Shown here one piece after another: positions 1-64,000 of a stretch of 64,000 nt of DNA. Source of the DNA: Zygnema cylindricum (taxonomy: Eukaryota; Streptophyta; Zygnematophyceae; Zygnematales; Zygnemataceae). Position 1 is the stretch's first letter, and every line of letters begins with the position of its first letter. The notes under the pieces are model-generated. The model worked only from the letters and a program-made list of their open reading frames with translations. It was not told the DNA's origin and did not search any database. The position numbers were made by a program, and so were the translations under genes. The stretch is from NCBI GenBank assembly GCA_037447655.1, contig JBBHKE010000536.1:126100-190099 (forward strand), in the 5' to 3' direction.

Positions 1-330
1 AGAGAGGGAGAGAGAGAGAGAGGATTATAGAGAGTGCGTGAGTAAGAGAGAGAGAGAGAATGTATGTGCCTTTGCTTGTGGGAGAGAGTGTTAGGGCGCG
101 TGTATGAGTGCGTGAGAGATATTAGGAGAGAGAGAGAGAGGGAGAGAGAGAGGGAGGCTCGCGCGCGCGAGAGAGAGAGAGAGAGAGGGGGAGGGGGGGG
201 GCGCGTGCGAGAGAGAGAGAGGGAGCGAGAGAAAGAGGGAGCGAGAGAGAGAGAAAGAGGGAGGCGCGAGAGAGAGAATGAGGGAGGCGCGAGAGAGAGA
301 GAGAGGGAGAGAGGGAAAGATTCAAATTAA
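1..330. repeat. GA-rich simple repeat
   Basis: Almost pure (GA)n and (GGA)n purine tract on the plus strand, broken by a few GCGCGCGC runs and one long G run. Both strands are spuriously open (Arg/Glu-rich one way, Ser/Leu-rich the other), so I call no gene. Purine mirror tracts of this kind can form triplex DNA. Confidence 0.95.
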
Positions 331-689
331 ATTTGAATCTTTCATGGCATGTAAATTGTAGGGAATGTCGTCTGTACGGTATGTCCTAAAGATCTTAAAA
401 AGTACAGTATTTAGTTATTTACGGAAGAGTGTACGGTATTGCAAAGCCATACTGTACTTTTTTCGTACTATGCACTTTACTGTACTACATCCATATCTGG
501 CACGACACTTGGCACACCCGTATCCTGTCGCCTGCTGGGCGTCAAAAATCTGATATCCAATCCGTAGAGCCCATATGGTCGTTCTTAAACTCCGGAAAAG
601 TTTTGTTCCTGCCCAAAATACAACAACGAATCGAAATCTGGATTCACACGTGCCTTTACAGCTCAGCTTTGCAAAAAACATCTACAAGC

Positions 690-745
690 TCCATATAAAT
701 CCTGCAACTCTGTACGGTCCTTGCTTTCGATAATTTAGGGTTTCT
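690..745 (+). promoter_or_regulatory. Candidate core promoter and leader of a host gene
   Basis: A TATA-like CATATAAAT lies at about 692-700, and roughly 35 bases downstream begins a pyrimidine-rich leader with TAGGGTTT at 736-743, an element common in plant 5' leaders. The segment from 330 to 690 is unremarkable AT-rich DNA with no recognisable element. It is inferred to drive the frame at 1366-1980; no transcript evidence is available. Confidence 0.35.
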
Positions 746-1365
746 GCCTTTCTGCAAGGCGTCTCTTCATCATTTTTGCTCGTTTTTTTTCTGAATGTCA
801 TCTTTAATTTGGAAATTAGAATGATTTGTCGGTTGGAGGTGGAAATATGGTGGCAATTAATCTTGCTAGTTTATTCTAAAGACATCTTCAAATGTCTTTT
901 GCAGTTTTTTCTTAGAGATTGAAAAAAAAACACAAGTAAAAATAATTTTGGATTTTTGTTCTGTTATTTTTTCTTGAAGCTTGTAGCTTTCCGGAGTCCT
1001 ATTGAATTGGCAAATTCATCAGAACGTATCCAGCAATTTTGTTTGTTACTGCCGGAAAATTTGTGTAAACACGTGAGAAGAGATGCTGTGAAGCGTTCTG
1101 GTTTTAGAAATTGGATGCTTATTGTATCTTTATTTTCACTTGCTGTTTGTAAATTAGTATTTTATTCAAGGATCATAAGTCAAATATTTTAGATACTAAT
1201 CCAATCATTTTATTCTTGAAGTTGCCGAATAGCAATTTCCCTATTTCATTTCCCATTTTTTGTATTTTCACTCTATTTCTCCATTCTTCCATTTTATTTT
1301 TCCATTTTTATTTTTCCATTTTTATTCTTCTATTTAGAACATTCTTTTTCCATAGTTATTGTCAA
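745..1365 (+). other. Possible 5' untranslated exon and intron of the 1366 gene
   Basis: AT-rich DNA with long T tracts. It ends in a 100-base pyrimidine-rich stretch (about 1240-1355) of the sort that precedes a 3' splice site, just before the ATG at 1366. An open frame at 956-1192 lies inside; its composition is less biased than the surroundings and it could be an alternative exon, but I recognise nothing in it. Confidence 0.25.
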
Positions 1366-1980
1366 ATGTCAGGAGACAGTAGCTTTTTGAGTAACTTTTG
1401 TAAAGAAACTGACAATTTTTCTCCGCCAAAAAAAATATTGTCAATTACAGAAAGCTCAAGAATAGAAAAACCAGCTATACCTACCAGTCTACAACAAACT
1501 TCTCTTTCACAAGTTAAAGAAAAAAAAGACAAAGGAGAGGAAATTAACTCTATTATTGACACAAAGGAATCAGCCCTCAGAAAAGACAAATCCGTTGATG
1601 TAAATAGTAACTCTATTGATGAACTAGAACAGGTTATAAAAAATAAACTTGGTGCAAACAGTGTGAATAGGGAGCACCAATTGCAGGAAGAGGAGAGGCT
1701 TACACCAATTGCTGATATCAAGCAATCATCCGAACTTACAAGAAGAAATTTGACTGGAAATAAAAAAAGTGATTCACCGTCATCGGAAACGCCAAGAAGA
1801 ATTGTGGCAGATGTCACAAGGACAAATTCACCTTCTTTGAGTCCCATAGAACGGTGTATTGCTGCTGCGGTGAAGGGATTCGTCATTGGTGCAGGCATTA
1901 AAGGGGGTCTGGCCCTATTTGGCATAATTGGACGAGTGCAACGGCAATTATCTGGCAGGCAAGCTCTTAGATCATGTTAA
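1366..1980 (+). CDS. Putative host protein (first coding exon?) with C-terminal glycine-rich membrane segment
   Basis: A 205-codon frame starting MSGDSSFLSN. I chose this ATG because the in-frame sequence upstream (from 1216) is a low-complexity Phe/Ser tract encoded by an intron-like pyrimidine run. The N-terminal 150 residues are polar, rich in Ser, Lys and Glu, and probably disordered. Residues about 165-190 form a hydrophobic helix with repeated small residues (KGFVIGAGIKGGLALFG), a GxxxG-type pattern reminiscent of Tim17/Tim22/TMEM135-like membrane proteins. If so, this would be only the first part of a longer gene and the stop at 1978 would lie in an intron. No second exon is recognisable; the family link is a guess from one segment. 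Confidence 0.4.
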   Translation: MSGDSSFLSNFCKETDNFSPPKKILSITESSRIEKPAIPTSLQQTSLSQVKEKKDKGEEINSIIDTKESALRKDKSVDVNSNSIDELEQVIKNKLGANSVNREHQLQEEERLTPIADIKQSSELTRRNLTGNKKSDSPSSETPRRIVADVTRTNSPSLSPIERCIAAAVKGFVIGAGIKGGLALFGIIGRVQRQLSGRQALRSC

Positions 1981-2159
1981 GATATATCATGTTATGCCAT
2001 CTTAAGTTATATCATGCTAACATGTATCATGTGAAGTTATATCATGCTAAGCTACAGATTGTTGCTGAGTATTTCTTTTTGTGCGAGTTGAGTGGAATTG
2101 TCATTTGTGAGGCTGGAAAGGGTCAACTGTGAACGCAAATAAATTTTCTGCTTGCACTT

Positions 2160-2390
2160 TCTACAAAACCTTCAAACTTTCATCTGTTTTAAGTGAACCA
2201 ATCTTGAAGTGTTTGTTCAACTTTTACAATACCTTCAAACTTTACCTTGTATGATCCAACATTAGATTTTTCAAGTCTTCGTTCAATTTCTATAAACCGT
2301 CACACTTTTATTTTTTTGGAATGATCCAATCTTGAATTTTTGAAGTGCTTGTTCAATTTCTACACAATCAAACTTTTATCTGTTTGGAGA
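2160..2390 (+). repeat. Degenerate tandem repeat, unit about 66-72 bp
   Basis: Three to four imperfect copies of a unit containing 'CTTCAAACTTT', 'GATCCAATCTTGAA' and 'TTGTTCAATTTCTAC'. Just upstream, 1980-2050 holds a shorter repeat of 'ATATCATGCTAA'. The stretch from 2390 to 2528 has no recognisable content. Confidence 0.65.
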
Positions 2391-2528
2391 AATGTGTTTT
2401 ATCATTTTATAAATTGAAAGCAATCTTTATCCATTCAACTAGCGGCCAAACAGAGGAGTTGTTTACAAAACTTTTAGATTCGTTGTTTCATTGTAAAAAA
2501 CAATCTGAAAAATCCAACAAACCACATG

Positions 2529-3179
2529 TCAGCCAAATTTTTCCAACATGTTTCCTATCGCTTCTTTTTGAGTTAGCCTAATGATTTTCTTTTCTCTATC
2601 TCTTTCAACTTGTATTCCAAGAATGTATTTAGCCTCACCCAAATCCTTCATTTCAAATTTGGAATTAAGAGCGTGTTTTACTCTAGCAATTCCTTCTTTG
2701 TTCCTACTAATTAGTAGGAAATAATCAACATACACAGCAATGAATATCACCTCATCAAGATTATCACCACATATCACATATACTGAATGATCTGAGCTAA
2801 TTCTAGTAAACCCTAATCCTGTCAAGAACTCATCTAACTTTTGATTCCATTGCCTATGGGCCTGTTTTAGGCCATACAAAGATTTTAAAAGTCTGCACAC
2901 AAGATTTTCATTTCGTGCTTCCTCATAACCCTCTAGTTGCTTCATAAATATGATCTCATCTAAATCACCATGCAAAAAGGCAGTTTTGACATCCATTTGG
3001 TGGATGTCAAAATCCTCTATAACAGCTAATATAAGTAAGATGTGTACAGATGGAAAACTTACAACTGGTGAAAATGTTTCTTCATAATCTATCCCCTCTT
3101 TTTGATTATATCCCATAGCAACCAAGCGAGCCTTATACCTGTCTATGGTATTATCTGGGTTCAATTTTAATTTAAACAC
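2529..3179 (-). pseudogene. Copia reverse transcriptase fragment (E1)
   Basis: Typical copia [19 protein letters not shown], a DVKTAFLHG motif, SLYGLKQA and DLGEAKYILGIQ. The catalytic motif reads YVDYF instead of YVDDL, losing the second Asp. The frame ends inside the LTQKEAIGNMLEKF motif where the element is truncated. 3180-3815 holds the degenerate linker between integrase and RT, with stops in every frame. Confidence 0.9.
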
Positions 3180-3815
3180 CTATTTACTTCCAATAGCCTT
3201 TTCTTCTGGAGGAAGTTCCACCAAATCCCATGTTTGGGCCTCCATGATTGACTTCATTTCCTCATTAACCGCTTCCACTAAGTGTTCCCTTTCATTATTC
3301 GAAAAGCTTTTGTCAACGTTAGAGGCTCTTTTATGTGTGCTGAGTGAGCAATGGCTACATTTTCTCCCCTAAGTCGCGCACTTCGCCTCACTCCACCTGG
3401 AAATTTTAGCGCTGGTATAGATGGTTGGGTCCTCCTCCTTGATACATGTGATTATTCTTGTGATTTAGTTTCGGCATGAGGTAGAGGAGAGTTTGCAACT
3501 CTTTGGGGTATAATACTCTTCCTATTTTGGCGGAGAAGATGATTGCAAGTCACTTTGAGCTAATGTAAATGCATTTTCTAATTTTTTCTTGAAAAACATG
3601 TGATTTTCCTCTAATAAAATATAATCAACACTTTTATCCTTCTTCTCATCTATACGCTCATTAAATACATCGACTCATTTTCCTTCATCCTTCACAATAA
3701 CGTTTTTGGCTAACACAACTCTATTTCTGTTAGTGTTATACACTCTATAACCTTTGGCATGATCGTCATACCCTAGAAATAGCCTTGGTATACCTTTTGG
3801 TTCTAGCTTCTATTT

Positions 3816-4523
3816 CTACGGATCATTATCTAACATAAAAACCTTACTTCCAAAAATCGTGAAGTGACATACATTTAGTTTGTGTCCAGTCCAAATATCA
3901 TAGGGAGTTTTATCTTTTACTGCCCTTGTTTCTAGCCTGTTTCTCACATAAGGTGCACAATTAATATCCTCTGCCCAAAACTTGTAATCTATGTCTATAT
4001 CAGCCATCATTGTCCTAGCACACTCTGGTATAGTCCTATTCATCCTCTATGAAACACCGTTTTGTTCCGGAGAATAAGGAACAGTAAGCTGACGTGATAT
4101 TCCATGTAATTTTAAGAATTCCGTAAACTCATTAGAAATGTACTCCCCTCTATTATCAGATCTGAACCCTGCTATCTTTCTCTCATGTAGAGATTCAACC
4201 CAAGCCTTATACTCCTTAAATTTTGCAAAGACTTCATCCTTACTTTTCAAAAAATAAACTGTAGTAAACCTACTATAGTCATCCGTAAAAGTAAGCATAA
4301 ACTTAACCCCTCCCACAGATGGGTATCTAGATGGCCCCCATACATCTGAATAAATTAGTTCTAGCACCCTGCTACTTCTATGATCAGTTTGCGAAGGGAA
4401 AGACAACTTATGGATTTTTCCCATTGCACAACCATCACAAACATTTGATGCTGGTTTTTGATTAATTTTTACACCTTCCACCATTTTTTGATTTACCATC
4501 TTTGCTAATCTATCATAATTCAC
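3816..4523 (-). pseudogene. Copia integrase fragment (E1)
   Basis: Contains the pre-integrase zinc region (CDGCAMGKIHKLSFPS), then SDVWGP, TDDYSRF and SDNRGEY carrying the first two catalytic Asp residues, then PEQNGVS. The catalytic Glu codon of the expected NGVxE motif is a TAG stop at 4044-4046, and the frame resumes as RMNRTIP after it. 4524-4862 is the diverged protease/pre-integrase region. Confidence 0.9.
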
Positions 4524-4862
4524 ATGTCCTAAATGTTTATGTCATAAATCACAATCACTGATTACACTTGAGTACATAACATCATTGTCATTATCATTTG
4601 CAAGACTTAACCGATACAAATTGTTTCCTCCAGCAAATCCTTCTGCAGCTATTTTCCCATTCTTACTCACTATTTTCTTTCCATTCTCAGATATAGTTTT
4701 AAAACCTTTCTTTTATACCACAGACGTAGAGAAAAAGTTTCTTTTAAAAGATGGGACATGCAACACATCTTCCAAAACCCTTTTCACAGGTTTTCCCTCT
4801 ACGTTCAACATAAGTGACACCCTCCCCTTTGCTTTTGACTCAACAAAGGTATCACCACTAAA

Positions 4863-5070
4863 TTAAATTTTGATGGGTGACATAGATTGAATACTCTCAA
4901 ATAGATGGCGATTACGGCACATGTGGGTAGATGCACCGGAGTCCATTATCCATTCGTCTTCCTCCACGCCTTCCGTTGCTTGTGTTATCGCAAAGTATTT
5001 ATCTTCACTGTTGTGAGGAAAGCTGCTCACATCCTCCTCCATAAGTTCGTTGAAAAGAGCAGTTGGTTGT
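4863..5070 (-). pseudogene. Copia aspartic protease region (E1), fused in frame to LTR sequence
   Basis: The motif EWIMDSGASTHMC is the copia protease active site with the DSG intact. The open frame continues without a stop into the LTR at 5071-5924, reaching an ATG in the LTR (MTTAASSSSS...). The LTR-encoded Gag start peptide is thereby joined to the protease. I treat this as an accident of insertion. Confidence 0.85.
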
Positions 5071-5924
5071 TGTTGTTTTGAAACAACAACTGGCACTGAA
5101 GATGAAGAAGATGAAGAAGATGCAGCAGTAGTCATCGTAGAACAAATCAAGAGAGGAAGCTTCCACAAATACCGATGGCTGAACAACAACTTTGACAGAC
5201 TATAACTTTCAAAATAAATGCTCCAATAGTCCTGGATATTTACCACAACATAGATAACTTATAAAAGAACACACACACAAAATTTCAATCAATTCCGCTG
5301 ACAGATCTGTGAGATATGCAGAAATGAAATTACATAAAACTGAGTGTACAGTTTTCATATCATTTGTTCCTAAAAATAATCAAATTCACTAAGTCCTACT
5401 TCTATACACCGAAACTACACTAAGCTGTACGGAGGCATTCCAGCCGTACATCTAACATTCTAACACAACAAATACTGTGAGTATACCTGTGTACTGAAGA
5501 TATGTCATAAACCACATTCTCAACACTAAACAACTAAGTCACTACAGACAAAGTTCTATTCTACCAAATATTTACACCGAAGTTCAGACAACGTAAAGCG
5601 ATAGTGATCTAGTCACGCCTCGTCAATATTTGTTGGCGACGGCTGTCACCCATCTGATTAGAGGATTTGGCACCGTAGGACTGACTTTACGAAGTCTCGT
5701 GGTCCTGCCGAATTTCCGTACGTCCACTGAGGACATACTCACGCATTCTCTCAAGTGACGACACGTGTCCCAAGTGTGAATGAACCATGAACTCCCAACT
5801 TCACTGTCACACTAATTTTGGTAAGTACTGAACTGAACTCAACCAAAAATAGCTTAAGTCTTGAACAGCTCTCTCTCCCTCACAGCTGAGGCATAGAGAC
5901 GACTAAAGCTTTCTAAAAACAACA
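5071..5924 (-). mobile_element. LTR of a copia family, inserted in E1 gag
   Basis: An 854-bp sequence bounded by TGTTGTT...AACAACA, closely matching the solo LTR at 9977-10841 in the same orientation. In minus orientation its last bases encode MTTAASSSSSSSSVP... ending in CA, as expected for a 5' LTR of this group. The flanking 5-mers (GTTGT and ATTTT) do not match, so it is not a clean solo LTR; deletion or recombination between elements is likely. Confidence 0.85.
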
Positions 5925-6802
5925 ATTTTCCACCTGATTGAAAATGAACACGACTTTCGTCCCAACCAGAGCGAAAATTTCTTGTGGCTTTCGCTCTCTT
6001 GTAAGCATGACACATTCTGAACACATGCCCTTTTTCATCACAATAATAGTAGGTTAATGGTGACCTTGTAGGACCACTACCTCTACCAATGCCACTGTCA
6101 TTTTTAGAGTCTGAAAATTGGTTAGCTAGTGCTTGCACAGACTTACTACTACCTCTTTGTGAAATTTGGTAAGCTTCTTCACTTAAAATAAACTGAATTG
6201 CGAACGCAATATTCCGCTAACGTTGTGGAAGACCCCTAAGCCTATCTATGGCTCCCTTATATTCATGGGGCAGAGTTCTCATCAACAACATAACTTACAG
6301 AGGTGGTGAAAAATCCCCACCTGCACTAGTACTCTGAAGGAACAACCTTTTCATAGCATGGAAATGACCTGACATACTACCTCCAAAATACTTAAATTCA
6401 AAGATCTGAGTGGCTATGTTAGTTTTGACACTAACATCTAGCTGAACATACATAGCACGTACACTAAACCAAGCTTTAGAGGTATTTTTCATCTCAAGAT
6501 ACGACATTACCAAGTCTTTTGTCATTGACTATTTTTAGGCCGTTGAGGCAACGGAGATTCTTCTTTCTCCAATCCAGCGCAATCTCATCGACAGTTCCTT
6601 CCACAAAGGGTGACAAGTCCCTCTCCTCAAAATATGAGCTTAATACATCTTCCCAATATAAGTAGTCAGTTCCATCAAAAAGAGGCAATTTGGGCGGTGG
6701 GCCCATAACCTGTTGAAGGTCATAGGCATTCTCACTTGGTTGTGATCCACTCCCACTAGGAGTCACACTTGCACCAACGGGAACAGAGCCAGTATCCGAC
6801 AT
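5925..6802 (-). pseudogene. Copia Gag fragment (E1)
   Basis: Begins MSDTGSVPVG and reaches the conserved Gag opening LQQVMGPPPKLPLFDGTDYLYWE. The first 30 codons lie in the presumed 5' LTR and the VMGP codons lie in the primer-binding site. It continues through frameshifts (near 6500 and 6295) to a degraded zinc knuckle at about 6040 (CDEKGHVFRMC, first Cys replaced by Tyr). Interrupted by the LTR at 5924. Confidence 0.85.
6696..6710 (-). promoter_or_regulatory. Primer-binding site, initiator tRNA-Met anticodon arm (E1)
   Basis: The minus strand reads GGTTATGGGCCCACC immediately after an LTR-like end (...TTCAACA). Its complement contains GGGCCCATAACC, the anticodon stem-loop of initiator tRNA-Met (recalled, not looked up). 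This is the primer type of Drosophila copia and yeast Ty5. The site is inside the Gag frame. Confidence 0.75.
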
Positions 6803-7428
6803 CTTAGCAGAAGCAAACCCAAAGAGAAATGCCTAGTAGACTAGATCTATAGTGTAAGATTTGTAACTCCAAATGAAAGAGGTCTTTTAACCATACAAAC
6901 ATGTACTACAAGTAAATCAAAGAGAGTTGAGCACAAAACACCTTAAACTGCACTCAGTGCTCTCATTTCCTTAAACTCTTGTGTAGAATGTACATTTTGT
7001 ATCAAACCGGTCATTCCTAATTGAATTAAATACTCTAAAGATCTTCGAAATATCTAAAACTTATGTACAAGGTTCACTAGACAATCTACTAACAAACATC
7101 TAAGGGTTTGGACCAGAATTGTCCACTAACAATATCTGTACTTTAAAAATCTGGGTGATTCTTATCACGTCTACATTCATTGGCGGCCCTACACACTAAT
7201 TTACTTAAAGATAAGTATTCGTGTAGATACTACAAAAAATCCACACTAAATTTGGTCAATCTTGAACAATTGGTATTCCAAAAAAAATCAAAGTCCTAGA
7301 CCCAAATTTCTAAGACTTACTAAAGCTTGTTTTTCAATAACATCCATCCCATTTGCACCATTACAGGCTTTACAAATGATCGTAATATTGACTCGCTTAG
7401 GTCTATCTCTACCGACGAGCGTAGTTAA
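6711..7428 (-). mobile_element. Probable 5' LTR remnant of E1
   Basis: Starts TGTTGAAGG directly beside the primer site and contains the Gag start codon at 6800-6802. No sister copy exists in the window, so the outer edge is unknown; the LTR-like DNA must end before the gypsy frame opens at 7429. It is not the same family as 5071-5924 or the long LTRs further right. No other content seen in 6900-7428. Confidence 0.45.
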
Positions 7429-7869
7429 CTTGACCCACACATCAGTTTTCTAGATAATAGGAAGGTTGTATTTTTAGTCAATGGTGTCATACTGTCATTA
7501 CCACTTATGGACACCGGTGCAAAACCAGTTACTTTGGGGTCATCTTTTGCACTGAAACTAGTTCCGACAGCTAATAAACTTCAGTCCACTTCCACACGTT
7601 TACTCACCTCAGCGGGAACAACCGAACGAATTTTGGGCATTACGAAAGATCCACTCTGTTTTAGGTTTCTAAATGGTACAGAATCTGATTTTCCGGAAGC
7701 TCGTGCTCACACATTGGTCACCAAATGTAGTGATTACGAGTGTTTAGTGGTGCAAGATGTGATTTTCAGAGTAGGAGGTGGCGTTGATATGTACAATCAG
7801 ACTTTTTCCTACCGTCCTACCAATTATACGGAAAAGAAAATCTGTCTCCCTCTAATTTCAGCACGCTAA
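7429..7869 (+). pseudogene. Retroviral-type aspartic protease (gypsy element)
   Basis: Hydrophobic strand VVFLVNGVILSLPL followed by MDTGAKPVTLG, with the D-T-G active site at about 7510-7518, as in Ty3/gypsy proteases. The frame is open from 7429 (a stop lies at 7426-7428) to the stop at 7867-7869. The ATG at 7507 is internal to the domain and is not a real start. Confidence 0.75.
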
Positions 7870-7933
7870 CCCATACCCATTATGGCTCACGCAACCGGAT
7901 CTATCCCTGCTTATTCTGGAAATTCGATGGGAT

Positions 7934-9100
7934 TTGAAATTTTTCATTCTTTTCGCAGAGGAAATTCTGCCCGACAATCCTTCTTTGCCTGAACTTTTCG
8001 ATAATCTAGGTTTTATTATTGATTCTCGCAATTTTGATCACATCTACAAACATACACTTCAGATTCTTTTATCGCTGGTTCCACCTCTTCCTCTTATTTC
8101 TGTAGATCCTTCCGTTTTTCTTCCTATTAATTAGAAACTAATTCAGGTCAAACCTCATCAAGATGGTCTAGTCATTTTAGACCTATTCGTAGGCATAGGT
8201 ACCTCTCTACTCTCATGCCTTCGTAACGGATTACTTATCAAGCACTACTACTCAGTTGACATAGACCCTTTAGCTCGGAAAGCCCAGACACATCACTATT
8301 ATATTTTACACGGACAATATCCACATCTTTTCCCTAAATCTGCCTTTGCTCACATACATACAGCCTTACCTCAAGATATTCGTTTGATAGGCAATCAATA
8401 CCTTCTCGATGTGGAACCAATTGATCTTCTCTTTGCCGATTGGGAGTGTCAGGAATGTAACGAGCAGGCAAAGGTCTCGGCTTAGCTGACCCTCGCACTA
8501 AATTATTCTTTGAATTACTTCGTATCATGCATTTTCTGCAATCATTCGATCGACCATTAGGATATATTTTGGAAAACATGGAAGCCTATAACGATCCTCA
8601 ACCTACAATGTTAGCTGATTACAAGCGGATAGAAGCATTAATTGGTCCTCCTCTTATCATTGATGCGGCTCGCCACGGGTCCTTAGCTCATCGGGTCCGA
8701 TCTAAATGGACCAACTTGATCGATACTGGTCGCCTTCGAGAGGGAAATCTTTCTGTCAAACCCTCTTATACAGATATTCAGAGTACACTTCTCCCTTTCT
8801 ACAAAATCCAAACATGTTTGCAACCTGATCACCCGCCGAATTACAACATCAACGTCTCACGTCAACCACTCAAAGTTCTACCCACTCTATTGTATTATCC
8901 ACACTCTCATGCTTTCTATGGTGATGGGCCCGGCCTGCTTAGAAATATTCACACAGGCGACTTAGATGAACCTACTACCACAGAACAGGAACACCTTATG
9001 CATTTCCTTCCCAACACTACAGTTGCTCATGGTCTCACAGAACGACAGCGCTAAATCCTTTTAGGTCGTGTCATGGACCCTCAATCCCTCTCATTTATCC
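7934..9100 (+). pseudogene. DNA (cytosine-5) methyltransferase domain within the gypsy polyprotein
   Basis: Motif I (SAM binding) is ILDLFVGIGTSLLSC at about 8174-8218. The acidic ribose-binding segment YYSVDIDP is at 8246-8269. Motif IV contains WECQ at 8441-8452, with the catalytic Cys present and Glu where Pro is usual. RAGKGLGLADPRTKLFFELLR follows from 8461, motif VI ILENM is at 8567-8581, and the target-recognition/late motif DAARHGSLAHRVRSKWTNL is at about 8662-8718. Further on, GLTERQR (8 codons before the stop at 9052) and LGRVMD fit motif X. Damage: TAG at 8132, a one-base frameshift between 8453 and 8461, and TAA at 9052. The 60 codons before motif I are unassigned. The domain most resembles Dnmt3/DRM-like and green-algal retroelement enzymes. 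Confidence 0.85.
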
Positions 9101-9754
9101 GAGGCCTCGAATTTGCAACAGGTCGTTACGCACAAACCCATCCGTCTCAACCAACTGGGGGGGGAGAATGCATCATCAATTTCTAAACACATACCTACAC
9201 GATCTCCAGTCACCCTTAGAGGACACCTTCTCAAGTTTTCCTCTTTCCATCCCCTATAAAACCTTCTCCAGATGTCACAATCTACGATTTCTTAAACCTT
9301 AGCCACATGTCATGGTCCATTCCAGATGTACTGCTTTCCAATCTGCTCCCCCTATTCATATGTCAACACCTTCTCACTGGACCGCTACTATTCCTACTCG
9401 CAGCTGGCACCATTGGACAAACTGCTTACAGGAAACACCGGTTGTTTACTCATTAGCACCGGTTGTATACTCATTAGGTCAGTCACTTATCACGGATGAA
9501 CAACTAGCTTTTGCACAAGCCGTGGAAGCGATGACGATTAAAGGTTCGGGAACTCCTAAATGGAAATTTAACTCTAATCTCTCTCAATCTGAACATGACC
9601 TACTGAACTAAGTGATTCTCTGGAATATCGACGCTTTTGATTTCTGTATGAATGATCTTGGTCGCCATACCACCTACAAAATGTCTACAGATCTCGAAGA
9701 AGATCGATCATTTACAAGCCGAGACATCGCTTATCTGAAACGGAATGGGAATTA
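9101..9754 (+). pseudogene. Linker between methyltransferase and RT (gypsy)
   Basis: Broken coding sequence in shifting frames. The best preserved part, 9430-9746, reads QSLITDEQLAFAQAVEAM...NIDAFDFCMNDLGRHTTYK, the acidic segment that usually precedes gypsy RT. There is a short tandem duplication at 9439-9478 (ACCGGTTGTWTACTCATTA twice). No separate gene is inferred. Confidence 0.6.
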
Positions 9755-11369
9755 GTGGACCAACGCTGCGCTGAATTGGAGGAAGCTGGCCGCATTTATC
9801 GATTGGATTCTACTTTTGCAGCACCCACTGTCATGTCCAAAAAAAAAGATGCCGAAGGAAACTTTACCGATCGCCGGATGTGCGGCGATTACCATGAACT
9901 CAATGCTAAAACGATACAAGATCGACATCCAATGCCATTGGCCGAAGAAATATTTGATCATGTAGGAGGCGCTAAATGTTGTTCAGAGACAACTGCTGGC
10001 ACTGAAGATGAAGAAGATGCAGCAGTAGTCATCGTAGAACAAATCAAGAGAGGAAGCTTCCACAAATACCGATGGCTGAACATCAACGTTGACAGACTAT
10101 AGCTTTCATTTAAATGCTCCAATGGTCTTGAAAATTTACCACAGTGTCGACAACATACAAAGAGACACACACAAAATATCAATTTATTCCGCTATTAGAT
10201 TTGTGAGATATGCAAAAATGAAATTACATAAAACTGAGTGGACAGTTTTCCTATCATTTGTTCCTAAATAATCAAATTCACTATGTCCTACTTCTATACA
10301 CCGAAACTACACTAAGCTGTACGGAGGCATTCCAGCCGTACATCTAACATTCTAACACAACAAATACTGTGAGTATACCTGTAACTAAAGGTATGTCATA
10401 AACCACATTCTCAACACTAAAAAACTAATTCACTACAGACAAAGTTCTATTCTACCAAATATTTACAACGAAGTTCAGACAATGTAAAGTGATAGTGATC
10501 TTGTAAAACCTCGTCAAGTGATGGTGATCTAGTCAAACCTCGTCAGTATTTGTTGGCGGCGGCTGTCAGCCGTGCGATTAGAGGACCGTAAAACTGACAT
10601 CACGAAGTCCCGTGGTCCTGCCGAATTTCCGTACGTCCACGGAGGACATACTCAGGCATTCTCTCAAGTGACCACACGTGTCCCAAGTGTGAATGAACTG
10701 TGAACTCCCAACTTCACTGTCACACTAATTTTGGTAAGTATTGAACCGAACTCAACCAAAAATAGATTAAGTCCATAACAGCTCTCTCTCTCTCTCTCAC
10801 AGTTGAGGCATAGAGAGGACTAAAGCTTTCTAAAAACAACACTAAATATTTTAGTATTCTGGATTTACGACAAGGCTTTAACCAGATTGAAATTGAGGAG
10901 AAGGATAGGCATAAAACCTCCTTTTGGGGTAGTGATGGTCGTTGGGAGTGGTCTGTCGTGCCTTTTGGACTTAAGAACGCCCCCACAGTTTTTCAAAAAG
11001 TAATGGATTCAGTTTTAGGTGGTTGCAAGTTTGCACGATGTTATATTGATGATTTGATTATTGCCTCTGCCACAATTGAAGATCACGCAACTCATATCGA
11101 ATGGATCCTAACTGAACTGAAAAAGGTCGGAGTAAAATGTCATCCAACTAAATGTACTTTCGAGTCTGAGGGTGTGCCTTACCTTGGACATTTCATTTCC
11201 TCCGAGGGAATCACACCACTTGAAGCAAAAACCAAGGCTATCAGCAAACTGCCAACACACGTTGATCTCACGAGTCTTCGAGCCTTCCTAGGACTAGCTA
11301 ATTTTTATCGTAGATTTGTCCCTAGTTTCAGCACTGTCGCTTCACCATTCAATGATCTACTCAAAAAAT
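9755..11369 (+). pseudogene. Ty3/gypsy reverse transcriptase, split by a solo LTR
   Basis: The N-terminal half (9755-9976) has ELEEAGRIYRLDSTFAAPTVMSKKKD and RMCGDYHELNAKTIQDRHPMP. The C-terminal half (10847-11369) has LDLRQGFNQIEIEEKDRHKTSF, VPFGLKNAPTVFQ, the catalytic YIDDL at about 11042-11056, and YLGHFISSEGI. Leaving out 9977-10846 (LTR plus one target copy, 870 bases) the frame is continuous, so the LTR arrived when this reading frame still matched. The stop at 11369 lies between RT and RNase H. Confidence 0.92.
9977..10841 (-). mobile_element. Solo copia LTR with CTAAA target duplication
   Basis: An 865-bp TGTTGTT...AACAACA sequence flanked by CTAAA at 9972-9976 and 10842-10846. It matches 5071-5924 over its full length. 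The orientation is minus: that strand ends with an ATG at 10030-10032, 18 codons and then CA, the phase seen at other Gag starts here. The internal region and second LTR are absent, as expected after LTR-LTR recombination. Confidence 0.92.
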
Positions 11370-12060
11370 AGGTCCCTTTCGTATGGGGACCTGATCAGAT
11401 TTTGGCTTTTCAGAAGTTGAAAGATGCCCTCTCTAGTGCTCCCATCCTCCGACCTCCTAATCACAAATTACCTTTTTGCCTACAAACAGACTTTGGAAAG
11501 CTTGGCATTGCGACCATCTTAACTCAGCGTGAACTAACAGGAGAAGAATACGTGGTCGCTTACGCAAGCAGAAGTAATAATCGTGCGGGGTCAAATTACA
11601 CTAGTTATAAATGAGAATGTCTGGCGGCGGTTTGGGGTATTGTACACTTTCGTCACTACCTTTACAAAAAACAGTTTACAGTTCTAACGGACCATCAACC
11701 TTTACATTGGCTAATGACGAACGATAAATTGTCAGGAAAACTAGCGCGATGGGCATTAATTTTACAAGAATATGATGTGGAAATAATTCACCTTCCAGGA
11801 TTACTTAGCCTGAATGCAGACGGCATTTCCCGAAATCCTTTGCCAAGTACCACAGACAATGGAGTCCGGCAAGATTTCGATGACGACTTAGCTTCTATGT
11901 CAACAGGGTTTTATATCAAACATTCTTTAGTTGCGCTGCCCGACTCCCATTTTGCCCCAGATCTATGGCGAGACGGAGCACTAATTCTTTTCCTCTCCTC
12001 ACAAACCTTCCGACTAGGCACTACATTCGAGGAGGAGGAAAGAGTAATGAAAAGAGCTTA
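11370..12060 (+). pseudogene. RNase H and connector (gypsy)
   Basis: Contains FCLQTDFGKLGIATILTQ (first catalytic Asp), ECLAAVWGIVHFRHYLY after a TGA at 11612-11614 (catalytic Glu), TDHQPLHWLM and a LNADGISR motif. The frame is the same as RT with two stops (11367-11369 and 11612-11614). After about 11860 comes an unconserved connector ending at 12058-12060. Confidence 0.9.
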
Positions 12061-12885
12061 AAATTATCTTTGGTTAGCGCTAGTTCAATTGCTAGGGGAC
12101 AGTAGTCAAAGACACGTGCCTCTCCTGACTGAACGCCTCTCGCTAATGGAACAAATTCACACAAAACTGGGTCATTGGCGCGCTATTGGTGGTTTGGGAT
12201 GTAATCTGATGTCGCAGGGGTATTTCACAAGTGTGCCATATGTGATCGTCTAGGTACCTCTTTAAGCAACCGACAAACTACCCTCCAACCATTACCCATC
12301 AAGGGGTTATTTTACCGCTGGTCGTGCGATTTGGCAAGCCCCTTTCCGATTTCCCGGAGGGGGAAACAATATATAATGATCATGATTGAAAGATTTAGCA
12401 AATGGGTTGAAGTAGTAGCGTTACCACACAAAACTGCTAAGCTCACCAACGCCGCTTTTAAAGAACATGTCTTTATGAGATACTCCGCTTCAGCCGAAGT
12501 CCTCACAGATCAAAGGACTGAATTCCGCGGAGAATTCCAAGAAATGCAAGATGACCCTCTCATATACCATCGTCAAACCAGTCGCGATCAATCACAAGCT
12601 GATGGATTGGCAGAACGTGCAGTTTAGACCTTCAAGCGGGCATTACGCAAGCATTGTTTGGAGAAACATATAAAAGTGTGGGACGAGTCACTTGGCTATA
12701 TTGCCATTGGGTATCGAATGTCGGTACAGGCGAGTCTTGCTAATTTCAGTCCATACTATGTCTTATTTGGGCATCAACCCTTGTTGGGTAGGAATATCCA
12801 GAAAGCTGCAAACTTTCCGCTTCCCTTACTGTCTGACAAAGTTTTTCTGGAAGAACTTACTAACAGGGTGTTGTTTTTTGCCTGA
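12061..12885 (+). pseudogene. Gypsy integrase
   Basis: A disrupted HHCC zinc region lies at about 12150-12260 (GHWRAIGG and, in another frame, CAICDRLG). The core starts near 12318 with SCDLASPFP (first Asp), then FSKWVEVV, VLTDQRTEF (second Asp) and GLAERAV (Glu). A TAG follows at about 12625. 12658-12885 continues with SLANFSPYYVLFGHQPLL. At least two frame changes. Confidence 0.88.
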
Positions 12886-12889
12886 GAGA

Positions 12890-13070
12890 TGCCCATGGCT
12901 TTTGACAACCTACAGATCGCCCAACACCGAGATACTTTGCGCTTTGCCACTACACTCAGCGGCAGCTACCAGCCCCAGCAGAAGCCTTACCGAGTGGGAG
13001 ATTATGTCTACTTACGGCGCCAATCCTTCGATACCTTGGACACAGATGTTTCACCTCATATTCTTTGAAT
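12890..13070 (+). pseudogene. Integrase C-terminal tail (GPY/F-like)
   Basis: A frame containing YRVGDYVYLRR and SPHIL resembles the small beta-barrel tail that follows gypsy integrase cores ('GDyVyl...'). A one-base frameshift just after it leads into IIKVD...LRLQGAD and the PHD finger. Confidence 0.6.
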
Positions 13071-13092
13071 TATCAAAGTAGACACGAATAGC

Positions 13093-13410
13093 ATGCTAAG
13101 ACTTCAAGGAGCCGATACGCGAACCTTTCGGGAGCGTTCGAAAAACTGTGCTCCATGTTGTTTACCGGATCTCTCCAAGGACATGGACCCTATGCGTATG
13201 CCTATCACTGAGGCTACAGAATGCACACTTTGCAACCGAGCCGACGGAGAAACATCAATGCTTCTATGCAACCATTGCAACAAGGGATTTCACATGGAGT
13301 TTTTGGTTCCTGCGTAAACTACGGTTCGGGACGGTCATTAGTTTTGCCACGGCTGCCAAGAGTTACCAGTCGAATTGGCCAGCTCTTCGGAAGGCTAAAG
13401 AGCTAGGGGG
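13093..13410 (+). pseudogene. PHD-type zinc finger at the end of the gypsy polyprotein
   Basis: ECTLCNRADGETSMLLCNHC is followed by NKGFHMEFL: Cys-x2-Cys, Cys-x2-Cys and His of a C4HC3 finger. The position of the next Cys is Phe. The last pair (FCHGC) is at about 13343-13357 in the shifted frame, after a stop. PHD fingers read histone H3 tails, so the domain may have guided integration to particular chromatin (inference). Confidence 0.75.
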
Positions 13411-13414
13411 GGAA

Positions 13415-14931
13415 TAAACTGAGCCTCCTAGCTTACTCTCCCACCTTACCTTTGTTTTTCTTATGATATGTTTATTTATTGCTTGCTGCTTGTACATATT
13501 CATTTTCACTTGCTCTCTGAGATTTTCATGACTTTCTCGCTTAATTCGTTATCATTTATCTTTCAGCTGGTTGTGTTGCATGTTTATCATTTCCTTTGTC
13601 ACATGCACGACAACTGTCATGCCGTATCACGTCGGCACAATATATTATTTTTAAGCGTATGGAAATGGTCTTTCGAATGGGACGCCACACTAATTTAAAC
13701 GTGTGTATGTTTCGATGACGAGAGGGCCGTACAAATTCCGGTCAGACGTCGTGAAACCTGCGGACGATTTGGATTCCGTACATGACGTCGATAGTCGCCG
13801 AAATTCCGCGAACGGACTTAACTTGCCGGCCGAAATTTTCCGCGAACCAGTTTGAGTTTTCGTCCGTACAACTGGTGACGCGAAATGACAAACGACAGAA
13901 TTTACATGTACCACCATTGACACAAATGTGAATCCACGGCCACAAAGGATGCATAGGAACGGACGATTCGGATTCAGTCTGCACACGACGACGCAATTGG
14001 TTAATTTAAGTCGTGGACCCTTGGAGGTCTCACGCATTCACACGTAGCATAGGAACGGTTTTTATCCTTAGTTTGTAGATTTTGTAACTCAAGGCATACG
14101 ATTCTGGTCGCCTCAGATCGAAACTAGAAGCAAACAGCTACATAAAATACATTTATTCATAGTAAGGTAGATGCTCAGATGTAGAATTTGTACTTAGCAA
14201 ATTTTAGGTGAAATATATGCTCACAACTTCATTTGCACAGGAATTCTCTCTTTGGAAGATTTAACCTAAATTTCTAATATTTTCTTGTAAAATTGTCAGG
14301 ATAGTTTTAGTGGCTATTTTTCTTTCCATTTAAACGTTCTGCTGCCTAGTTCGCACTCACCTTTCTTTGTAATCTGCCTTGCAATTTAATCTACGCGGCT
14401 CACGCTGAGGCCTAACCGGTTTCCCTTCACTTTTTCTCTCGTCCTATCAAGTGGATAGCTGCTCAACCTTCTTTCTCAGGTTGTTGTTGAACCTTGGATT
14501 GCGATTGGACAGTTTTGGGTTTGCTTGTGTGGTTTACTAGGGGATACTGGATTAGGGTTGGCTTTCCTTATATGTTTTGTGTGTGACTAAATCTGGTTAT
14601 CTCAGATTTGCTCGCAGTTTGCTACATTTTTAGTTTATGTGTTTTGATATTAGGATAAATCTTTATTTATTGAACTCCTGTAAGGAATATATACTGACCA
14701 AGGAGCCTAGTGGCTATCCGTTGGCTTAATAATAAACTGAGCCTCCTAGCTTCCTCTCCCACCTTACCTTTATTTTTCTTATGATATGTTTATTTGTTGC
14801 TTTTGCTTGTACATATTTATTTTCACTTGTTCTCTGAGATTTTAATGACTTTCTCGCTTATTTCGTTATCATTTATCTTTCAACTGGTTATGTTGCATGT
14901 TTATCATTTCCTTTGTCACATGCACGACAAC
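13415..14931. repeat. Direct repeat pair flanking 1.1 kb of unassigned DNA
   Basis: About 195 bp starting AATAAACTGAGCCTCCTAGC at 13413-13611 recurs at about 14730-14931 with few changes. The first copy begins right after the gypsy polypurine tract, so it may be the start of the gypsy 3' LTR and the second copy a partial sister. The DNA between is a GC-richer block (13690-14045) of unknown nature, then ordinary AT-rich DNA. LTR ends could not be fixed. Confidence 0.6.
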
Positions 14932-15345
14932 CTTTTTTTCATAAACGCGTATCGAGTAACGGGTAACAATTTAGGACCATGACATAACCCGACCGGATTT
15001 CGGGTGTTCAGATTTGAAAAAAATAATATTGGATTCGGGTATAGGAAATTTTGACTTTTGCAATCTCTACCCGTCTGATAGCTATACATCATTTTCTTTA
15101 AAGATATTTGAGACCTTAGACTCGTCTATCGAAAACTTTTTGCGCAACAGCGCTCGGCGAACTTTCCAAGTTATAGGGCTTGACAGCCCTTCTCCAACTC
15201 TCATGTCGGCTTTCTACCGCCAACGCATCTCTGTCGCCCTTCAATATACACAAGCTTCTACCATTATTTGACATAGCACGGTGGTGATTGATGGCTGAGA
15301 ACTGTGAGACTTACCCATGCGCCACCCGACGCATATAGACGAAAT
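14932..15345 (+). mobile_element. Unclassified repeat RB, copy 1 (degenerate)
   Basis: About 410 bp shared with 18462-18895: starts with a T run and CGTATCGAGTAACGGGTAAC, then ACCCGACCGGATTTCGGGTG, then a coding-like tail. The frame 15014-15271 contains ETLDSSIE..., ARRTFQV and FYRQRISVALQ, conserved in copy 2. The family is unknown. Confidence 0.6.
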
Positions 15346-15349
15346 TTGT

Positions 15350-15669
15350 GGTTTTGGAATGTATTGGTTTTGGAAGGTAGTGGTTTTGGAAGGTAGTGGG
15401 TTTGGAAGGTAGTGGTTTTGGAAGGTATTGGTTTTGGAATGTATTGGTTTTGGAATGTATTGGTTTTGGAATGTATTGGTTTTGGAAGGTAGTGGTTTTG
15501 GAAGGTAGTGGGTTTGGAAGGTAGTGGTTTTGGAATGTATTGGTTTTGGAATGTATTGGTTTTGGAATGTATTGGTTTTGGAATGTATTGGTTTTGGAAT
15601 GTATTGGTTTTGGAAGGTAGTGGTTTTGGAATGTATTGGTTTTGGAAGGTAGTGGTATTGGCGCGTAGT
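15350..15669. repeat. 16-bp minisatellite, about 20 units
   Basis: Head-to-tail copies of GGTTTTGGAATGTATT and its variant GGTTTTGGAAGGTAGT, with occasional GGGTTTGG variants. Runs of one variant alternate with the other, indicating local amplification. The minus strand is open through it because 48 bases make a 16-residue period (NTFQNQYIPKPIHSKT); I do not regard that as a gene. Confidence 0.95.
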
Positions 15670-15895
15670 GGATTTGGCGAGGGGGGGATTTTTGGAGGGT
15701 AGTGTTTGGGAAAGTAGTGGTTTTGGCGGGGAGTGGGAGACAGGGAGGATTTTTTTTTGTACGGATAAATAGAGGGTGGAGAGGGGAGAGAGAAGGAGAG
15801 CGGGAAGGAGGGGGGGAAGGGGAGGAGGAGGGAGAGGAGGAGGGGAAGGGGAAGGGGGAGGGGGAGGGGAAGGGGGAGAGAGGGGGGGATTTGAT
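15670..15895 (+). repeat. G-rich and GGA-rich purine tract
   Basis: From 15775 to 15890 the plus strand is nearly all purine with many GGGG runs. It could form G-quadruplex or triplex structure. 15896-16290 is ordinary AT-rich DNA in which I see nothing. Confidence 0.85.
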
Positions 15896-16487
15896 TGCCT
15901 GAAAATGGACGAAGCGGTTAAGGAAAAAGTACAGGGAAGTGTACGGAAATCAGTCTTTTCAATCGAAGATTTGTCAGGAAGTGTACGGATATACATTTCC
16001 ACGGCTGGCTGTTGAACGTTACTGATTCAACATGTTGGATTTTTCTCCATGGGATTTTATTTTGTCGTTTAGGAAAATGGTTATTTTTCGCAGTTTGACC
16101 AGAATTTCAGAAAATCTTTGCCGAAAAGATTTCTCTTCACTTTTTTTTTTGCATTCCCTCCAGCTTCATGGTTTCTTGCACTTTTTTTTGTCGTTATTGA
16201 AGTTCCTTGTTTTGACTGTTTGTCGTATTACTGTACCTTTTGACAATTTTGGTTGATTATATTTCTGGTCGGTGGAATTAATCGTGTATCGCTACAGTAC
16301 AGTACACTATAGCGTGAATCGCTATTAGTGTTAATGTTGTTTTAGCCACTTAAAACATAATTTATCCGTACACACTTGTCGGATTTCGGATCTGACGGTT
16401 GTGATTTGAAGGTAACATCCTCAGCTTCCGATTGGCAGTTTCAAATTGAAAATCGGACAAGTGTGTACGGATAAAATATGTTTTAAC

Positions 16488-17493
16488 CATAGTTCAAAAG
16501 TAGGCATTTTTATTGTAGGCCTTTGGTCGGCGCCATTATCGTAAGTTGTGTTATGGGCTTTTCATGTGATCTTCTTAGATCGCTTCTTTGATCAGCGACC
16601 GTCCTATCGTCCGAATCTGACGGTGTGAATAAAAAATTCTGGTCCGAATGTTTTAATTGGTCCAATTTTTCATCCGAATATTTTAATTGGTCCGAATAGG
16701 TCCGAATACAATATGGGTCTTAGGGCAAGGTTCCATTAAGGGGAAAATGTCGTTGTCTACTGAAGGTCGTACTCTTTTGTACAGTACCGTACCAAAAAAA
16801 AAAAAATGTCAGAAAAACAAGCCTATTGAATGAGGGATTCGATTCTCCACGTTTATGGGCGTAAACGTGGACCGTCAGATGTATAATCGGATACTCCATC
16901 GTCTGACGCTTTCAGTTCGCAACAAGTGACCCGGAGTAGGTCAATTCTTAGAGCCTGAACAAATAACATCGTGCCTCATGGAAAAGTGAACAAATATCCA
17001 CGACGACCGTGCGACCACGTGGGTACACGTCGCATATGACATGTGCCTTCCGTCACGGAGGATGCGAGGCCACCAGAAGACGGAAAAAAATCTTTGACGG
17101 AGGATATTATTTCACGCGATCCACTAACCATTTTGACATTTTTGTACGCTTTTACAAATCTTAAGTTTCGTCCACTTATACAGGTTTTATTCAATACGTC
17201 GTAAGAGTCACTTTTTACCTTCGTTGGTACGAATACGTGGTCACAATTTGCTGCCAGAGATTTTCTGAAGATTACCAGAATTGTATTCTTTTATTACGTG
17301 GCCAAATCAAAGTGTGCCACGCAAAAACAAATGTCGGTTACTGACCCGACACAATGGAACGGTCGCTTCAGTAAATGAATTTTTGATGTTTACAAAGACC
17401 GCCTAATGGAACAACGCTCTTAAGGTCATATTGTATGTTTTGCATACTATAGGCATATTGTATGGGCCTACTTTCACCTACTTTTGAACAATG
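16488..17493. mobile_element. hAT-like MITE copy 1, itself containing a Harbinger-like MITE
   Basis: Terminal inverted repeats CATAGTTCAAAAGTAGG and (reverse complement of the right end) CATTGTTCAAAAGTAGG differ at one base. They are flanked by the 8-bp duplication GTTTTAAC at 16480-16487 and 17494-17501. Eight-base duplications are typical of hAT elements. An uninterrupted relative lies at 26212-26510. Too short to encode a transposase. Confidence 0.85.
16723..17419. mobile_element. Harbinger-like MITE copy 1
   Basis: About 697 bp with ends GGGCAAGGTTCCATTAAGG and (reverse complement) GAGCGTTGTTCCATTAGG, flanked by TTA at 16720-16722 and 17420-17422. A 3-bp TWA duplication is typical of PIF/Harbinger elements. 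Comparison with 26212-26510 shows a clean empty site (GGTCTTAAGGTC). Confidence 0.8.
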
Positions 17494-17614
17494 GTTTTAA
17501 CTGGCGAAAAAATGATCAACACTAATAGCAACATGGTACGGGATGCTATCGTTGCCGTGGGTTCTGAAGCGGGGTACACAATCGAGCGCCAGGTGTCCCA
17601 CATATTACCACCAA

Positions 17615-17733
17615 GTTCTCAATCTAGGGGTGCACGGGGTAACCACGTTCTCAATCTAAGGGTGCACGAAGTAACCACGTTCCCAATCTAGGGGTGCATT
17701 GGGTAACCACGTTCTCAATCTAAAGGTGCACGG
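17615..17733. repeat. 32-bp tandem repeat, 3.7 units
   Basis: Units of GTTCTCAATCTAGGGGTGCA plus 12 bases (ending GTAACCAC) start at 17615, 17647, 17679 and 17711 with one to four differences between them. Confidence 0.92.
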
Positions 17734-17874
17734 ATCTATTTTTTCTACATGGCGCGGCGAGAGCATTGGGGACGTAGTCCTCACAGACCCTACACGATTC
17801 GTATGTTTCCTCGCGTGTAGCATTACATACGGGATGCAGCGGCTTACAAAGAACGTGACTACGCGTAACGAGAC

Positions 17875-18060
17875 CAAACTGCACAGGTCGCAATCGGGTA
17901 CCCGAATCCGTATCCGACCGGTACCCGCCCGCCCGCGTCGGATCCGTAACGAATTCGGGTGCCGAATTTCGGGGGCCGACCGGATTCGGCCGGGTGATTC
18001 AAAAAAGAGAAAAGCAATTTCGGGTACAGTCGGGTAAGCAATAAATGAAAAAAATTGAAG
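17875..18060. other. GC-rich palindromic block with GGGTACCCG motifs
   Basis: A dense cluster of short self-complementary motifs (CGGGTACCCG, GACCGGTACCCG, CCGGATTCGGCCGG), distinct from the AT-rich flanks. Similar ACCCGACCGG wording occurs at the start of repeat RB, so this may be part of the same mobile family. The 17740-17874 stretch between has no recognisable content. Confidence 0.4.
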
Positions 18061-18115
18061 GTTTTGTGGGTACGTTCCACCAAAGTACAGTAGTGTAATG
18101 TCGAGTACAGTACAG

Positions 18116-18325
18116 TACACACTGAATTGCTATTCGTGCAATGAAATAATTAAGGTTAAAAAATAATTAAAGTTATTAACGCTAATTAGGAATTTGGGGA
18201 TTTTCAAGAAAATCATTTACCCTAATTTGTTTTTTAAAATGGAATTAATAATTCTATTTGAGAATTTGTGTCAGAATTTAGGGGCGTCGAATTAGCGTTA
18301 TATGCTAATAGCGATTCACGGTGTA
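18116..18325. mobile_element. MITE family A, divergent copy A6
   Basis: Ends TACACACTGAATTGCTATT and AATAGCGATTCACGGTGTA are inverted copies of each other and match the outer ends of the other family A copies, but the interior is different and AT-rich. Confidence 0.6.
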
Positions 18326-18461
18326 ATGCCCATACCATAAAACATTATTGTACTTTGTACTCTTGGTATCTTGGAAGGTATGAGGGAGATGTACCATTAA
18401 TTTTGTACTTATTCAGGTACGAGCGCGTAAGGGTAGTCGCGAGAAATCGAGTTTCGGTTAA

Positions 18462-18895
18462 CTTTTTTTTCGTAAACGCGTATCGAGTAACGGGTAACAA
18501 TTTAGGAGCGTGACATAACCCGACCGGATTTCGGGTGTTCAGATTTGAAAATAAAAATGTTGGATTCGGGTATCGGAAATTTTGACCTTTGCGACCTTTA
18601 CCCATCTGATAGTTTCACACCATTTGCTTTAAAGATGTTAGAGACCTTAGACTCGTCTATCGAAAAAAATTTGCGCAACATCGCTCGACGAACTTTCCAA
18701 GTTAGAGGGCCCGACAACCCTTCTCCAGCTCTCATGTCGCCTTTCTACCGCCAACGCATCTCTGTCGCCCTTCAACTTTCCCAAGCTACTACCATTATCT
18801 GACAAAGCACGGTGGTGATTGATGGCCGAGAACTGCGAGACTTGCCCATGCGCCACCCGGTGCATATAGACGATATTTGTAGTTCTGATATTTAG
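18462..18895 (+). mobile_element. Unclassified repeat RB, copy 2 with conserved coding tail
   Basis: The better preserved copy. Frame 18545-18802 encodes ETLDSSIEKNLRNIARRTFQ followed by ...SPFYRQRISVALQ..., then a TGA. The same frame then runs on for about 30 codons with STVVIDGRELRDLPMRHP. Both parts are conserved in copy 1, suggesting descent from the 3' end of a real gene of an unidentified mobile element. A third partial copy lies at about 28470-28653 on the minus strand. 18896-19142 is unremarkable. Confidence 0.6.
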
Positions 18896-19142
18896 TTGGG
18901 TGTAGTTTGTGGATTTAGTGTTTTGGGTGGTTTGTAATGTTTCAATAGTTTAGTTTTGTTGTACTTGTTATATTTCTTTTCTTTCAGGCTTTAAAGCACT
19001 TTGTTACGTTTTTAGTCCTTTAGGATTTTGGTCTTTTACCTTTGTTCGTCATCAATTCTTTTTAGAGACAATCATGTGTTTTACTTTCACCGTATTACCA
19101 TTGCGTTTTTACAAATAAAATATGTATATAATAGCGACACAC

Positions 19143-19348
19143 GGTGTACTAGAGTTGATAATTTTTCGCCACTTAAAACATCTTTTCTCCGTACACATTT
19201 GTCCTATTTTGACATAGAGGTTGCCAGAAGGTGAGAATCGTGGCTTCCAGTCGCAACCGTCAAATCCATCATACGGTAAGTGTGAACATATAGAAGATTT
19301 TATAAGCGACAAAAATAACATTAACATGTAAATCGATACACTGTGTAC
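19143..19348. mobile_element. MITE family A copy A2
   Basis: Subterminal GCCACTTAAAACATCTTTTC followed by TCCGTACACATTTGTC on the left and degenerate inverted counterparts on the right; outer ends CGGTGTACT and CACTGTGTAC. Confidence 0.7.
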
Positions 19349-19555
19349 TTTACGGAGGGAGATATATGTACGGAAACGTGATTTAACATAGGGCTAGGAC
19401 CCGTTGGTCCAATTTGAGAGCAAAAAATGATTTTCGGAAATATAACACTATTCCTCAATATCTATATTCAAATTAATACCTTTGGGCATCTGTTTGAAAA
19501 ACTTTAAATAGGGGCGACTTTTGTTCGTTTGGAGCCCTGGACGGCGTATCCCTAG

Positions 19556-19691
19556 GGCGACGTCAGCAAACGTGTAACTTTGTCCCTCGGGCGACGTCAG
19601 CAAATGGGTAACTTTGTCCTTTAGGCGACATCAGCAAACTAGTAACTTTGTTCCTCGGGCGAAGTTAGGAAATGGGTAACTTTGTCTCTCG
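19556..19691. repeat. 34-bp tandem repeat with ACGTCA motifs, 4 units
   Basis: Units begin GGCGACGTCAGCAAACGTGT and end with AACTTTGTCCCTCG; starts at 19556, 19590, 19624, 19658. Flanks 19480-19555 and 19692-19770 match a second locus at about 24540-24775, where a shorter repeat array is present, so the array belongs to a dispersed element. 19771-20538 has only a small duplication (CTTCGTTCGTGACCG twice, about 19816-19860) and a hairpin CTTAAGAAAA...TTTTCTTAAG near 20210-20240. Confidence 0.88.
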
Positions 19692-20816
19692 AGCACCTCA
19701 ACCATCTGGTAACTTTCAAAGTACCCCCTTGGCGTCAGATCTTGGCTTCTTGATCTTGTCAATGAATATAAAGAAAGTCGCCATCTGCACTAACGAGTCT
19801 CCAACAGGGATACTTCGTTCGTGACCGCCAGTTCATCACTGCTTCGTTCGTGACCGTCAGATCATAGAATGCCGCTGAAGCTATTCATCCATATCAAGCA
19901 GTACGATTTCGATTAGGGACCATATGCAGACCCAGAGGACCATAGGCACACGAAAGCGTCGGAAAACCATTGTCTCTAAGAAAAATTCAATATGAAATGA
20001 ATTGGGGAATTGGTAACAAAAAAAGAGGATTCAAAGACAAGAAAGCTAAGCAAGCCTAGGGTAATTAGGTAAATACCACCATAAGCTAGCAGCCCAGTTG
20101 CCAAAGTTTCGGATAGGGAGAGAATAAAAGAAATCAACAAGGAATCCCTAAGCGACAGGGAGCCAAGAGGCACGAAAATTGGAAATTTACGATGACCTAT
20201 ATGACCTCGCTTAAGAAAATAATGACTTTTTCTTAAGAGAACTTGTCAGCTGGGTTGTAACAAATATACTAGGAAAAAAATGTTAGTAAGCTCTCAAGGA
20301 TTTTAGCCTAGAATGAAATCCCCAGGCATGTTTCATGAGAACCCTATCTCATAATACCAGCCGAAGATGACACCTACATAGAGAATGAGGTTGCAACCAA
20401 GCCAATGTCGTGCCATCAATTCTGATGATTCCACATAGGTGCCAAACCTTGACGACGACGCCAAAGAAGCTATTTTATCAATGGCGTGACCTAAAATCTT
20501 ACACAATCCAGTTGCCCGAGCAACATCGACAAATTGTAGTGTTGTGTATCGGTAAAATATTTATCGCGATAACACCGATACCGCTAGTTTTCGGTTATGG
20601 AACGGTCAGAGGTCGCGATATATCGGTCCGAGACCAACAAATTCCATATCGACGATAACTTGAAAAATATAGTATGCATACAATACTACTTTATAACATA
20701 CTGTATTATATTATTGACTTTATATAGCGTGGCATGCCACGTATAAGAATCTGTTCTGTCTCTGTTTAAGTGCGATTTATTACGGACCGCGCAGCACATA
20801 AACGTAGGCCGGTTAG

Positions 20817-21875
20817 TGTTAAATTTATGTATTTTCTAGGTTATATGTGTTTGTCAGATGGTCTTGTCTAAGTCATCCATACTTGTCGTAGTCATTGGAA
20901 GACAGAGATAGCCATGGCTGCCCCCATAGTCAAAAAGAAAAAACAGGCAAAAACAGTAAGGAAAACTAATAGGTGGCTAATATGCTGCTCTAAACCGGAT
21001 TTGAACCTGGGTCTGAGGTTCGCTATGTAAACGTAAGCCTTATACAATAAGGCGTTACCGAAACGATACACGTGACGGGTTTCAAAGATATATAAATATT
21101 AACGCAACAGCTACTTAAGAGCAGACTAACCAAATGGAGCAATTCATGCATGTACGCGAATCTGAACCATGTAAAATATGTTTTGATTGGACGACCGGCA
21201 TTATAGCCGCCACGCGAAGTGAGCTTTTGGCGGCATATGGAGATAGCGTCACGCGGTGCCACGTGGCGCCACATTATTTGATACCGGAGAAGATGGGAGG
21301 AGGAACCATGGCTTCCGATTTGACAGGTGTCACCTTGTAGACCTTGTCGTACAATGGACGTACAATAAGTACATCGCCCATTGTACCTTCTTGTACTTTA
21401 TAGTGTTCCTATTGGACTAGGGTTTAGTAGTAGGTAGTCGTGAGTAGGCAGACCAAGACTTAGTGATATTTAGGTACCTCTCTCTAAGAGAGCTTGTAAC
21501 TATAAAGGTCATCTTTGACCAGCCATAACTTAATGCTCGGGTGAGCAAATTCAGTGATTCTTTTTGCTGCGGACTCAGGGGAGTCTAAGCTACACAGGGT
21601 TGTAGTCGGTCAGAGTCTTTGCGTGCCAGGGTGGCACTTATTTAGTGGGAAAGTCAAAGTGGGGAGTATTGTCCAAAACACATATTCAAACTTTGCATTA
21701 TGTGGTGGAACTGAGCACACAAAAGGTCTTCTCTTCACTGGGGTGTAGGTGTATTGGGGTTTTGATTGTCAAGGGATGTTTCATTTGGGTTTATATCAAC
21801 TTGGAGTCGGCACTATCTAGATTAGCTTCTTTTGGATCTGCGAATTCTGTGGGCAATGGAGCCCATAGAATTTCA
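20817..21875 (+). mobile_element. Solo copia LTR with GTTAG target duplication
   Basis: TGTTAAATTT...AGAATTTCA, flanked by GTTAG at 20812-20816 and 21876-21880. It is a diverged plus-oriented relative of the LTRs at 34223-35113 and 39544-40434 (shared CACGTGGCGCC box, TTTTTGCTGCGGACTCAGGG region and end). An antisense tRNA-like motif is at 20985-21066. Confidence 0.88.
20985..21066 (-). promoter_or_regulatory. tRNA-like Pol III cassette in the solo LTR
   Basis: The minus strand has a box A-like segment (GGTAACGCCTTATTG...AAGGC) and box B-like GGTTCAAATCC (plus-strand 20998-21008). It lies opposite in direction to the LTR, as in the other LTRs. It is diverged from the intact element's copy. 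Confidence 0.5.
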
Positions 21876-22594
21876 GTTAGCTGAATTGGAATTTTACGGC
21901 AACTTACAGAATTGAATCGACAAACTGGTGAACATGGAACAGTAAAAAGACGGCGGGCGTAAAGTACAACGGACACAAAATAACATTTTGCGCGCCGCCG
22001 GAATCGAACGGACGACTAGGAATGAGAAAATACGAGCGGACGGCCAGCGTGAGCGCCGACATCGCGAAATGGCTCTTTTGGCCGCTTATGCCAGAAAAGC
22101 CAACAGATTGACACGTGGCAGGTCGCTAGTGGATCCCAAGGAACAAATGGACAAAGCCATGGCGTCGGATGTGAAAAGTATATCGGTTTTACTGGATCCG
22201 TACCAGAACCGTACAGATCTCATGGCGGCTACTGTACTTTATGTGCTTGTACAACTGTACAATACAGTGATCTGATTGGTAGACACATCATTAGATACGG
22301 GTTTTGAGTAGGGCACGTCCTGGGAATAACACGTACAGTTGAGTGTACTAGCAGTACATTTATCTGTACGGTCCATAGGTCCATACATATATTTATCTGT
22401 ACGGTCCATAGGTCCATCTGATGTTGCCGATAGTTATCGGTATCGGTGTTATCGCTGATAATAACCGGTAAATATCGGTTATTTAACGGCGATAACAACG
22501 ATAACGATACATTGTACCAAAATATTGATTATCGACTACCAGAAAAATGGCCCATATCGGTTATCAACAAATCCTTACCGATACACAACACTTA

Positions 22595-22893
22595 TGAAAC
22601 TTTGAGACCTCCATAAGTCCTCAGAGTGGACAGCTTCCAAGAAGCCTCAAGAATAACCCTGACCCCTTTGTGTTTCACCAAAAATAACTGCCACCCTGGC
22701 ATACAAAAACTCTGACCAACTTCACCCCTATGAAGACAAGACTCTCCTGAGTCGATTGCAAAAAGAATCTCTGAATTTGCTCCCTTGAGCATTAAGTTAT
22801 GGAGGGTCAAAGTTGACCTTTTGTACAGAAGCTCTCTGGGAGAGAGGGTCCTATCTTCTAATTTTTCTAAGTCCTATCTCTCTCACAGACTCT
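22595..22893 (-). mobile_element. Truncated copia LTR (first 300 bp)
   Basis: Starts TGAAACTTTGAGACCTCCAT and matches the inner-end part of the other long LTRs up to TCTCTCACAGACTC, where a second LTR begins at 22894. The same arrangement recurs at 61457-61769. Confidence 0.75.
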
Positions 22894-24087
22894 TGAAACT
22901 CTGAGACCTCCATTGGCCCTCAGAGTATGCAGATCCAAAAGAAGCTTATCTAGATAGTGCCGACTCCAAGTTAATATAAACCCAAGTGACTGACCCCTTG
23001 ACAGTCAGAACCCCAATATAGATTCACCCCTGTGAAATAACACTTTCTGTGTGCTCAGTTCCACCACAGAATGCAAAGTTAGAATATGAGATTTGGACAC
23101 ATTCACCCACTTTGACTTTCCCTTAGAAATACAGCCACCCTGGCAGACAAAAACTCTGACCAACTACACCCCTGTGTAGCCTGAACTCCCCTGAGTCAGC
23201 AGCAAAAAGAATCACTGAAAATGGTCAAGTAAATTGATAGTTATGGCTGCCCAAAGTTTGCCATTTATACAGGGTGCTCTCTGGGAGAGGCAGCTGCCTA
23301 CCCAAAATTTATCTAAGTCCTATTCCCTCTCTAAAACTCTATCTACTGAAGTACGGCACCAATCAAATTACTGTATCGTACATAAAAGTACAGGTGCCGG
23401 TGTACTTTATGTACGGCCATTGTACGACATGGCAAAAATGTCGACACGTGTCATATCCGGATTTGTTCCCGTAATCTCCGGAGTTGCCGCAATCCAATGT
23501 AGTGTTACCACGTGTCACTTAATGTGGCGGTGATCGCAAACCGCCAAAATCGTACGCCACGATCTCGGCATCCTTTGCGGCCGTCCGATCAAATTTGGAT
23601 TTCAATCGTGGCCGTCATAAATACCTGCGCGGTATTCTTTCCGGCGTCAAACAAACCGCGCGGTATTTATTTCGTAATCGTACCGTACGTCGTACTTTCC
23701 ACAACTGTTTCTATGCAGTATGCATATAGTTCTAGTTAAATGAATTATTCTTATTGTAACTATTTAAATAAATATCATACCTCATAATATCTAATACAAT
23801 TTAGACTATCTGGATAAGACTACCGGCTAATGTGGGTGTGACAAATGGCAGGTACCAAGATTAAATCCTGGACCTGGCAAAACTATCTTTTAGAGAAAAC
23901 CCCCAATAATACAACTGTCTGTCTCCCTCTAGACAGCACAGGCAGCCATGGCTAACACCTCCTCCAGTCTTCAGTGACTGCGACAAATGTGGGGACTTGA
24001 GGAGGAGTTAGAGGCAGGCTGTCAATATCTACTATTTTGCTTTTTATTTTGCACTCTCTAGACCTAGAAAATACTTGAATTCCAACA
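22894..24087 (-). mobile_element. Copia LTR (about 1.19 kb)
   Basis: TGAAACTCTGAGACCTCCAT to TTCCAACA, carrying the family landmarks: AAAAAGAATCACTGAA, the CACGTGTC box near 23510, the tRNA-like cassette at 23812-23896, GCAGCCATGGC and the TTCAGTGACTGCGACAA block. No polypurine tract or pol follows, so it is solo or truncated; the flanking 5-mers ACTCT and CGTTG do not match. Confidence 0.75.
23812..23896 (+). promoter_or_regulatory. Degenerate tRNA-like cassette in LTR
   Basis: CTGGATAAGACTACCGGCTA (box A region) and GGTACCAAGATTAAATCC (box B region, decayed), followed by CTTTT at 23887-23892. Confidence 0.35.
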
Positions 24088-24539
24088 CGTTGTCGCCCAA
24101 AAGTTTGGAGAATCTTGACGAACCTCCAGTGATCATGTTTTATAAAAAAAAAAAAAAAAAAAACAATACGGCCTTTTATGGAAATGCACTTTTTCCAGTA
24201 ATGAACCTTACTTTTCGCTTGATGGATGTTCACCCAAGTAAAACATTATTTTACTTTCTTTATTCGACTAGAGTGGGCATATATAACGTAAATGTTTCAA
24301 TCGTATGTTTATCAAGATACTCGTACTTTGCCCATAATTATATCAGTCAAAAACATAGTTGTATAATTCGTACGCGTTTTGACATTTTTACTATTTTTAC
24401 GTTGTGTTAGTCAATTTTATGTACTTAAGTGTACAAAAATTGTGCTTTTAAACCCTAAAAAATCCTTAATAAATGTAAGGCATTTGTGCTTAAATATAAT
24501 AGAATTTACAAAAAAAATTATACAAATTATAGACCTTTG

Positions 24540-25220
24540 GTTGTCAGTTTAAAAACCTTTAAATAGGCCCACTTTTCGTCTGTCTACACCTGTAAACGGC
24601 GTGTCCCCCGGCTAACGTCAACAAACAGTTAACGTTGCCCGTCGGCCCACGTCAGCGACCGAGTAACTTTGTCCCTCGGCCGAGGGCAACTTCCAAAGCA
24701 CCCCCTCAGCAATCGTTTTTGACCGTCATATCTTGGCTGCTCGATCTTGTCAATGAATATTGTATAAATATTTTGTGTCAAATCGTTTTGTTTTGGTTCG
24801 CATCTGTCCGTACGGACGCCGAGAACGGTACAATAGGTATATTGATGTTTTGATTTGTAACGGGCATGATAAAACGAACACGGTCTATGCCTGTGTAATG
24901 GGCATTGATTTACTACCAGCTTGCCCTTCCGGCGACGTCAGCAAACGCGTAGCGTTGTCCCTTGACAGACGTCACTAAACGGGTAACTTCAAAACGGCTA
25001 GCCATCTGTTTCAATAAGTACAATTTCGTGTCGTTAATTTTTTGTCTGATTTTGGGTCATATGTTGTCATGTTTTACAATAGTACTTAACATTTCGATAA
25101 ACAGGACACGCTCCATGCGCGTGTATCGGGCACGATCACAATAAAAAGGCACGATAAACGGGCACGATAAACAAGCACGGTAAACAGGATACGGTCCATG
25201 CCCGTGTAACGTGCGTTGAT
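24540..25220. repeat. Second copy of the ACGTCA repeat element plus GATAAACGGGCACG repeats
   Basis: 24540-24775 matches 19480-19770, including AACTTTGTCCCTCGG and CTTGATCTTGTCAATGAATAT-like wording. 24845-24920 and 25100-25220 contain repeated GGGCACGATAAAC / CACGGTCCATGCCCGTGTAA phrases. 24088-24539 (with a 20-base A run at 24149-24168) and 25221-25337 hold nothing I recognise. Confidence 0.6.
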
Positions 25221-25621
25221 TTACTATTGTAGTGTACCCAAAAAACCTTGAAATCCCCCCTTAAATAATTCTAAAAAGTACAAAAATATAAGTACATTGT
25301 AAATAAATATACTGAAAATGTAAGGCCTTATAGCTAGTGTTAGGTATCGAGGACCATTTGCCGATATTCGATATATATCTAATTCCAAGTACCTGATAAT
25401 CGATGTATCGCTTCGATTCATCAAAAATTAAAATATCGCAATATATCGCTGATATATCGTATTGACAATATATTGAAGCATAAAAAAAAGAAAAAATATT
25501 GATTGGTCACCAAAGTCATGTGCCTTCAGACAAAGTGACCGTAAAATCTTTCCCGAAAAGAAATACGGTTTTTAAAGTCTACAGAGTGAAGGAGATCTTT
25601 GAGGTATATTGACGCGGTACA

Positions 25622-25837
25622 CTTGCGAAGTACACGTTCATAATACGCAAGTACGGATTTCTATACGAAAATGGACGGTTTTCAAATTTTTGACGATTTT
25701 AGAGATGTGATCGTCAACTTACAAGGAACCACTCAAATCAAAACAGGTATGTAAAAAATTGTTTACAAACGTTACGCGATGTAACCAAGGCCTCTATAAT
25801 ACATAAATTTTGTTGTCCGTACTATTACAGAAAAAAT
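25622..25837. repeat. Dispersed repeat RD, copy 1
   Basis: About 215 bp (from GTACACGTTCATAATACGCA to GTCCGTACTATTACAG) also found at 41163-41390 in a copia fragment. Contains GATGTAACC...CTATTACAG segments that can pair. Confidence 0.75.
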
Positions 25838-25950
25838 GTATTTTTTTGTTGGTTACATTTTGCGGCATCTACCTTTAAGTCACGGAACAAAAATCACGTC
25901 GTACGTGGCGTATCAAACAATATGTCGTTTTTCGATAAAATAACATATTA

Positions 25951-26952
25951 GGGTGAACTTCCATTAGAGGAAAAGTGGGGTTGTTTACTGAACGCCGTAC
26001 AATTTCGTACATATTTGTACCATTTTTTTTTTGCCAGACAAAACATGACGAAACATGTTAACTCGATGGCTCCAATATTATAGGCGTAATTATCAACAGT
26101 TGGATTTTTTACTTTTTAAGATTCGCGAAGCAATCGCGCACATTGTTTAGACTCTCCTCGGCGAGGAGAGTTTCTTTACACTGGTCGCGTACCATTGGTA
26201 CAAGTGAAAAACATAGTTCAAAAGTAGGCGTTTTTATGGTATGCCTTTGGTCGGCGCCTTTATCGTAAGTTGTGTTATGGGCTTTTCATGTGATCTTCTT
26301 AGATCGCTACTTTGATCAGAGACCGTCCGATCGTCTGACGGTGAAAAGTTTTTTTTTGGTCCGAATGTTTTAATTGGTTCAATTTTTGGTCCGAATGTTT
26401 TAATTGGTTCGAATATGTCCGCATACAATATGGGTCTTAAGGTCATATTGTATGTTTTGCATACAATAGGCATATTGTATGGGCCTACTTTAACCTACTA
26501 TTGAACTATGGTGAAAAGTCAAAAAAATATCCACCACGAACAGGCAATGAGAAACAAACACGTCGTACACGCCATGTGTTTTCCGCAACTGTGTTATGCA
26601 GGTCGATTGATATATCCTCGCACGCTCCTTCTAACATCTGGAGACCTTCAAAGTTTGCGGTGCTTTTTTGCCATTCCGTTTCGAAATTTTGATTTTCAAT
26701 TTTAAAATTTAAATTTGGTCGCAATATTTTCGTACAAATCATTAACTACCTCCGCTTGTACAAATATTATGTACAGATTTCCAGTTTGAAGAATATATTT
26801 AGATTTAAAAAATCTGAAAACTAACTTACGTGGCGCCAATCATATTTGAGAAATGATGTTTACTGGCCCGACATAATGGAACGCCATGCCACTAAACACC
26901 AGAAATAGATGTCTCCGCGTGTTTACTCGGACCTCCTAATGGAGAACAAGCC
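25951..26952. mobile_element. Harbinger-like MITE copy 2, interrupted by a hAT-like MITE
   Basis: Ends GGGTGAACTTCCATTAGAGG and (reverse complement) GGCTTGTTCTCCATTAGGAGG, flanked by TTA at 25948-25950 and 26953-26955. Removing the insertion at 26212-26510 leaves about 695 bp, the size of copies 1 and 3. Confidence 0.85.
26212..26510. mobile_element. hAT-like MITE copy 2 (uninterrupted, 299 bp)
   Basis: CATAGTTCAAAAGTAGGC... to ...CCTACTATTGAACTATG, with 8-bp flanks GTGAAAAA and GTGAAAAG (7 of 8 equal). Matches 16488-17493 apart from the Harbinger insertion there. Confidence 0.85.
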
Positions 26953-27386
26953 TTATATAAAATATTAAATTAAAAAAAATACTACATATCGCGATAATTT
27001 ATGTTGGACTCGGTACGATATATCGAGAAGTTTGCTCGATCGATATTCGATTTATCGAATATCGAAATTATCACGATATGAGTTTACCCGATACCCAACA
27101 TTACCAATAACAAAGAGCAGTGTTTGATTAAACGTTCACATTAAAGATTCAGCAGTTCGATATTGCCACGTCGACCTTACTATCGCTGCGCTCTACATGT
27201 GGACGACTCAGATTGAGGAAAATAATATTGGTTTCTATACATAGATATGCAACCATAGATACTGATATTTTGTCACATGAGGAATAAATTGAGCCGTTCA
27301 TTTTTGCCAATCTTCAAAGTGACTTCGTACTTCAAAGGTACGTGTTGTGTATATCGGCCGCACTCACCGAAAAATGATATGGTACA

Positions 27387-27613
27387 ATACACCGTGTATC
27401 GCTATTAAAGCAGTGTTAATATTTTTTTCGCCACTTAACAACATCTTTTCTCCGTACACACTTGTCGGATTATAGATCTGGCGGTTGAAATTGAAATCCA
27501 AGATTCTCACATTCCAATTGGCGGTCTCAATGCAAAATTGCACGTGCGTGTATGGGGAAAATATGTTTTAAGTGGCAAAAATTACATCAACACTAATAGG
27601 GATCACGGTGTAC
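27387..27613. mobile_element. MITE family A copy A3
   Basis: The best full-length copy: TACACCGTGTATCGCTATTA ... TAATAGGGATCACGGTGTA, with long inner inverted arms (CCACTTAACAACATCTTTTC / GAAAATATGTTTTAAGTGG). About 227 bp, noncoding. 27101-27386 and 27614-27762 hold no recognisable element. Confidence 0.88.
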
Positions 27614-27762
27614 AACACATTTTCTTGACTTATCGATGTTGATATAATTATAAAGAAATCATCACGAAATTACGATGCACGATATGCCAATAAAATATAT
27701 CGCGCTACAGTATTGTAGAATAGCTTGCTTGGTTTTCAGTGCTTTTTGTGGGGTATTGGTAA

Positions 27763-28465
27763 GGCTTGTTCTCCATTAGGTGGTCACAGTAAACATGTGG
27801 ATACGTCTATTTATGGTGTTTATTGGCACAACCTTCCCTTACGTCATGCCAGTAGACATTGTTTCTCAATTATGATTGGTGCCACGTAGGTTAATTTTCC
27901 AATTCTTAAAATTTAGAAATATTCTTCAAGCTGAAAATCTGTATATAATATTTGTACGGGCGGAAAGAGTTAATGATTTGTACGAAATTTTTGCCACCAA
28001 ATTTTAATTTTGAAAGTGAAAATCAAAATTACGGAACAGAATGTCAAAAAAGGCGCCGCAAACTTTTAAAGTCAGTGGATGTCAAAAAGAGTGTGGGAAG
28101 ATATTTCGGTCATCCTTCATACACCGTGGCGGAAGGCACATAACGTGTACGACGTGTTCGATTCTCATTGCTTGTTCGTGGTCAATTTTTTGTTTACTTT
28201 TCACGTGTACCAATGGAACGCGACCAGTCTGAAGAAACCCTCATCGCCGAGGAGAGTCTCTTCAAAATAGACTATGTGGTGATTACGTCGCGAATCTAAA
28301 AAAGTGAAAAATCCAACAATCGATACTTACGCATATAATATTGGAGCCATCTAGTAGATATGTTTTGTCATTTTTCTTCTGACAAAAAAAAAATGGTACG
28401 AATCTGTACGAAATCGTACAGCGTCTAGTAAACAACCCCACTTTTCCTCTAATGGAAGTTCACCC
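27763..28465. mobile_element. Harbinger-like MITE copy 3 (uninterrupted, opposite orientation)
   Basis: GGCTTGTTCTCCATTAGGTG ... CCTCTAATGGAAGTTCACCC, flanked by TAA at 27760-27762 and 28466-28468. This is copy 2 inverted without its insertion. No transposase frame. Confidence 0.88.
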
Positions 28466-28469
28466 TAAA

Positions 28470-28653
28470 AAAAATAATTATGAAAAATATATCGGCAATA
28501 CTGAATTTCTTCGTCCATGAGAGAAATATCATGCGCACTTGCTGGCAGAAGTCGCAAAATTCAAAATTATGGATACCCGAATGCGACATTTTTTTTTTCA
28601 AATTCTGAACACACGAAATCCCGTCGGGTAAATGCATGCTCCTAAATTGTTAC
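28470..28653 (-). mobile_element. Unclassified repeat RB, partial copy 3
   Basis: Read on the minus strand it begins GTAACAATTTAGGAGC and continues through GGGATTTCGTGTGTTCAG and GCATTCGGGTATCC, matching the 5' part of 18480-18600. It abuts an LTR at 28654, which may have replaced its left end. Confidence 0.65.
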
Positions 28654-29557
28654 TGTAACTCTGAGACCTCCATAGGTCCTCACAATATGCAACTCACACG
28701 AGGCATCTAGGATAATCTTGACCCCTTTGTGTTTCAACAATAATAACTGCCACCCTGGCAGACAAAAACTCTGATCACCTTCACCCTTGTGAAGGCAAGA
28801 CTTTCTTGAGTCGATAGCAAAAAAAATCTCTGAATTTGCTCCCTTGAGCAGTAAGTTATGGTGGGTCAAAGTTGATCTTTTGTACAAAAGCTCTCTCGGA
28901 GATAGGGTCCTATCTACCAAATTTTTCTAAGCAGTATATCTCTCTAAAACTCTATCTACTAACGTACGACACCAATCACAATACGGTGTCGTACATAAAG
29001 GTACAGGTGCCGGTGTACTTTCTGTACGGACATTGTACGACATGGCCAAAATGTTGACACATGTGATAACTAGATTTGTTCCTGTTATTCTCGGAGATGC
29101 TGTAATCCAATGTGGTTGTGCCACCTATCATTCGATATGGCGATTATCGAAAACCGCCAAAAACCTATTCCGCCCTCTCGGCTTTCTTCGCGGTCGTCTG
29201 ATTGAAACCGAGTTTCAATCTTAGCGGTCTTAAACACTTGCCCGGTATTTATTTCATACTTGAAACAAATGCGAGATATTCGTTTCGAGATGTTCCATAT
29301 CCCGTACAATACAAAGTGTATATATGTCCTAATATTCCGTTAAATAAAATAATCTACGTCTAAACATTTATATAGTTATCAAACCTTATATCATGTAACA
29401 CTGGTCTTAGACTAATCGGATAAAACTACCGGATACCGGCGACTTTGACGGACCACAGGTACTGGGTTCAAATCGTGGGTCCATCAAGTACCATTTTGGT
29501 AAATCTACCAATCTACTATCTTCTCCCTCTGGATAGCATAGGCAACCATGGCTCTTG
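28654..29557 (-). mobile_element. Truncated copia LTR
   Basis: TGTAACTCTGAGACCTCCAT start, AAAAAAATCTCTGAA landmark, GTACG-rich centre, tRNA-like cassette 29405-29497 and GCAACCATGGC; it stops at 29557 where a second LTR begins. Confidence 0.75.
29405..29497 (+). promoter_or_regulatory. tRNA-like Pol III cassette in LTR
   Basis: ACTAATCGGATAAAACTACC in the box A position, box B-like GGTTCAAATCG at 29465-29475, and TTTT at 29494-29497. Confidence 0.5.
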
Positions 29558-30556
29558 TGCAATCATTTGTCCTCCATTCGACTACAAAATTCAAGAAGCC
29601 TCTAGATAGCTTTTAACTAACCCACTTCAAGCCACAACCATTGCTACCCAAGAGGGCAAAATAACAGTCTCATTGCAACCCTGTGCAGCGTGGACTCCCG
29701 TGGGTCGGTAGCAAAAAGAATCACTGGAAACCGCCAACCAGCCGATAAGTTATGAGGTGGCAAAGATGCCAATTTAAACAAAGCTCTCAAAGGAGAGGTG
29801 ACTTTCCAAAAAAATATGCAAAGTCCTACTTCCCTCTCACAACCCCTATCTACTAATGTACGATCCAATCACATAACTGTAAAGTACAGAAAGGTATTAT
29901 GCTCGATCTGCTTTCTATACGGCCTGTGAACAACAAGGCCATTGAGTGGACGCGTGTCAACCTTTCACTCGTCCGTACGCTCCTCGAAATTCCTACGACC
30001 GAATGTTATCCCCCCACATGGCGCCAGGTCATGCCACGTCTATAAACGCCAAAGTGACCATTCCGAGATCCCGGCAGCAATGTATGCCGTAGGATTAAAT
30101 CTAACATTAAATTTTAGCCGCTGAAATAAATGTCCCATTCATTTGTTTCGTGCGGAATCATGTCCGCACGAAACTTTAACTAGTTCTATGTTCCTTTATT
30201 CATATTTTAGTTAATCGGTTTCAAGACCGTACACAAGTTTAAATAGATATCAAACCCCATGTATCCTAACGAACTTCTACGACAGACTGGTTAGAGCTAA
30301 CGGCTGTGGCGCGCTCTGCCGGTTGGAGGTTCAAGTCCTGTCGGACTCAACCTTTTGTTGAGAGTGACTTAAATCACTCTTTAGTCATGCCTGTGGATTT
30401 GAGGCACCCATGGCTCCATCACTCTCTCTCTCTTTCAGTGACTACAAAAAGTATGGGGGCAAGAGAGAAGAGATGGAGGAAGGCTGCCATTTTTTTTATC
30501 TTTTTCGCTAATCTATTTAGATCTAGAAAATACCCAAAACCTATTTATTTTCAACA
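29558..30556 (-). mobile_element. Copia 3' LTR (999 bp) of a truncated element
   Basis: TGCAATCATTTGTCCTCCAT to TTTTCAACA, followed on the right by CTCCCCTTATTTTCTAG, the complement of the polypurine tract (AAAATAAGGGGAG) seen at every 3' LTR of this group. A pol tail follows to about 30960. Confidence 0.85.
30278..30356 (+). promoter_or_regulatory. tRNA-like Pol III cassette in LTR
   Basis: Box A-like GACTGGTTAGAGC at 30285-30297, box B GGTTCAAGTCC at 30328-30338 (one difference from the GGTTCGANTCC consensus) and TTTT at 30353-30356. The acceptor arms do not pair, so it is not a functional tRNA gene. Confidence 0.7.
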
Positions 30557-30960
30557 CTCCCCTTATTTTCTAGTCTAATTTTAGCTTTTCTCTTAATCCA
30601 CAATTTTCCCTACAATGTTTTAACTTGGGAGAGGGCACAGGTTTGGTCATCATGTCATCCACCATTTCTTCATCGGATTTTTACACAAGATTTACAATTT
30701 TATTTTCAACCTTTTCCCTCACGAAGCTCAATCTTATGTCCATATGCTTAGTATTTAATTGATGTTTTGGATTGGCTGCAATAGTAATGGCAGCTTGATT
30801 ATCACAAAAAACTTCAATTACTCCCTCCTTGATATACCCCAATTCTTGGAACAAGGACTTGACCCACATAAACTATTTCACAGCAGAACTAGAGGCCATA
30901 TACTCAGCCTCCATTGTCAAGCTCGTGTGCCTTTTCGACACATTTTCTTTTTACCGAGAT
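30557..30960 (-). pseudogene. Copia RNase H tail remnant
   Basis: Encodes MWVKSLFQELGYIKEGVIEV, CDNQAAITIAANPKHQ, KHMDIRLSFVREKVENKIVN and the Gag-Pol end in broken frames. It is truncated upstream near the STMEAEYM motif. A 22-bp duplication (GTCACCGAGGTACAAATATT) sits at about 30986-31030. 31031-31536 holds no recognisable content. Confidence 0.85.
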
Positions 30961-31536
30961 TTTTGGAACCTATTTTCCCTACACAGTCACCGAGGTACAA
31001 ATATTGAGTCACCGGGGTACAAATATTGAGGTGTAACAGTCCCGACTAGATCCCTGTATTTTTCACACGAAGCGCGACGCAATTTGGTTTACGCCTAATC
31101 GAGGCCGGACGACCAAGTTATTTCGTTCCCAAGATTGCAATTTCACCACCTGGAAGCAGTTTCCAACGTCCCTAGCTGAGGGTACAGTGTGGATTGGCAC
31201 GTAACTTTTGGGATTGCAATCTAGATTATGCTGTTAGATGTCACTTTGACTTTAGTTGAGGTCCAACTGACCTCTGGTTCATTAATTACATTAGGTCCAG
31301 GTTCAACACTTCAGGACCATCTAAGTACTCTTAATAGATTAGTATATCTGATTTGGACTCTGAGTCCCAGATTTAGGCGAAGTTTGAAGTAGAACTTTTT
31401 GCCCTGAGTGTGGTACGGTCGTATTTGTCTTATGTCAGTTCAATAGCAATTGCTTTCTGGTCATAGGCTCCTTGCATGGCGTTGATGCTTTGGATTTGAA
31501 ACTGGACAAACACTGTTGTATAAGGCACTTGGGGCC

Positions 31537-32541
31537 TGCAATTCTGTGTCCTCCATTTAACTACAGAATACAGAAAGCCTCTAGATAATATTTAACTAAC
31601 CCACTTCAAGTCACAACCACTGCTGCCCAAAAAGGCAAACTGACAATTTGTCTACACCCCTGTGCAGTTTGGACTCCCCTGAGTCCGTAGCAAAAAGAAT
31701 CACTGGAAACGGCCAACCAGCCGATAAGTTATGAGTCAGCAAAAATGCCAAGTTTATACAAAACTCTTAAAGGGAGAGAGGTACCTTTCAACCAAACTCT
31801 CTTAGTCCTAAATCTCTCTCACAATTCCTATCTATTGAAGTACGAACAAATCAGATCATTGTAGGGTACAGAAAAGTACTATGGCCGATGTACTTTCTCT
31901 ACGACCTATGTACGGCAACGCCATTGAGTGGACGCCTGTCCACTTTTAACTTGTCTTTAAGTTCGTCGGAATTCCTGTGACCAAATGTCATCCCTCTGCG
32001 TGGTGCCACGTCATGCCACGTCCATAAACGCCAAAGTGACCATTCCGGGATCTCGGCAGTGATATACGCCGTCAGATTAAATCCAACATTAAATGTGCGC
32101 CGTCAAACAAATGTCCGATTCATTTGTTTTCGTGCGAGATAGTGTTCGCACTATATAACATTGGTTTTATGTTCTTCTATTCGTAACGCCGTTAATTAGA
32201 ATAATGGTTTTAACAATGTTTATATAATTATCAAACCTAATGTATCCTAACGGACTTCTACGACAGACTAGATAAAGCTAACGGCTATGCCGCGCTCTGC
32301 CGGTCAGAGGTTCGAGTCCTGCCGGACTATACCTTTTGTTGAGAGTGACATAATCACTCTTTAGCCCTGCCTGTTTAAGCTAGGATAGCCATGTCTCAGC
32401 CACCCTCTATATCTCCCAGTGATTACGACAAGTATGATGGGTAGAGAGAGGAGGTGGAGGCAGGCTGTCTGCCTTTTTCCTTTTTCTATTTGTACTAAAT
32501 TTAGACCTAGAAAATACCATATAAAACTAACAATTTCAACA
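31537..32541 (-). mobile_element. Copia 3' LTR (1005 bp) of a truncated element
   Basis: TGCAATTCTGTGTCCTCCAT to ATTTCAACA with a polypurine tract beyond. In minus sense the last 20 bases start at an ATG and end CA, as in the intact element. Confidence 0.88.
32258..32337 (+). promoter_or_regulatory. tRNA-like Pol III cassette in LTR
   Basis: Box A region AGACTAGATAAAGCTAACGG, box B GGTTCGAGTCC at 32309-32319 (perfect consensus) and TTTT at 32334-32337. Confidence 0.65.
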
Positions 32542-32990
32542 CTCCCATTATTTTCTAGTCCAATTTTAATTTCAATTTTAATCCACACTTTTCTCTGCAA
32601 TATATTTAACTTGGGAGAAGGCACCGGTTTTGTCATCATATCAGCTATCATTTCCTCATCTGATCTATATACAAGATTCACAATCTTATTCTCAACTTTT
32701 TCTCTTACAAAACTTAATCTTATGTCTATATGTTTAGCCTTAAAATGATGTTCTGGATTAGCTGCAATTACAATGGTAGCTTGATTATCCCAAAACACTT
32801 CATGCACTCCCTCCTTCATATACCCCAGTTCTTGCAGCAAAGATGTGACCCACATCAACTCTTTCATAGCAGAACAAGAGGCCATGTACTCAACCTCCAT
32901 AGTAGACTGAGCAACCACATTTTGTTGCTTACTGCTCCAACAACAAGCACCTTCCGCAACATACAACACATACCCAGAAGTGTTGTTTTT
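32542..32990 (-). pseudogene. Copia RNase H tail remnant
   Basis: A single open frame of about 110 codons carries the copia RNase H end: GACCWSSKQQNVVAQSTMEV, WDNQATIVIAANPEHHFKAK, HIDIRLSFVREK. The conserved catalytic-region Cys-Asp-Asn is Trp-Asp-Asn. The upstream part is cut off at about 32990. 32991-34222 is AT-rich DNA with a CpG-richer stretch (33110-33620) and the duplication GTGTACGCTTACGATT (33777 and 33808); no element recognised. Confidence 0.85.
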
Positions 32991-34222
32991 GGAAGATTAA
33001 GTTTCGTATGTGCGCACGCATGTTTGCGTGCGTATGTAATTATCTGATATACTGTGGAGGTTCGAAAGGATTTATGGATTGGGGGGTAATTGTACGAATG
33101 AATTTAAAGTGACGTAAATTACAAAATTGAGTGACGCGAAGAAGCGTACGAATAATACGGAATACAAAAGTGAAATGGACGGCGGATCGCGAAACGATCC
33201 GATGTATGATATTCGAAGTATGTAAAATCGTAAAATTGTACGTCGCACGTACGAAACATAATGCGACAGGTGACATTTATTACATGGGACGCCGCCGGTA
33301 CGGAGCGTCGTATTTGACAGGTGTACTTTAAGTTGTCGCTTATTGCGACATTTATTTATCGAAAATGACGTGTACCTTAAATGCGACAAGGCGCATTTAT
33401 GACGAAGTACGTGATTTCGGTACGGACAGAATTGGATCGTACGAATTGATTTCGGCAAGTTGGTCATGGTACACGTGGAGGGCGAATGTCGTCTACCGAT
33501 ATTTTCAAGGGATCTCATTATCTTTAATGACGCATTATCTAGTGGACCGTACATATGCGATGTCGGTTCACTACGTGGACTTATCGACAAGTGACTAAGC
33601 AAGTTGTCACTTATGACGCGGATTTTTGGATGCGTCGGTGTAAATATTTGAAGCATCAATGTTTTGTCTTATTTGAATTAATGATTTAGTGTTGATTAAA
33701 ATAGTTATATTTTAGGTGATCAATGAGGATATCGACAGTTTAATTGTGTGTCTTTATGTGTCGTATTTGCAGACAAGTGTACGCTTACGATTGCTTGACT
33801 TTCAGGTGTACGCTTACGATTAGTTTGATTTAATGACAGTTACGTAATTTACGTTGGTTATTTTGACACTTAGTGATTTGTTAACAACTCACAAGTGTAT
33901 ATATAGATTTAAGCTTCATTAGAAAAATCATCAATGCTGGTTAGTAAAGTGGGGACCGAAGATGTAGGCTTTTAGGGTTGCCGATTAGGTCATGCACTTT
34001 GAATGATATAATGATTATTTAATTATACTTTGATTATACTTTTGTTTATGTGAAATGCATTTGTCTTTATTATTTATTTATGTTATTTTATATATATATG
34101 TTTGATATGCATTTTTTATGCATTTGTCCTAGGGTTTGTTTATGTCGATTATTCCATCAAACCTTAGATGATGTCATAGGGTTTATTTATGTTGATTATT
34201 CCATGAAACCCTAAATGTTGTT

Positions 34223-35113
34223 TGAAATTCTGTGGTCTCCATTGACCCACAAAATGAGCAGCCTATGTAAAGCCTCTAGGATAATATTTGCCCTTTCTAC
34301 TTTCCCGCTGAATAAGCGCCACCCAGGCACACAAATATTCTGACCACTCTCACCCTTGTGAGGACAAGACTCCCCTGAGTCAAACGCAAAAAGAATCACT
34401 GAATTTGCTCACCCGAGCAGTAAGTTATGGCTGGTCAAAGATGACCTTTATAGTTACAAGCTCTCTTAGAGAGAGAGGTACCTAAATATTACTAAGTCTC
34501 GGTCTGCCTACTCACGACTACCTAATATTAAACCCTAGTCCAATAGGAACACTATAAAGTACAAGAAGGTACAATGGGCGATGTACTTATTGTACAACTA
34601 TTGTACGACAAGGTCTACAAGGTGACACCTGTCATATCGGAAGCCATGGTTCCTCCTCCCATCTTCTCCGGTATCAAATAATGTGGCGCCACGTGGCACC
34701 GCGTGACGCTATATCCGTATGCCGCCGAAAAGCTCACTTCGCGTGGCGGCTATAATGCCGGCCGTCCGATCAAAACCTATTTTACACGGTTCAGATTCGC
34801 GTACATGCAGAAATTGCTCATTTTGGTTAGTCTGCTGTTAATTAGCTGTTTCGTTAATATTTATATATTTATGAAACCCGTCACGTGTATCGTTTCGTAA
34901 CGCCTTAATGGTTAAGGCGTTAGGCTACAAAGACTACAGAGGTCACAGGTTCAAATCTAGACCTAGGCACTATTTTAGCCAAAATACCCTTAACTGCAAA
35001 AACTGCCACTTTCTAAATATGGCGGCAGCCATGGCGCGCCTTTGATCCTCACTCTCTTTCTTTAAAACAAAACTAAGATAGGGAAGTGAACTATTAATTA
35101 CCTCTTTTCAACA
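34223..35113 (-). repeat. 3' LTR of the intact element
   Basis: TGAAATTCTG ... TTTTCAACA in plus reading. Contains the CCACGTGGCAC palindromic G-box core at about 34689-34698, the antisense tRNA-like cassette 34895-34976 and GGCGGCAGCCATGGC near 35020. Confidence 0.96.
34895..34976 (+). promoter_or_regulatory. tRNA-like Pol III cassette in the 3' LTR
   Basis: Box A-like AACGCCTTAATGGTTAAGGC at 34899-34918 (a Leu/Ser-type D arm), box B-like GGTTCAAATCT at 34948-34958, TTTT at 34973-34976. Runs opposite to element transcription. Confidence 0.65.
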
Positions 35114-35126
35114 CTCCCCTTAATTC
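35114..35126 (-). promoter_or_regulatory. Polypurine tract
   Basis: The minus strand reads AATTAAGGGGAG immediately before the 3' LTR, the expected plus-strand primer. The stop codon of the polyprotein is right beside it. Confidence 0.85.
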
Positions 35127-38100
35127 CTAGTCACTTTTCAATTTTAATCCACAGTTTTCTCTGCAATAAATCAACTTAGGGGAAGGCACTGCTTTTGTCA
35201 TCATGTCTGCAATCATTTCTCTATCAGTTTTATGAACCAGTTTAATAATTTTATTTTCTACCTTCTCTCTGACAAAGCTTAGTCTAATATCCATATGCTT
35301 AGCTTTGAAGTGATGTTTCGGATTAGCTGCAATCGAGATAGCAGCTTGATTATCACAAAAAACATTTTGAGTTCCAGACTTCATGAACCCAAGTTCTTCA
35401 AGAAGAGATTTAACCCACATTAATTCTTTGGTGGCAGCACAGGAAGCCATGTATTCAGCCTCCATAGTGGACTGAGCAACTACTTTTTGTTGCTTGCTAC
35501 TCCAACAACATGCACCGGATCCAATTTGCAACACATATCCAGTCGTACACCTCCTTAAAGGCACATCTCCATAACTAGCATCACTCCAAGTGGTGATGTC
35601 AGTGTGCTCCCCTCCCAAATGCAACCATAATTCCCTTGTCCCCACCAGATACCTCATCACTCTTTTGGCAGCCTCCCAATCTCTCTTTCTTGGTTCATTT
35701 AGATTTCTACTAAGGACACCTACAGCTGCAGCTATATCCGGACGGGTACAGTTCATAAAATAAATTAAACTGCCTACAATCTGCCGATATGGGATATTTT
35801 CCATAAATTTTCTTTCTATCTCGTCCATCTCATCATTAATGATGAATATTCCTCCTTCTTCACTCCCCTCACTCACTTTCTTCAAATCCATGGGAGTAGT
35901 ACATCCGTTTGCTTTCTCCATTTGAAATTTTTCTAGCATATTACCGATTGCTTCTTTTTGAGTGAGTCTTATAATTCTATTCCCTCTATCTCTCTCCATC
36001 TGAATTCCCAAAATGTACTTTGCTTCGCCAAGATCTTTCATATCAAAACTGCTTCTAAGATCCCGTTTTAGTTTGTTAATTTTATCTAAGGACTTGCTTA
36101 AGACCAACAAATCATCCACATAAATAGCAATAAATATCACTCCATTCTCATCTTCAAATAAATATATAGAGTGATCTGAACTAATTCTGATATACCCCAA
36201 ACCGGTCAGAAATTCGTCGAGCTTTATATTCCACTGTCGCGGGGCTTGCTTAAGCCCATAGAGTGATTTTATCAGTTTGCAAACTTTGTTTTCTTCCCCA
36301 CTTTCCACGAATCCTTCCGGTTGCCTCATGTAAATTTCTTCTTCCAACTCTCCGTGCAAAAAGGCAGTTTTAATATCCATCTGGTGGATTTCCATATCCT
36401 CCGCTGCGGCTATACTTAAAAGGATTCTAACAGAAGGAAATCTGACTACAGGTGCAAAGGTTTCTTCGTAGTCTATCCCCTCTTTCTGTGTATAACCTTT
36501 TGCAACTAACCTAGCTTTGTACCTCTCAATGGTATTATCCGGGTTTAATTTAAGTTTAAACACCCACTTACATCCGATCGGTTTTCGGTCCGGTGGACAA
36601 TCTACCAACTCCCATGTATTGGCTTCCATAATAGAGGCCATTTCTTCATTTATAGCTGTGATCCACCGGCTACTTTCTGGAGTGTTTATGGCCTCTAAGT
36701 ATGTTTGAGGTTCATCTGGGTGAGACATCTTTGTGAGTTGGTTATTTGCTTGTCTTTCTTGAAGTCGTTTACTACTTCTTCTTCCCCCTTCAAAATCGGA
36801 CGCCGGTATGGAAGGCATCCTTGGGTTTCTTTTTGGGAGATTTTCAGCTCCCCTATCTTCCAATTCTGGTGTCTCATCAAGTTCCTCATCGGTTTCCACT
36901 TCGTATTGTGGCGTTGCCTCGGATGTTGTCCTTTCCTCCTTCTCCTTTGGTAGATCTGCAGATTTTTCTTTTTCTCCCTCTTCCTTCTCTTCATTTTCAA
37001 AGTCAAAGTCAGAAAACTGATCCGTTTCAAATCTGATTTTGACTTCCTTATTATATTTGAATGGATCAATGGACTTCTCTTCATTCATCACCACTATGTG
37101 TTTTACCAAAATTATATCTCTCTTTTTCAAGTCATACACTCGGTATCCTTTTGTGCTCTCATCATATCCTACAAGATATCCTGGTTTCCCTCTTCCCTCT
37201 AACTTCCATTTAGTCTTATCGGAATCCAAACTGTAGACTTGACTTCCGAACACTCTCAAACTAGACAAATCAGGCTTTCTTCCTGTCCACCTCTCATACG
37301 GAGTTTCCTCCTTATTTGCTGAAGTTAGGACTCTATTTTTGATGAAATTAGCATAGTTCATAGACTCAGCCCAAAACTGCAGCCCTATCCTCTTATCACT
37401 TAACATACTTCTGGACATATCTCCTAAAGTTCTATTCACTCTTTCTGCTACTCCATTTTGTTCCGGATTATAGGGAACAGTTTTCTCATGATGAATTCCT
37501 TCTTCTTTAAGATATTCTTCAAAATCCCTTGAGGTGTATTCTTTCCCATTATCACTTCTTATCTCTTTTATTGAGGTTTCATGTAGCTTTTCACTCCATA
37601 CTTTATACTCTTTGAAACATCTTAATACCTCTGACTTATGTCTAAGAAAGTATACCTTCGTGTATCTAGACCAATCATCTGTGATAGTTAACATCCATCT
37701 TTTCCCCCCATGTGAGGCATACCTAGCAGGTCCCCAAACATCAGTGTGAACTAGATCTAATACTTTCTCTCTCCTAAATGTGGTTGCCTTTGGAAATGGA
37801 AGTCTATGAATCTTCCCTTGGGCACATCCACTACAATCATCAAAGGTCTCATCATCTTCAAAAGTAATACCCTCCACTATTCCATTTTTCTTCATTTTCT
37901 TTAATCTATCTAGATGCACATGCCCCAACCTTTTATGCCAAAGCATCATCTCACTTGCACACGAGTAGAGAACACTCTTTTCATTGCAAAGTACAATTCT
38001 GAACATTCCTTGACTGCCCTTCTCAGCTATGAAATAAACCTCATTATCAAAGCTTGCTGTGAAGATTCCTTTCCTAGTTCCTGTTTCAAACTCCTTTTCA

Positions 38101-39563
38101 TCTAGGACAGCTGTTGAGACTAGGTTCTTGCTAAGTTGTGGAATGTAAAGAACGTCTGAGAGTGTTACAATTGAGGCCTTTCCATCAACTAGAACCTTCA
38201 AGTCAACAGTTCCAACAAGACTTGTGGTTTCTACTCTACCATCTCCGTACTCTATCTCAACTGTTGGGATCTTTCTCAGTTTAGTGAACCACCGCTTATC
38301 TTTGCACATATGCATTGAAGCCCCTGAGTCTATGATCCACCCATCCTCGGGTGGATCCCTCTTACCTCCGAAAGCACACTTTTGTCTCCGTGGAATGTCG
38401 ACATGCTTTTCAGTGTTTTTCGGATTAAGGAGAAGCTCCTCAAGCACCTCTTCAGGTTCAGTTTTTTCTTCCACTTCCTCATCAAGAACTTGAGTCAGGA
38501 AAGCCTTTTTCTTTCCTCCGTCCTTTGAGGTTCCTTGACCATCTTTCAGTCGAAGATCTGCAAGTCTGACACAATCTGCCATATAGTGTCCCGGTTTCTT
38601 GCAAAAGTGACATAATCCTCCTCGAGAAGTTCCTCTCCCCTGTCTATCAAATCTGCCACCTCCTTGTCCTCTTCCACCAAAGTTTCGATAAGGATCTTTC
38701 CCTCTCTCCTCATCACGCTTCCGCCAATCAGCTCCTGCAGACAATGCTTGAACACTTGGACTCCCTCTCCTAAGCTCTATGGTGCTTTCTTTCACTAAAA
38801 TCATTCCCACAGTGTCATCCCAATTCCAATTGCTATCTCCTATGTCCTGCAATCGGTTAATGATATTCTCATACTCTTCAGGTAGTTTTATCATTAATGT
38901 GTTCACTCTTTGTCTCTCAGACCATGAGTTACCTGCACTCTCTAACTCTCCAAACAATGCTCCTAAATCATTGCAATAATTATCCATACTTCCTCCCTTA
39001 TAAGTATAAGCTGCAATCTTATTTTCTGCCAACTGTTGCTGCTGCAATGATCCACTCTTATATTTGTTAACTAGTGATATCCAAATCTGAGATGAAGATT
39101 TGACATGCATAAGAGGAATGGCAATGCCCTTTGCTACACTTTTAAGAATTAAGAGCTTAGCAACCTTGTCTTTGTAGTTCCACTTTTCAGACTCTGATCT
39201 TTCGGTCTGAACCCTTGTCGTTGTTGCTGGTGGTGCTGCTGCCGGTATCGCCTTCGGCAATGGTGTTACTTGAGTTGCAACTCCTTCCTTTTCTCCTTCC
39301 ATGACAATCTCTTCTCCTTCCTCATCTTCATCCTCGGTGATGGTGGCAGCTGTTCTACCAACTGTAGAGGCGGAGGTGCCAGAAAAACGTGTCCCTCCAA
39401 ACCCAGGTGGAGGTGGGCATCGAATTTGTCCAGACACTATGCCCCATAAATGCTTCTCAAATAGTTCTCCCTCCATCATCATTTCCCAATAAAGAAAGTC
39501 TGATCCATCAAATATGGGCACCCTAGAGGGTGGGCCCATAACCTGAAATTCTGTGGTCTCCAT
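35127..39563 (-). CDS. Intact copia Gag-Pol polyprotein, 1478 aa
   Basis: A single ORF with no frameshift. The ATG at 39561-39563 lies in the 5' LTR: six codons plus CA are LTR, then the primer site encodes the VMGP residues. Domains: Gag 1-300 (FDGSDFLYWE near 18); CCHC knuckle about 317-330 (CHFCKKPGHYMADC); protease about 407-418 (WIIDSGASMHMC); pre-integrase MLWHKRLGHVHLDR about 540; integrase with HTDVWGP (about 603), SDNGKEY (about 669) and NGVAERVN (about 704) giving D,D,E; RT with YVDDL at about 1147; RNase H with SDASYGD at about 1325, STMEAEYM and CDNQAA. All key residues seen are present, and the length is normal for a one-ORF copia. Confidence 0.97.
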   Translation of the reverse strand: METTEFQVMGPPSRVPIFDGSDFLYWEMMMEGELFEKHLWGIVSGQIRCPPPPGFGGTRFSGTSASTVGRTAATITEDEDEEGEEIVMEGEKEGVATQVTPLPKAIPAAAPPATTTRVQTERSESEKWNYKDKVAKLLILKSVAKGIAIPLMHVKSSSQIWISLVNKYKSGSLQQQQLAENKIAAYTYKGGSMDNYCNDLGALFGELESAGNSWSERQRVNTLMIKLPEEYENIINRLQDIGDSNWNWDDTVGMILVKESTIELRRGSPSVQALSAGADWRKRDEERGKDPYRNFGGRGQGGGRFDRQGRGTSRGGLCHFCKKPGHYMADCVRLADLRLKDGQGTSKDGGKKKAFLTQVLDEEVEEKTEPEEVLEELLLNPKNTEKHVDIPRRQKCAFGGKRDPPEDGWIIDSGASMHMCKDKRWFTKLRKIPTVEIEYGDGRVETTSLVGTVDLKVLVDGKASIVTLSDVLYIPQLSKNLVSTAVLDEKEFETGTRKGIFTASFDNEVYFIAEKGSQGMFRIVLCNEKSVLYSCASEMMLWHKRLGHVHLDRLKKMKKNGIVEGITFEDDETFDDCSGCAQGKIHRLPFPKATTFRREKVLDLVHTDVWGPARYASHGGKRWMLTITDDWSRYTKVYFLRHKSEVLRCFKEYKVWSEKLHETSIKEIRSDNGKEYTSRDFEEYLKEEGIHHEKTVPYNPEQNGVAERVNRTLGDMSRSMLSDKRIGLQFWAESMNYANFIKNRVLTSANKEETPYERWTGRKPDLSSLRVFGSQVYSLDSDKTKWKLEGRGKPGYLVGYDESTKGYRVYDLKKRDIILVKHIVVMNEEKSIDPFKYNKEVKIRFETDQFSDFDFENEEKEEGEKEKSADLPKEKEERTTSEATPQYEVETDEELDETPELEDRGAENLPKRNPRMPSIPASDFEGGRRSSKRLQERQANNQLTKMSHPDEPQTYLEAINTPESSRWITAINEEMASIMEANTWELVDCPPDRKPIGCKWVFKLKLNPDNTIERYKARLVAKGYTQKEGIDYEETFAPVVRFPSVRILLSIAAAEDMEIHQMDIKTAFLHGELEEEIYMRQPEGFVESGEENKVCKLIKSLYGLKQAPRQWNIKLDEFLTGLGYIRISSDHSIYLFEDENGVIFIAIYVDDLLVLSKSLDKINKLKRDLRSSFDMKDLGEAKYILGIQMERDRGNRIIRLTQKEAIGNMLEKFQMEKANGCTTPMDLKKVSEGSEEGGIFIINDEMDEIERKFMENIPYRQIVGSLIYFMNCTRPDIAAAVGVLSRNLNEPRKRDWEAAKRVMRYLVGTRELWLHLGGEHTDITTWSDASYGDVPLRRCTTGYVLQIGSGACCWSSKQQKVVAQSTMEAEYMASCAATKELMWVKSLLEELGFMKSGTQNVFCDNQAAISIAANPKHHFKAKHMDIRLSFVREKVENKIIKLVHKTDREMIADMMTKAVPSPKLIYCRENCGLKLKSD
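39529..39543 (-). promoter_or_regulatory. Primer-binding site, initiator tRNA-Met anticodon arm
   Basis: GGTTATGGGCCCACC directly follows the 5' LTR on the minus strand. It is complementary to the plant initiator tRNA-Met anticodon stem-loop as I recall it, rather than to a tRNA 3' end, and is translated as part of Gag. Confidence 0.8.
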
Positions 39564-40434
39564 TGACCCACAAAATGAGCAGCCTATGTAAAGCCTCTAG
39601 GATAATATTTGCCCTTTCTACTTTCCCGCTGAATAAGCGCCACCCAGGCACACAAATATTCTGACCACTCTCACCCTTGTGAGGACAAGACTCCCCTGAG
39701 TCAAACGCAAAAAGAATCACTGAATTTGCTCACCCGAGCAGTAAGTTATGGCTGGTCAAAGATGACCTTTATAGTTACAAGCTCTCTTAGAGAGAGAGGT
39801 ACCTAAATATTACTAAGTCTCGGTCTGCCTACTCACGACTACCTAATATTAAACCCTAGTCCAATAGGAACACTATAAAGTACAAGAAGGTACAATGGGC
39901 GATGTACTTATTGTACAACTATTGTACGACAAGGTCTACAAGGTGACACCTGTCATATCGGAAGCCATGGTTCCTCCTCCCATCTTCTCCGGTATCAAAT
40001 AATGTGGCGCCACGTGGCACCGCGTGACGCTATATCCGTATGCCGCCGAAAAGCTCACTTCGCGTGGCGGCTATAATGCCGGCCGTCCGATCAAAACCTA
40101 TTTTACACGGTTCAGATTCGCGTACATGCAGAAATTGCTCATTTTGGTTAGTCTGCTGTTAATTAGCTGTTTCGTTAATATTTATATATTTATGAAACCC
40201 GTCACGTGTATCGTTTCGTAACGCCTTAATGGTTAAGGCGTTAGGCTACAAAGACTACAGAGGTCACAGGTTCAAATCTAGACCTAGGCACTATTTTAGC
40301 CAAAATACCCTTAACTGCAAAAACTGCCACTTTCTAAATATGGCGGCAGCCATGGCGCGCCTTTGATCCTCACTCTCTTTCTTTAAAACAAAACTAAGAT
40401 AGGGAAGTGAACTATTAATTACCTCTTTTCAACA
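39544..40434 (-). repeat. 5' LTR of the intact element
   Basis: Same length as, and by eye the same sequence as, 34223-35113. It drives the genomic RNA and also supplies the Gag start codon. Confidence 0.96.
40216..40297 (+). promoter_or_regulatory. tRNA-like Pol III cassette in the 5' LTR
   Basis: Same cassette as at 34895-34976, offset by 5321 bases. Confidence 0.65.
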
Positions 40435-40569
40435 TTGTTTGTTGCGCCTGTGTACGCATATGGAGGATGCATTTCATATGATTGTTCGTCGACCTATTTT
40501 TGCTTAGCTTTTTGCATGATAGTTTGGGTTGCTTCTGCGGTCTATTTTAGACCAAAGAACAACAAGAAG

Positions 40570-42015
40570 TGCATCTTCTCATAGGTGCGTCCCCATAACT
40601 GGCATCACTCCAAGTAGTGATGTCAGTGTGCTCCCCTCCCAAATGCAACCATAACTCTCTCGTTCCTACTAGATATCTCATGACTCTCTTAGCTGCCTCC
40701 CAGTCTCTCTTGTTAGAATCATTAAGACTCCTACCGAGTACTCCAACTGCTGCCGCTATGTCGGCCTTGTACAGTTCATGAAATAGATTAAACTTCCTAC
40801 AACCTGTCTATAAGGGGTAGACTTCATAACTCTCTCTCTTTCGGACTCATCTGATCATCTATGAAAATCATTCCTCCTTCTACACTCCCATCACTTCCTT
40901 TTTTCAAGTCCATGGGAGTGGTACACCTGTTAGCATTTTCCATCATAAATTCTCAAGCATATTACCTATTGTTTCTTTCTGAGTAAGTCTGATAGTCTTC
41001 TTCCCTCTATCTCTCTCTATTTGAATCCCCAAAATTTATCTTGCCTCCCCTAAATCCTTCATATCAAATCTGCTTCTAAGATATTTCTTTAACTTATCGA
41101 TTTTTCCAAAGATTTACTCAACACAAGCAGATCATCCACATAAGTTGCAATAAAAATGACACCACGTACGTAATATGCAAGTACGTATTTCCATACGAAA
41201 ATGATCGGTTTCCAAAACTTTGACGATTTTAGAGATTTGATCGTTAACTTACGTGGAACCACTCAAATCAGAACACGTATGTAAAAACATATTTACAGAC
41301 GCTACGCGATGTAACCGAGGCCTCTGTAATACAGAAATTTTGCTGTCCGTACTATTACAGAGACCGCCTGATGTAACCATACCCTAACTCACCATTAAGA
41401 AAAGCAGTCTTAATGTCTATCTAGTGTATTTCCATGTCTTCTGCTGCTGCCAGACTGAGGAAAATCCTTACTGATGGAAACCGAACAACCGGAGCAAAGG
41501 TCTCCTCATAGTCAATGCCCTCTTTTAGGGTGAACCCTTTCGCTACCAATCGAGCTTTATATCTCTCAATAGTATTACCTGGGTTCAGTTTTAGTTTAAA
41601 TACCCATTTACACCCAATAGGTCTTTTCTCAGAAGGACAATTCGCTTGTTCCTAAGTATTTGCTTCCATGATGGAGGCCATCTTATCATTTATAGCTCTA
41701 ATCCATCTTTCTTTCTTCGAACTATACACTACCTCCAAGTAAGACTGAGCCTCATCTGGGTGAGATAGCTTAGTTACCTAATGAGCGGCCTATTTTTCCT
41801 ATATCCTTTTGCTCCTCCTTCTCCCTCCCTCAAACTCGGAAGCTAGAATGGATGGAAGTCTTCGATTTCTCCTCACTGTTTCATCGGCTCCCTTGTCCAT
41901 AGAAGCAAGTTCTGGTCCCACGTCTTCTATTTCCTCGAAGTCTATAGAGGTATGTGAGGTTTTCGGTGAGTCTCTTGTATCTTGGATCTCCCTTGAATCT
42001 GCAATCACCGTTTCA
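40570..42015 (-). pseudogene. Copia fragment E2 (linker, RT, part of RNase H)
   Basis: Minus-strand remnants of the post-integrase linker (ILASEFEGGRRRSKRI near 41800), RT and the region around SDASYGD (near 40600), all frameshifted. Repeat RD replaces part of RT at 41163-41390. The fragment ends exactly at the LTR start at 42016, so E3 probably inserted into E2. 40435-40569 is unassigned. Confidence 0.85.
41163..41390. repeat. Dispersed repeat RD, copy 2
   Basis: Matches 25622-25837 with scattered differences. Flanked by copia RT sequence on both sides, with about 250 bp of RT missing at the insertion point. Confidence 0.78.
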
Positions 42016-43046
42016 TGAAACTTTGTGTCCTCCATTGGACTACACAGTACAGGAAGCCTCTAGATAGTTATTAACTAACCCACTTTCAATGGCAACCACT
42101 GCTACCTAAGCACAAAATTTGACAGCACCCCTTTGCCGCTTGGACTCCCCTAAGTCCCTAGGAAATAGAATTTTTTAAAACGCCCAACCAAGCGATAAGT
42201 TATAAGCCGGCAAAAATGCCAATTTATACAACCTCTCAAAGAGAGAGAAAACCATCTACCACATTTTTCTAAGTCCTAGCTTCCTCTCACAACCCCTATC
42301 TACTAATTGTACGAACCATTCACAATACTGTATAGTACATAAAAGTACTACTACCGATGTACTTTTTGTACGACCTTTGTACGAGAAGGCCATTGAGCGG
42401 ACGCGTGTCCATTTTCCACTTGTACGTACGTTCCTTGGAATTCCAGCGACCAAATTTTATTTCTCCACGTGGCGCCAGGTCATGCCATGTCACTAAATGC
42501 CAGAGTGACAATTCCGCGATTTCGGCGATGGTGTGCGCCGTTGGATTTAATTCGAAATGTAATCTCAGCCGTTATAAATACTTGCGCGATATTTGTTTCC
42601 TTGTCGAAACTAAATGCGCGGTATCCGTTTCCAAACCGTACCGTGCTGCGTACTTTACAAAAACTGTATCTATGCATGTCGTATATAGTTTCAATTAAAT
42701 GAATTAGTTCATTCATAAATATATAAATATCTATCAAACCCTATAGCATTTAGCATTAGTCCTAAACTAATAGGATAAAGCTGACCGCTACTAGCCAACT
42801 TGACGGACGGCAGGTACCGGGATCAAATCCTAGGTCTATCAAGTATATTTTTAAAAACCTACTAAAAATAACTGCATGTTGAACTAAGGCAGCCATGGAT
42901 CAACCACCCTCTCTATCCTTCAGTGACTATAACAAGTATGGGGGCTAGAGAGAGGAGGTGGAGGCAAGCTGTCCTTCCTTTTCTTTTCCTTTTATACTAA
43001 CATATTTAAACCTAGAAAATACTCTAGAAATCTATTAATTTCAACA
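42016..43046 (-). mobile_element. Copia 3' LTR (1031 bp) of E3
   Basis: TGAAACTTTGTGTCCTCCAT to ATTTCAACA, followed by the CTCCCCTTATTTTCTAG polypurine complement and E3 pol. Minus sense: ATG, then the codons GAG GAC ACA AAG TTT and CA at its end. Confidence 0.9.
42767..42852 (+). promoter_or_regulatory. tRNA-like Pol III cassette in LTR
   Basis: ATAGGATAAAGCTGACCGCT in the box A position, GGGATCAAATCC (box B-like) at about 42819-42830 and a five-T run at 42848-42852. Confidence 0.5.
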
Positions 43047-44911
43047 CTCCCCTTATTTTCTAGTCTAACTTTACCTTTAGTTTTAGTCCACATTTTTTTC
43101 TACAATATTTCAATTTATGAGAGGGCACTAGTTTTGTCATCATATCAGCCGCCATTTCTTCATCAGATCTATATACAAGATTCACAATCTTATTCTCAAC
43201 TTTTTCCCTCACAAAAATCAATCTTATGTCCATATGCTTAGCTTTAAAATGATGTTTTGGATTAGCTGAAATTTGAATGGCAACTTGATTATCACAAAAC
43301 ACTTCATGCACTCCCTCGTTCATATACCCCAATTCTTGCCGCAAGGATTTGACCCACATCAACTCTTTCACGGCTGAACAAGAGGCCATGTACTCAGCCT
43401 CCATAGTAGATTAAGCAACCACCTTTTGTTGCTTACTGTTCCAACAACATGCACCTTCCCAACATACAACACATACCCAAAAGTGCATCTTCTCATAGGT
43501 GCGTCCCCATAACTAGCATCACTCCTAGTAGTGATATCATTGTGCTCCCCTCCCAAATGCAGCCATAACTCTCTAGTTCCCACCAGATATCTCATGACTC
43601 TCTTGGCTGCCTCCCGGTCTCTCTTCCTATGATCATTGAGACTCCTATTGAGCACTCCAATTGCTACCGCTATGTCCGGCCTGGAACAGTTCATAAAATA
43701 GATTAAATTTCCTACAACCTGTCTATAAGGGATAGACTTCATAAACTCTCTTTCCTCTAGACTCATTTGATCATTTAAGATCATCACTTCTCCTTCTACA
43801 CTCCCATCACTTACTTTTTTCAAGTCCATGGGAGTGGTACAACTGTTAGCATTTTCCATCTGGAATTTCTCAAGCATATTACTTATTGCTTCAAGCTTCT
43901 TCCCCATATCTCTCTCCATTTGAATCCCAAAAATATGTTTTGTCTCCCCTAGATCCTTCATATCAAATTTGCTTGTAAAATCTCTCTTTAACTTATAGAT
44001 CTTTTCCAAAGATTTACTCAACACAAGCAGATCATCCACATAAGTTGCAATAAAAATGACACCATTCTCATCTTCAAACATATAGATAGAATGGTCAGAG
44101 CTAATTCGGATATATCCTTGACCGGTGAGAAACTCATCTAGTTTCTTATTCCACTGTCAAGAAACTTGCTTCGGTCCATATAAGGACTTTATGAGCCAGC
44201 AGACTTTGCTCTCTTCTCCTTCTTCCACGAACCCCTCTGGTTGCCTCATGAAAACTTCTTCCTCTAACTCACCATTAAGAAAAGTAGTCTTAATGTCCAT
44301 CTGGTATATTTCCATGTCTTCCACTGCTACCACACTGAGGAGAATCCTTACTGATGGGAACCGAACAACAAGAGCAAAGGTCTCCTCATAGTCAATCCCC
44401 TCTTTTTGGGTGAACCCTTTCGCTACCATATAGCCTTATATCTCTCAATGGTATTATTTAGGTTTAATTTTAATTTAAATTTCCATTTACACCCAATAGG
44501 TTTTCTGTCTGGAGGATAATCCGCTAGTTTCCAAGTGTTTGCTTCTATGATAGAGGCCATCTCATCATTTATGGCTCTTTTCCATCTTTCTTTCTCCAGA
44601 CTATTCACTGCCTCCGAGTAAGACAGAGGCTCATCTGGGTGAGATAGCTTAGTTACCTTATGAGCGGCCTATTTTTCCTGTATTTGTTTGCTGCTCCTTC
44701 TTCCTCCCTCAAACTCCGAAGCTTAAATGGATGGAAGTCTTAGATTTCTCCTCACTGTCTCATCGGATCCCCAGTCTATAGAAGTCGGTTCTGGTCTTAC
44801 GTCTTCTATCTCCTCGAAGTCCATAGGGGTATGTGAGATTTTCGGTGAAGCCCTTGTATCTTAGATCTCCCCTGGATCAGCAATCACGGTTTCACTTATG
44901 TCCCTTTCAGG
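43047..44911 (-). pseudogene. Copia fragment E3 (linker, RT, RNase H)
   Basis: RT (44081-43368) has MFEDENGVIFIATYVDDLLV and DLGETKHIFGIQ; its N-terminal part is at 44608-44157. RNase H (43404-43060) has CDNQVAIQI and KHMDIRLIFVREK. There are several frameshifts, a 12-codon deletion near LEAISNML, and a stop before MEAEYM. It is cut at 44911 by another LTR. Confidence 0.9.
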
Positions 44912-45830
44912 TGAAACTCTGAGACCTCCATAAGTCCTCAGAGTGGACAGCTTCCAAGAAGCCTCTAGGATAACCCTGACCCCATTGTGTTTCAGCGAAA
45001 ACAACTACCAACCAGGCAGACAATAACTCTGACGAAATTCACCCCTGTGAAGACAAGACTCCATTGAGTCGATAACAAGAAGAATCTCTGAATTTGCTCC
45101 CTTGAGCAGTAAGTTATGGAGGGTCAAAGTTGACCTTTTGTACAGAAGCTCTCTGGGAGAGAGGGTCCTATCTCCTAATTTTTTCTAAGTCCTATCTCTC
45201 TCACAGACTCTATCTACTGATGTACGAAGCCAATCAAATTACAGCTTCGTACACAAAAGTACAGCTGTCGGTGTACTTTTTGTACGGATATTGTACGACA
45301 TGGCCTAAATGTCGACACGTGGTATGTCCGGATTAGCTCCCTTAGTCCTCGGAGATGCCGCGATCCAATGTCATTCCGCCACGTGTCATCCGATGTGGCG
45401 ATGACCACAATCCGCCGAAATCCTCTTCCGCGATATCGGCGTTAAGTCCGATTGTCCGATTAAATTCACATTTAATCGTAGCCGTAATAAATACATGCGC
45501 GATATTCGTTTCATTAAAGAAATAAATGTGCAGAATTGGTTTCTTATCCGTAGCGTAATCCGTACTTTTACATTACTAGATCTATGTATCCCGTAAACAG
45601 TTACAGTAAAACGAATTATTATTCCTAATAATGTTTAATTCATTATCAAACTATATAGTATGTAATACTACCTCTAGAGCTAACGGCTAAGGCTACCGGC
45701 TACCGGCTGTCTGCCGGCCGGTAGGTACCAGGTTCAAATCGTGTGGCCGGCACAATCATTTTGGTAAATAAACCCCTAACTAATATATATTTCTCGTAAA
45801 CCTCTGGATAGCCTAGGTAGCCATGGCCTG
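44912..45830 (-). mobile_element. Partial copia LTR
   Basis: TGAAACTCTGAGACCTCCAT through the GTACG-rich centre (45220-45300), CCACGTGTC, the tRNA-like cassette and GTAGCCATGGCC. The terminal part (TCAGTGACTACAA to CAACA) is absent or replaced by the coding-like sequence that begins at about 45825. Confidence 0.75.
45671..45763 (+). promoter_or_regulatory. tRNA-like Pol III cassette in LTR
   Basis: CTCTAGAGCTAACGGCTAAG (box A region), GGTTCAAATCG at 45731-45741 (box B) and TTTT at about 45759-45762. The short unit CTACCGGCTACCGGCT is a local duplication. Confidence 0.55.
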
Positions 45831-46109
45831 TGGAAATCTTTCACACAATCCGAGATAAACAAGTATTACGGGAGAGCAATCCCAGATGACTTCGAAACTA
45901 CCCTCCTCGCACTGATGGTCAATTATCTTGCTGGGGGGCGCTTTAGCATATTACAAAGAGCGACAACCCCTTCGATGGCTCGCAGCATCAAGATTTCAGA
46001 CCCGATCCTCGATGCGGCAGTCTTGCAAGCGGAAGCCGACTTGGATGCAGTTGTAGTCGCTCCTGTCACACCCACCTTCATAGATGACATACCTTCACAG
46101 ATGATATGA
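45825..46109 (+). pseudogene. Coding-like fragment of an unknown protein
   Basis: A 94-codon frame with balanced composition: WKSFTQSEINKYYGRAIPDD, then FETTLLALMVNYLAGGRF, then an Ala/Val-rich end (DPILDAAVLQAEADLDAVVV) and a stop. It has no start codon of its own before the ATG at 45915 and abuts a truncated LTR, so it is a fragment. I do not recognise the family. Confidence 0.45.
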
Positions 46110-46234
46110 AACTGCAGACACATGTGGTAAAGGCATAGATGTCCCGTGCGCATTATATGCACGAAAGGAATGCGCAAATCATACTCACGATACGCATTTA
46201 ACGATGATGAAAATGTAATAAAATGCGTACCAAA

Positions 46235-46740
46235 CTATGTACCTGTACTTTTTTGTACATTTGCATACAGTCTTCGTACATTTTAGTACTTTTAGGGTTA
46301 TTAATGGGAGATTGATCAATTTTAGGGTACATTCTTGTGCATTCTCATGTATTTCTGTTAAACAACTAGCTTTTATTCGTACATTTACGTACAATGTTTG
46401 TATTATTTCGTACTCTTGACGGTTATTATTTTGAGTGTTTTAGGGTACATTTTCGTACGTTTACGTATATTTCAGTTATACGTACTTACATCTTTTCTAC
46501 ATCTACGTACAACGTCTGTATATTTCAGTACTTTTAGGGTTATTGAAAGGGGGAATTTAGGGTGTTTAGGGTACTTCCCTTGCATTTCGTACTTTCGTGT
46601 ATATTTCAATACTTTTAAGGTTGTTGAAAGGGGGAATTTATGGTGTTTAGGGTACTTCCCTTGCATTTCGTACATTCCGGTAAATTACAGTACAACTGCC
46701 TTGCATTACGTTCTAGGATTTTTTAAGGATATTTTAGTGT
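46235..46740. repeat. Degenerate tandem repeat; best pair has an 81-bp unit
   Basis: 46519-46599 and 46600-46680 are adjacent near-identical 81-bp units containing GGTGTTTAGGGTACTTCCCT. Weaker copies with 'TTTAGGGTACATT' and 'TACTTTTAGGGTTATT' extend left to 46235. The TTTAGGG strings are not arranged as telomere repeats. 46741-47117 holds nothing else. Confidence 0.8.
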
Positions 46741-47117
46741 TAAGGTGACGGTTTCGGTACCTGTTCGTATATCATTCAACGAAAACTAACGAACGGTATG
46801 AAAGTAACGAATACTACGTAAAAAACGTGAAAAGGGCGAGATTCGTACGAATATGACAATTAGGGGCAAAGACATGTTGCCTTCGGAGGATTCAAATCCA
46901 CCAAAATCAACAAAAAAATCTTTCCCGAGGATATCCTCTGGCGCTCCTTTTGCTATCCATTGATCTTCGCTTAAAAATGCGTTTAAAACATAATGTCGCA
47001 ATTTGTACAATTTAGAAGTACGCATGCATAGATCGTAATATTTAAGTACGTTTCTACAAATCGTATATTTCGTCTGTCCGTACATATGTCCAAGCCTACG
47101 TGGTACAGTACAATACC

Positions 47118-47336
47118 GTACACCGTGTATGGCTATTAGGGTTAATGTTTATTTTGACACTTAAAACATCTTTTATCCGTACACACATGTCGGATTATCC
47201 GACGGTTGCGATAGAAATGCAAGATTATTAGCTTCCAATTGGCGGTCTCAAATTAAAAATGGGACAGGTGTGTACGGAGAAAAGATGTTTAAAGTGGCGT
47301 AAAAATTATTAACCCTAAAAGCGATGCACGGTGTAC
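47118..47336. mobile_element. MITE family A copy A4
   Basis: GTACACCGTGTATGGCTATT ... AGCGATGCACGGTGTAC, with inner arms ACTTAAAACATCTTTTATCC / GGAGAAAAGATGTTTAAAGT. About 219 bp. Confidence 0.88.
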
Positions 47337-47533
47337 AGTATTCGTCGCAATAATGTACGTAGGCGATAGGTGCCTTGCTAGCATGACGTGATGGATGAGT
47401 CATCAACTTCTGATGGACGAGATCGCTGACTCGGATACCGATTCCTGCATTTGAAAACTGTATCGCTTGTGGCCAATAATAGGACAGCTGGCGGATTACG
47501 TGGGCGTCTCGTGCAATAAACGCGTCATCTGCA

Positions 47534-47754
47534 GTACACCGTGAATCGCTATTAGTGTTTTTGTTTTTTTCTCATAAAACATCTTTTCTCCGTACACTAT
47601 TGTTGGATTGTGGATCTGACGGTGGAGATAGAATGGTAAGATTCTCAGCTTCCGGTTGGCGGTCTCAAATTGAAAATTGGACAAGTGTGTACGAAGAAAA
47701 TATATTTTAACTTCTGAAAAAAATATTAGCCCTAATAGCGATTCAAGTTGTACG
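47534..47754. mobile_element. MITE family A copy A5
   Basis: GTACACCGTGAATCGCTATT ... AATAGCGATTCAAGTTGTAC; inner arms with ACATCTTTTCTCCGTACAC. The second family A copy within 420 bases. Confidence 0.88.
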
Positions 47755-47927
47755 GCCCAATTAGAATCACATCGCCAATTGGATGTTGACTGATAGCCTG
47801 TTCCCACCGAAGAATTTGTAACTTTTTGCCCATTCTGATGATTTTCCCAAAACTCAAACGGGTCTTGTTCACACCAAAATTTTGGCACGTAACTCCGATT
47901 GAAGGTGTCCTGTGACACGTCACACTC

Positions 47928-48135
47928 TTTGACGTCATCAAACAAAGGCGCGAAAACAAACCTGCAGATTTTCAAACTTACCTCTCCTTTCAGCAGTTGC
48001 CTCTTTTACTAGATTATTGGTCGCCATTTCCGCCTGTTTTATGCCTCCGTTCCGTTAATTTCAAAACATTCCAGGTTTTCGTCCCTCACCACCGTATCGT
48101 GTCTACTTGTGGTTCTTTTTTGCTTGGTAAGTTAC
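47928..48135 (+). promoter_or_regulatory. Candidate host promoter with CRE- and E2F-type sites, and first exon
   Basis: TTTGACGTCATCAAA (CRE palindrome) at about 47929-47943, then GGCGCGAAAA at 47948-47957, the complement of an E2F site TTTTCGCGCC. A CT-rich leader-like stretch follows and ends in TTGCTTG|GTAAGT at about 48117-48129, a good 5' splice site. This would fit an untranslated first exon of a cell-cycle-type gene. No coding exon is identified downstream. Confidence 0.35.
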
Positions 48136-48719
48136 TTAACTTTTACCTTATCTTTTTTTTAGTTCATTGTATATACACTGTATGATTACATATGTATTTC
48201 TTTTTGTATGTCGTATATTCACAATAAAAAAAATTAATGCGGTTTCCTCTGTACATTTGTCGACGAAAAATTGACATATTGTACGAAAAAATGACATATT
48301 GTTTTTACTGGATGAGAAGCTTTTTAGGGTTTTTCAATTTTGTTATGGCTTTACTTCATGTTAAGCTTTTCAATTTTTAGCTGCACCCTTCCTGCCCTTT
48401 TATAAGTGTTTTTTAAGATTTTCTTAGGGTTATTCTAGTTTTTTAGCTTAAAAAGAATCTGTTATAAGCACTGACGAAAAGGTAACTTCTGCATACTTCT
48501 GCATATTCTTCAGCATATTTTGTTTTTTTTTGTATTACTGTGAATGATTACCATATATTCTATGTGAACTTTTACGCTTTTCTATGTTTCCGTTTATTTG
48601 TGGTTTTTCATTTTATCTGGCTAGAGGAATTTATTTCACCTTTTTAACCGAGAGTTATTGAGTTGTTGAGTGGAGAGGATGAAAAGAATGGAGGAATTGT
48701 TACGGAAATCCAGCAAAGG

Positions 48720-48835
48720 TTAAGCACGTAGGAAAAAACGAAAAAGAAAGGGAAAAAGAAAAGGGAAAAAAAAGGGAAAAAAAAAGGGAAAAAGAAAAGT
48801 GAAAAGGAAAGGGAAAAGGAAAGAGGAAATTCGAC
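48720..48835 (+). repeat. A/G-only low-complexity tract
   Basis: (A)n(G)3 repeats over about 115 bases with almost no pyrimidine. The minus strand gives a Phe/Ser-rich spurious frame. 48136-48719 and 48836-49193 are AT-rich with no recognisable element. Confidence 0.9.
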
Positions 48836-49193
48836 CACGACCGTCTCTCAGATGTGTTAAGATGTTCTGTGTCTTGGCTAGTTAAAAAAAATGAGTGAAA
48901 GGAATTTTTTTGTATCCAATAGCTGAAGCCATGAATTTTAACTTCATTTTTGTAGAATGTAGCCATAGAAATCAGCAACGATTGGACATTCTTTTTTCTT
49001 TTTTCCATTTTTTTTTCCATTGATGGAGGCAAATGTGCCAAATAAATGATATCAAACTGTGTAAACATCTCTATGTCTAATTAACTACCACAAAAAGCTA
49101 AATAAACCGAAGCTAAAAAAACTGAAGGTAAAAAACTGAAGGTAAAAAACTGAATTCCTTTAATCAGAAGTCAATAAAATGATAAGCATTTGT

Positions 49194-49285
49194 TTAAAAG
49201 ACATCTCTGCTTCGCAAAGAAGTTGGCGTCAATGGTCGGACAATATCTCCATCCTCGTCAGTCTGTCTATCAATATTAATCTGCA
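49194..49285 (-). CDS. Candidate terminal exon of a host gene
   Basis: On the minus strand a long T run and CAG (a good 3' splice site) at about 49286-49298 is followed by codons for QINIDRQTDEDGDIVRPLTP then TSLRSRDVF and a stop at 49194-49196. The polar, non-repetitive composition stands out from the AT-rich surroundings. No upstream exon is recognisable because the satellite begins there. Confidence 0.3.
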
Positions 49286-49559
49286 CTGAAAAAAAAAGAC
49301 ATTATTGTTTAACGATAAATTACGTCTTTTCTTTGGAAAATATCATGCGACTGACTGAGGAAGTACAGCTTTGCTTTCTGTTAAACGACATGACTGACTT
49401 CATTGATTCACAAAACTCACTTTCAAACATTGATTTACAAATCTCACTTTTACATATCAATTTATACAAAACTCATTATTGATTCACAAAATTCAACTCA
49501 CGACGTAAAAAAAATGCACCATATTTTCCTGGCAAAGTTCTAATAACCATTACATATGT

Positions 49560-52345
49560 GAATACATGATATTTTCACACTACAATTACTAATTATACAG
49601 ACTAATAACTGTACTAATACTGATTATATAGTAACTGTCCTAAGACTACGTATACATTAGTAGAAACTGTCCTTGTACTAATTTTAAAATACTAATAACT
49701 GCACTAACACTCATATATAGACTAATAACTGTATTCACACTAATTATACACACTTATAGCTGTACTAACACAAATTATCCAAACTAAAACTGTGCTAAGA
49801 CTAATTAAACAGACTAATAACTGTTCTAATACTAATTATAAAGACTGATAAACGTGTTAATACTAATTAAACAGCAATAATAACTGTACTAATACTAATT
49901 ATACAAACTAATAACTGAACCAATACCGATCATACAAACTACTAACTGTAAAACACTAATTATACATACTAAAAAATGTACTAATACTTATTTTACAAAC
50001 TAATAACTGTGCTAATACTAATGTTAAAGATTAATAATTGTACGAAACTAACGATACAAACTCATAATTGTATTCATACTGATTACACATACTAATGACT
50101 TTCCTAATACTGACTATACGTACTATTAGCTTTAGTCATACTGGTAATACACAAATAATTAGTACGAATATTTCGTATTAGTATAGTTATTTGTCTACAT
50201 AAGTAGTATTAGTACAGTTATTAGTGTGTATGATTATTATTAGAACAGTAGTTAGTCTGTATATTTAGTATTATTACAGTGCTTAACTTGTATAGTTAGT
50301 ATTAGTATTAGTATAGTGCTTTATCTGTATATTTCGTATTACTAGCCTTTGTAGTCTGTATCATTAGGATTATTATTGGGATTAGTACAGTTATTAGTAA
50401 TGTTTAAATAGTACTATGAAAGTTATTAGCAATGTATCATTTCTATGAGTACTAATACAAATTGTTTCATAACTGTGCTAACACTAAATCTACAAATCTA
50501 CAAACTGATAGTTGTAACAATACTTATTATACAAAATGTACTAATACAACTTGCATGAACTAAAAATGTGTTGATACTAATTAAACAGACAAAGAAATGT
50601 ACTGATAATAATCTTACAGACTAATAACTGTGATAGTAGTAATTATAGATACTAAAAACTGTACTGATAAGAAATGTACAGTCTAGTAACTGTACAGACT
50701 AATAACTGTGTTAATACAATTGATACAGGCGAATAGATGTACTAATACTAATTATACATTACTAACAACCGTACTAACACTAATTATAGAGGGTAATAAC
50801 TGTGCGAGCATTAATCATAAAGACTAGTAACTGGATTGTAACTGGATTGTACCAGTACTAGTTATACATACTAATAATTGTGCTAATACTAATTATACAG
50901 ACTAATAACTATACTAATTGATTATACATACTAAAAACTGTACTAGCACTAATTATACATAAATTATACACAGTAACAACTGTACTAATCCTAACTACAC
51001 AAACCAAAATCTGAGTTAATACTAATTATACAACAAATAATTGTAAAAATTCTGATTACAAAATAATTGTCCTAATACTAATTATACATTACTAAAAACA
51101 GTCATAATACTAATTATACAGTACTAGTAACTGCGCTAACACTAATTATATAGACTAATAACTGTACTCACACTAATTATACGCACTTATAGTTGTACTA
51201 ACACTAATTATACAAACTAAAACTGTGCTAAGACTAATAGCACACTAATAATACAGACTAATAACTGAAAAAATACTAATTATACAGACTCACTGTTCTA
51301 ATACTAATTATACAAACTAATATCTGTGTTAATAACAATTAAAAAATATTTTTAACTTTATTAACACCTGGTAATACACAAATAATTAGTACGAATATTT
51401 CGTATTAGTATAGTTATTTGTCTACATAAGTAGTATTAGTACAGTTATTAGTGTATATGATTATTATTAGAACAGTACTTAGTCTGTATATTTAGTATTA
51501 TTACAGTGCTTAACCTATACAATTATTGGTGTGTATCATTATTATTAGAACAATAGCTAATCTGTATATTTAGTATTTTTACGGTGCTTTACCTGTATAT
51601 TTAGTATTAGTACAGTGCTTCATCTGTATATATTTCGTATTACTAGCCTTTGTAGTCTGTATAATTAGGACTATTATTGGGATTAATACAGTTATTAGTA
51701 ATGTAGAATTAGTGTTAGGACTTTTATTACTAATGCATAATTAGTAATTGCACAGTTATTAGTAAGGTCAATCAGTATTAGAACAGTTATAAGTATCTAT
51801 AACCAGTATTGGTAAAGCTATTAGTCTGTATAATCAATATAAGTACCATTATGAGTTTGTACAATCATTATTGGTACACTTATTACTCGGTATAATTAGG
51901 ATTCATACATTAATTAATCTGTATAGTTAGTGTTAGTACAGTTTTTAGTAATGTTGAATTAGTATCAGGACAGTTATTAGCAATGTATCTTTTCTATCAG
52001 TACTAATACTAATTATTTCATAACTGTACTAACACCAAATCTACAGACTAATAACTGTAAAAATACTTATTATACAAAATGTACTAATGCAGCTTGCATG
52101 AACTAATAATGTGCTAATACTAATTAAACAGTAATTGTACAGGCTAATAACTGTACTATTACTAATTCTACAGACTAATAATTGTGTTAATACAAATGAT
52201 ACAGACGAATACCTGTACTAATACTAATTATACATTACTACCAACTGTACTAACACTAATTATACAGGGTAATAACTGTACGAGCACTAATTATAAAGAC
52301 TAGTAACTGGATTGTTCTAGTACTAGTTATACATACTAATAACAG
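49560..52345. repeat. AT-rich satellite, roughly 31-bp unit, with strand switches and a higher-order duplication
   Basis: Degenerate repeats of about ACTAATAACTGTACTAATAC plus TAATTATACAG. Forward orientation at about 49560-50140, reversed 50155-50440, forward 50440-51360, reversed 51370-51990, forward 51990-52345. A larger unit is repeated: CTGGTAATACACAAATAATT occurs at 50141 and 51368 and similarity continues for about 1 kb (GCATGAACTAA, AGGGTAATAACTG, TAGTAACTGGATTGT in the same order). No ORFs. Confidence 0.9.
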
Positions 52346-52839
52346 TGCCATGTGTACGGTTTTAGTACCATGTGTACGGGGACTTTGATTTGTTTTTAAT
52401 TATGATGGAGGTTGTGACGCGGAGATATTATTTTACGTTGAAGTGGATTTGCGGCGTGGATTTTATCACTTTTGATTTCAAGATATCATCGTAGATTTAC
52501 ACTTCAGTTTGGAACGGCAGTTACGCCATCTTTTGAAATTGATCATTCGAATGGTGACGTGCCATCTGGTACAGCTGAATTTTGAGTGGTGACTAACTTA
52601 CAATTCGCAATGGATGTTACGTGTGAGAGGGGGCGACAAAATCGGGAGTTACGCTTGCCGTGATCCTCCCAGTAAAAAGAAAGAAAAAATACTTAATTTG
52701 TGTACGGCTAAATTGGAAGTGTTACATTTTTGTCCGCATTAATATTCAATCTTGTACTTTTGTACGGTGACATGTTTAAGAGGGGGCGGCTAAAATCGGT
52801 GGCGGGGCATTCCACCGCTTCTCCTAATAAGAAGGGGAT

Positions 52840-53534
52840 TGTTAGGATTATTGGAAGAATCGGCGGTTGATATGTGGAGAATTGGTCGTCCGCGAGTTCG
52901 TTGATGTTTTGGTTCGCGTGGCGCGATTCGATCTTGAGTATGGTTTCGCGATTTGCATCGGAGTACTTTTGGTTCATTCAATGTACGACGGTTTTGTACC
53001 TGCCGGTACATATAGTATTTACGTATAGTGGTTCAGTTTGGGTTTTGTCTGTTTTGTATTGTCTTGTACGCCATGTATGTTATTTAGTCCGTTGTCTGTA
53101 TTATGTTCGTTTTAGTGCGCGCCATTCTATTTCGGCGCTATAATGTTTTGTTAGGCGCACGTCCGCCTGTGGACTTTGGCGCCCTTCTATTTGTGTTTAG
53201 TTGTCTTCAGTTGGTGGTGTTAGTGGTTGTTAGTTGTCGGTGTTAGGAAAGTATTTTAGTGAGTGTTTTCCATCAGTTTTGTATGCAGTCTGGGGAGATG
53301 CATCATGCAGTCTTTAGGAAGAGATGCATCATGTGTCTGCAAGGAGGACACATTATAAAGTGAGAGAGGGAGAGGTTGTATTGAAAAGCTAAGGCTTAAC
53401 ATATTGATATTTGGCCTTTATGATTTCTGTGAGCTGTGAGTGTTTTATGTGTAAGAATGTTTATTCAAAGCTTCCATTGTGATATTGATATTTATTTGTG
53501 AGCATCTATCGGAGCACTTGATCGATTTTTAACA
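52840..53534 (+). mobile_element. Candidate LTR of another retroelement family
   Basis: TGTTAGGATT ... TTTTTAACA (695 bp) has short inverted ends and is preceded by a polypurine-like AAGAAGGGGAT. It contains CATTATAAAGTGAGAGAGGG (TATA-like) at about 53350 and a duplicated AGATGCATCATG. No matching second copy is in the window and the 5-mers do not match, so this is a structural guess. 52346-52839 holds only AT-rich DNA; AGAGGGGGCG recurs at about 52626 and 52781. Confidence 0.35.
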
Positions 53535-55649
53535 CGTGTAACTTTATAGAGTACACATGCACCCTATTACATGTTCAAAGGGAAACATAACGGTAATACC
53601 AGACTTGTAAACGAAATAAACCTTGATTAGAGTTAAATTTGACTCTAAAATGGGGTGTGATACACAAAATGACAACAAATTAGAGTCATAATGTGTACGT
53701 ATTAGAGTAAAGTTACACAATTTAGATTGGAAAAATACGCGGCGTCTTGAAACCCGAAAAGATAACAAAATAGCGGCGAGTGCGGAAAGAACACAAAAAA
53801 CAGATTCTTGTTCTGACCAATCCCATCCACGTCTTGGTCAACCGGGGGGTGACGTGCGAAAATCGCGGATCTATTTTCACTAAAAAATTCCATTTTTTGA
53901 AGAAGATGCGTCAAACCGCCGCCACTGGTGATGAAACGACATCGAGTACGCCATGGATTATTACGGATTTTATAATAGTATTAGGGTTGTCGATAACATG
54001 GCTATTCTATGTCCCCTTCTTCTTCCCATGCTCTCCCTCTCTCTCTTATTCTGTTCCATACCCTATCCCTATTAATCTCTCCCCTCTCTTCTTTCCACTC
54101 TCTCTCTCTTTCTTTCTCTCATTCTGTCCTGTACCTTTTCTCTATTCTTCACTCTCACTCTCGTCTCCCACTCTCTCTTTCCCCTTTACCCCATATTTTC
54201 TAACTCAAGTATCCCCTGTTGTTGCTTTTTCCTGTGTTTATCCTTTTTGTACGATATTATAATCGACATTCAAATTCTTCATTCGGTGAAACCCATACGA
54301 CGGTCGATATATTTATCCACACCCTACGACAACATATGAACTCTGGGAAGAATTTAGGTTCATCTACGAGGTGTTGGTCGGACAACATCGTTTGGAGAAA
54401 CTTGTGGAGAACTTTGGAGGGACCTATCTTAGCCGTGACAGATCGTTACCACTTAGATATTGCGTGTAGTATTACCAAGGTTTTTTTTGTTTTTTTTTTA
54501 GTAAGGGGTTTCTATTATATAGACGCAAACCTTAAGAATAGTGTAAGACATACGGCTTTGTATCATATTGTAGATTAAATGGTTTCAACACCTCTTTTGT
54601 GGAGTATAACGTTGTAAAGGATATCACCATGAAATATAAAATTGTTTTATCTAAGCTTTCGTTGTTGTTATAAATGACTTTATTACTGTGAATTTACACT
54701 GTTTCTTTTATTCATTTTGTATTTTTTCATTTTGATTCATGTGTATCCTAATGACTTTTTCATATTTAATTGTATTTAATGTGATCGACTTGTTCTCTTT
54801 TGTGTATCATCCTTATATGCCGACATTATGAATTCATGTATTATACTACTCACCGCTTACCTTGATCGTACTCTACTTATATTACATGGAATAATATGGT
54901 TTTTTATTCATTGCATTTGATTGTTTTCTTCTCGGTCAAAATGTGAAAATGATGCACACTAAAAGCGGGTGTCTTTCTTGATAGTCATAATCTTATCCAT
55001 TTACTTTTTAAACTCGCTCCTCATGGACCAGCGACCACCCAATGTCGGCGTTGTAAGTCCATGCGATGATGAATGGTCGTCGTTTCATTGGCAGCAAATC
55101 AATAGGGCAGACTCTGTTTTGTCGGAGATAACGACGAAATGGATGATTGTTTCGGATTTTAGTCTAGCAACAAGGCAATCTCGCCGCTGATAAGGAAAAA
55201 AATAAATCTCCTAAAAGTACCCCTTCATAAAGTGACAACAATTAAAATTCGTCGATAGATGACTAATCGGCAACGAAGCGTACTCGTCGCTGATTAGTTT
55301 ATCATATACAATGCATAAAGTCCATACATCTAGTGTACACGCACACTCCATTTTCTGTGTACCACTTTAACAAAATATTACGATAAACACACGACAAATT
55401 TTAAATGAAACCGATTCGCCACTATAAACAACATGTAAGCTTTTTAAAAAACATCATTGTATTATCCCAGAAAAAATCATTCACACAAATAAAATCTTGT
55501 TTGTCATACGAAGTGAATAACTACTAAACTTCAATAACTCTCTGCATTAGGCTACTATAATTACCACTTATATTCCTACTCTATAATTCAACAACCATTC
55601 CCAAACTACGATTTAAAAAAAAAACACAATATGTAATTATATAAATTCT
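53535..55649. other. Unassigned DNA with a pyrimidine-rich tract
   Basis: 54010-54200 is C/T-rich (CTCTCTC, TTTCTTTCTCT) and creates a spurious hydrophobic frame (53780-54262). 54280-54580 is less biased and may be decayed coding sequence of a transposase, but I could not place it. The rest has no recognisable element. Confidence 0.5.
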
Positions 55650-55652
55650 TTA

Positions 55653-56273
55653 AACCTCGCAGCCGCTCATCGTCCCATCGGTGAAAATACTATTTTGCTG
55701 ACTGTTGGTATCTTCGATATTTCGGAGGAATTCTCTTGCCCTTGGGCAAGGGGGTTCTACTACCTCGCTTTCGAAATGGTTGCGGTGCTTGGCAATTATT
55801 GCTTGCAATTGCTGTGTGAGCATGTCTTCTTCCCACAGTCCGTTGCGTAAGGACAAGCCACATTGGATCATGGCTTTTTGCGCATAACTCATTCCGTTTC
55901 TGTCCCTCATCGCATTAACCTCTTAGATGGAGTCCCTTGCAAATTTTAGAAAAAATGCCTTACCGAATCCAACCAATTTTCCGGACCACCCATGGCTGGA
56001 AGGTTTAGCCCATTCCCCGGTTTCAATATCTTTAGCTTTCCAACTGTCCCATATGCAAGTCCAAACGTCCTTGATTTTAGAAATGACACATGAGTCGGCT
56101 GGTTGAACAAGATGCGTTGCGTTAAAGGGGAAGAAGTGGAGAATTATGTTTTTCGCTACTACAACTCGATCCAAGTCTTTTGACATATTATGACCACCAC
56201 GGTTCAAGGAGGGTGAAGGAGAAAGTGGGAAACCTCTTTGTCGAATGAAGGGCATAAATATGACTTTCATCAT
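55653..56273 (-). pseudogene. Pogo/Tigger-like (DDE_1) transposase relic, C-terminal part
   Basis: Reads LDRVVVAKNIILHFFPFNAT then HLVQPADSCVISKIKDVW, which matches the end of DDE_1 domains (the 'lPpnaThllQPlD' motif preceding the last catalytic residue), then GKAFFLKFARDSI. One TAA at 55923-55925 interrupts the frame, which resumes as EVNAMRDRNGMSYAQKAMIQ. The N-terminal DNA-binding part and first catalytic Asp are missing. Confidence 0.7.
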
Positions 56274-56460
56274 CTCCCATCAACGTCGCCTAACCTCTGC
56301 AGGCTCTCGAGTCAAATTATGAATCAACCCACGAACCCCTATCATCGCTACTTCTTGGGCCGCCACCCGACGATTGAGAAGTTCAACCTCATTCCTCAAT
56401 TGTTCTATTTACGGTGGTGGAGGGGGCTCATCAACATGTGGAACCCTCAAAATTTCCCAA
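56274..56460 (-). pseudogene. Coding-like fragment with a possible coiled coil
   Basis: A minus-strand frame contains IEQLRNEVELLNRRVAAQEV and ends IHNLTREPAEVRRR with a stop; heptad-like Leu/Val spacing suggests a coiled coil. A Pro run (DEPPPPP) and a stop precede it. It adjoins the pogo relic on the same strand and may belong to it. 56461-56583 is unassigned. Confidence 0.35.
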
Positions 56461-56583
56461 AGATAAGTTTGTCACACTTGTATATTCTGGAAGCGCAATA
56501 AAACCGCACTTCGGTCCTCTAAAAATGCATTTAGGCCCAGAGTAGGAATTGCACGACTAAGGATAGTGAATAACCGTGGATTC

Positions 56584-57589
56584 TGCAATTATGTGTCCTC
56601 CTTTGGACTACATAATACATGAAGCCTCTAGATAGTTTTTAACTAATCCACTTCAAGCCACAACCACTGTTGCTCAAGATGGCAAACTGACAGTTTGACT
56701 ACAACCCTGTGCAGCGTGGACTCTTTTGGGTCCGTACAAAAAGAATCACTGAAAACGGCCAACCAGCCGATAAGTTATGAGCCGGCAAAAATGCCAATTT
56801 TATCAAAGCTCTCTTAGAAAGAGGTGACTACATACCAGATTTTCCTAAGTCCTAAGTCCCTCTCACAACCCCTATCTACTCAACTACGGACCAATCACAT
56901 GACTGTAAAGTACGGAAAGGTACTATGGCAGATGTCCTTTCTATACAACCCGTTTACGACAAGGCCATTGAGTGGACGCGTGTCACTTTTCCACTCGTCC
57001 GTATGTTCCCTAGAATTCCTGCGACCAAATGTTATCCCTCTACGTGGCGCTAGGTCATGCCACGTCCGTAAACGTCGAAGTGACCATTCCGCGATCTTGG
57101 CAGTGATATGCGCCGTCAGATTAAATTTGATATTAAATGTCGACTGTCGAAACAAATGTCCGATTCATTTGTTTCGTGCGAAATGATGTCCGCACTGAAA
57201 CTTTAACTAGTTTTATGTTCCTTTGTTCACATTTCAGTAAATCGGTTTCATAACCATGTATCAGTTTAAATACGTACCACACCCCATGTAATTTAACGGA
57301 CTTCACAACAGAGTGGTTAGAGCTGTCGGCTACGCCGTACTCTACCGGTCGGAGGTTCGAGTCCTGCCGGACTCAACCTTTTGTTGAGAGTGACATTAGT
57401 CAATCTTTAGTCTTGCTTGCTGAACTAAGGCAGCCATGGCTCAACCACCCTCTCTATCCTTTAGTGACTACAACAAGTATAGGGGCTAGAGAGAGGAGGT
57501 GGAGGCAACCTGCCCGCCCTGTTCTTTTTCCTTTTTATACTAACATATTTATACCAAGAAAATACTCTAGAAATATATTAATTTCAACA
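56584..57589 (-). mobile_element. Copia 3' LTR (1006 bp) of E4
   Basis: TGCAATTATGTGTCCTCC to ATTTCAACA; polypurine complement CTCCCCTTATTTTCTAG follows. Shares with the 5' LTR at 61457 the ATTATG that puts a TAA in the LTR-encoded Gag leader; here the ATG itself is also lost. Confidence 0.9.
57304..57382 (+). promoter_or_regulatory. tRNA-like Pol III cassette in LTR
   Basis: Box A-like GAGTGGTTAGAGC at 57311-57323, box B GGTTCGAGTCC at 57354-57364 (perfect consensus) and TTTT at 57379-57382, followed by GTTGAG, which can pair with CTCAAC before the T run. Confidence 0.7.
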
Positions 57590-57602
57590 CTCCCCTTATT
57601 TT

Positions 57603-58169
57603 CTAGTCTAGTTTAAACTTTAGTTTTAGTCCACATTTTTCTCTGCAATATTTCAATTTAGGAGAGGGCATTGGTTTTGTCATCATATCAGCCACCATTT
57701 CCTCATCAGATTTATATACAAGATTCACAATTTTATTCTCAACTTTTTCCCTCAAAAAACTCAATTTTATATCCATATGTTTAGCTTTGAAATGATGTTT
57801 TGGATTAGCTGCAATTGCAATGGCAGCTTGATTATCACAAAAGACTTCATGCACTCCCTTCTTCATATACCCCAGTTCTTGCAATAAGGACTTGACCCAT
57901 ATCAATTCTTTCAAAGCAGAACAAGTGGCCATGTACTCAGCCTCCATAGTAGACTGAGCTTCTTTCTGAGTAAGTCTGATAATCCTTTTCCCCCTATCTC
58001 TCTGTATTTGAATCCCCAAAATGTATTTTGCCTCACCTAAATCCTTCATATAAAGTCTGCTTCTAAGATCTTTCTTTAGCCCATTGATCTTTTCCAAAGA
58101 CTTACTGAGCACAAGCAGATCATCCACATAAATTGCAATAAAAATGACACCATTCTCATACTCAAACAT
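57603..58169 (-). pseudogene. Copia RT end joined to RNase H end by deletion (E4)
   Basis: YVDDLLVLSKSLEKI and DLGEAKYILGIQIQRDRGKR then IIRLTQKEA run straight into QSTMEAEYMATCSALKELIW; the intact element has roughly 180 residues between these motifs, including SDASYGD. The frame is preserved, so the product would lack RNase H catalysis. Confidence 0.9.
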
Positions 58170-59204
58170 ATAGATAGAATGGTCAGAACTGATCCGAATA
58201 TATCCCGACTAGTGAGAAACTCATCTAGTTTCTTATTCCACTGTCGGGGAGCCTGCTTTAGTCCATATAAAGACATTTTATGAGCCTACACACTTTGCTC
58301 TCTTCTCGTTCCTCCACAAATCCCTATGGTTGCCTCATGAAAATCTCTTCCTCTAACTCACCATTAAGATAGGAAGTCTTAATATCCATCTGGTGTATTT
58401 CCATGTCTTCTGCTGCCGCTAGATTGAGGAGAATCCTTACTGATGTGAACCAAATACCAAGAGCAAAGGTCTCCTCATAGTTAATCCCCTCCTTTTGGGT
58501 GAACCCTTTGCTACCAATCGAGCCTTATATCTCTGAATGGTATTATCTGGGTTCAGTTTTAGTTTTAACACCCATTTACAGCCAATCGGTTTCCTGTCCG
58601 GAGGGTAGTCCGCTTGTTCCCAAGTATTTGCTTCCATGATAGAGGCCATCTCATCATTTATGGTTCTAGTCCATATGTATTTTTCTGGACTGTTTACTGC
58701 CTCTGAGTATGACCCAGGCTCATCTGGTTGAGATAGCTTAGTTACCTTGTGAGCCGCTTGTTTTTATTGAATCGTTTTGTTGCTCCTTCTCCCCCCCTCA
58801 AACTCTGAAGCTGGGATGGAGGGAAGTCTTAGATTTCTCCTTACTGTCTCATCGCCTCCCCTATCCATGGAAGTCGGTTCCGGTCCCTCCTCTTCTGTCT
58901 CCTCGAAGTCGATAGGAATGTGTGAGGTTTCTGGTGGATTGCTTGTGTCTTCGATCTCCCCTAAATCTGCAATCCCTGTTTCACTCATGTCCCTTTCAAG
59001 AAGGATGGAGTCCTCCTCACCTTCAAACTCAAATCTGATTCTAATCTTTTTGGTATATTTAAAAGGGTCAAATGACTTCCCTTCATCCATGACAACTAGG
59101 TGTTTGACCAGAATTATATCTCTCTTTGCTAAGTCATAGACTCTATATCCCTTGACATCTTCATGATATCCTACAAAGTATCTAGGTTTTCCCTTAGCAT
59201 CTAG

Positions 59205-60010
59205 TTACCAGTTTTTCCTATGTGTGTCAAGACTGTAAATTTGTCTACCGAATACTTTAAGGTGAGAGATATCTGGTTTCCTTCCCACCCACCTCTCATA
59301 AGGTGTCATTCCCTTTACAGCTGAGGTAAGGACTCCATTCTTAATGTAGTTGGCACAGTTCATGGCCTTTGCCCAAAATCTCTTTCCTATTTTTTTGTCG
59401 GCCAACATACTACATGCACTATCTTCTAGTGTTCTGTTCAACCTCTCAGCTACCCCGTTTTGTTCCAGGTTATATGGTACGGTTTTTGGTGCTCAACTCC
59501 CTCATCTCTCAAGTATTCCTCAAACTGGTTAGAGGTATATTCCCCCACATTATCACTCTTTATCCTCTTAATGGGGGTTCCATGCAACTTCTCACTCCAA
59601 GCTTTATATTCTTTGAAGTAAGTTGATGTTTCAGACTTTGATTTTAGGAAGTAGACTCTAGAGTATCTAGACCAGTCATCGGTTATTGACATCATAAACC
59701 TCTTTCCTCCAACGGAAGGTACTTTTGCAGGTCCCGAGATATCTGTGTGGACTAGATCTGGTACTTTCTCACCTCTATATGTGGCGGCTTTGGGAAAAAG
59801 AAGTCTGTGAGCCTTACCTTGAGCATAGCCACTACAATCATTCATCATTTCATTATCCCCAAACTGAATGCCATATACTATCCCGAGCTTTTTCATTTCC
59901 CTCAACCTATCAAAATGAACATGCCCCAATCGTTTATGCCAAATCATCAACTTTGGAACACCAAAATAGTAAGCATTCTTCTTTTTATTACTCAGGTTAA
60001 GCCGAAACAT
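59205..60010 (-). pseudogene. Copia integrase (E4)
   Basis: MIWHKRLGHVHFDRLREMKK, HTDISGP, TDDWSRYSRVYF and KSDNVGEY, then a frameshift near 59450 in the PYNxEQNG region; the next frame starts MNRTLEDSACSMLADKKIGK. The catalytic Asp residues are kept and the Glu region is disrupted. Confidence 0.9.
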
Positions 60011-60211
60011 TCCTTGGCTATCGTTATCTACCGTGAAGTAAACTTCATCCCCATACTTAGCTGTAAAGACTCATTTTCTAGTGAAGGTATCACACTCTTT
60101 GTCATCTAACACAGACGTAGAGACAAGATTTTTATTCAGCTGAGGAATGTAGAGTATATCCGAGAATGTGAGTATAGAAGTCTTACCCTCCACTAAGAAT
60201 TTCAGATCTAC

Positions 60212-61476
60212 TTACCCCACTAGATTTGTAGTAACCACTCTCCCATCCTCATACTTTATCTCTACAGAAGGGATATTTCTTAGCTTAGTGAAGAGTTCCT
60301 TATCACGACACATATGCATGGATGCACCTAACTCGATGATCCATCCTTCCTGTGGAGCTTCCCAAATCGCTCCAATGGCACACTTCTGTCTCCGAGGGAT
60401 CTCCTTCTCCTCCAGACCCTCGTCCAAAAGAAGCTCCCCATCCTCCTAAGAAGACTCATCCTCAGTTTCTCTTGTCACTTTTCTGACCACAAGTGCATTT
60501 TTCTTCCCTCCGGAAGAGCCTCCTCCACGATTCTCTTGGAGTCTTAGCTCCGACAGCTTGACACAATCCGCGATAGAGTGTCTCGACTTTTTGCAAAAAT
60601 GACAAAGGCCCTTTGGGGGCCTTCGTCCTCCACAATGATCTCTTTCCCCTTTGTATGGTTTCTTCAGGTCCTTCCCCCATCGGTCCCCTCCTGTAGCTAG
60701 AGCTTGAATGCTCTTTCCTCCTCTCCTAATCTCCATGGTGTTTTCCTGCACAACTATTATCCGAACCACTGTATTCCACTTCATGAACTATCAGTCACTT
60801 CCTGTACTCGGTACACTATGTTCTCATACTCGTTTGGTAACTTCATGATGAGAGTGTTAACTTTCATTTTCATTGTATCTGTCCATTCATCACTTTCCAT
60901 CTCCATATACAAACAAGAAAGATCATTGCAGTAATCTAACATCTTTCCTCCTTTGTAAGTGTAACTCACTAGCTTTTGCTCAGCCAACTAGATCTCTTGA
61001 ATAGTACAAGCTCTATAGATCTCCACCAAACTCACCCACAACTCCACGGCCTTGTAAATGTGAAGGTGAGGGGTGGCCAAAGCTTGAGTGGGGTGCCTTT
61101 GAATGAAGTTCTTGGCAGCCATGTTTACGTCTTCCCACATTTGAGTATCATCCTCCACTGTCTTCACGGCTGCCGCTCCTAGTGCCAAGGCAATAGGGGT
61201 GAGGGGTGTCTCCTTCCTTTTCCCCTTTCCGGACACACAGTTGTCCCCATCATCTGCCTCCTCCGCGGAAGCAGTCGCTGTTATAGGAAACATTTCTCCT
61301 TTAAATCCTGGCGGAGTCCCCGAAGGTGGACGTTTCACTTGTCCAATGACGATACCCCAGTATCGTTTTTCGCAAAAAGCCCCCATCATCATGGCTTCCC
61401 AATAGATGAACCCAGATCCATTGAAGGTGTGCACCCTACAGGGTGGGCCCATAACCTGCAATTATGTGTCCTCCAT
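60212..61476 (-). pseudogene. Copia Gag and protease (E4)
   Basis: Gag opens QVMGPPCRVHTFNGSGFIYW; the zinc knuckle CHFCKKSRHSIADC (60590-60640) has Arg in place of the conserved Gly; protease reads GWIIELGASMHMC, losing the catalytic Asp. There is a frame break near 60985 and a stop near 60446. Confidence 0.88.
61442..61456 (-). promoter_or_regulatory. Primer-binding site of E4
   Basis: GGTTATGGGCCCACC on the minus strand directly follows the LTR end, identical to those at 39529-39543 and 6696-6710. Confidence 0.8.
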
Positions 61477-61769
61477 TGGACTACAGAATACATGAAGCCT
61501 CTTAATAGTTTTTAGCTAACCAACTTCAAGCCATAACCACTGCTGCTCAAGAAGGCAAAGTGACAGTTTGACTGCATCTTGTGCAGCCTGGACTCCCCTG
61601 AGTCCGTAGCAAAAAGAATCACTGAAAACGGCCAACCAGCCAATAAGTTATGAGCCGGCAAAAATGCCAATTTTATACAAAGCACTCTTAGAGAGAGGTG
61701 ACTACCTACCAGATTTTCCTAAGTCCCTAATCCCTCTCACAACCCTTATCTACTGAAGTATGGACTTAT
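61457..61769 (-). mobile_element. 5' LTR of E4, truncated
   Basis: TGCAATTATGTGTCCTCCAT and the first 313 bp of the LTR, up to TCTACTGAAGTATGGACTTA, where the LTR of E5 begins. The rest of this LTR would lie beyond E5, outside the window, if E5 inserted into it. Confidence 0.85.
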
Positions 61770-62804
61770 TGCAATTCTGTGTCCTCCATTGGACTACAGA
61801 ATACAGGAAGCCTCTAGATAGTATTTAACTAACCCACTTCAAGCCAAAACCACTGCTGCCCAAGAAGGCAATCTGACAATTTGACTGCACCCCTGTGTAG
61901 CCTGGACTCCCCTGAGTCCGTAGAAAAAAGAATCACTGAAAAAGGCCAACCAGGCGATTAGTTATGAGGCAGTAAAAATGCCAATTTGTACAAACTCTCA
62001 AAGGGAGAGGTGACCACCTCCCAAAATTTTCTAAGTCCTGATTCTCTCTAATAACTCCTATCTACTGAAGTACGGACCAATCAAATTACTGTATCGTACT
62101 CAAAAGTACTACTGCCGATGTACCTTTTGTACGGCCTATGTACGACAAGGCTATTAAGTGGACGCGTGTCCGCTTTTCACTCGTCCGTACGTTCCTCGGA
62201 ATTCCTATGACCGAATGTCATCTCTCCACGTGGCTCCAGGTCATGCCACGTCACAAAACGCCAAAGTGACCACTCCGGGATTTCGGCGATGATGTGCGCC
62301 GTTGGATTTTATGCGAAACGCAATCTTAGCCGTAATAAATACTTGTGCGATATTTGTTCCGATGTCGAAATAAAATGCGCGGTATCCGTTTTGAATTAGC
62401 GTCGTACGACGTACTATATAAAACTGAATCTATGTGCGTCGTACACAGTTCTAGTTAAATGGATTTAATTCTTCCTAACTAAATATATATCTATGACATA
62501 CCATAGCACTTAGCATTGGTCCTAGTCTATTAGGATAAAGCTTACCGCTACCGGTCAACTTGACGAACCGTAGGTACCGGGATCAAATCTCTGGTCCGTC
62601 AATTATATTTTTAGTAACCTACTAAAAATAGCTATCTGTTGAACTAAAAGGCAGCCATGGATCAACCTCTCTCTCTTACCTTCAGTGACTACAACAAGTA
62701 TGGAAGCTAGAGAGCGGAGGTGGAGGCAGGCTGTCCGTCCTTTTACCTTTTATAAAAACATATTTAAACCTAGAAAATACTATAAAAATCTATAAATTTC
62801 AACA
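61770..62804 (-). mobile_element. Copia 3' LTR (1035 bp) of E5
   Basis: TGCAATTCTGTGTCCTCCAT to ATTTCAACA with polypurine complement beyond. The minus-sense end has an intact ATG (61787-61789), the codons GAG GAC ACA GAA TTG and CA. CCACGTGGC box near 62227. Confidence 0.92.
62527..62614 (+). promoter_or_regulatory. tRNA-like Pol III cassette in LTR
   Basis: TATTAGGATAAAGCTTACCG (box A region), GGGATCAAATCT (box B-like) at about 62579-62590 and a five-T run near 62609-62613. Confidence 0.5.
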
Positions 62805-62817
62805 CTCCCCTTATTTT

Positions 62818-64000
62818 CTAGTCTAATTTTAATTTTTCTTTCAACCCACATTTTTCCCGACAATATTTTAGTTTAGGAGAGGGCACAGGTTTGGTCATCA
62901 TGTCAGCCACCATTTCTTCATCAGGTCTATACACAAGATTTAAAATTTTGTTTTCAACTTTTTCTCTTACGAAGCTTAATCTTATGTCCATATGTTTTGC
63001 TTTGAAATGATGTTTTGGATTGGCTGCGATTGCGATTGTAGCTTGATTATCGCAAAAGATTTCATGCACTCCCTCCTTCATATATCCCAGTTCTTGCAAT
63101 AATGACTTCACCCACATTAGTTCTTTCACAGCAGAACAAGACGCCATATACTCAGCCTCCATAGTAGACTGAGCAACCACCTTTTGTTGCTTACTGCTCC
63201 AACAGCAAGCACCTTCCCCAACATACAACACATACCCAGAAGTGCATCGTCTCATAGGTGCGTCCCCATAACTGGCATCACTCCAAGTAGTGATGTCAGT
63301 GTGCTCCCCTCCCAAATGCAACCATAACTCTCTAGTTCCCACCAGATATCTCATGACTCTCTTGGCTGCCTCCCAATCTCTCTTCCTAGGATCATTAAGA
63401 CTCCTACTGAGTACACCAACTGCCGCCGCTATGTCCGGCCTGGTACAGTTCATAAAATAGATTAAGCTTCCTACGACCTGTCTATAAGGGATAGACTTCA
63501 TGAACTCCCTCTCCTCTGGACTCATCTGATCGTCTAAGATCATCACTCCTCCTTCTACACTCCCATCACTTCCTTTTTTCAAGTCCATGGGAGTGGTACA
63601 ACTGTTAGCATTTTCCATCTGGAATTTCTCAAGCATATTACCTATTGCTTCTTTCTGAGTAAGTCTGATAATCTTCTTCCCCCTATCTCTCTCCATTTGG
63701 ATCCCCAAAATATATTTTGCCTCCCCTAAATCCTTCATATCAAATCTGCCCCTAAGATCTTTCTTTAGCCTATTGATATTCTCTAAAGACTTACTTAACA
63801 CAAGCAGATCATCCACATAAATTGCAATAAAAATGACACCATTCTCATCTTCAAACATATAGATAGAATGGTCAGAGCTTATCCGGATGTATCCCAGATC
63901 GGTGAGAAACTCATCTAGTTTCTTATTCCACTGTCGGGGAGCCTGTTTCAGTCCATATAAGGACTTTATGAGCCTGCACACTTTGCTCTCTTCTCCTTCT
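62818..64000 (-). CDS. Copia Gag-Pol C-terminal part, E5 (open to window edge)
   Basis: An uninterrupted frame of about 394 codons to position 64000, so the listed ATG at 63981 is internal. SLYGLKQAPRQWNKKLDEFL, YVDDLLVLSK, DLGEAKYILGIQMERDRGK, TRPDIAAAVGVLSRSL, SDASYGD, SSKQQKVVAQSTMEAEYMAS, CDNQATIAIAANPKHHFKAK are all present: RT end plus complete RNase H. E5 may be another intact element whose 5' two-thirds is outside. Confidence 0.95.
   Translation of the reverse strand, partial: EGEESKVCRLIKSLYGLKQAPRQWNKKLDEFLTDLGYIRISSDHSIYMFEDENGVIFIAIYVDDLLVLSKSLENINRLKKDLRGRFDMKDLGEAKYILGIQMERDRGKKIIRLTQKEAIGNMLEKFQMENANSCTTPMDLKKGSDGSVEGGVMILDDQMSPEEREFMKSIPYRQVVGSLIYFMNCTRPDIAAAVGVLSRSLNDPRKRDWEAAKRVMRYLVGTRELWLHLGGEHTDITTWSDASYGDAPMRRCTSGYVLYVGEGACCWSSKQQKVVAQSTMEAEYMASCSAVKELMWVKSLLQELGYMKEGVHEIFCDNQATIAIAANPKHHFKAKHMDIRLSFVREKVENKILNLVYRPDEEMVADMMTKPVPSPKLKYCREKCGLKEKLKLD

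What the first reader, a model, noticed from the sequence alone, without database searches (positions are those of the whole stretch)
7429..13419. Ty3/gypsy retrotransposon carrying its own cytosine-5 DNA methyltransferase
Between protease and RT, on the same strand and in polyprotein order, the sequence encodes the C5-methyltransferase motif series: SAM-binding DLFVGIGT, an acidic DIDP, a Cys-containing motif IV, ENM of motif VI, the RVRSKWTNL region and a motif X-like end. Known: C5-methyltransferases captured by retrotransposons have been reported in dinoflagellates and charophytes. Inference: the enzyme methylated the element's own DNA (hiding it or damping it), or host DNA. This is the strongest candidate for an unusual system here.
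Basis: partly seen in the sequence, partly recalled or inferred. Interest (0 to 1): 0.92.

Follow-up and report, generated by a model that had tools for sequence, protein, structure and literature searches.

The report
Retrotransposon family carrying DNA methyltransferase gene
The window holds a broken copy of a jumping gene that carries its own DNA-methylating enzyme between its protease and reverse transcriptase; about 150 related copies were found in the same genome, some apparently recent, and their enzyme has an unusual residue beside its catalytic cysteine.

Summary
Observation confirmed. Window 7340-14929 is a broken Ty3/gypsy-type element with a DNMT3-type cytosine-5 methyltransferase between protease and RT. 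A profile built from nine other retroelement proteins finds its two halves apart at E 4.5e-51 and 1.8e-24. The host genome (353 Mb) gave 1387 first-look candidates; 150 were scored, 151 matches reported. Of 12 copies read at length, 11 keep PR-MTase-RT-RH-IN; one is a single 2395-aa frame, Gag to PHD. Ends are split direct repeats A-coding-B-A-B (8 of 9) with 4-bp target duplications (7 of 7). Closest published case: KnitGypsy-Dnmt3 of Klebsormidium (PMC5890265). New here: copy number, PHD finger, and motif IV Glu-Cys in place of Pro-Cys (26 of 26 parsed copies; 8 of 12 relatives; Pro-Cys in 141 of 141 loci from prokaryote and viral collections). Median pN/pS 0.18, synonymous sites saturated. 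Function is inferred: methylation of the element's own cDNA; CpG is not depleted, which speaks against lasting CpG self-methylation. Host unnamed; Zygnema cf. cylindricum is plausible.

The parts
7340..14929 (+). Remnant of the DNMT3-bearing Ty3/gypsy-type element (5'-truncated; Gag and 5' A repeat missing)
   Evidence: Nucleotide homology to genomic copies L180 and L181 starts at 7340; no Gag match in the window. The 3' end is set by the B repeat ending ATGCACGACA.
7429..7866 (+). Aspartic protease region, DTGA at 7510-7521
   Evidence: Sequence; the same piece aligns at the PR position in 11 of 12 genomic copies. No Pfam hit.
8135..8461 (+). Methyltransferase N-terminal half: motif I DLFVGIGT 8180-8203, DIDP 8258-8269, motif IV WECQ 8441-8452
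   Evidence: Retro-MTase profile E 1.8e-24 for the piece 8135-8482; alignment.
8461..9051 (+). Methyltransferase C-terminal half in another frame: ENM 8572-8580, HRVRSKWTNL 8689-8718
   Evidence: Retro-MTase profile E 4.5e-51; PDB DNMT3A E 0.003.
9055..9120 (+). Motif X-like end (LLGRVMDPQSLSF) past a stop
   Evidence: Same motif in genomic copies; frame translation.
9656..9970 (+). RT, N-terminal part
   Evidence: ORF; motif reading, no Pfam hit alone.
9977..10841 (.). Copia-type LTR-like insertion inside RT (related sequence also at about 5071-5924); flanked by CTAAA at 9972-9976 and 10842-10846
   Evidence: Repeat pairs; flanks read.
10844..11368 (+). RT, C-terminal part
   Evidence: Pfam RVT_1 2.2e-26.
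11372..12058 (+). RNase H region
   Evidence: Pfam RT_RNaseH 3.4e-18 for 11615-12058.
12205..12624 (+). DDE integrase core
   Evidence: Pfam rve 1.8e-9.
13220..13314 (+). Decayed PHD finger at the polyprotein C-terminus
   Evidence: Pfam PHD 2.4e-5 for piece 13069-13314; a PHD-like pattern at the corresponding place in 7 of 12 copies.
13413..13612 (+). Repeat B, first copy, directly after a G-rich (PPT-like) tract
   Evidence: 94.5% to the second copy.
13615..14730 (+). Repeat A, 3' copy (5' copy lost here)
   Evidence: Position between the two B copies; 698 of its bases align to L179 at 83%.
14731..14929 (+). Repeat B, second copy, ends the element
   Evidence: end motif as in the copies.

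Best explanation
A dead copy of a large, apparently still recently mobile family of Ty3/gypsy-type retroelements whose polyprotein is Gag-PR-DNMT3 methyltransferase-RT-RH-IN-PHD and whose ends are split direct repeats (A-coding-B-A-B), inserted by a DDE integrase with 4-bp target duplications. SHOWN: identity of the domain, its place, its retention in other copies, co-inheritance with RT, the repeat structure, the target duplications, the Glu-Cys motif IV. INFERRED: the methyltransferase, made as part of the same polyprotein, works in the particle or preintegration complex and methylates cytosines of the new cDNA (or of the RNA/DNA hybrid), so that the copy arrives marked. The PHD finger would tether the integrase complex to histone tails, as chromodomains do in chromoviruses (recalled). 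The domain came from a DNMT3-type gene before this RT clade diversified (inferred from its scatter over the clade).
For: Profile match of both halves. PDB search with a profile of seven retro-MTases: DNMT3A 2e-23, then DNMT3B/3C, then DRM, M.HhaI/M.HaeIII and DNMT2; motif order I to X not rearranged. AF2 model of relative P0005 (pLDDT 71.6): the 50 listed Foldseek PDB matches are all DNMT3 entries. Own genome: 150 of 1387 first-look candidates scored, 151 matches reported, listed identities 62-100%. RT on the same strand downstream, within the 1.5 kb fetched, in 23 of 30 loci; PR-MT-RT-RH-IN order in 11 of 12 longer copies. One fully open 2395-aa frame, whose two A repeats are identical over 931 bp. 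MT and RT distances correlate r=0.993 over 11 copies. Median pN/pS: MT 0.18, PR 0.20, RT 0.06, IN 0.08. In the RT tree the window sits with P0001-P0004 (100/97) inside a 44-row clade (100/99) that includes Klebsormidium, Closterium and Calypogeia rows; MTase rows occur in three of its four main parts.
Against: No test of activity. The published KnitGypsy-Dnmt3 domain gave no methylation in yeast, which its authors call inconclusive. CpG is not depleted: o/e 0.79-0.86 in the coding pieces of the window copy and 0.87-0.93 in eight other copies, while three copia stretches in the window have 0.37-0.50 (the LTR-like insert 0.72), so lasting CpG self-methylation is not supported. Glu-Cys for Pro-Cys may alter or abolish catalysis. 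pN/pS rests on 7-9 copies from few subfamilies with saturated synonymous sites. An RT-led search for copies without the domain did not complete, so the share of MTase-less copies is unknown.
Confidence: 0.55

Rival explanations
1. The domain is kept for binding, not for methylation: a DNMT3L-like, catalytically idle fold that handles nucleic acid or bridges the complex to chromatin.
For: The residue before the motif IV Cys is Glu in 26 of 26 parsed own copies and in 8 of 12 relatives spanning the motif with a Cys; one further relative, P0112, has Ser for the Cys. No CpG depletion.
Against: Cys of motif IV, Glu of motif VI and the motif VIII Arg-x-Arg are retained in the copies aligned; relatives L001, P0007 and P0035 keep PCQ; purifying selection.
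Confidence: 0.25
2. The enzyme acts in trans on the host or on invading DNA viruses (host benefit or damping), as speculated in PMC6338049.
For: Very high copy number makes trans effects possible; hypothesis in print (section 1 part 2 read).
Against: Position inside the polyprotein and tight co-inheritance with RT fit a role in the element's own cycle; no host or virus data here.
Confidence: 0.12
3. The enzyme methylates RNA (element RNA or tRNA primer).
For: RNA methylation was suggested for SymbioLINE-Dnmt; would explain the lack of CpG loss.
Against: Nearest family is DNMT3, not the tRNA enzyme DNMT2.
Confidence: 0.08

Closest known systems
KnitGypsy-Dnmt3 of Klebsormidium nitens (de Mendoza et al. 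2018, PMC5890265; first two of seven parts and sections 9-11 read, passages by search)
   Same: Dnmt3-type, unrearranged methyltransferase inside Pol of a Gypsy element; DIRS-like repeat arrangement; purifying selection. A K. nitens protein (P0020, no methyltransferase in the part listed) falls in the same RT clade.
   Different: Other host genome with about 150 scored copies; PHD finger ('PHD' has no occurrence in the paper's main text); Glu-Cys motif IV (the published motif IV could not be seen: it is in a supplementary figure).
SymbioDIRS-Dnmt3 and SymbioLINE-Dnmt of Symbiodinium (same paper)
   Same: Retroelement-borne cytosine methyltransferase, high copy number.
   Different: DIRS with tyrosine recombinase, or LINE; not Gypsy. 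SymbioLINE-Dnmt is reported CpG-depleted; this family is not.
DNMT3A/B
   Same: Best sequence and fold match, motif order I to X.
   Different: Pro-Cys replaced by Glu-Cys in this branch; about 20% identity in the Foldseek alignments.
DIRS/PAT-type elements with split direct repeats
   Same: A-coding-B-A-B repeat order.
   Different: DDE integrase and 4-bp target duplications in place of a tyrosine recombinase (the DIRS features are partly recalled).

Membership tests
KnitGypsy-Dnmt3-like elements | Dnmt3-type methyltransferase within Gypsy Pol | tested here: met
KnitGypsy-Dnmt3-like elements | Repeat structure as in DIRS | tested here: met
   B pairs in 9 of 12 genomic copies plus the window; A pairs in 8 of 9.
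KnitGypsy-Dnmt3-like elements | Purifying selection on the methyltransferase | tested here: met
   Median pN/pS 0.18 over 19 of 21 pairs of 7 copies; synonymous sites saturated, so rough.
KnitGypsy-Dnmt3-like elements | Same motif IV as the published copies | not testable with these tools
DNMT3 family | Motifs I, IV, VI, VIII, X in unrearranged order and best match to DNMT3 | tested here: met
DNMT3 family | Pro-Cys catalytic dipeptide (recalled as general for C5-methyltransferases) | tested here: not met
   Glu-Cys in the window and in 26 of 26 parsed own loci of 30. Hence called DNMT3-derived, not a standard DNMT3.
DNMT3 family | Clusters with eukaryotic DNMT3 genes in a tree | not tested
   No eukaryotic DNMT3 gene set was at hand; the tree holds only retroelement, bacterial, archaeal and viral-contig rows.
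DNMT3 family | Cytosine-5 methylation of DNA | not testable with these tools
   Needs an assay.
Ty3/gypsy retrotransposons | RT-RH-IN order with gypsy-type RT and DDE integrase | tested here: met
Ty3/gypsy retrotransposons | Same complete LTR at both ends | tested here: not met
   A at 5', B-A-B at 3'.
DIRS elements | Tyrosine recombinase, no target duplication (recalled) | tested here: not met
   rve integrase; 4-bp target duplications in 7 of 7. A tyrosine recombinase was not searched for by itself.

The most novel reading that the evidence does not exclude
A retroelement lineage has replaced the proline of the otherwise conserved Pro-Cys catalytic dipeptide of C5-methyltransferases by glutamate, several times or with several returns (at least 4 changes on the tree), and keeps this Glu-Cys enzyme under selection in a very large family. 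It would be a working methyltransferase with altered chemistry or substrate (for example hybrid, RNA or non-CpG), coupled to a PHD reader and to an integrase acting on split direct repeats.
Probability: 0.3. Interest if true: 0.82.

Novelty: new variant of a known kind. Interest (0 to 1): 0.62.

Why it matters
Retroelements that carry the host's own silencing enzyme raise the question of why an element would methylate DNA. This genome offers a natural test set: about 150 scored copies and many more candidates, some with identical repeat pairs, beside copia elements in which no such enzyme was noticed. If the Glu-Cys enzyme is active, it would show that the Pro-Cys dipeptide is not essential. 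If it is inactive, it would be another case, besides DNMT3L (recalled), of a DNMT3 fold kept for binding. It may also explain a published PHD family expansion as transposon sequence.

Tried and rejected
Rejected: chance motif string. Recent transfer from bacteria or viruses: the 16 retro-MTase rows form one clade, 100/100, against 13 bacterial, archaeal and viral-contig relatives, but no eukaryotic DNMT3 genes could be put into that tree, so their exact origin stays open. DRM: motif order is not rearranged. Ordinary LTRs, with a stray fragment, as the reading of the 3' repeats: the arrangement recurs in other copies with target duplications at the outer ends.

Led nowhere: protein searches with the window methyltransferase piece, plain and length-padded, found nothing at E<=0.01; viral contigs with the single piece gave no relative; Rfam and tRNA scans empty; the family PF01698 as a host test rang nowhere, controls included. 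Copy L179 shows only the methyltransferase, L173 no A pair, and L179, L180 and L181 no B pair within the stretch. In relatives P0035 and P0087 the domain lies after RT, not before it. Rows dropped before the methyltransferase tree: P0081, P0029 and P0112, because badly broken; P0025 and P0118 were left out earlier, as they hold only the tail.
Full report
What is there. On the + strand from 7340 to 14929 lies a decayed retroelement. Pieces searched apart give RT (Pfam RVT_1, 2.2e-26), RNase H (3.4e-18), integrase core (1.8e-9) and a PHD finger (2.4e-5). A protease DTGA precedes them. RT is split by an 865-bp copia-type LTR-like insert with CTAAA on both sides. The 5' part is lost: homology to other copies starts at 7340 and no Gag is found.

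The methyltransferase. Two open pieces in different frames, 8135-8461 and 8461-9051, carry motifs I to VIII, and motif X follows past a stop. PF00145 alone does not recognise either piece, and the read-through stays below the curated cut-off (7.3e-4). PDB search of the second piece gives DNMT3A at 0.003, of the read-through 1.6e-6; the first piece alone gives no methyltransferase. The RT piece, searched with length padding, found 165 relatives, 120 listed. A methyltransferase profile built from nine of them, without the window, matches 19 of the 120 (the nine seeds included; two by the C-terminal tail only) and the two window pieces at 1.8e-24 and 4.5e-51 with nearly contiguous profile positions. 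In 17 of the 19 the domain lies before RT; in P0035 and P0087 it lies after RT. A profile of seven retro-MTases finds DNMT3A at 2e-23, then DNMT3B/3C, DRM, HhaI/HaeIII and DNMT2; PF00145 matches all seven at E<=0.001. The AF2 model of relative P0005 (8-row alignment, pLDDT 71.6, low around motif IV) has only DNMT3 entries among the 50 listed PDB fold matches.

Family in the same genome. The window lies in an assembly of 352.8 Mb in 2689 contigs. The piece 8461-9051 raised 1387 first-look candidates; 150 were scored and 151 matches reported, not every one listed, the weakest listed at E 5.5e-52; 14 of the first 30 have no stop within the match. The window copy itself is the first of these. In the +/-1.5 kb fetched, 23 of 30 loci show RT on the same strand downstream; the window copy is among the 7 that do not, because of its insert. 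Of 12 copies taken as 10-kb stretches, chosen mostly for long open frames or closeness to the window, 11 show PR-MT-RT-RH-IN in order and 7 show a PHD-like pattern; one has the whole series, from two zinc-knuckle-like patterns to PHD, in a single 2395-aa frame. This sample is biased to intact copies. All domains there were found by the window's own pieces or by the retro-MTase profile, zinc knuckles and PHD by simple patterns.

Ends. B repeats of 186-243 bp, 95.7-100% alike, flank a region of about 0.7-1.5 kb (A) at the 3' end in 9 of 12 copies and in the window (94.5%). A second A lies upstream of the coding part in 8 of 9 tested, identical over 931 bp in one, only partly alike in L174 and L177. 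Read by eye from the printed flanks, the outer ends are TGTCATGCCG and ATGCACGACA (varied in L183), with 4-bp target duplications in 7 of 7 copies looked at; in L175, L176 and L183 the BLAST boundary had to be shifted by one to three bases to the element's start. The inner B/A junction is GACA-2 bases-TGTC in 6 of these 7 and in the window, like two element ends joined with two extra bases. That a circle-like or jumping intermediate makes it is inference.

Evolution. In the RT tree (52 rows) the window groups with P0001-P0004 (100/97) inside a 44-row clade (100/99) with named rows from Closterium, Klebsormidium nitens and the liverwort Calypogeia fissa. Of these 44 rows, 21 carry the methyltransferase. 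The label needs 12 changes on the tree as it stands, but all 23 rows without it start at most 268 residues before RT, too close to show the domain, which in P0002, P0005 and P0012 ends 214-265 residues before RT. So one old gain is possible but not shown. In the methyltransferase tree the 16 retro rows are one clade (100/100), and the window pairs with P0002 (98/98), in line with the RT tree. MT and RT distances over 11 copies agree (r 0.993, 0 of 2000 permutations as high). Median pN/pS is 0.18 for MT (19 pairs), 0.20 PR (32), 0.06 RT (25), 0.08 IN (20), with saturated synonymous sites.

Motif IV. The residue before the Cys is Glu in 26 of 26 parsed loci (30 looked at; L145, L148, L154 and L166 gave no reading; L142 is the window copy; the pattern required a Cys, so Cys retention is not measured by it). 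Among 12 relatives spanning the site with a Cys, Glu in P0005, P0008, P0022, P0027, P0030, P0043, P0057 and P0087, Pro in P0007, P0012, P0035 and L001; P0112 has Ser for the Cys. In 141 of 141 loci from the bacterial/archaeal and viral collections it is Pro-Cys (L001, a retroelement, is counted here too), though the scan patterns allowed Glu. The tree needs at least 4 changes. That Pro-Cys is general in C5-methyltransferases is recalled knowledge.

CpG. o/e is 0.79-0.86 in the coding pieces of the window copy and 1.06 in its repeats, against 0.37-0.50 in three copia stretches, 0.72 in the LTR-like insert and 0.82 for the whole window; eight other copies have 0.87-0.93 in the coding part and 0.82-1.63 in the A-B part. 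This gives no sign of lasting CpG methylation with decay. Base composition and codon use were not controlled for.

Host. Not identified. PMC9915684 (passages seen) reports Zygnema cf. cylindricum SAG 698-1a with a 360-Mb assembly, 29.8% Copia, 5.9% Gypsy, and a PHD family at least 9-fold larger than in the other Zygnema strains. Size, the copia-rich window and a PHD-bearing element family fit, so this alga is a plausible host, and the PHD excess may be these elements. This is inference.

Known work. PMC5890265 describes KnitGypsy-Dnmt3 with Dnmt3 in Gypsy Pol and DIRS-like repeats, with no activity in yeast but inconclusive. PMC12344493 (passages) calls the LTR elements Copia, which differs from the 2018 text. 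In the rows that searches (20 of 67 listed) listed, I saw no title or abstract start on such elements in another streptophyte; the library lacks most subscription journals.

Verdict. Real, and a new variant of a known kind. The strong parts are identity, structure and abundance. The mechanism remains inferred.

Noticed in passing
L001 (contig CADCWO010000201.1), 1-6197: A contig filed under a Synechococcales cyanobacterium MAG holds a eukaryotic-type retroelement: Gag-PR-DNMT3 and RT-RH-IN in two ORFs of one frame with a stop between them; probable mis-binning.
   Followed up: partly
P0035 and P0087: Relatives with the methyltransferase after RT instead of before it; possible second capture or domain move.
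   Followed up: no
P0017, Calypogeia fissa: A liverwort record holds an RT of the same clade; [quoted passage not shown] Whether the liverwort copy has the domain was not seen.
   Followed up: no
window 35127-39596, - strand: Intact 1489-aa copia-type polyprotein frame with CpG o/e 0.40.
   Followed up: no
window 2500-6832, - strand: Decayed copia element with an LTR-like insert of the same family as the one inside the gypsy RT.
   Followed up: partly
window 15277-15756 and 19549-19718: 16-bp and 34-bp tandem repeat arrays.
   Followed up: no
window 48001-52000: Drop in G+C to 26-31% against about 40% in the window as a whole.
   Followed up: no
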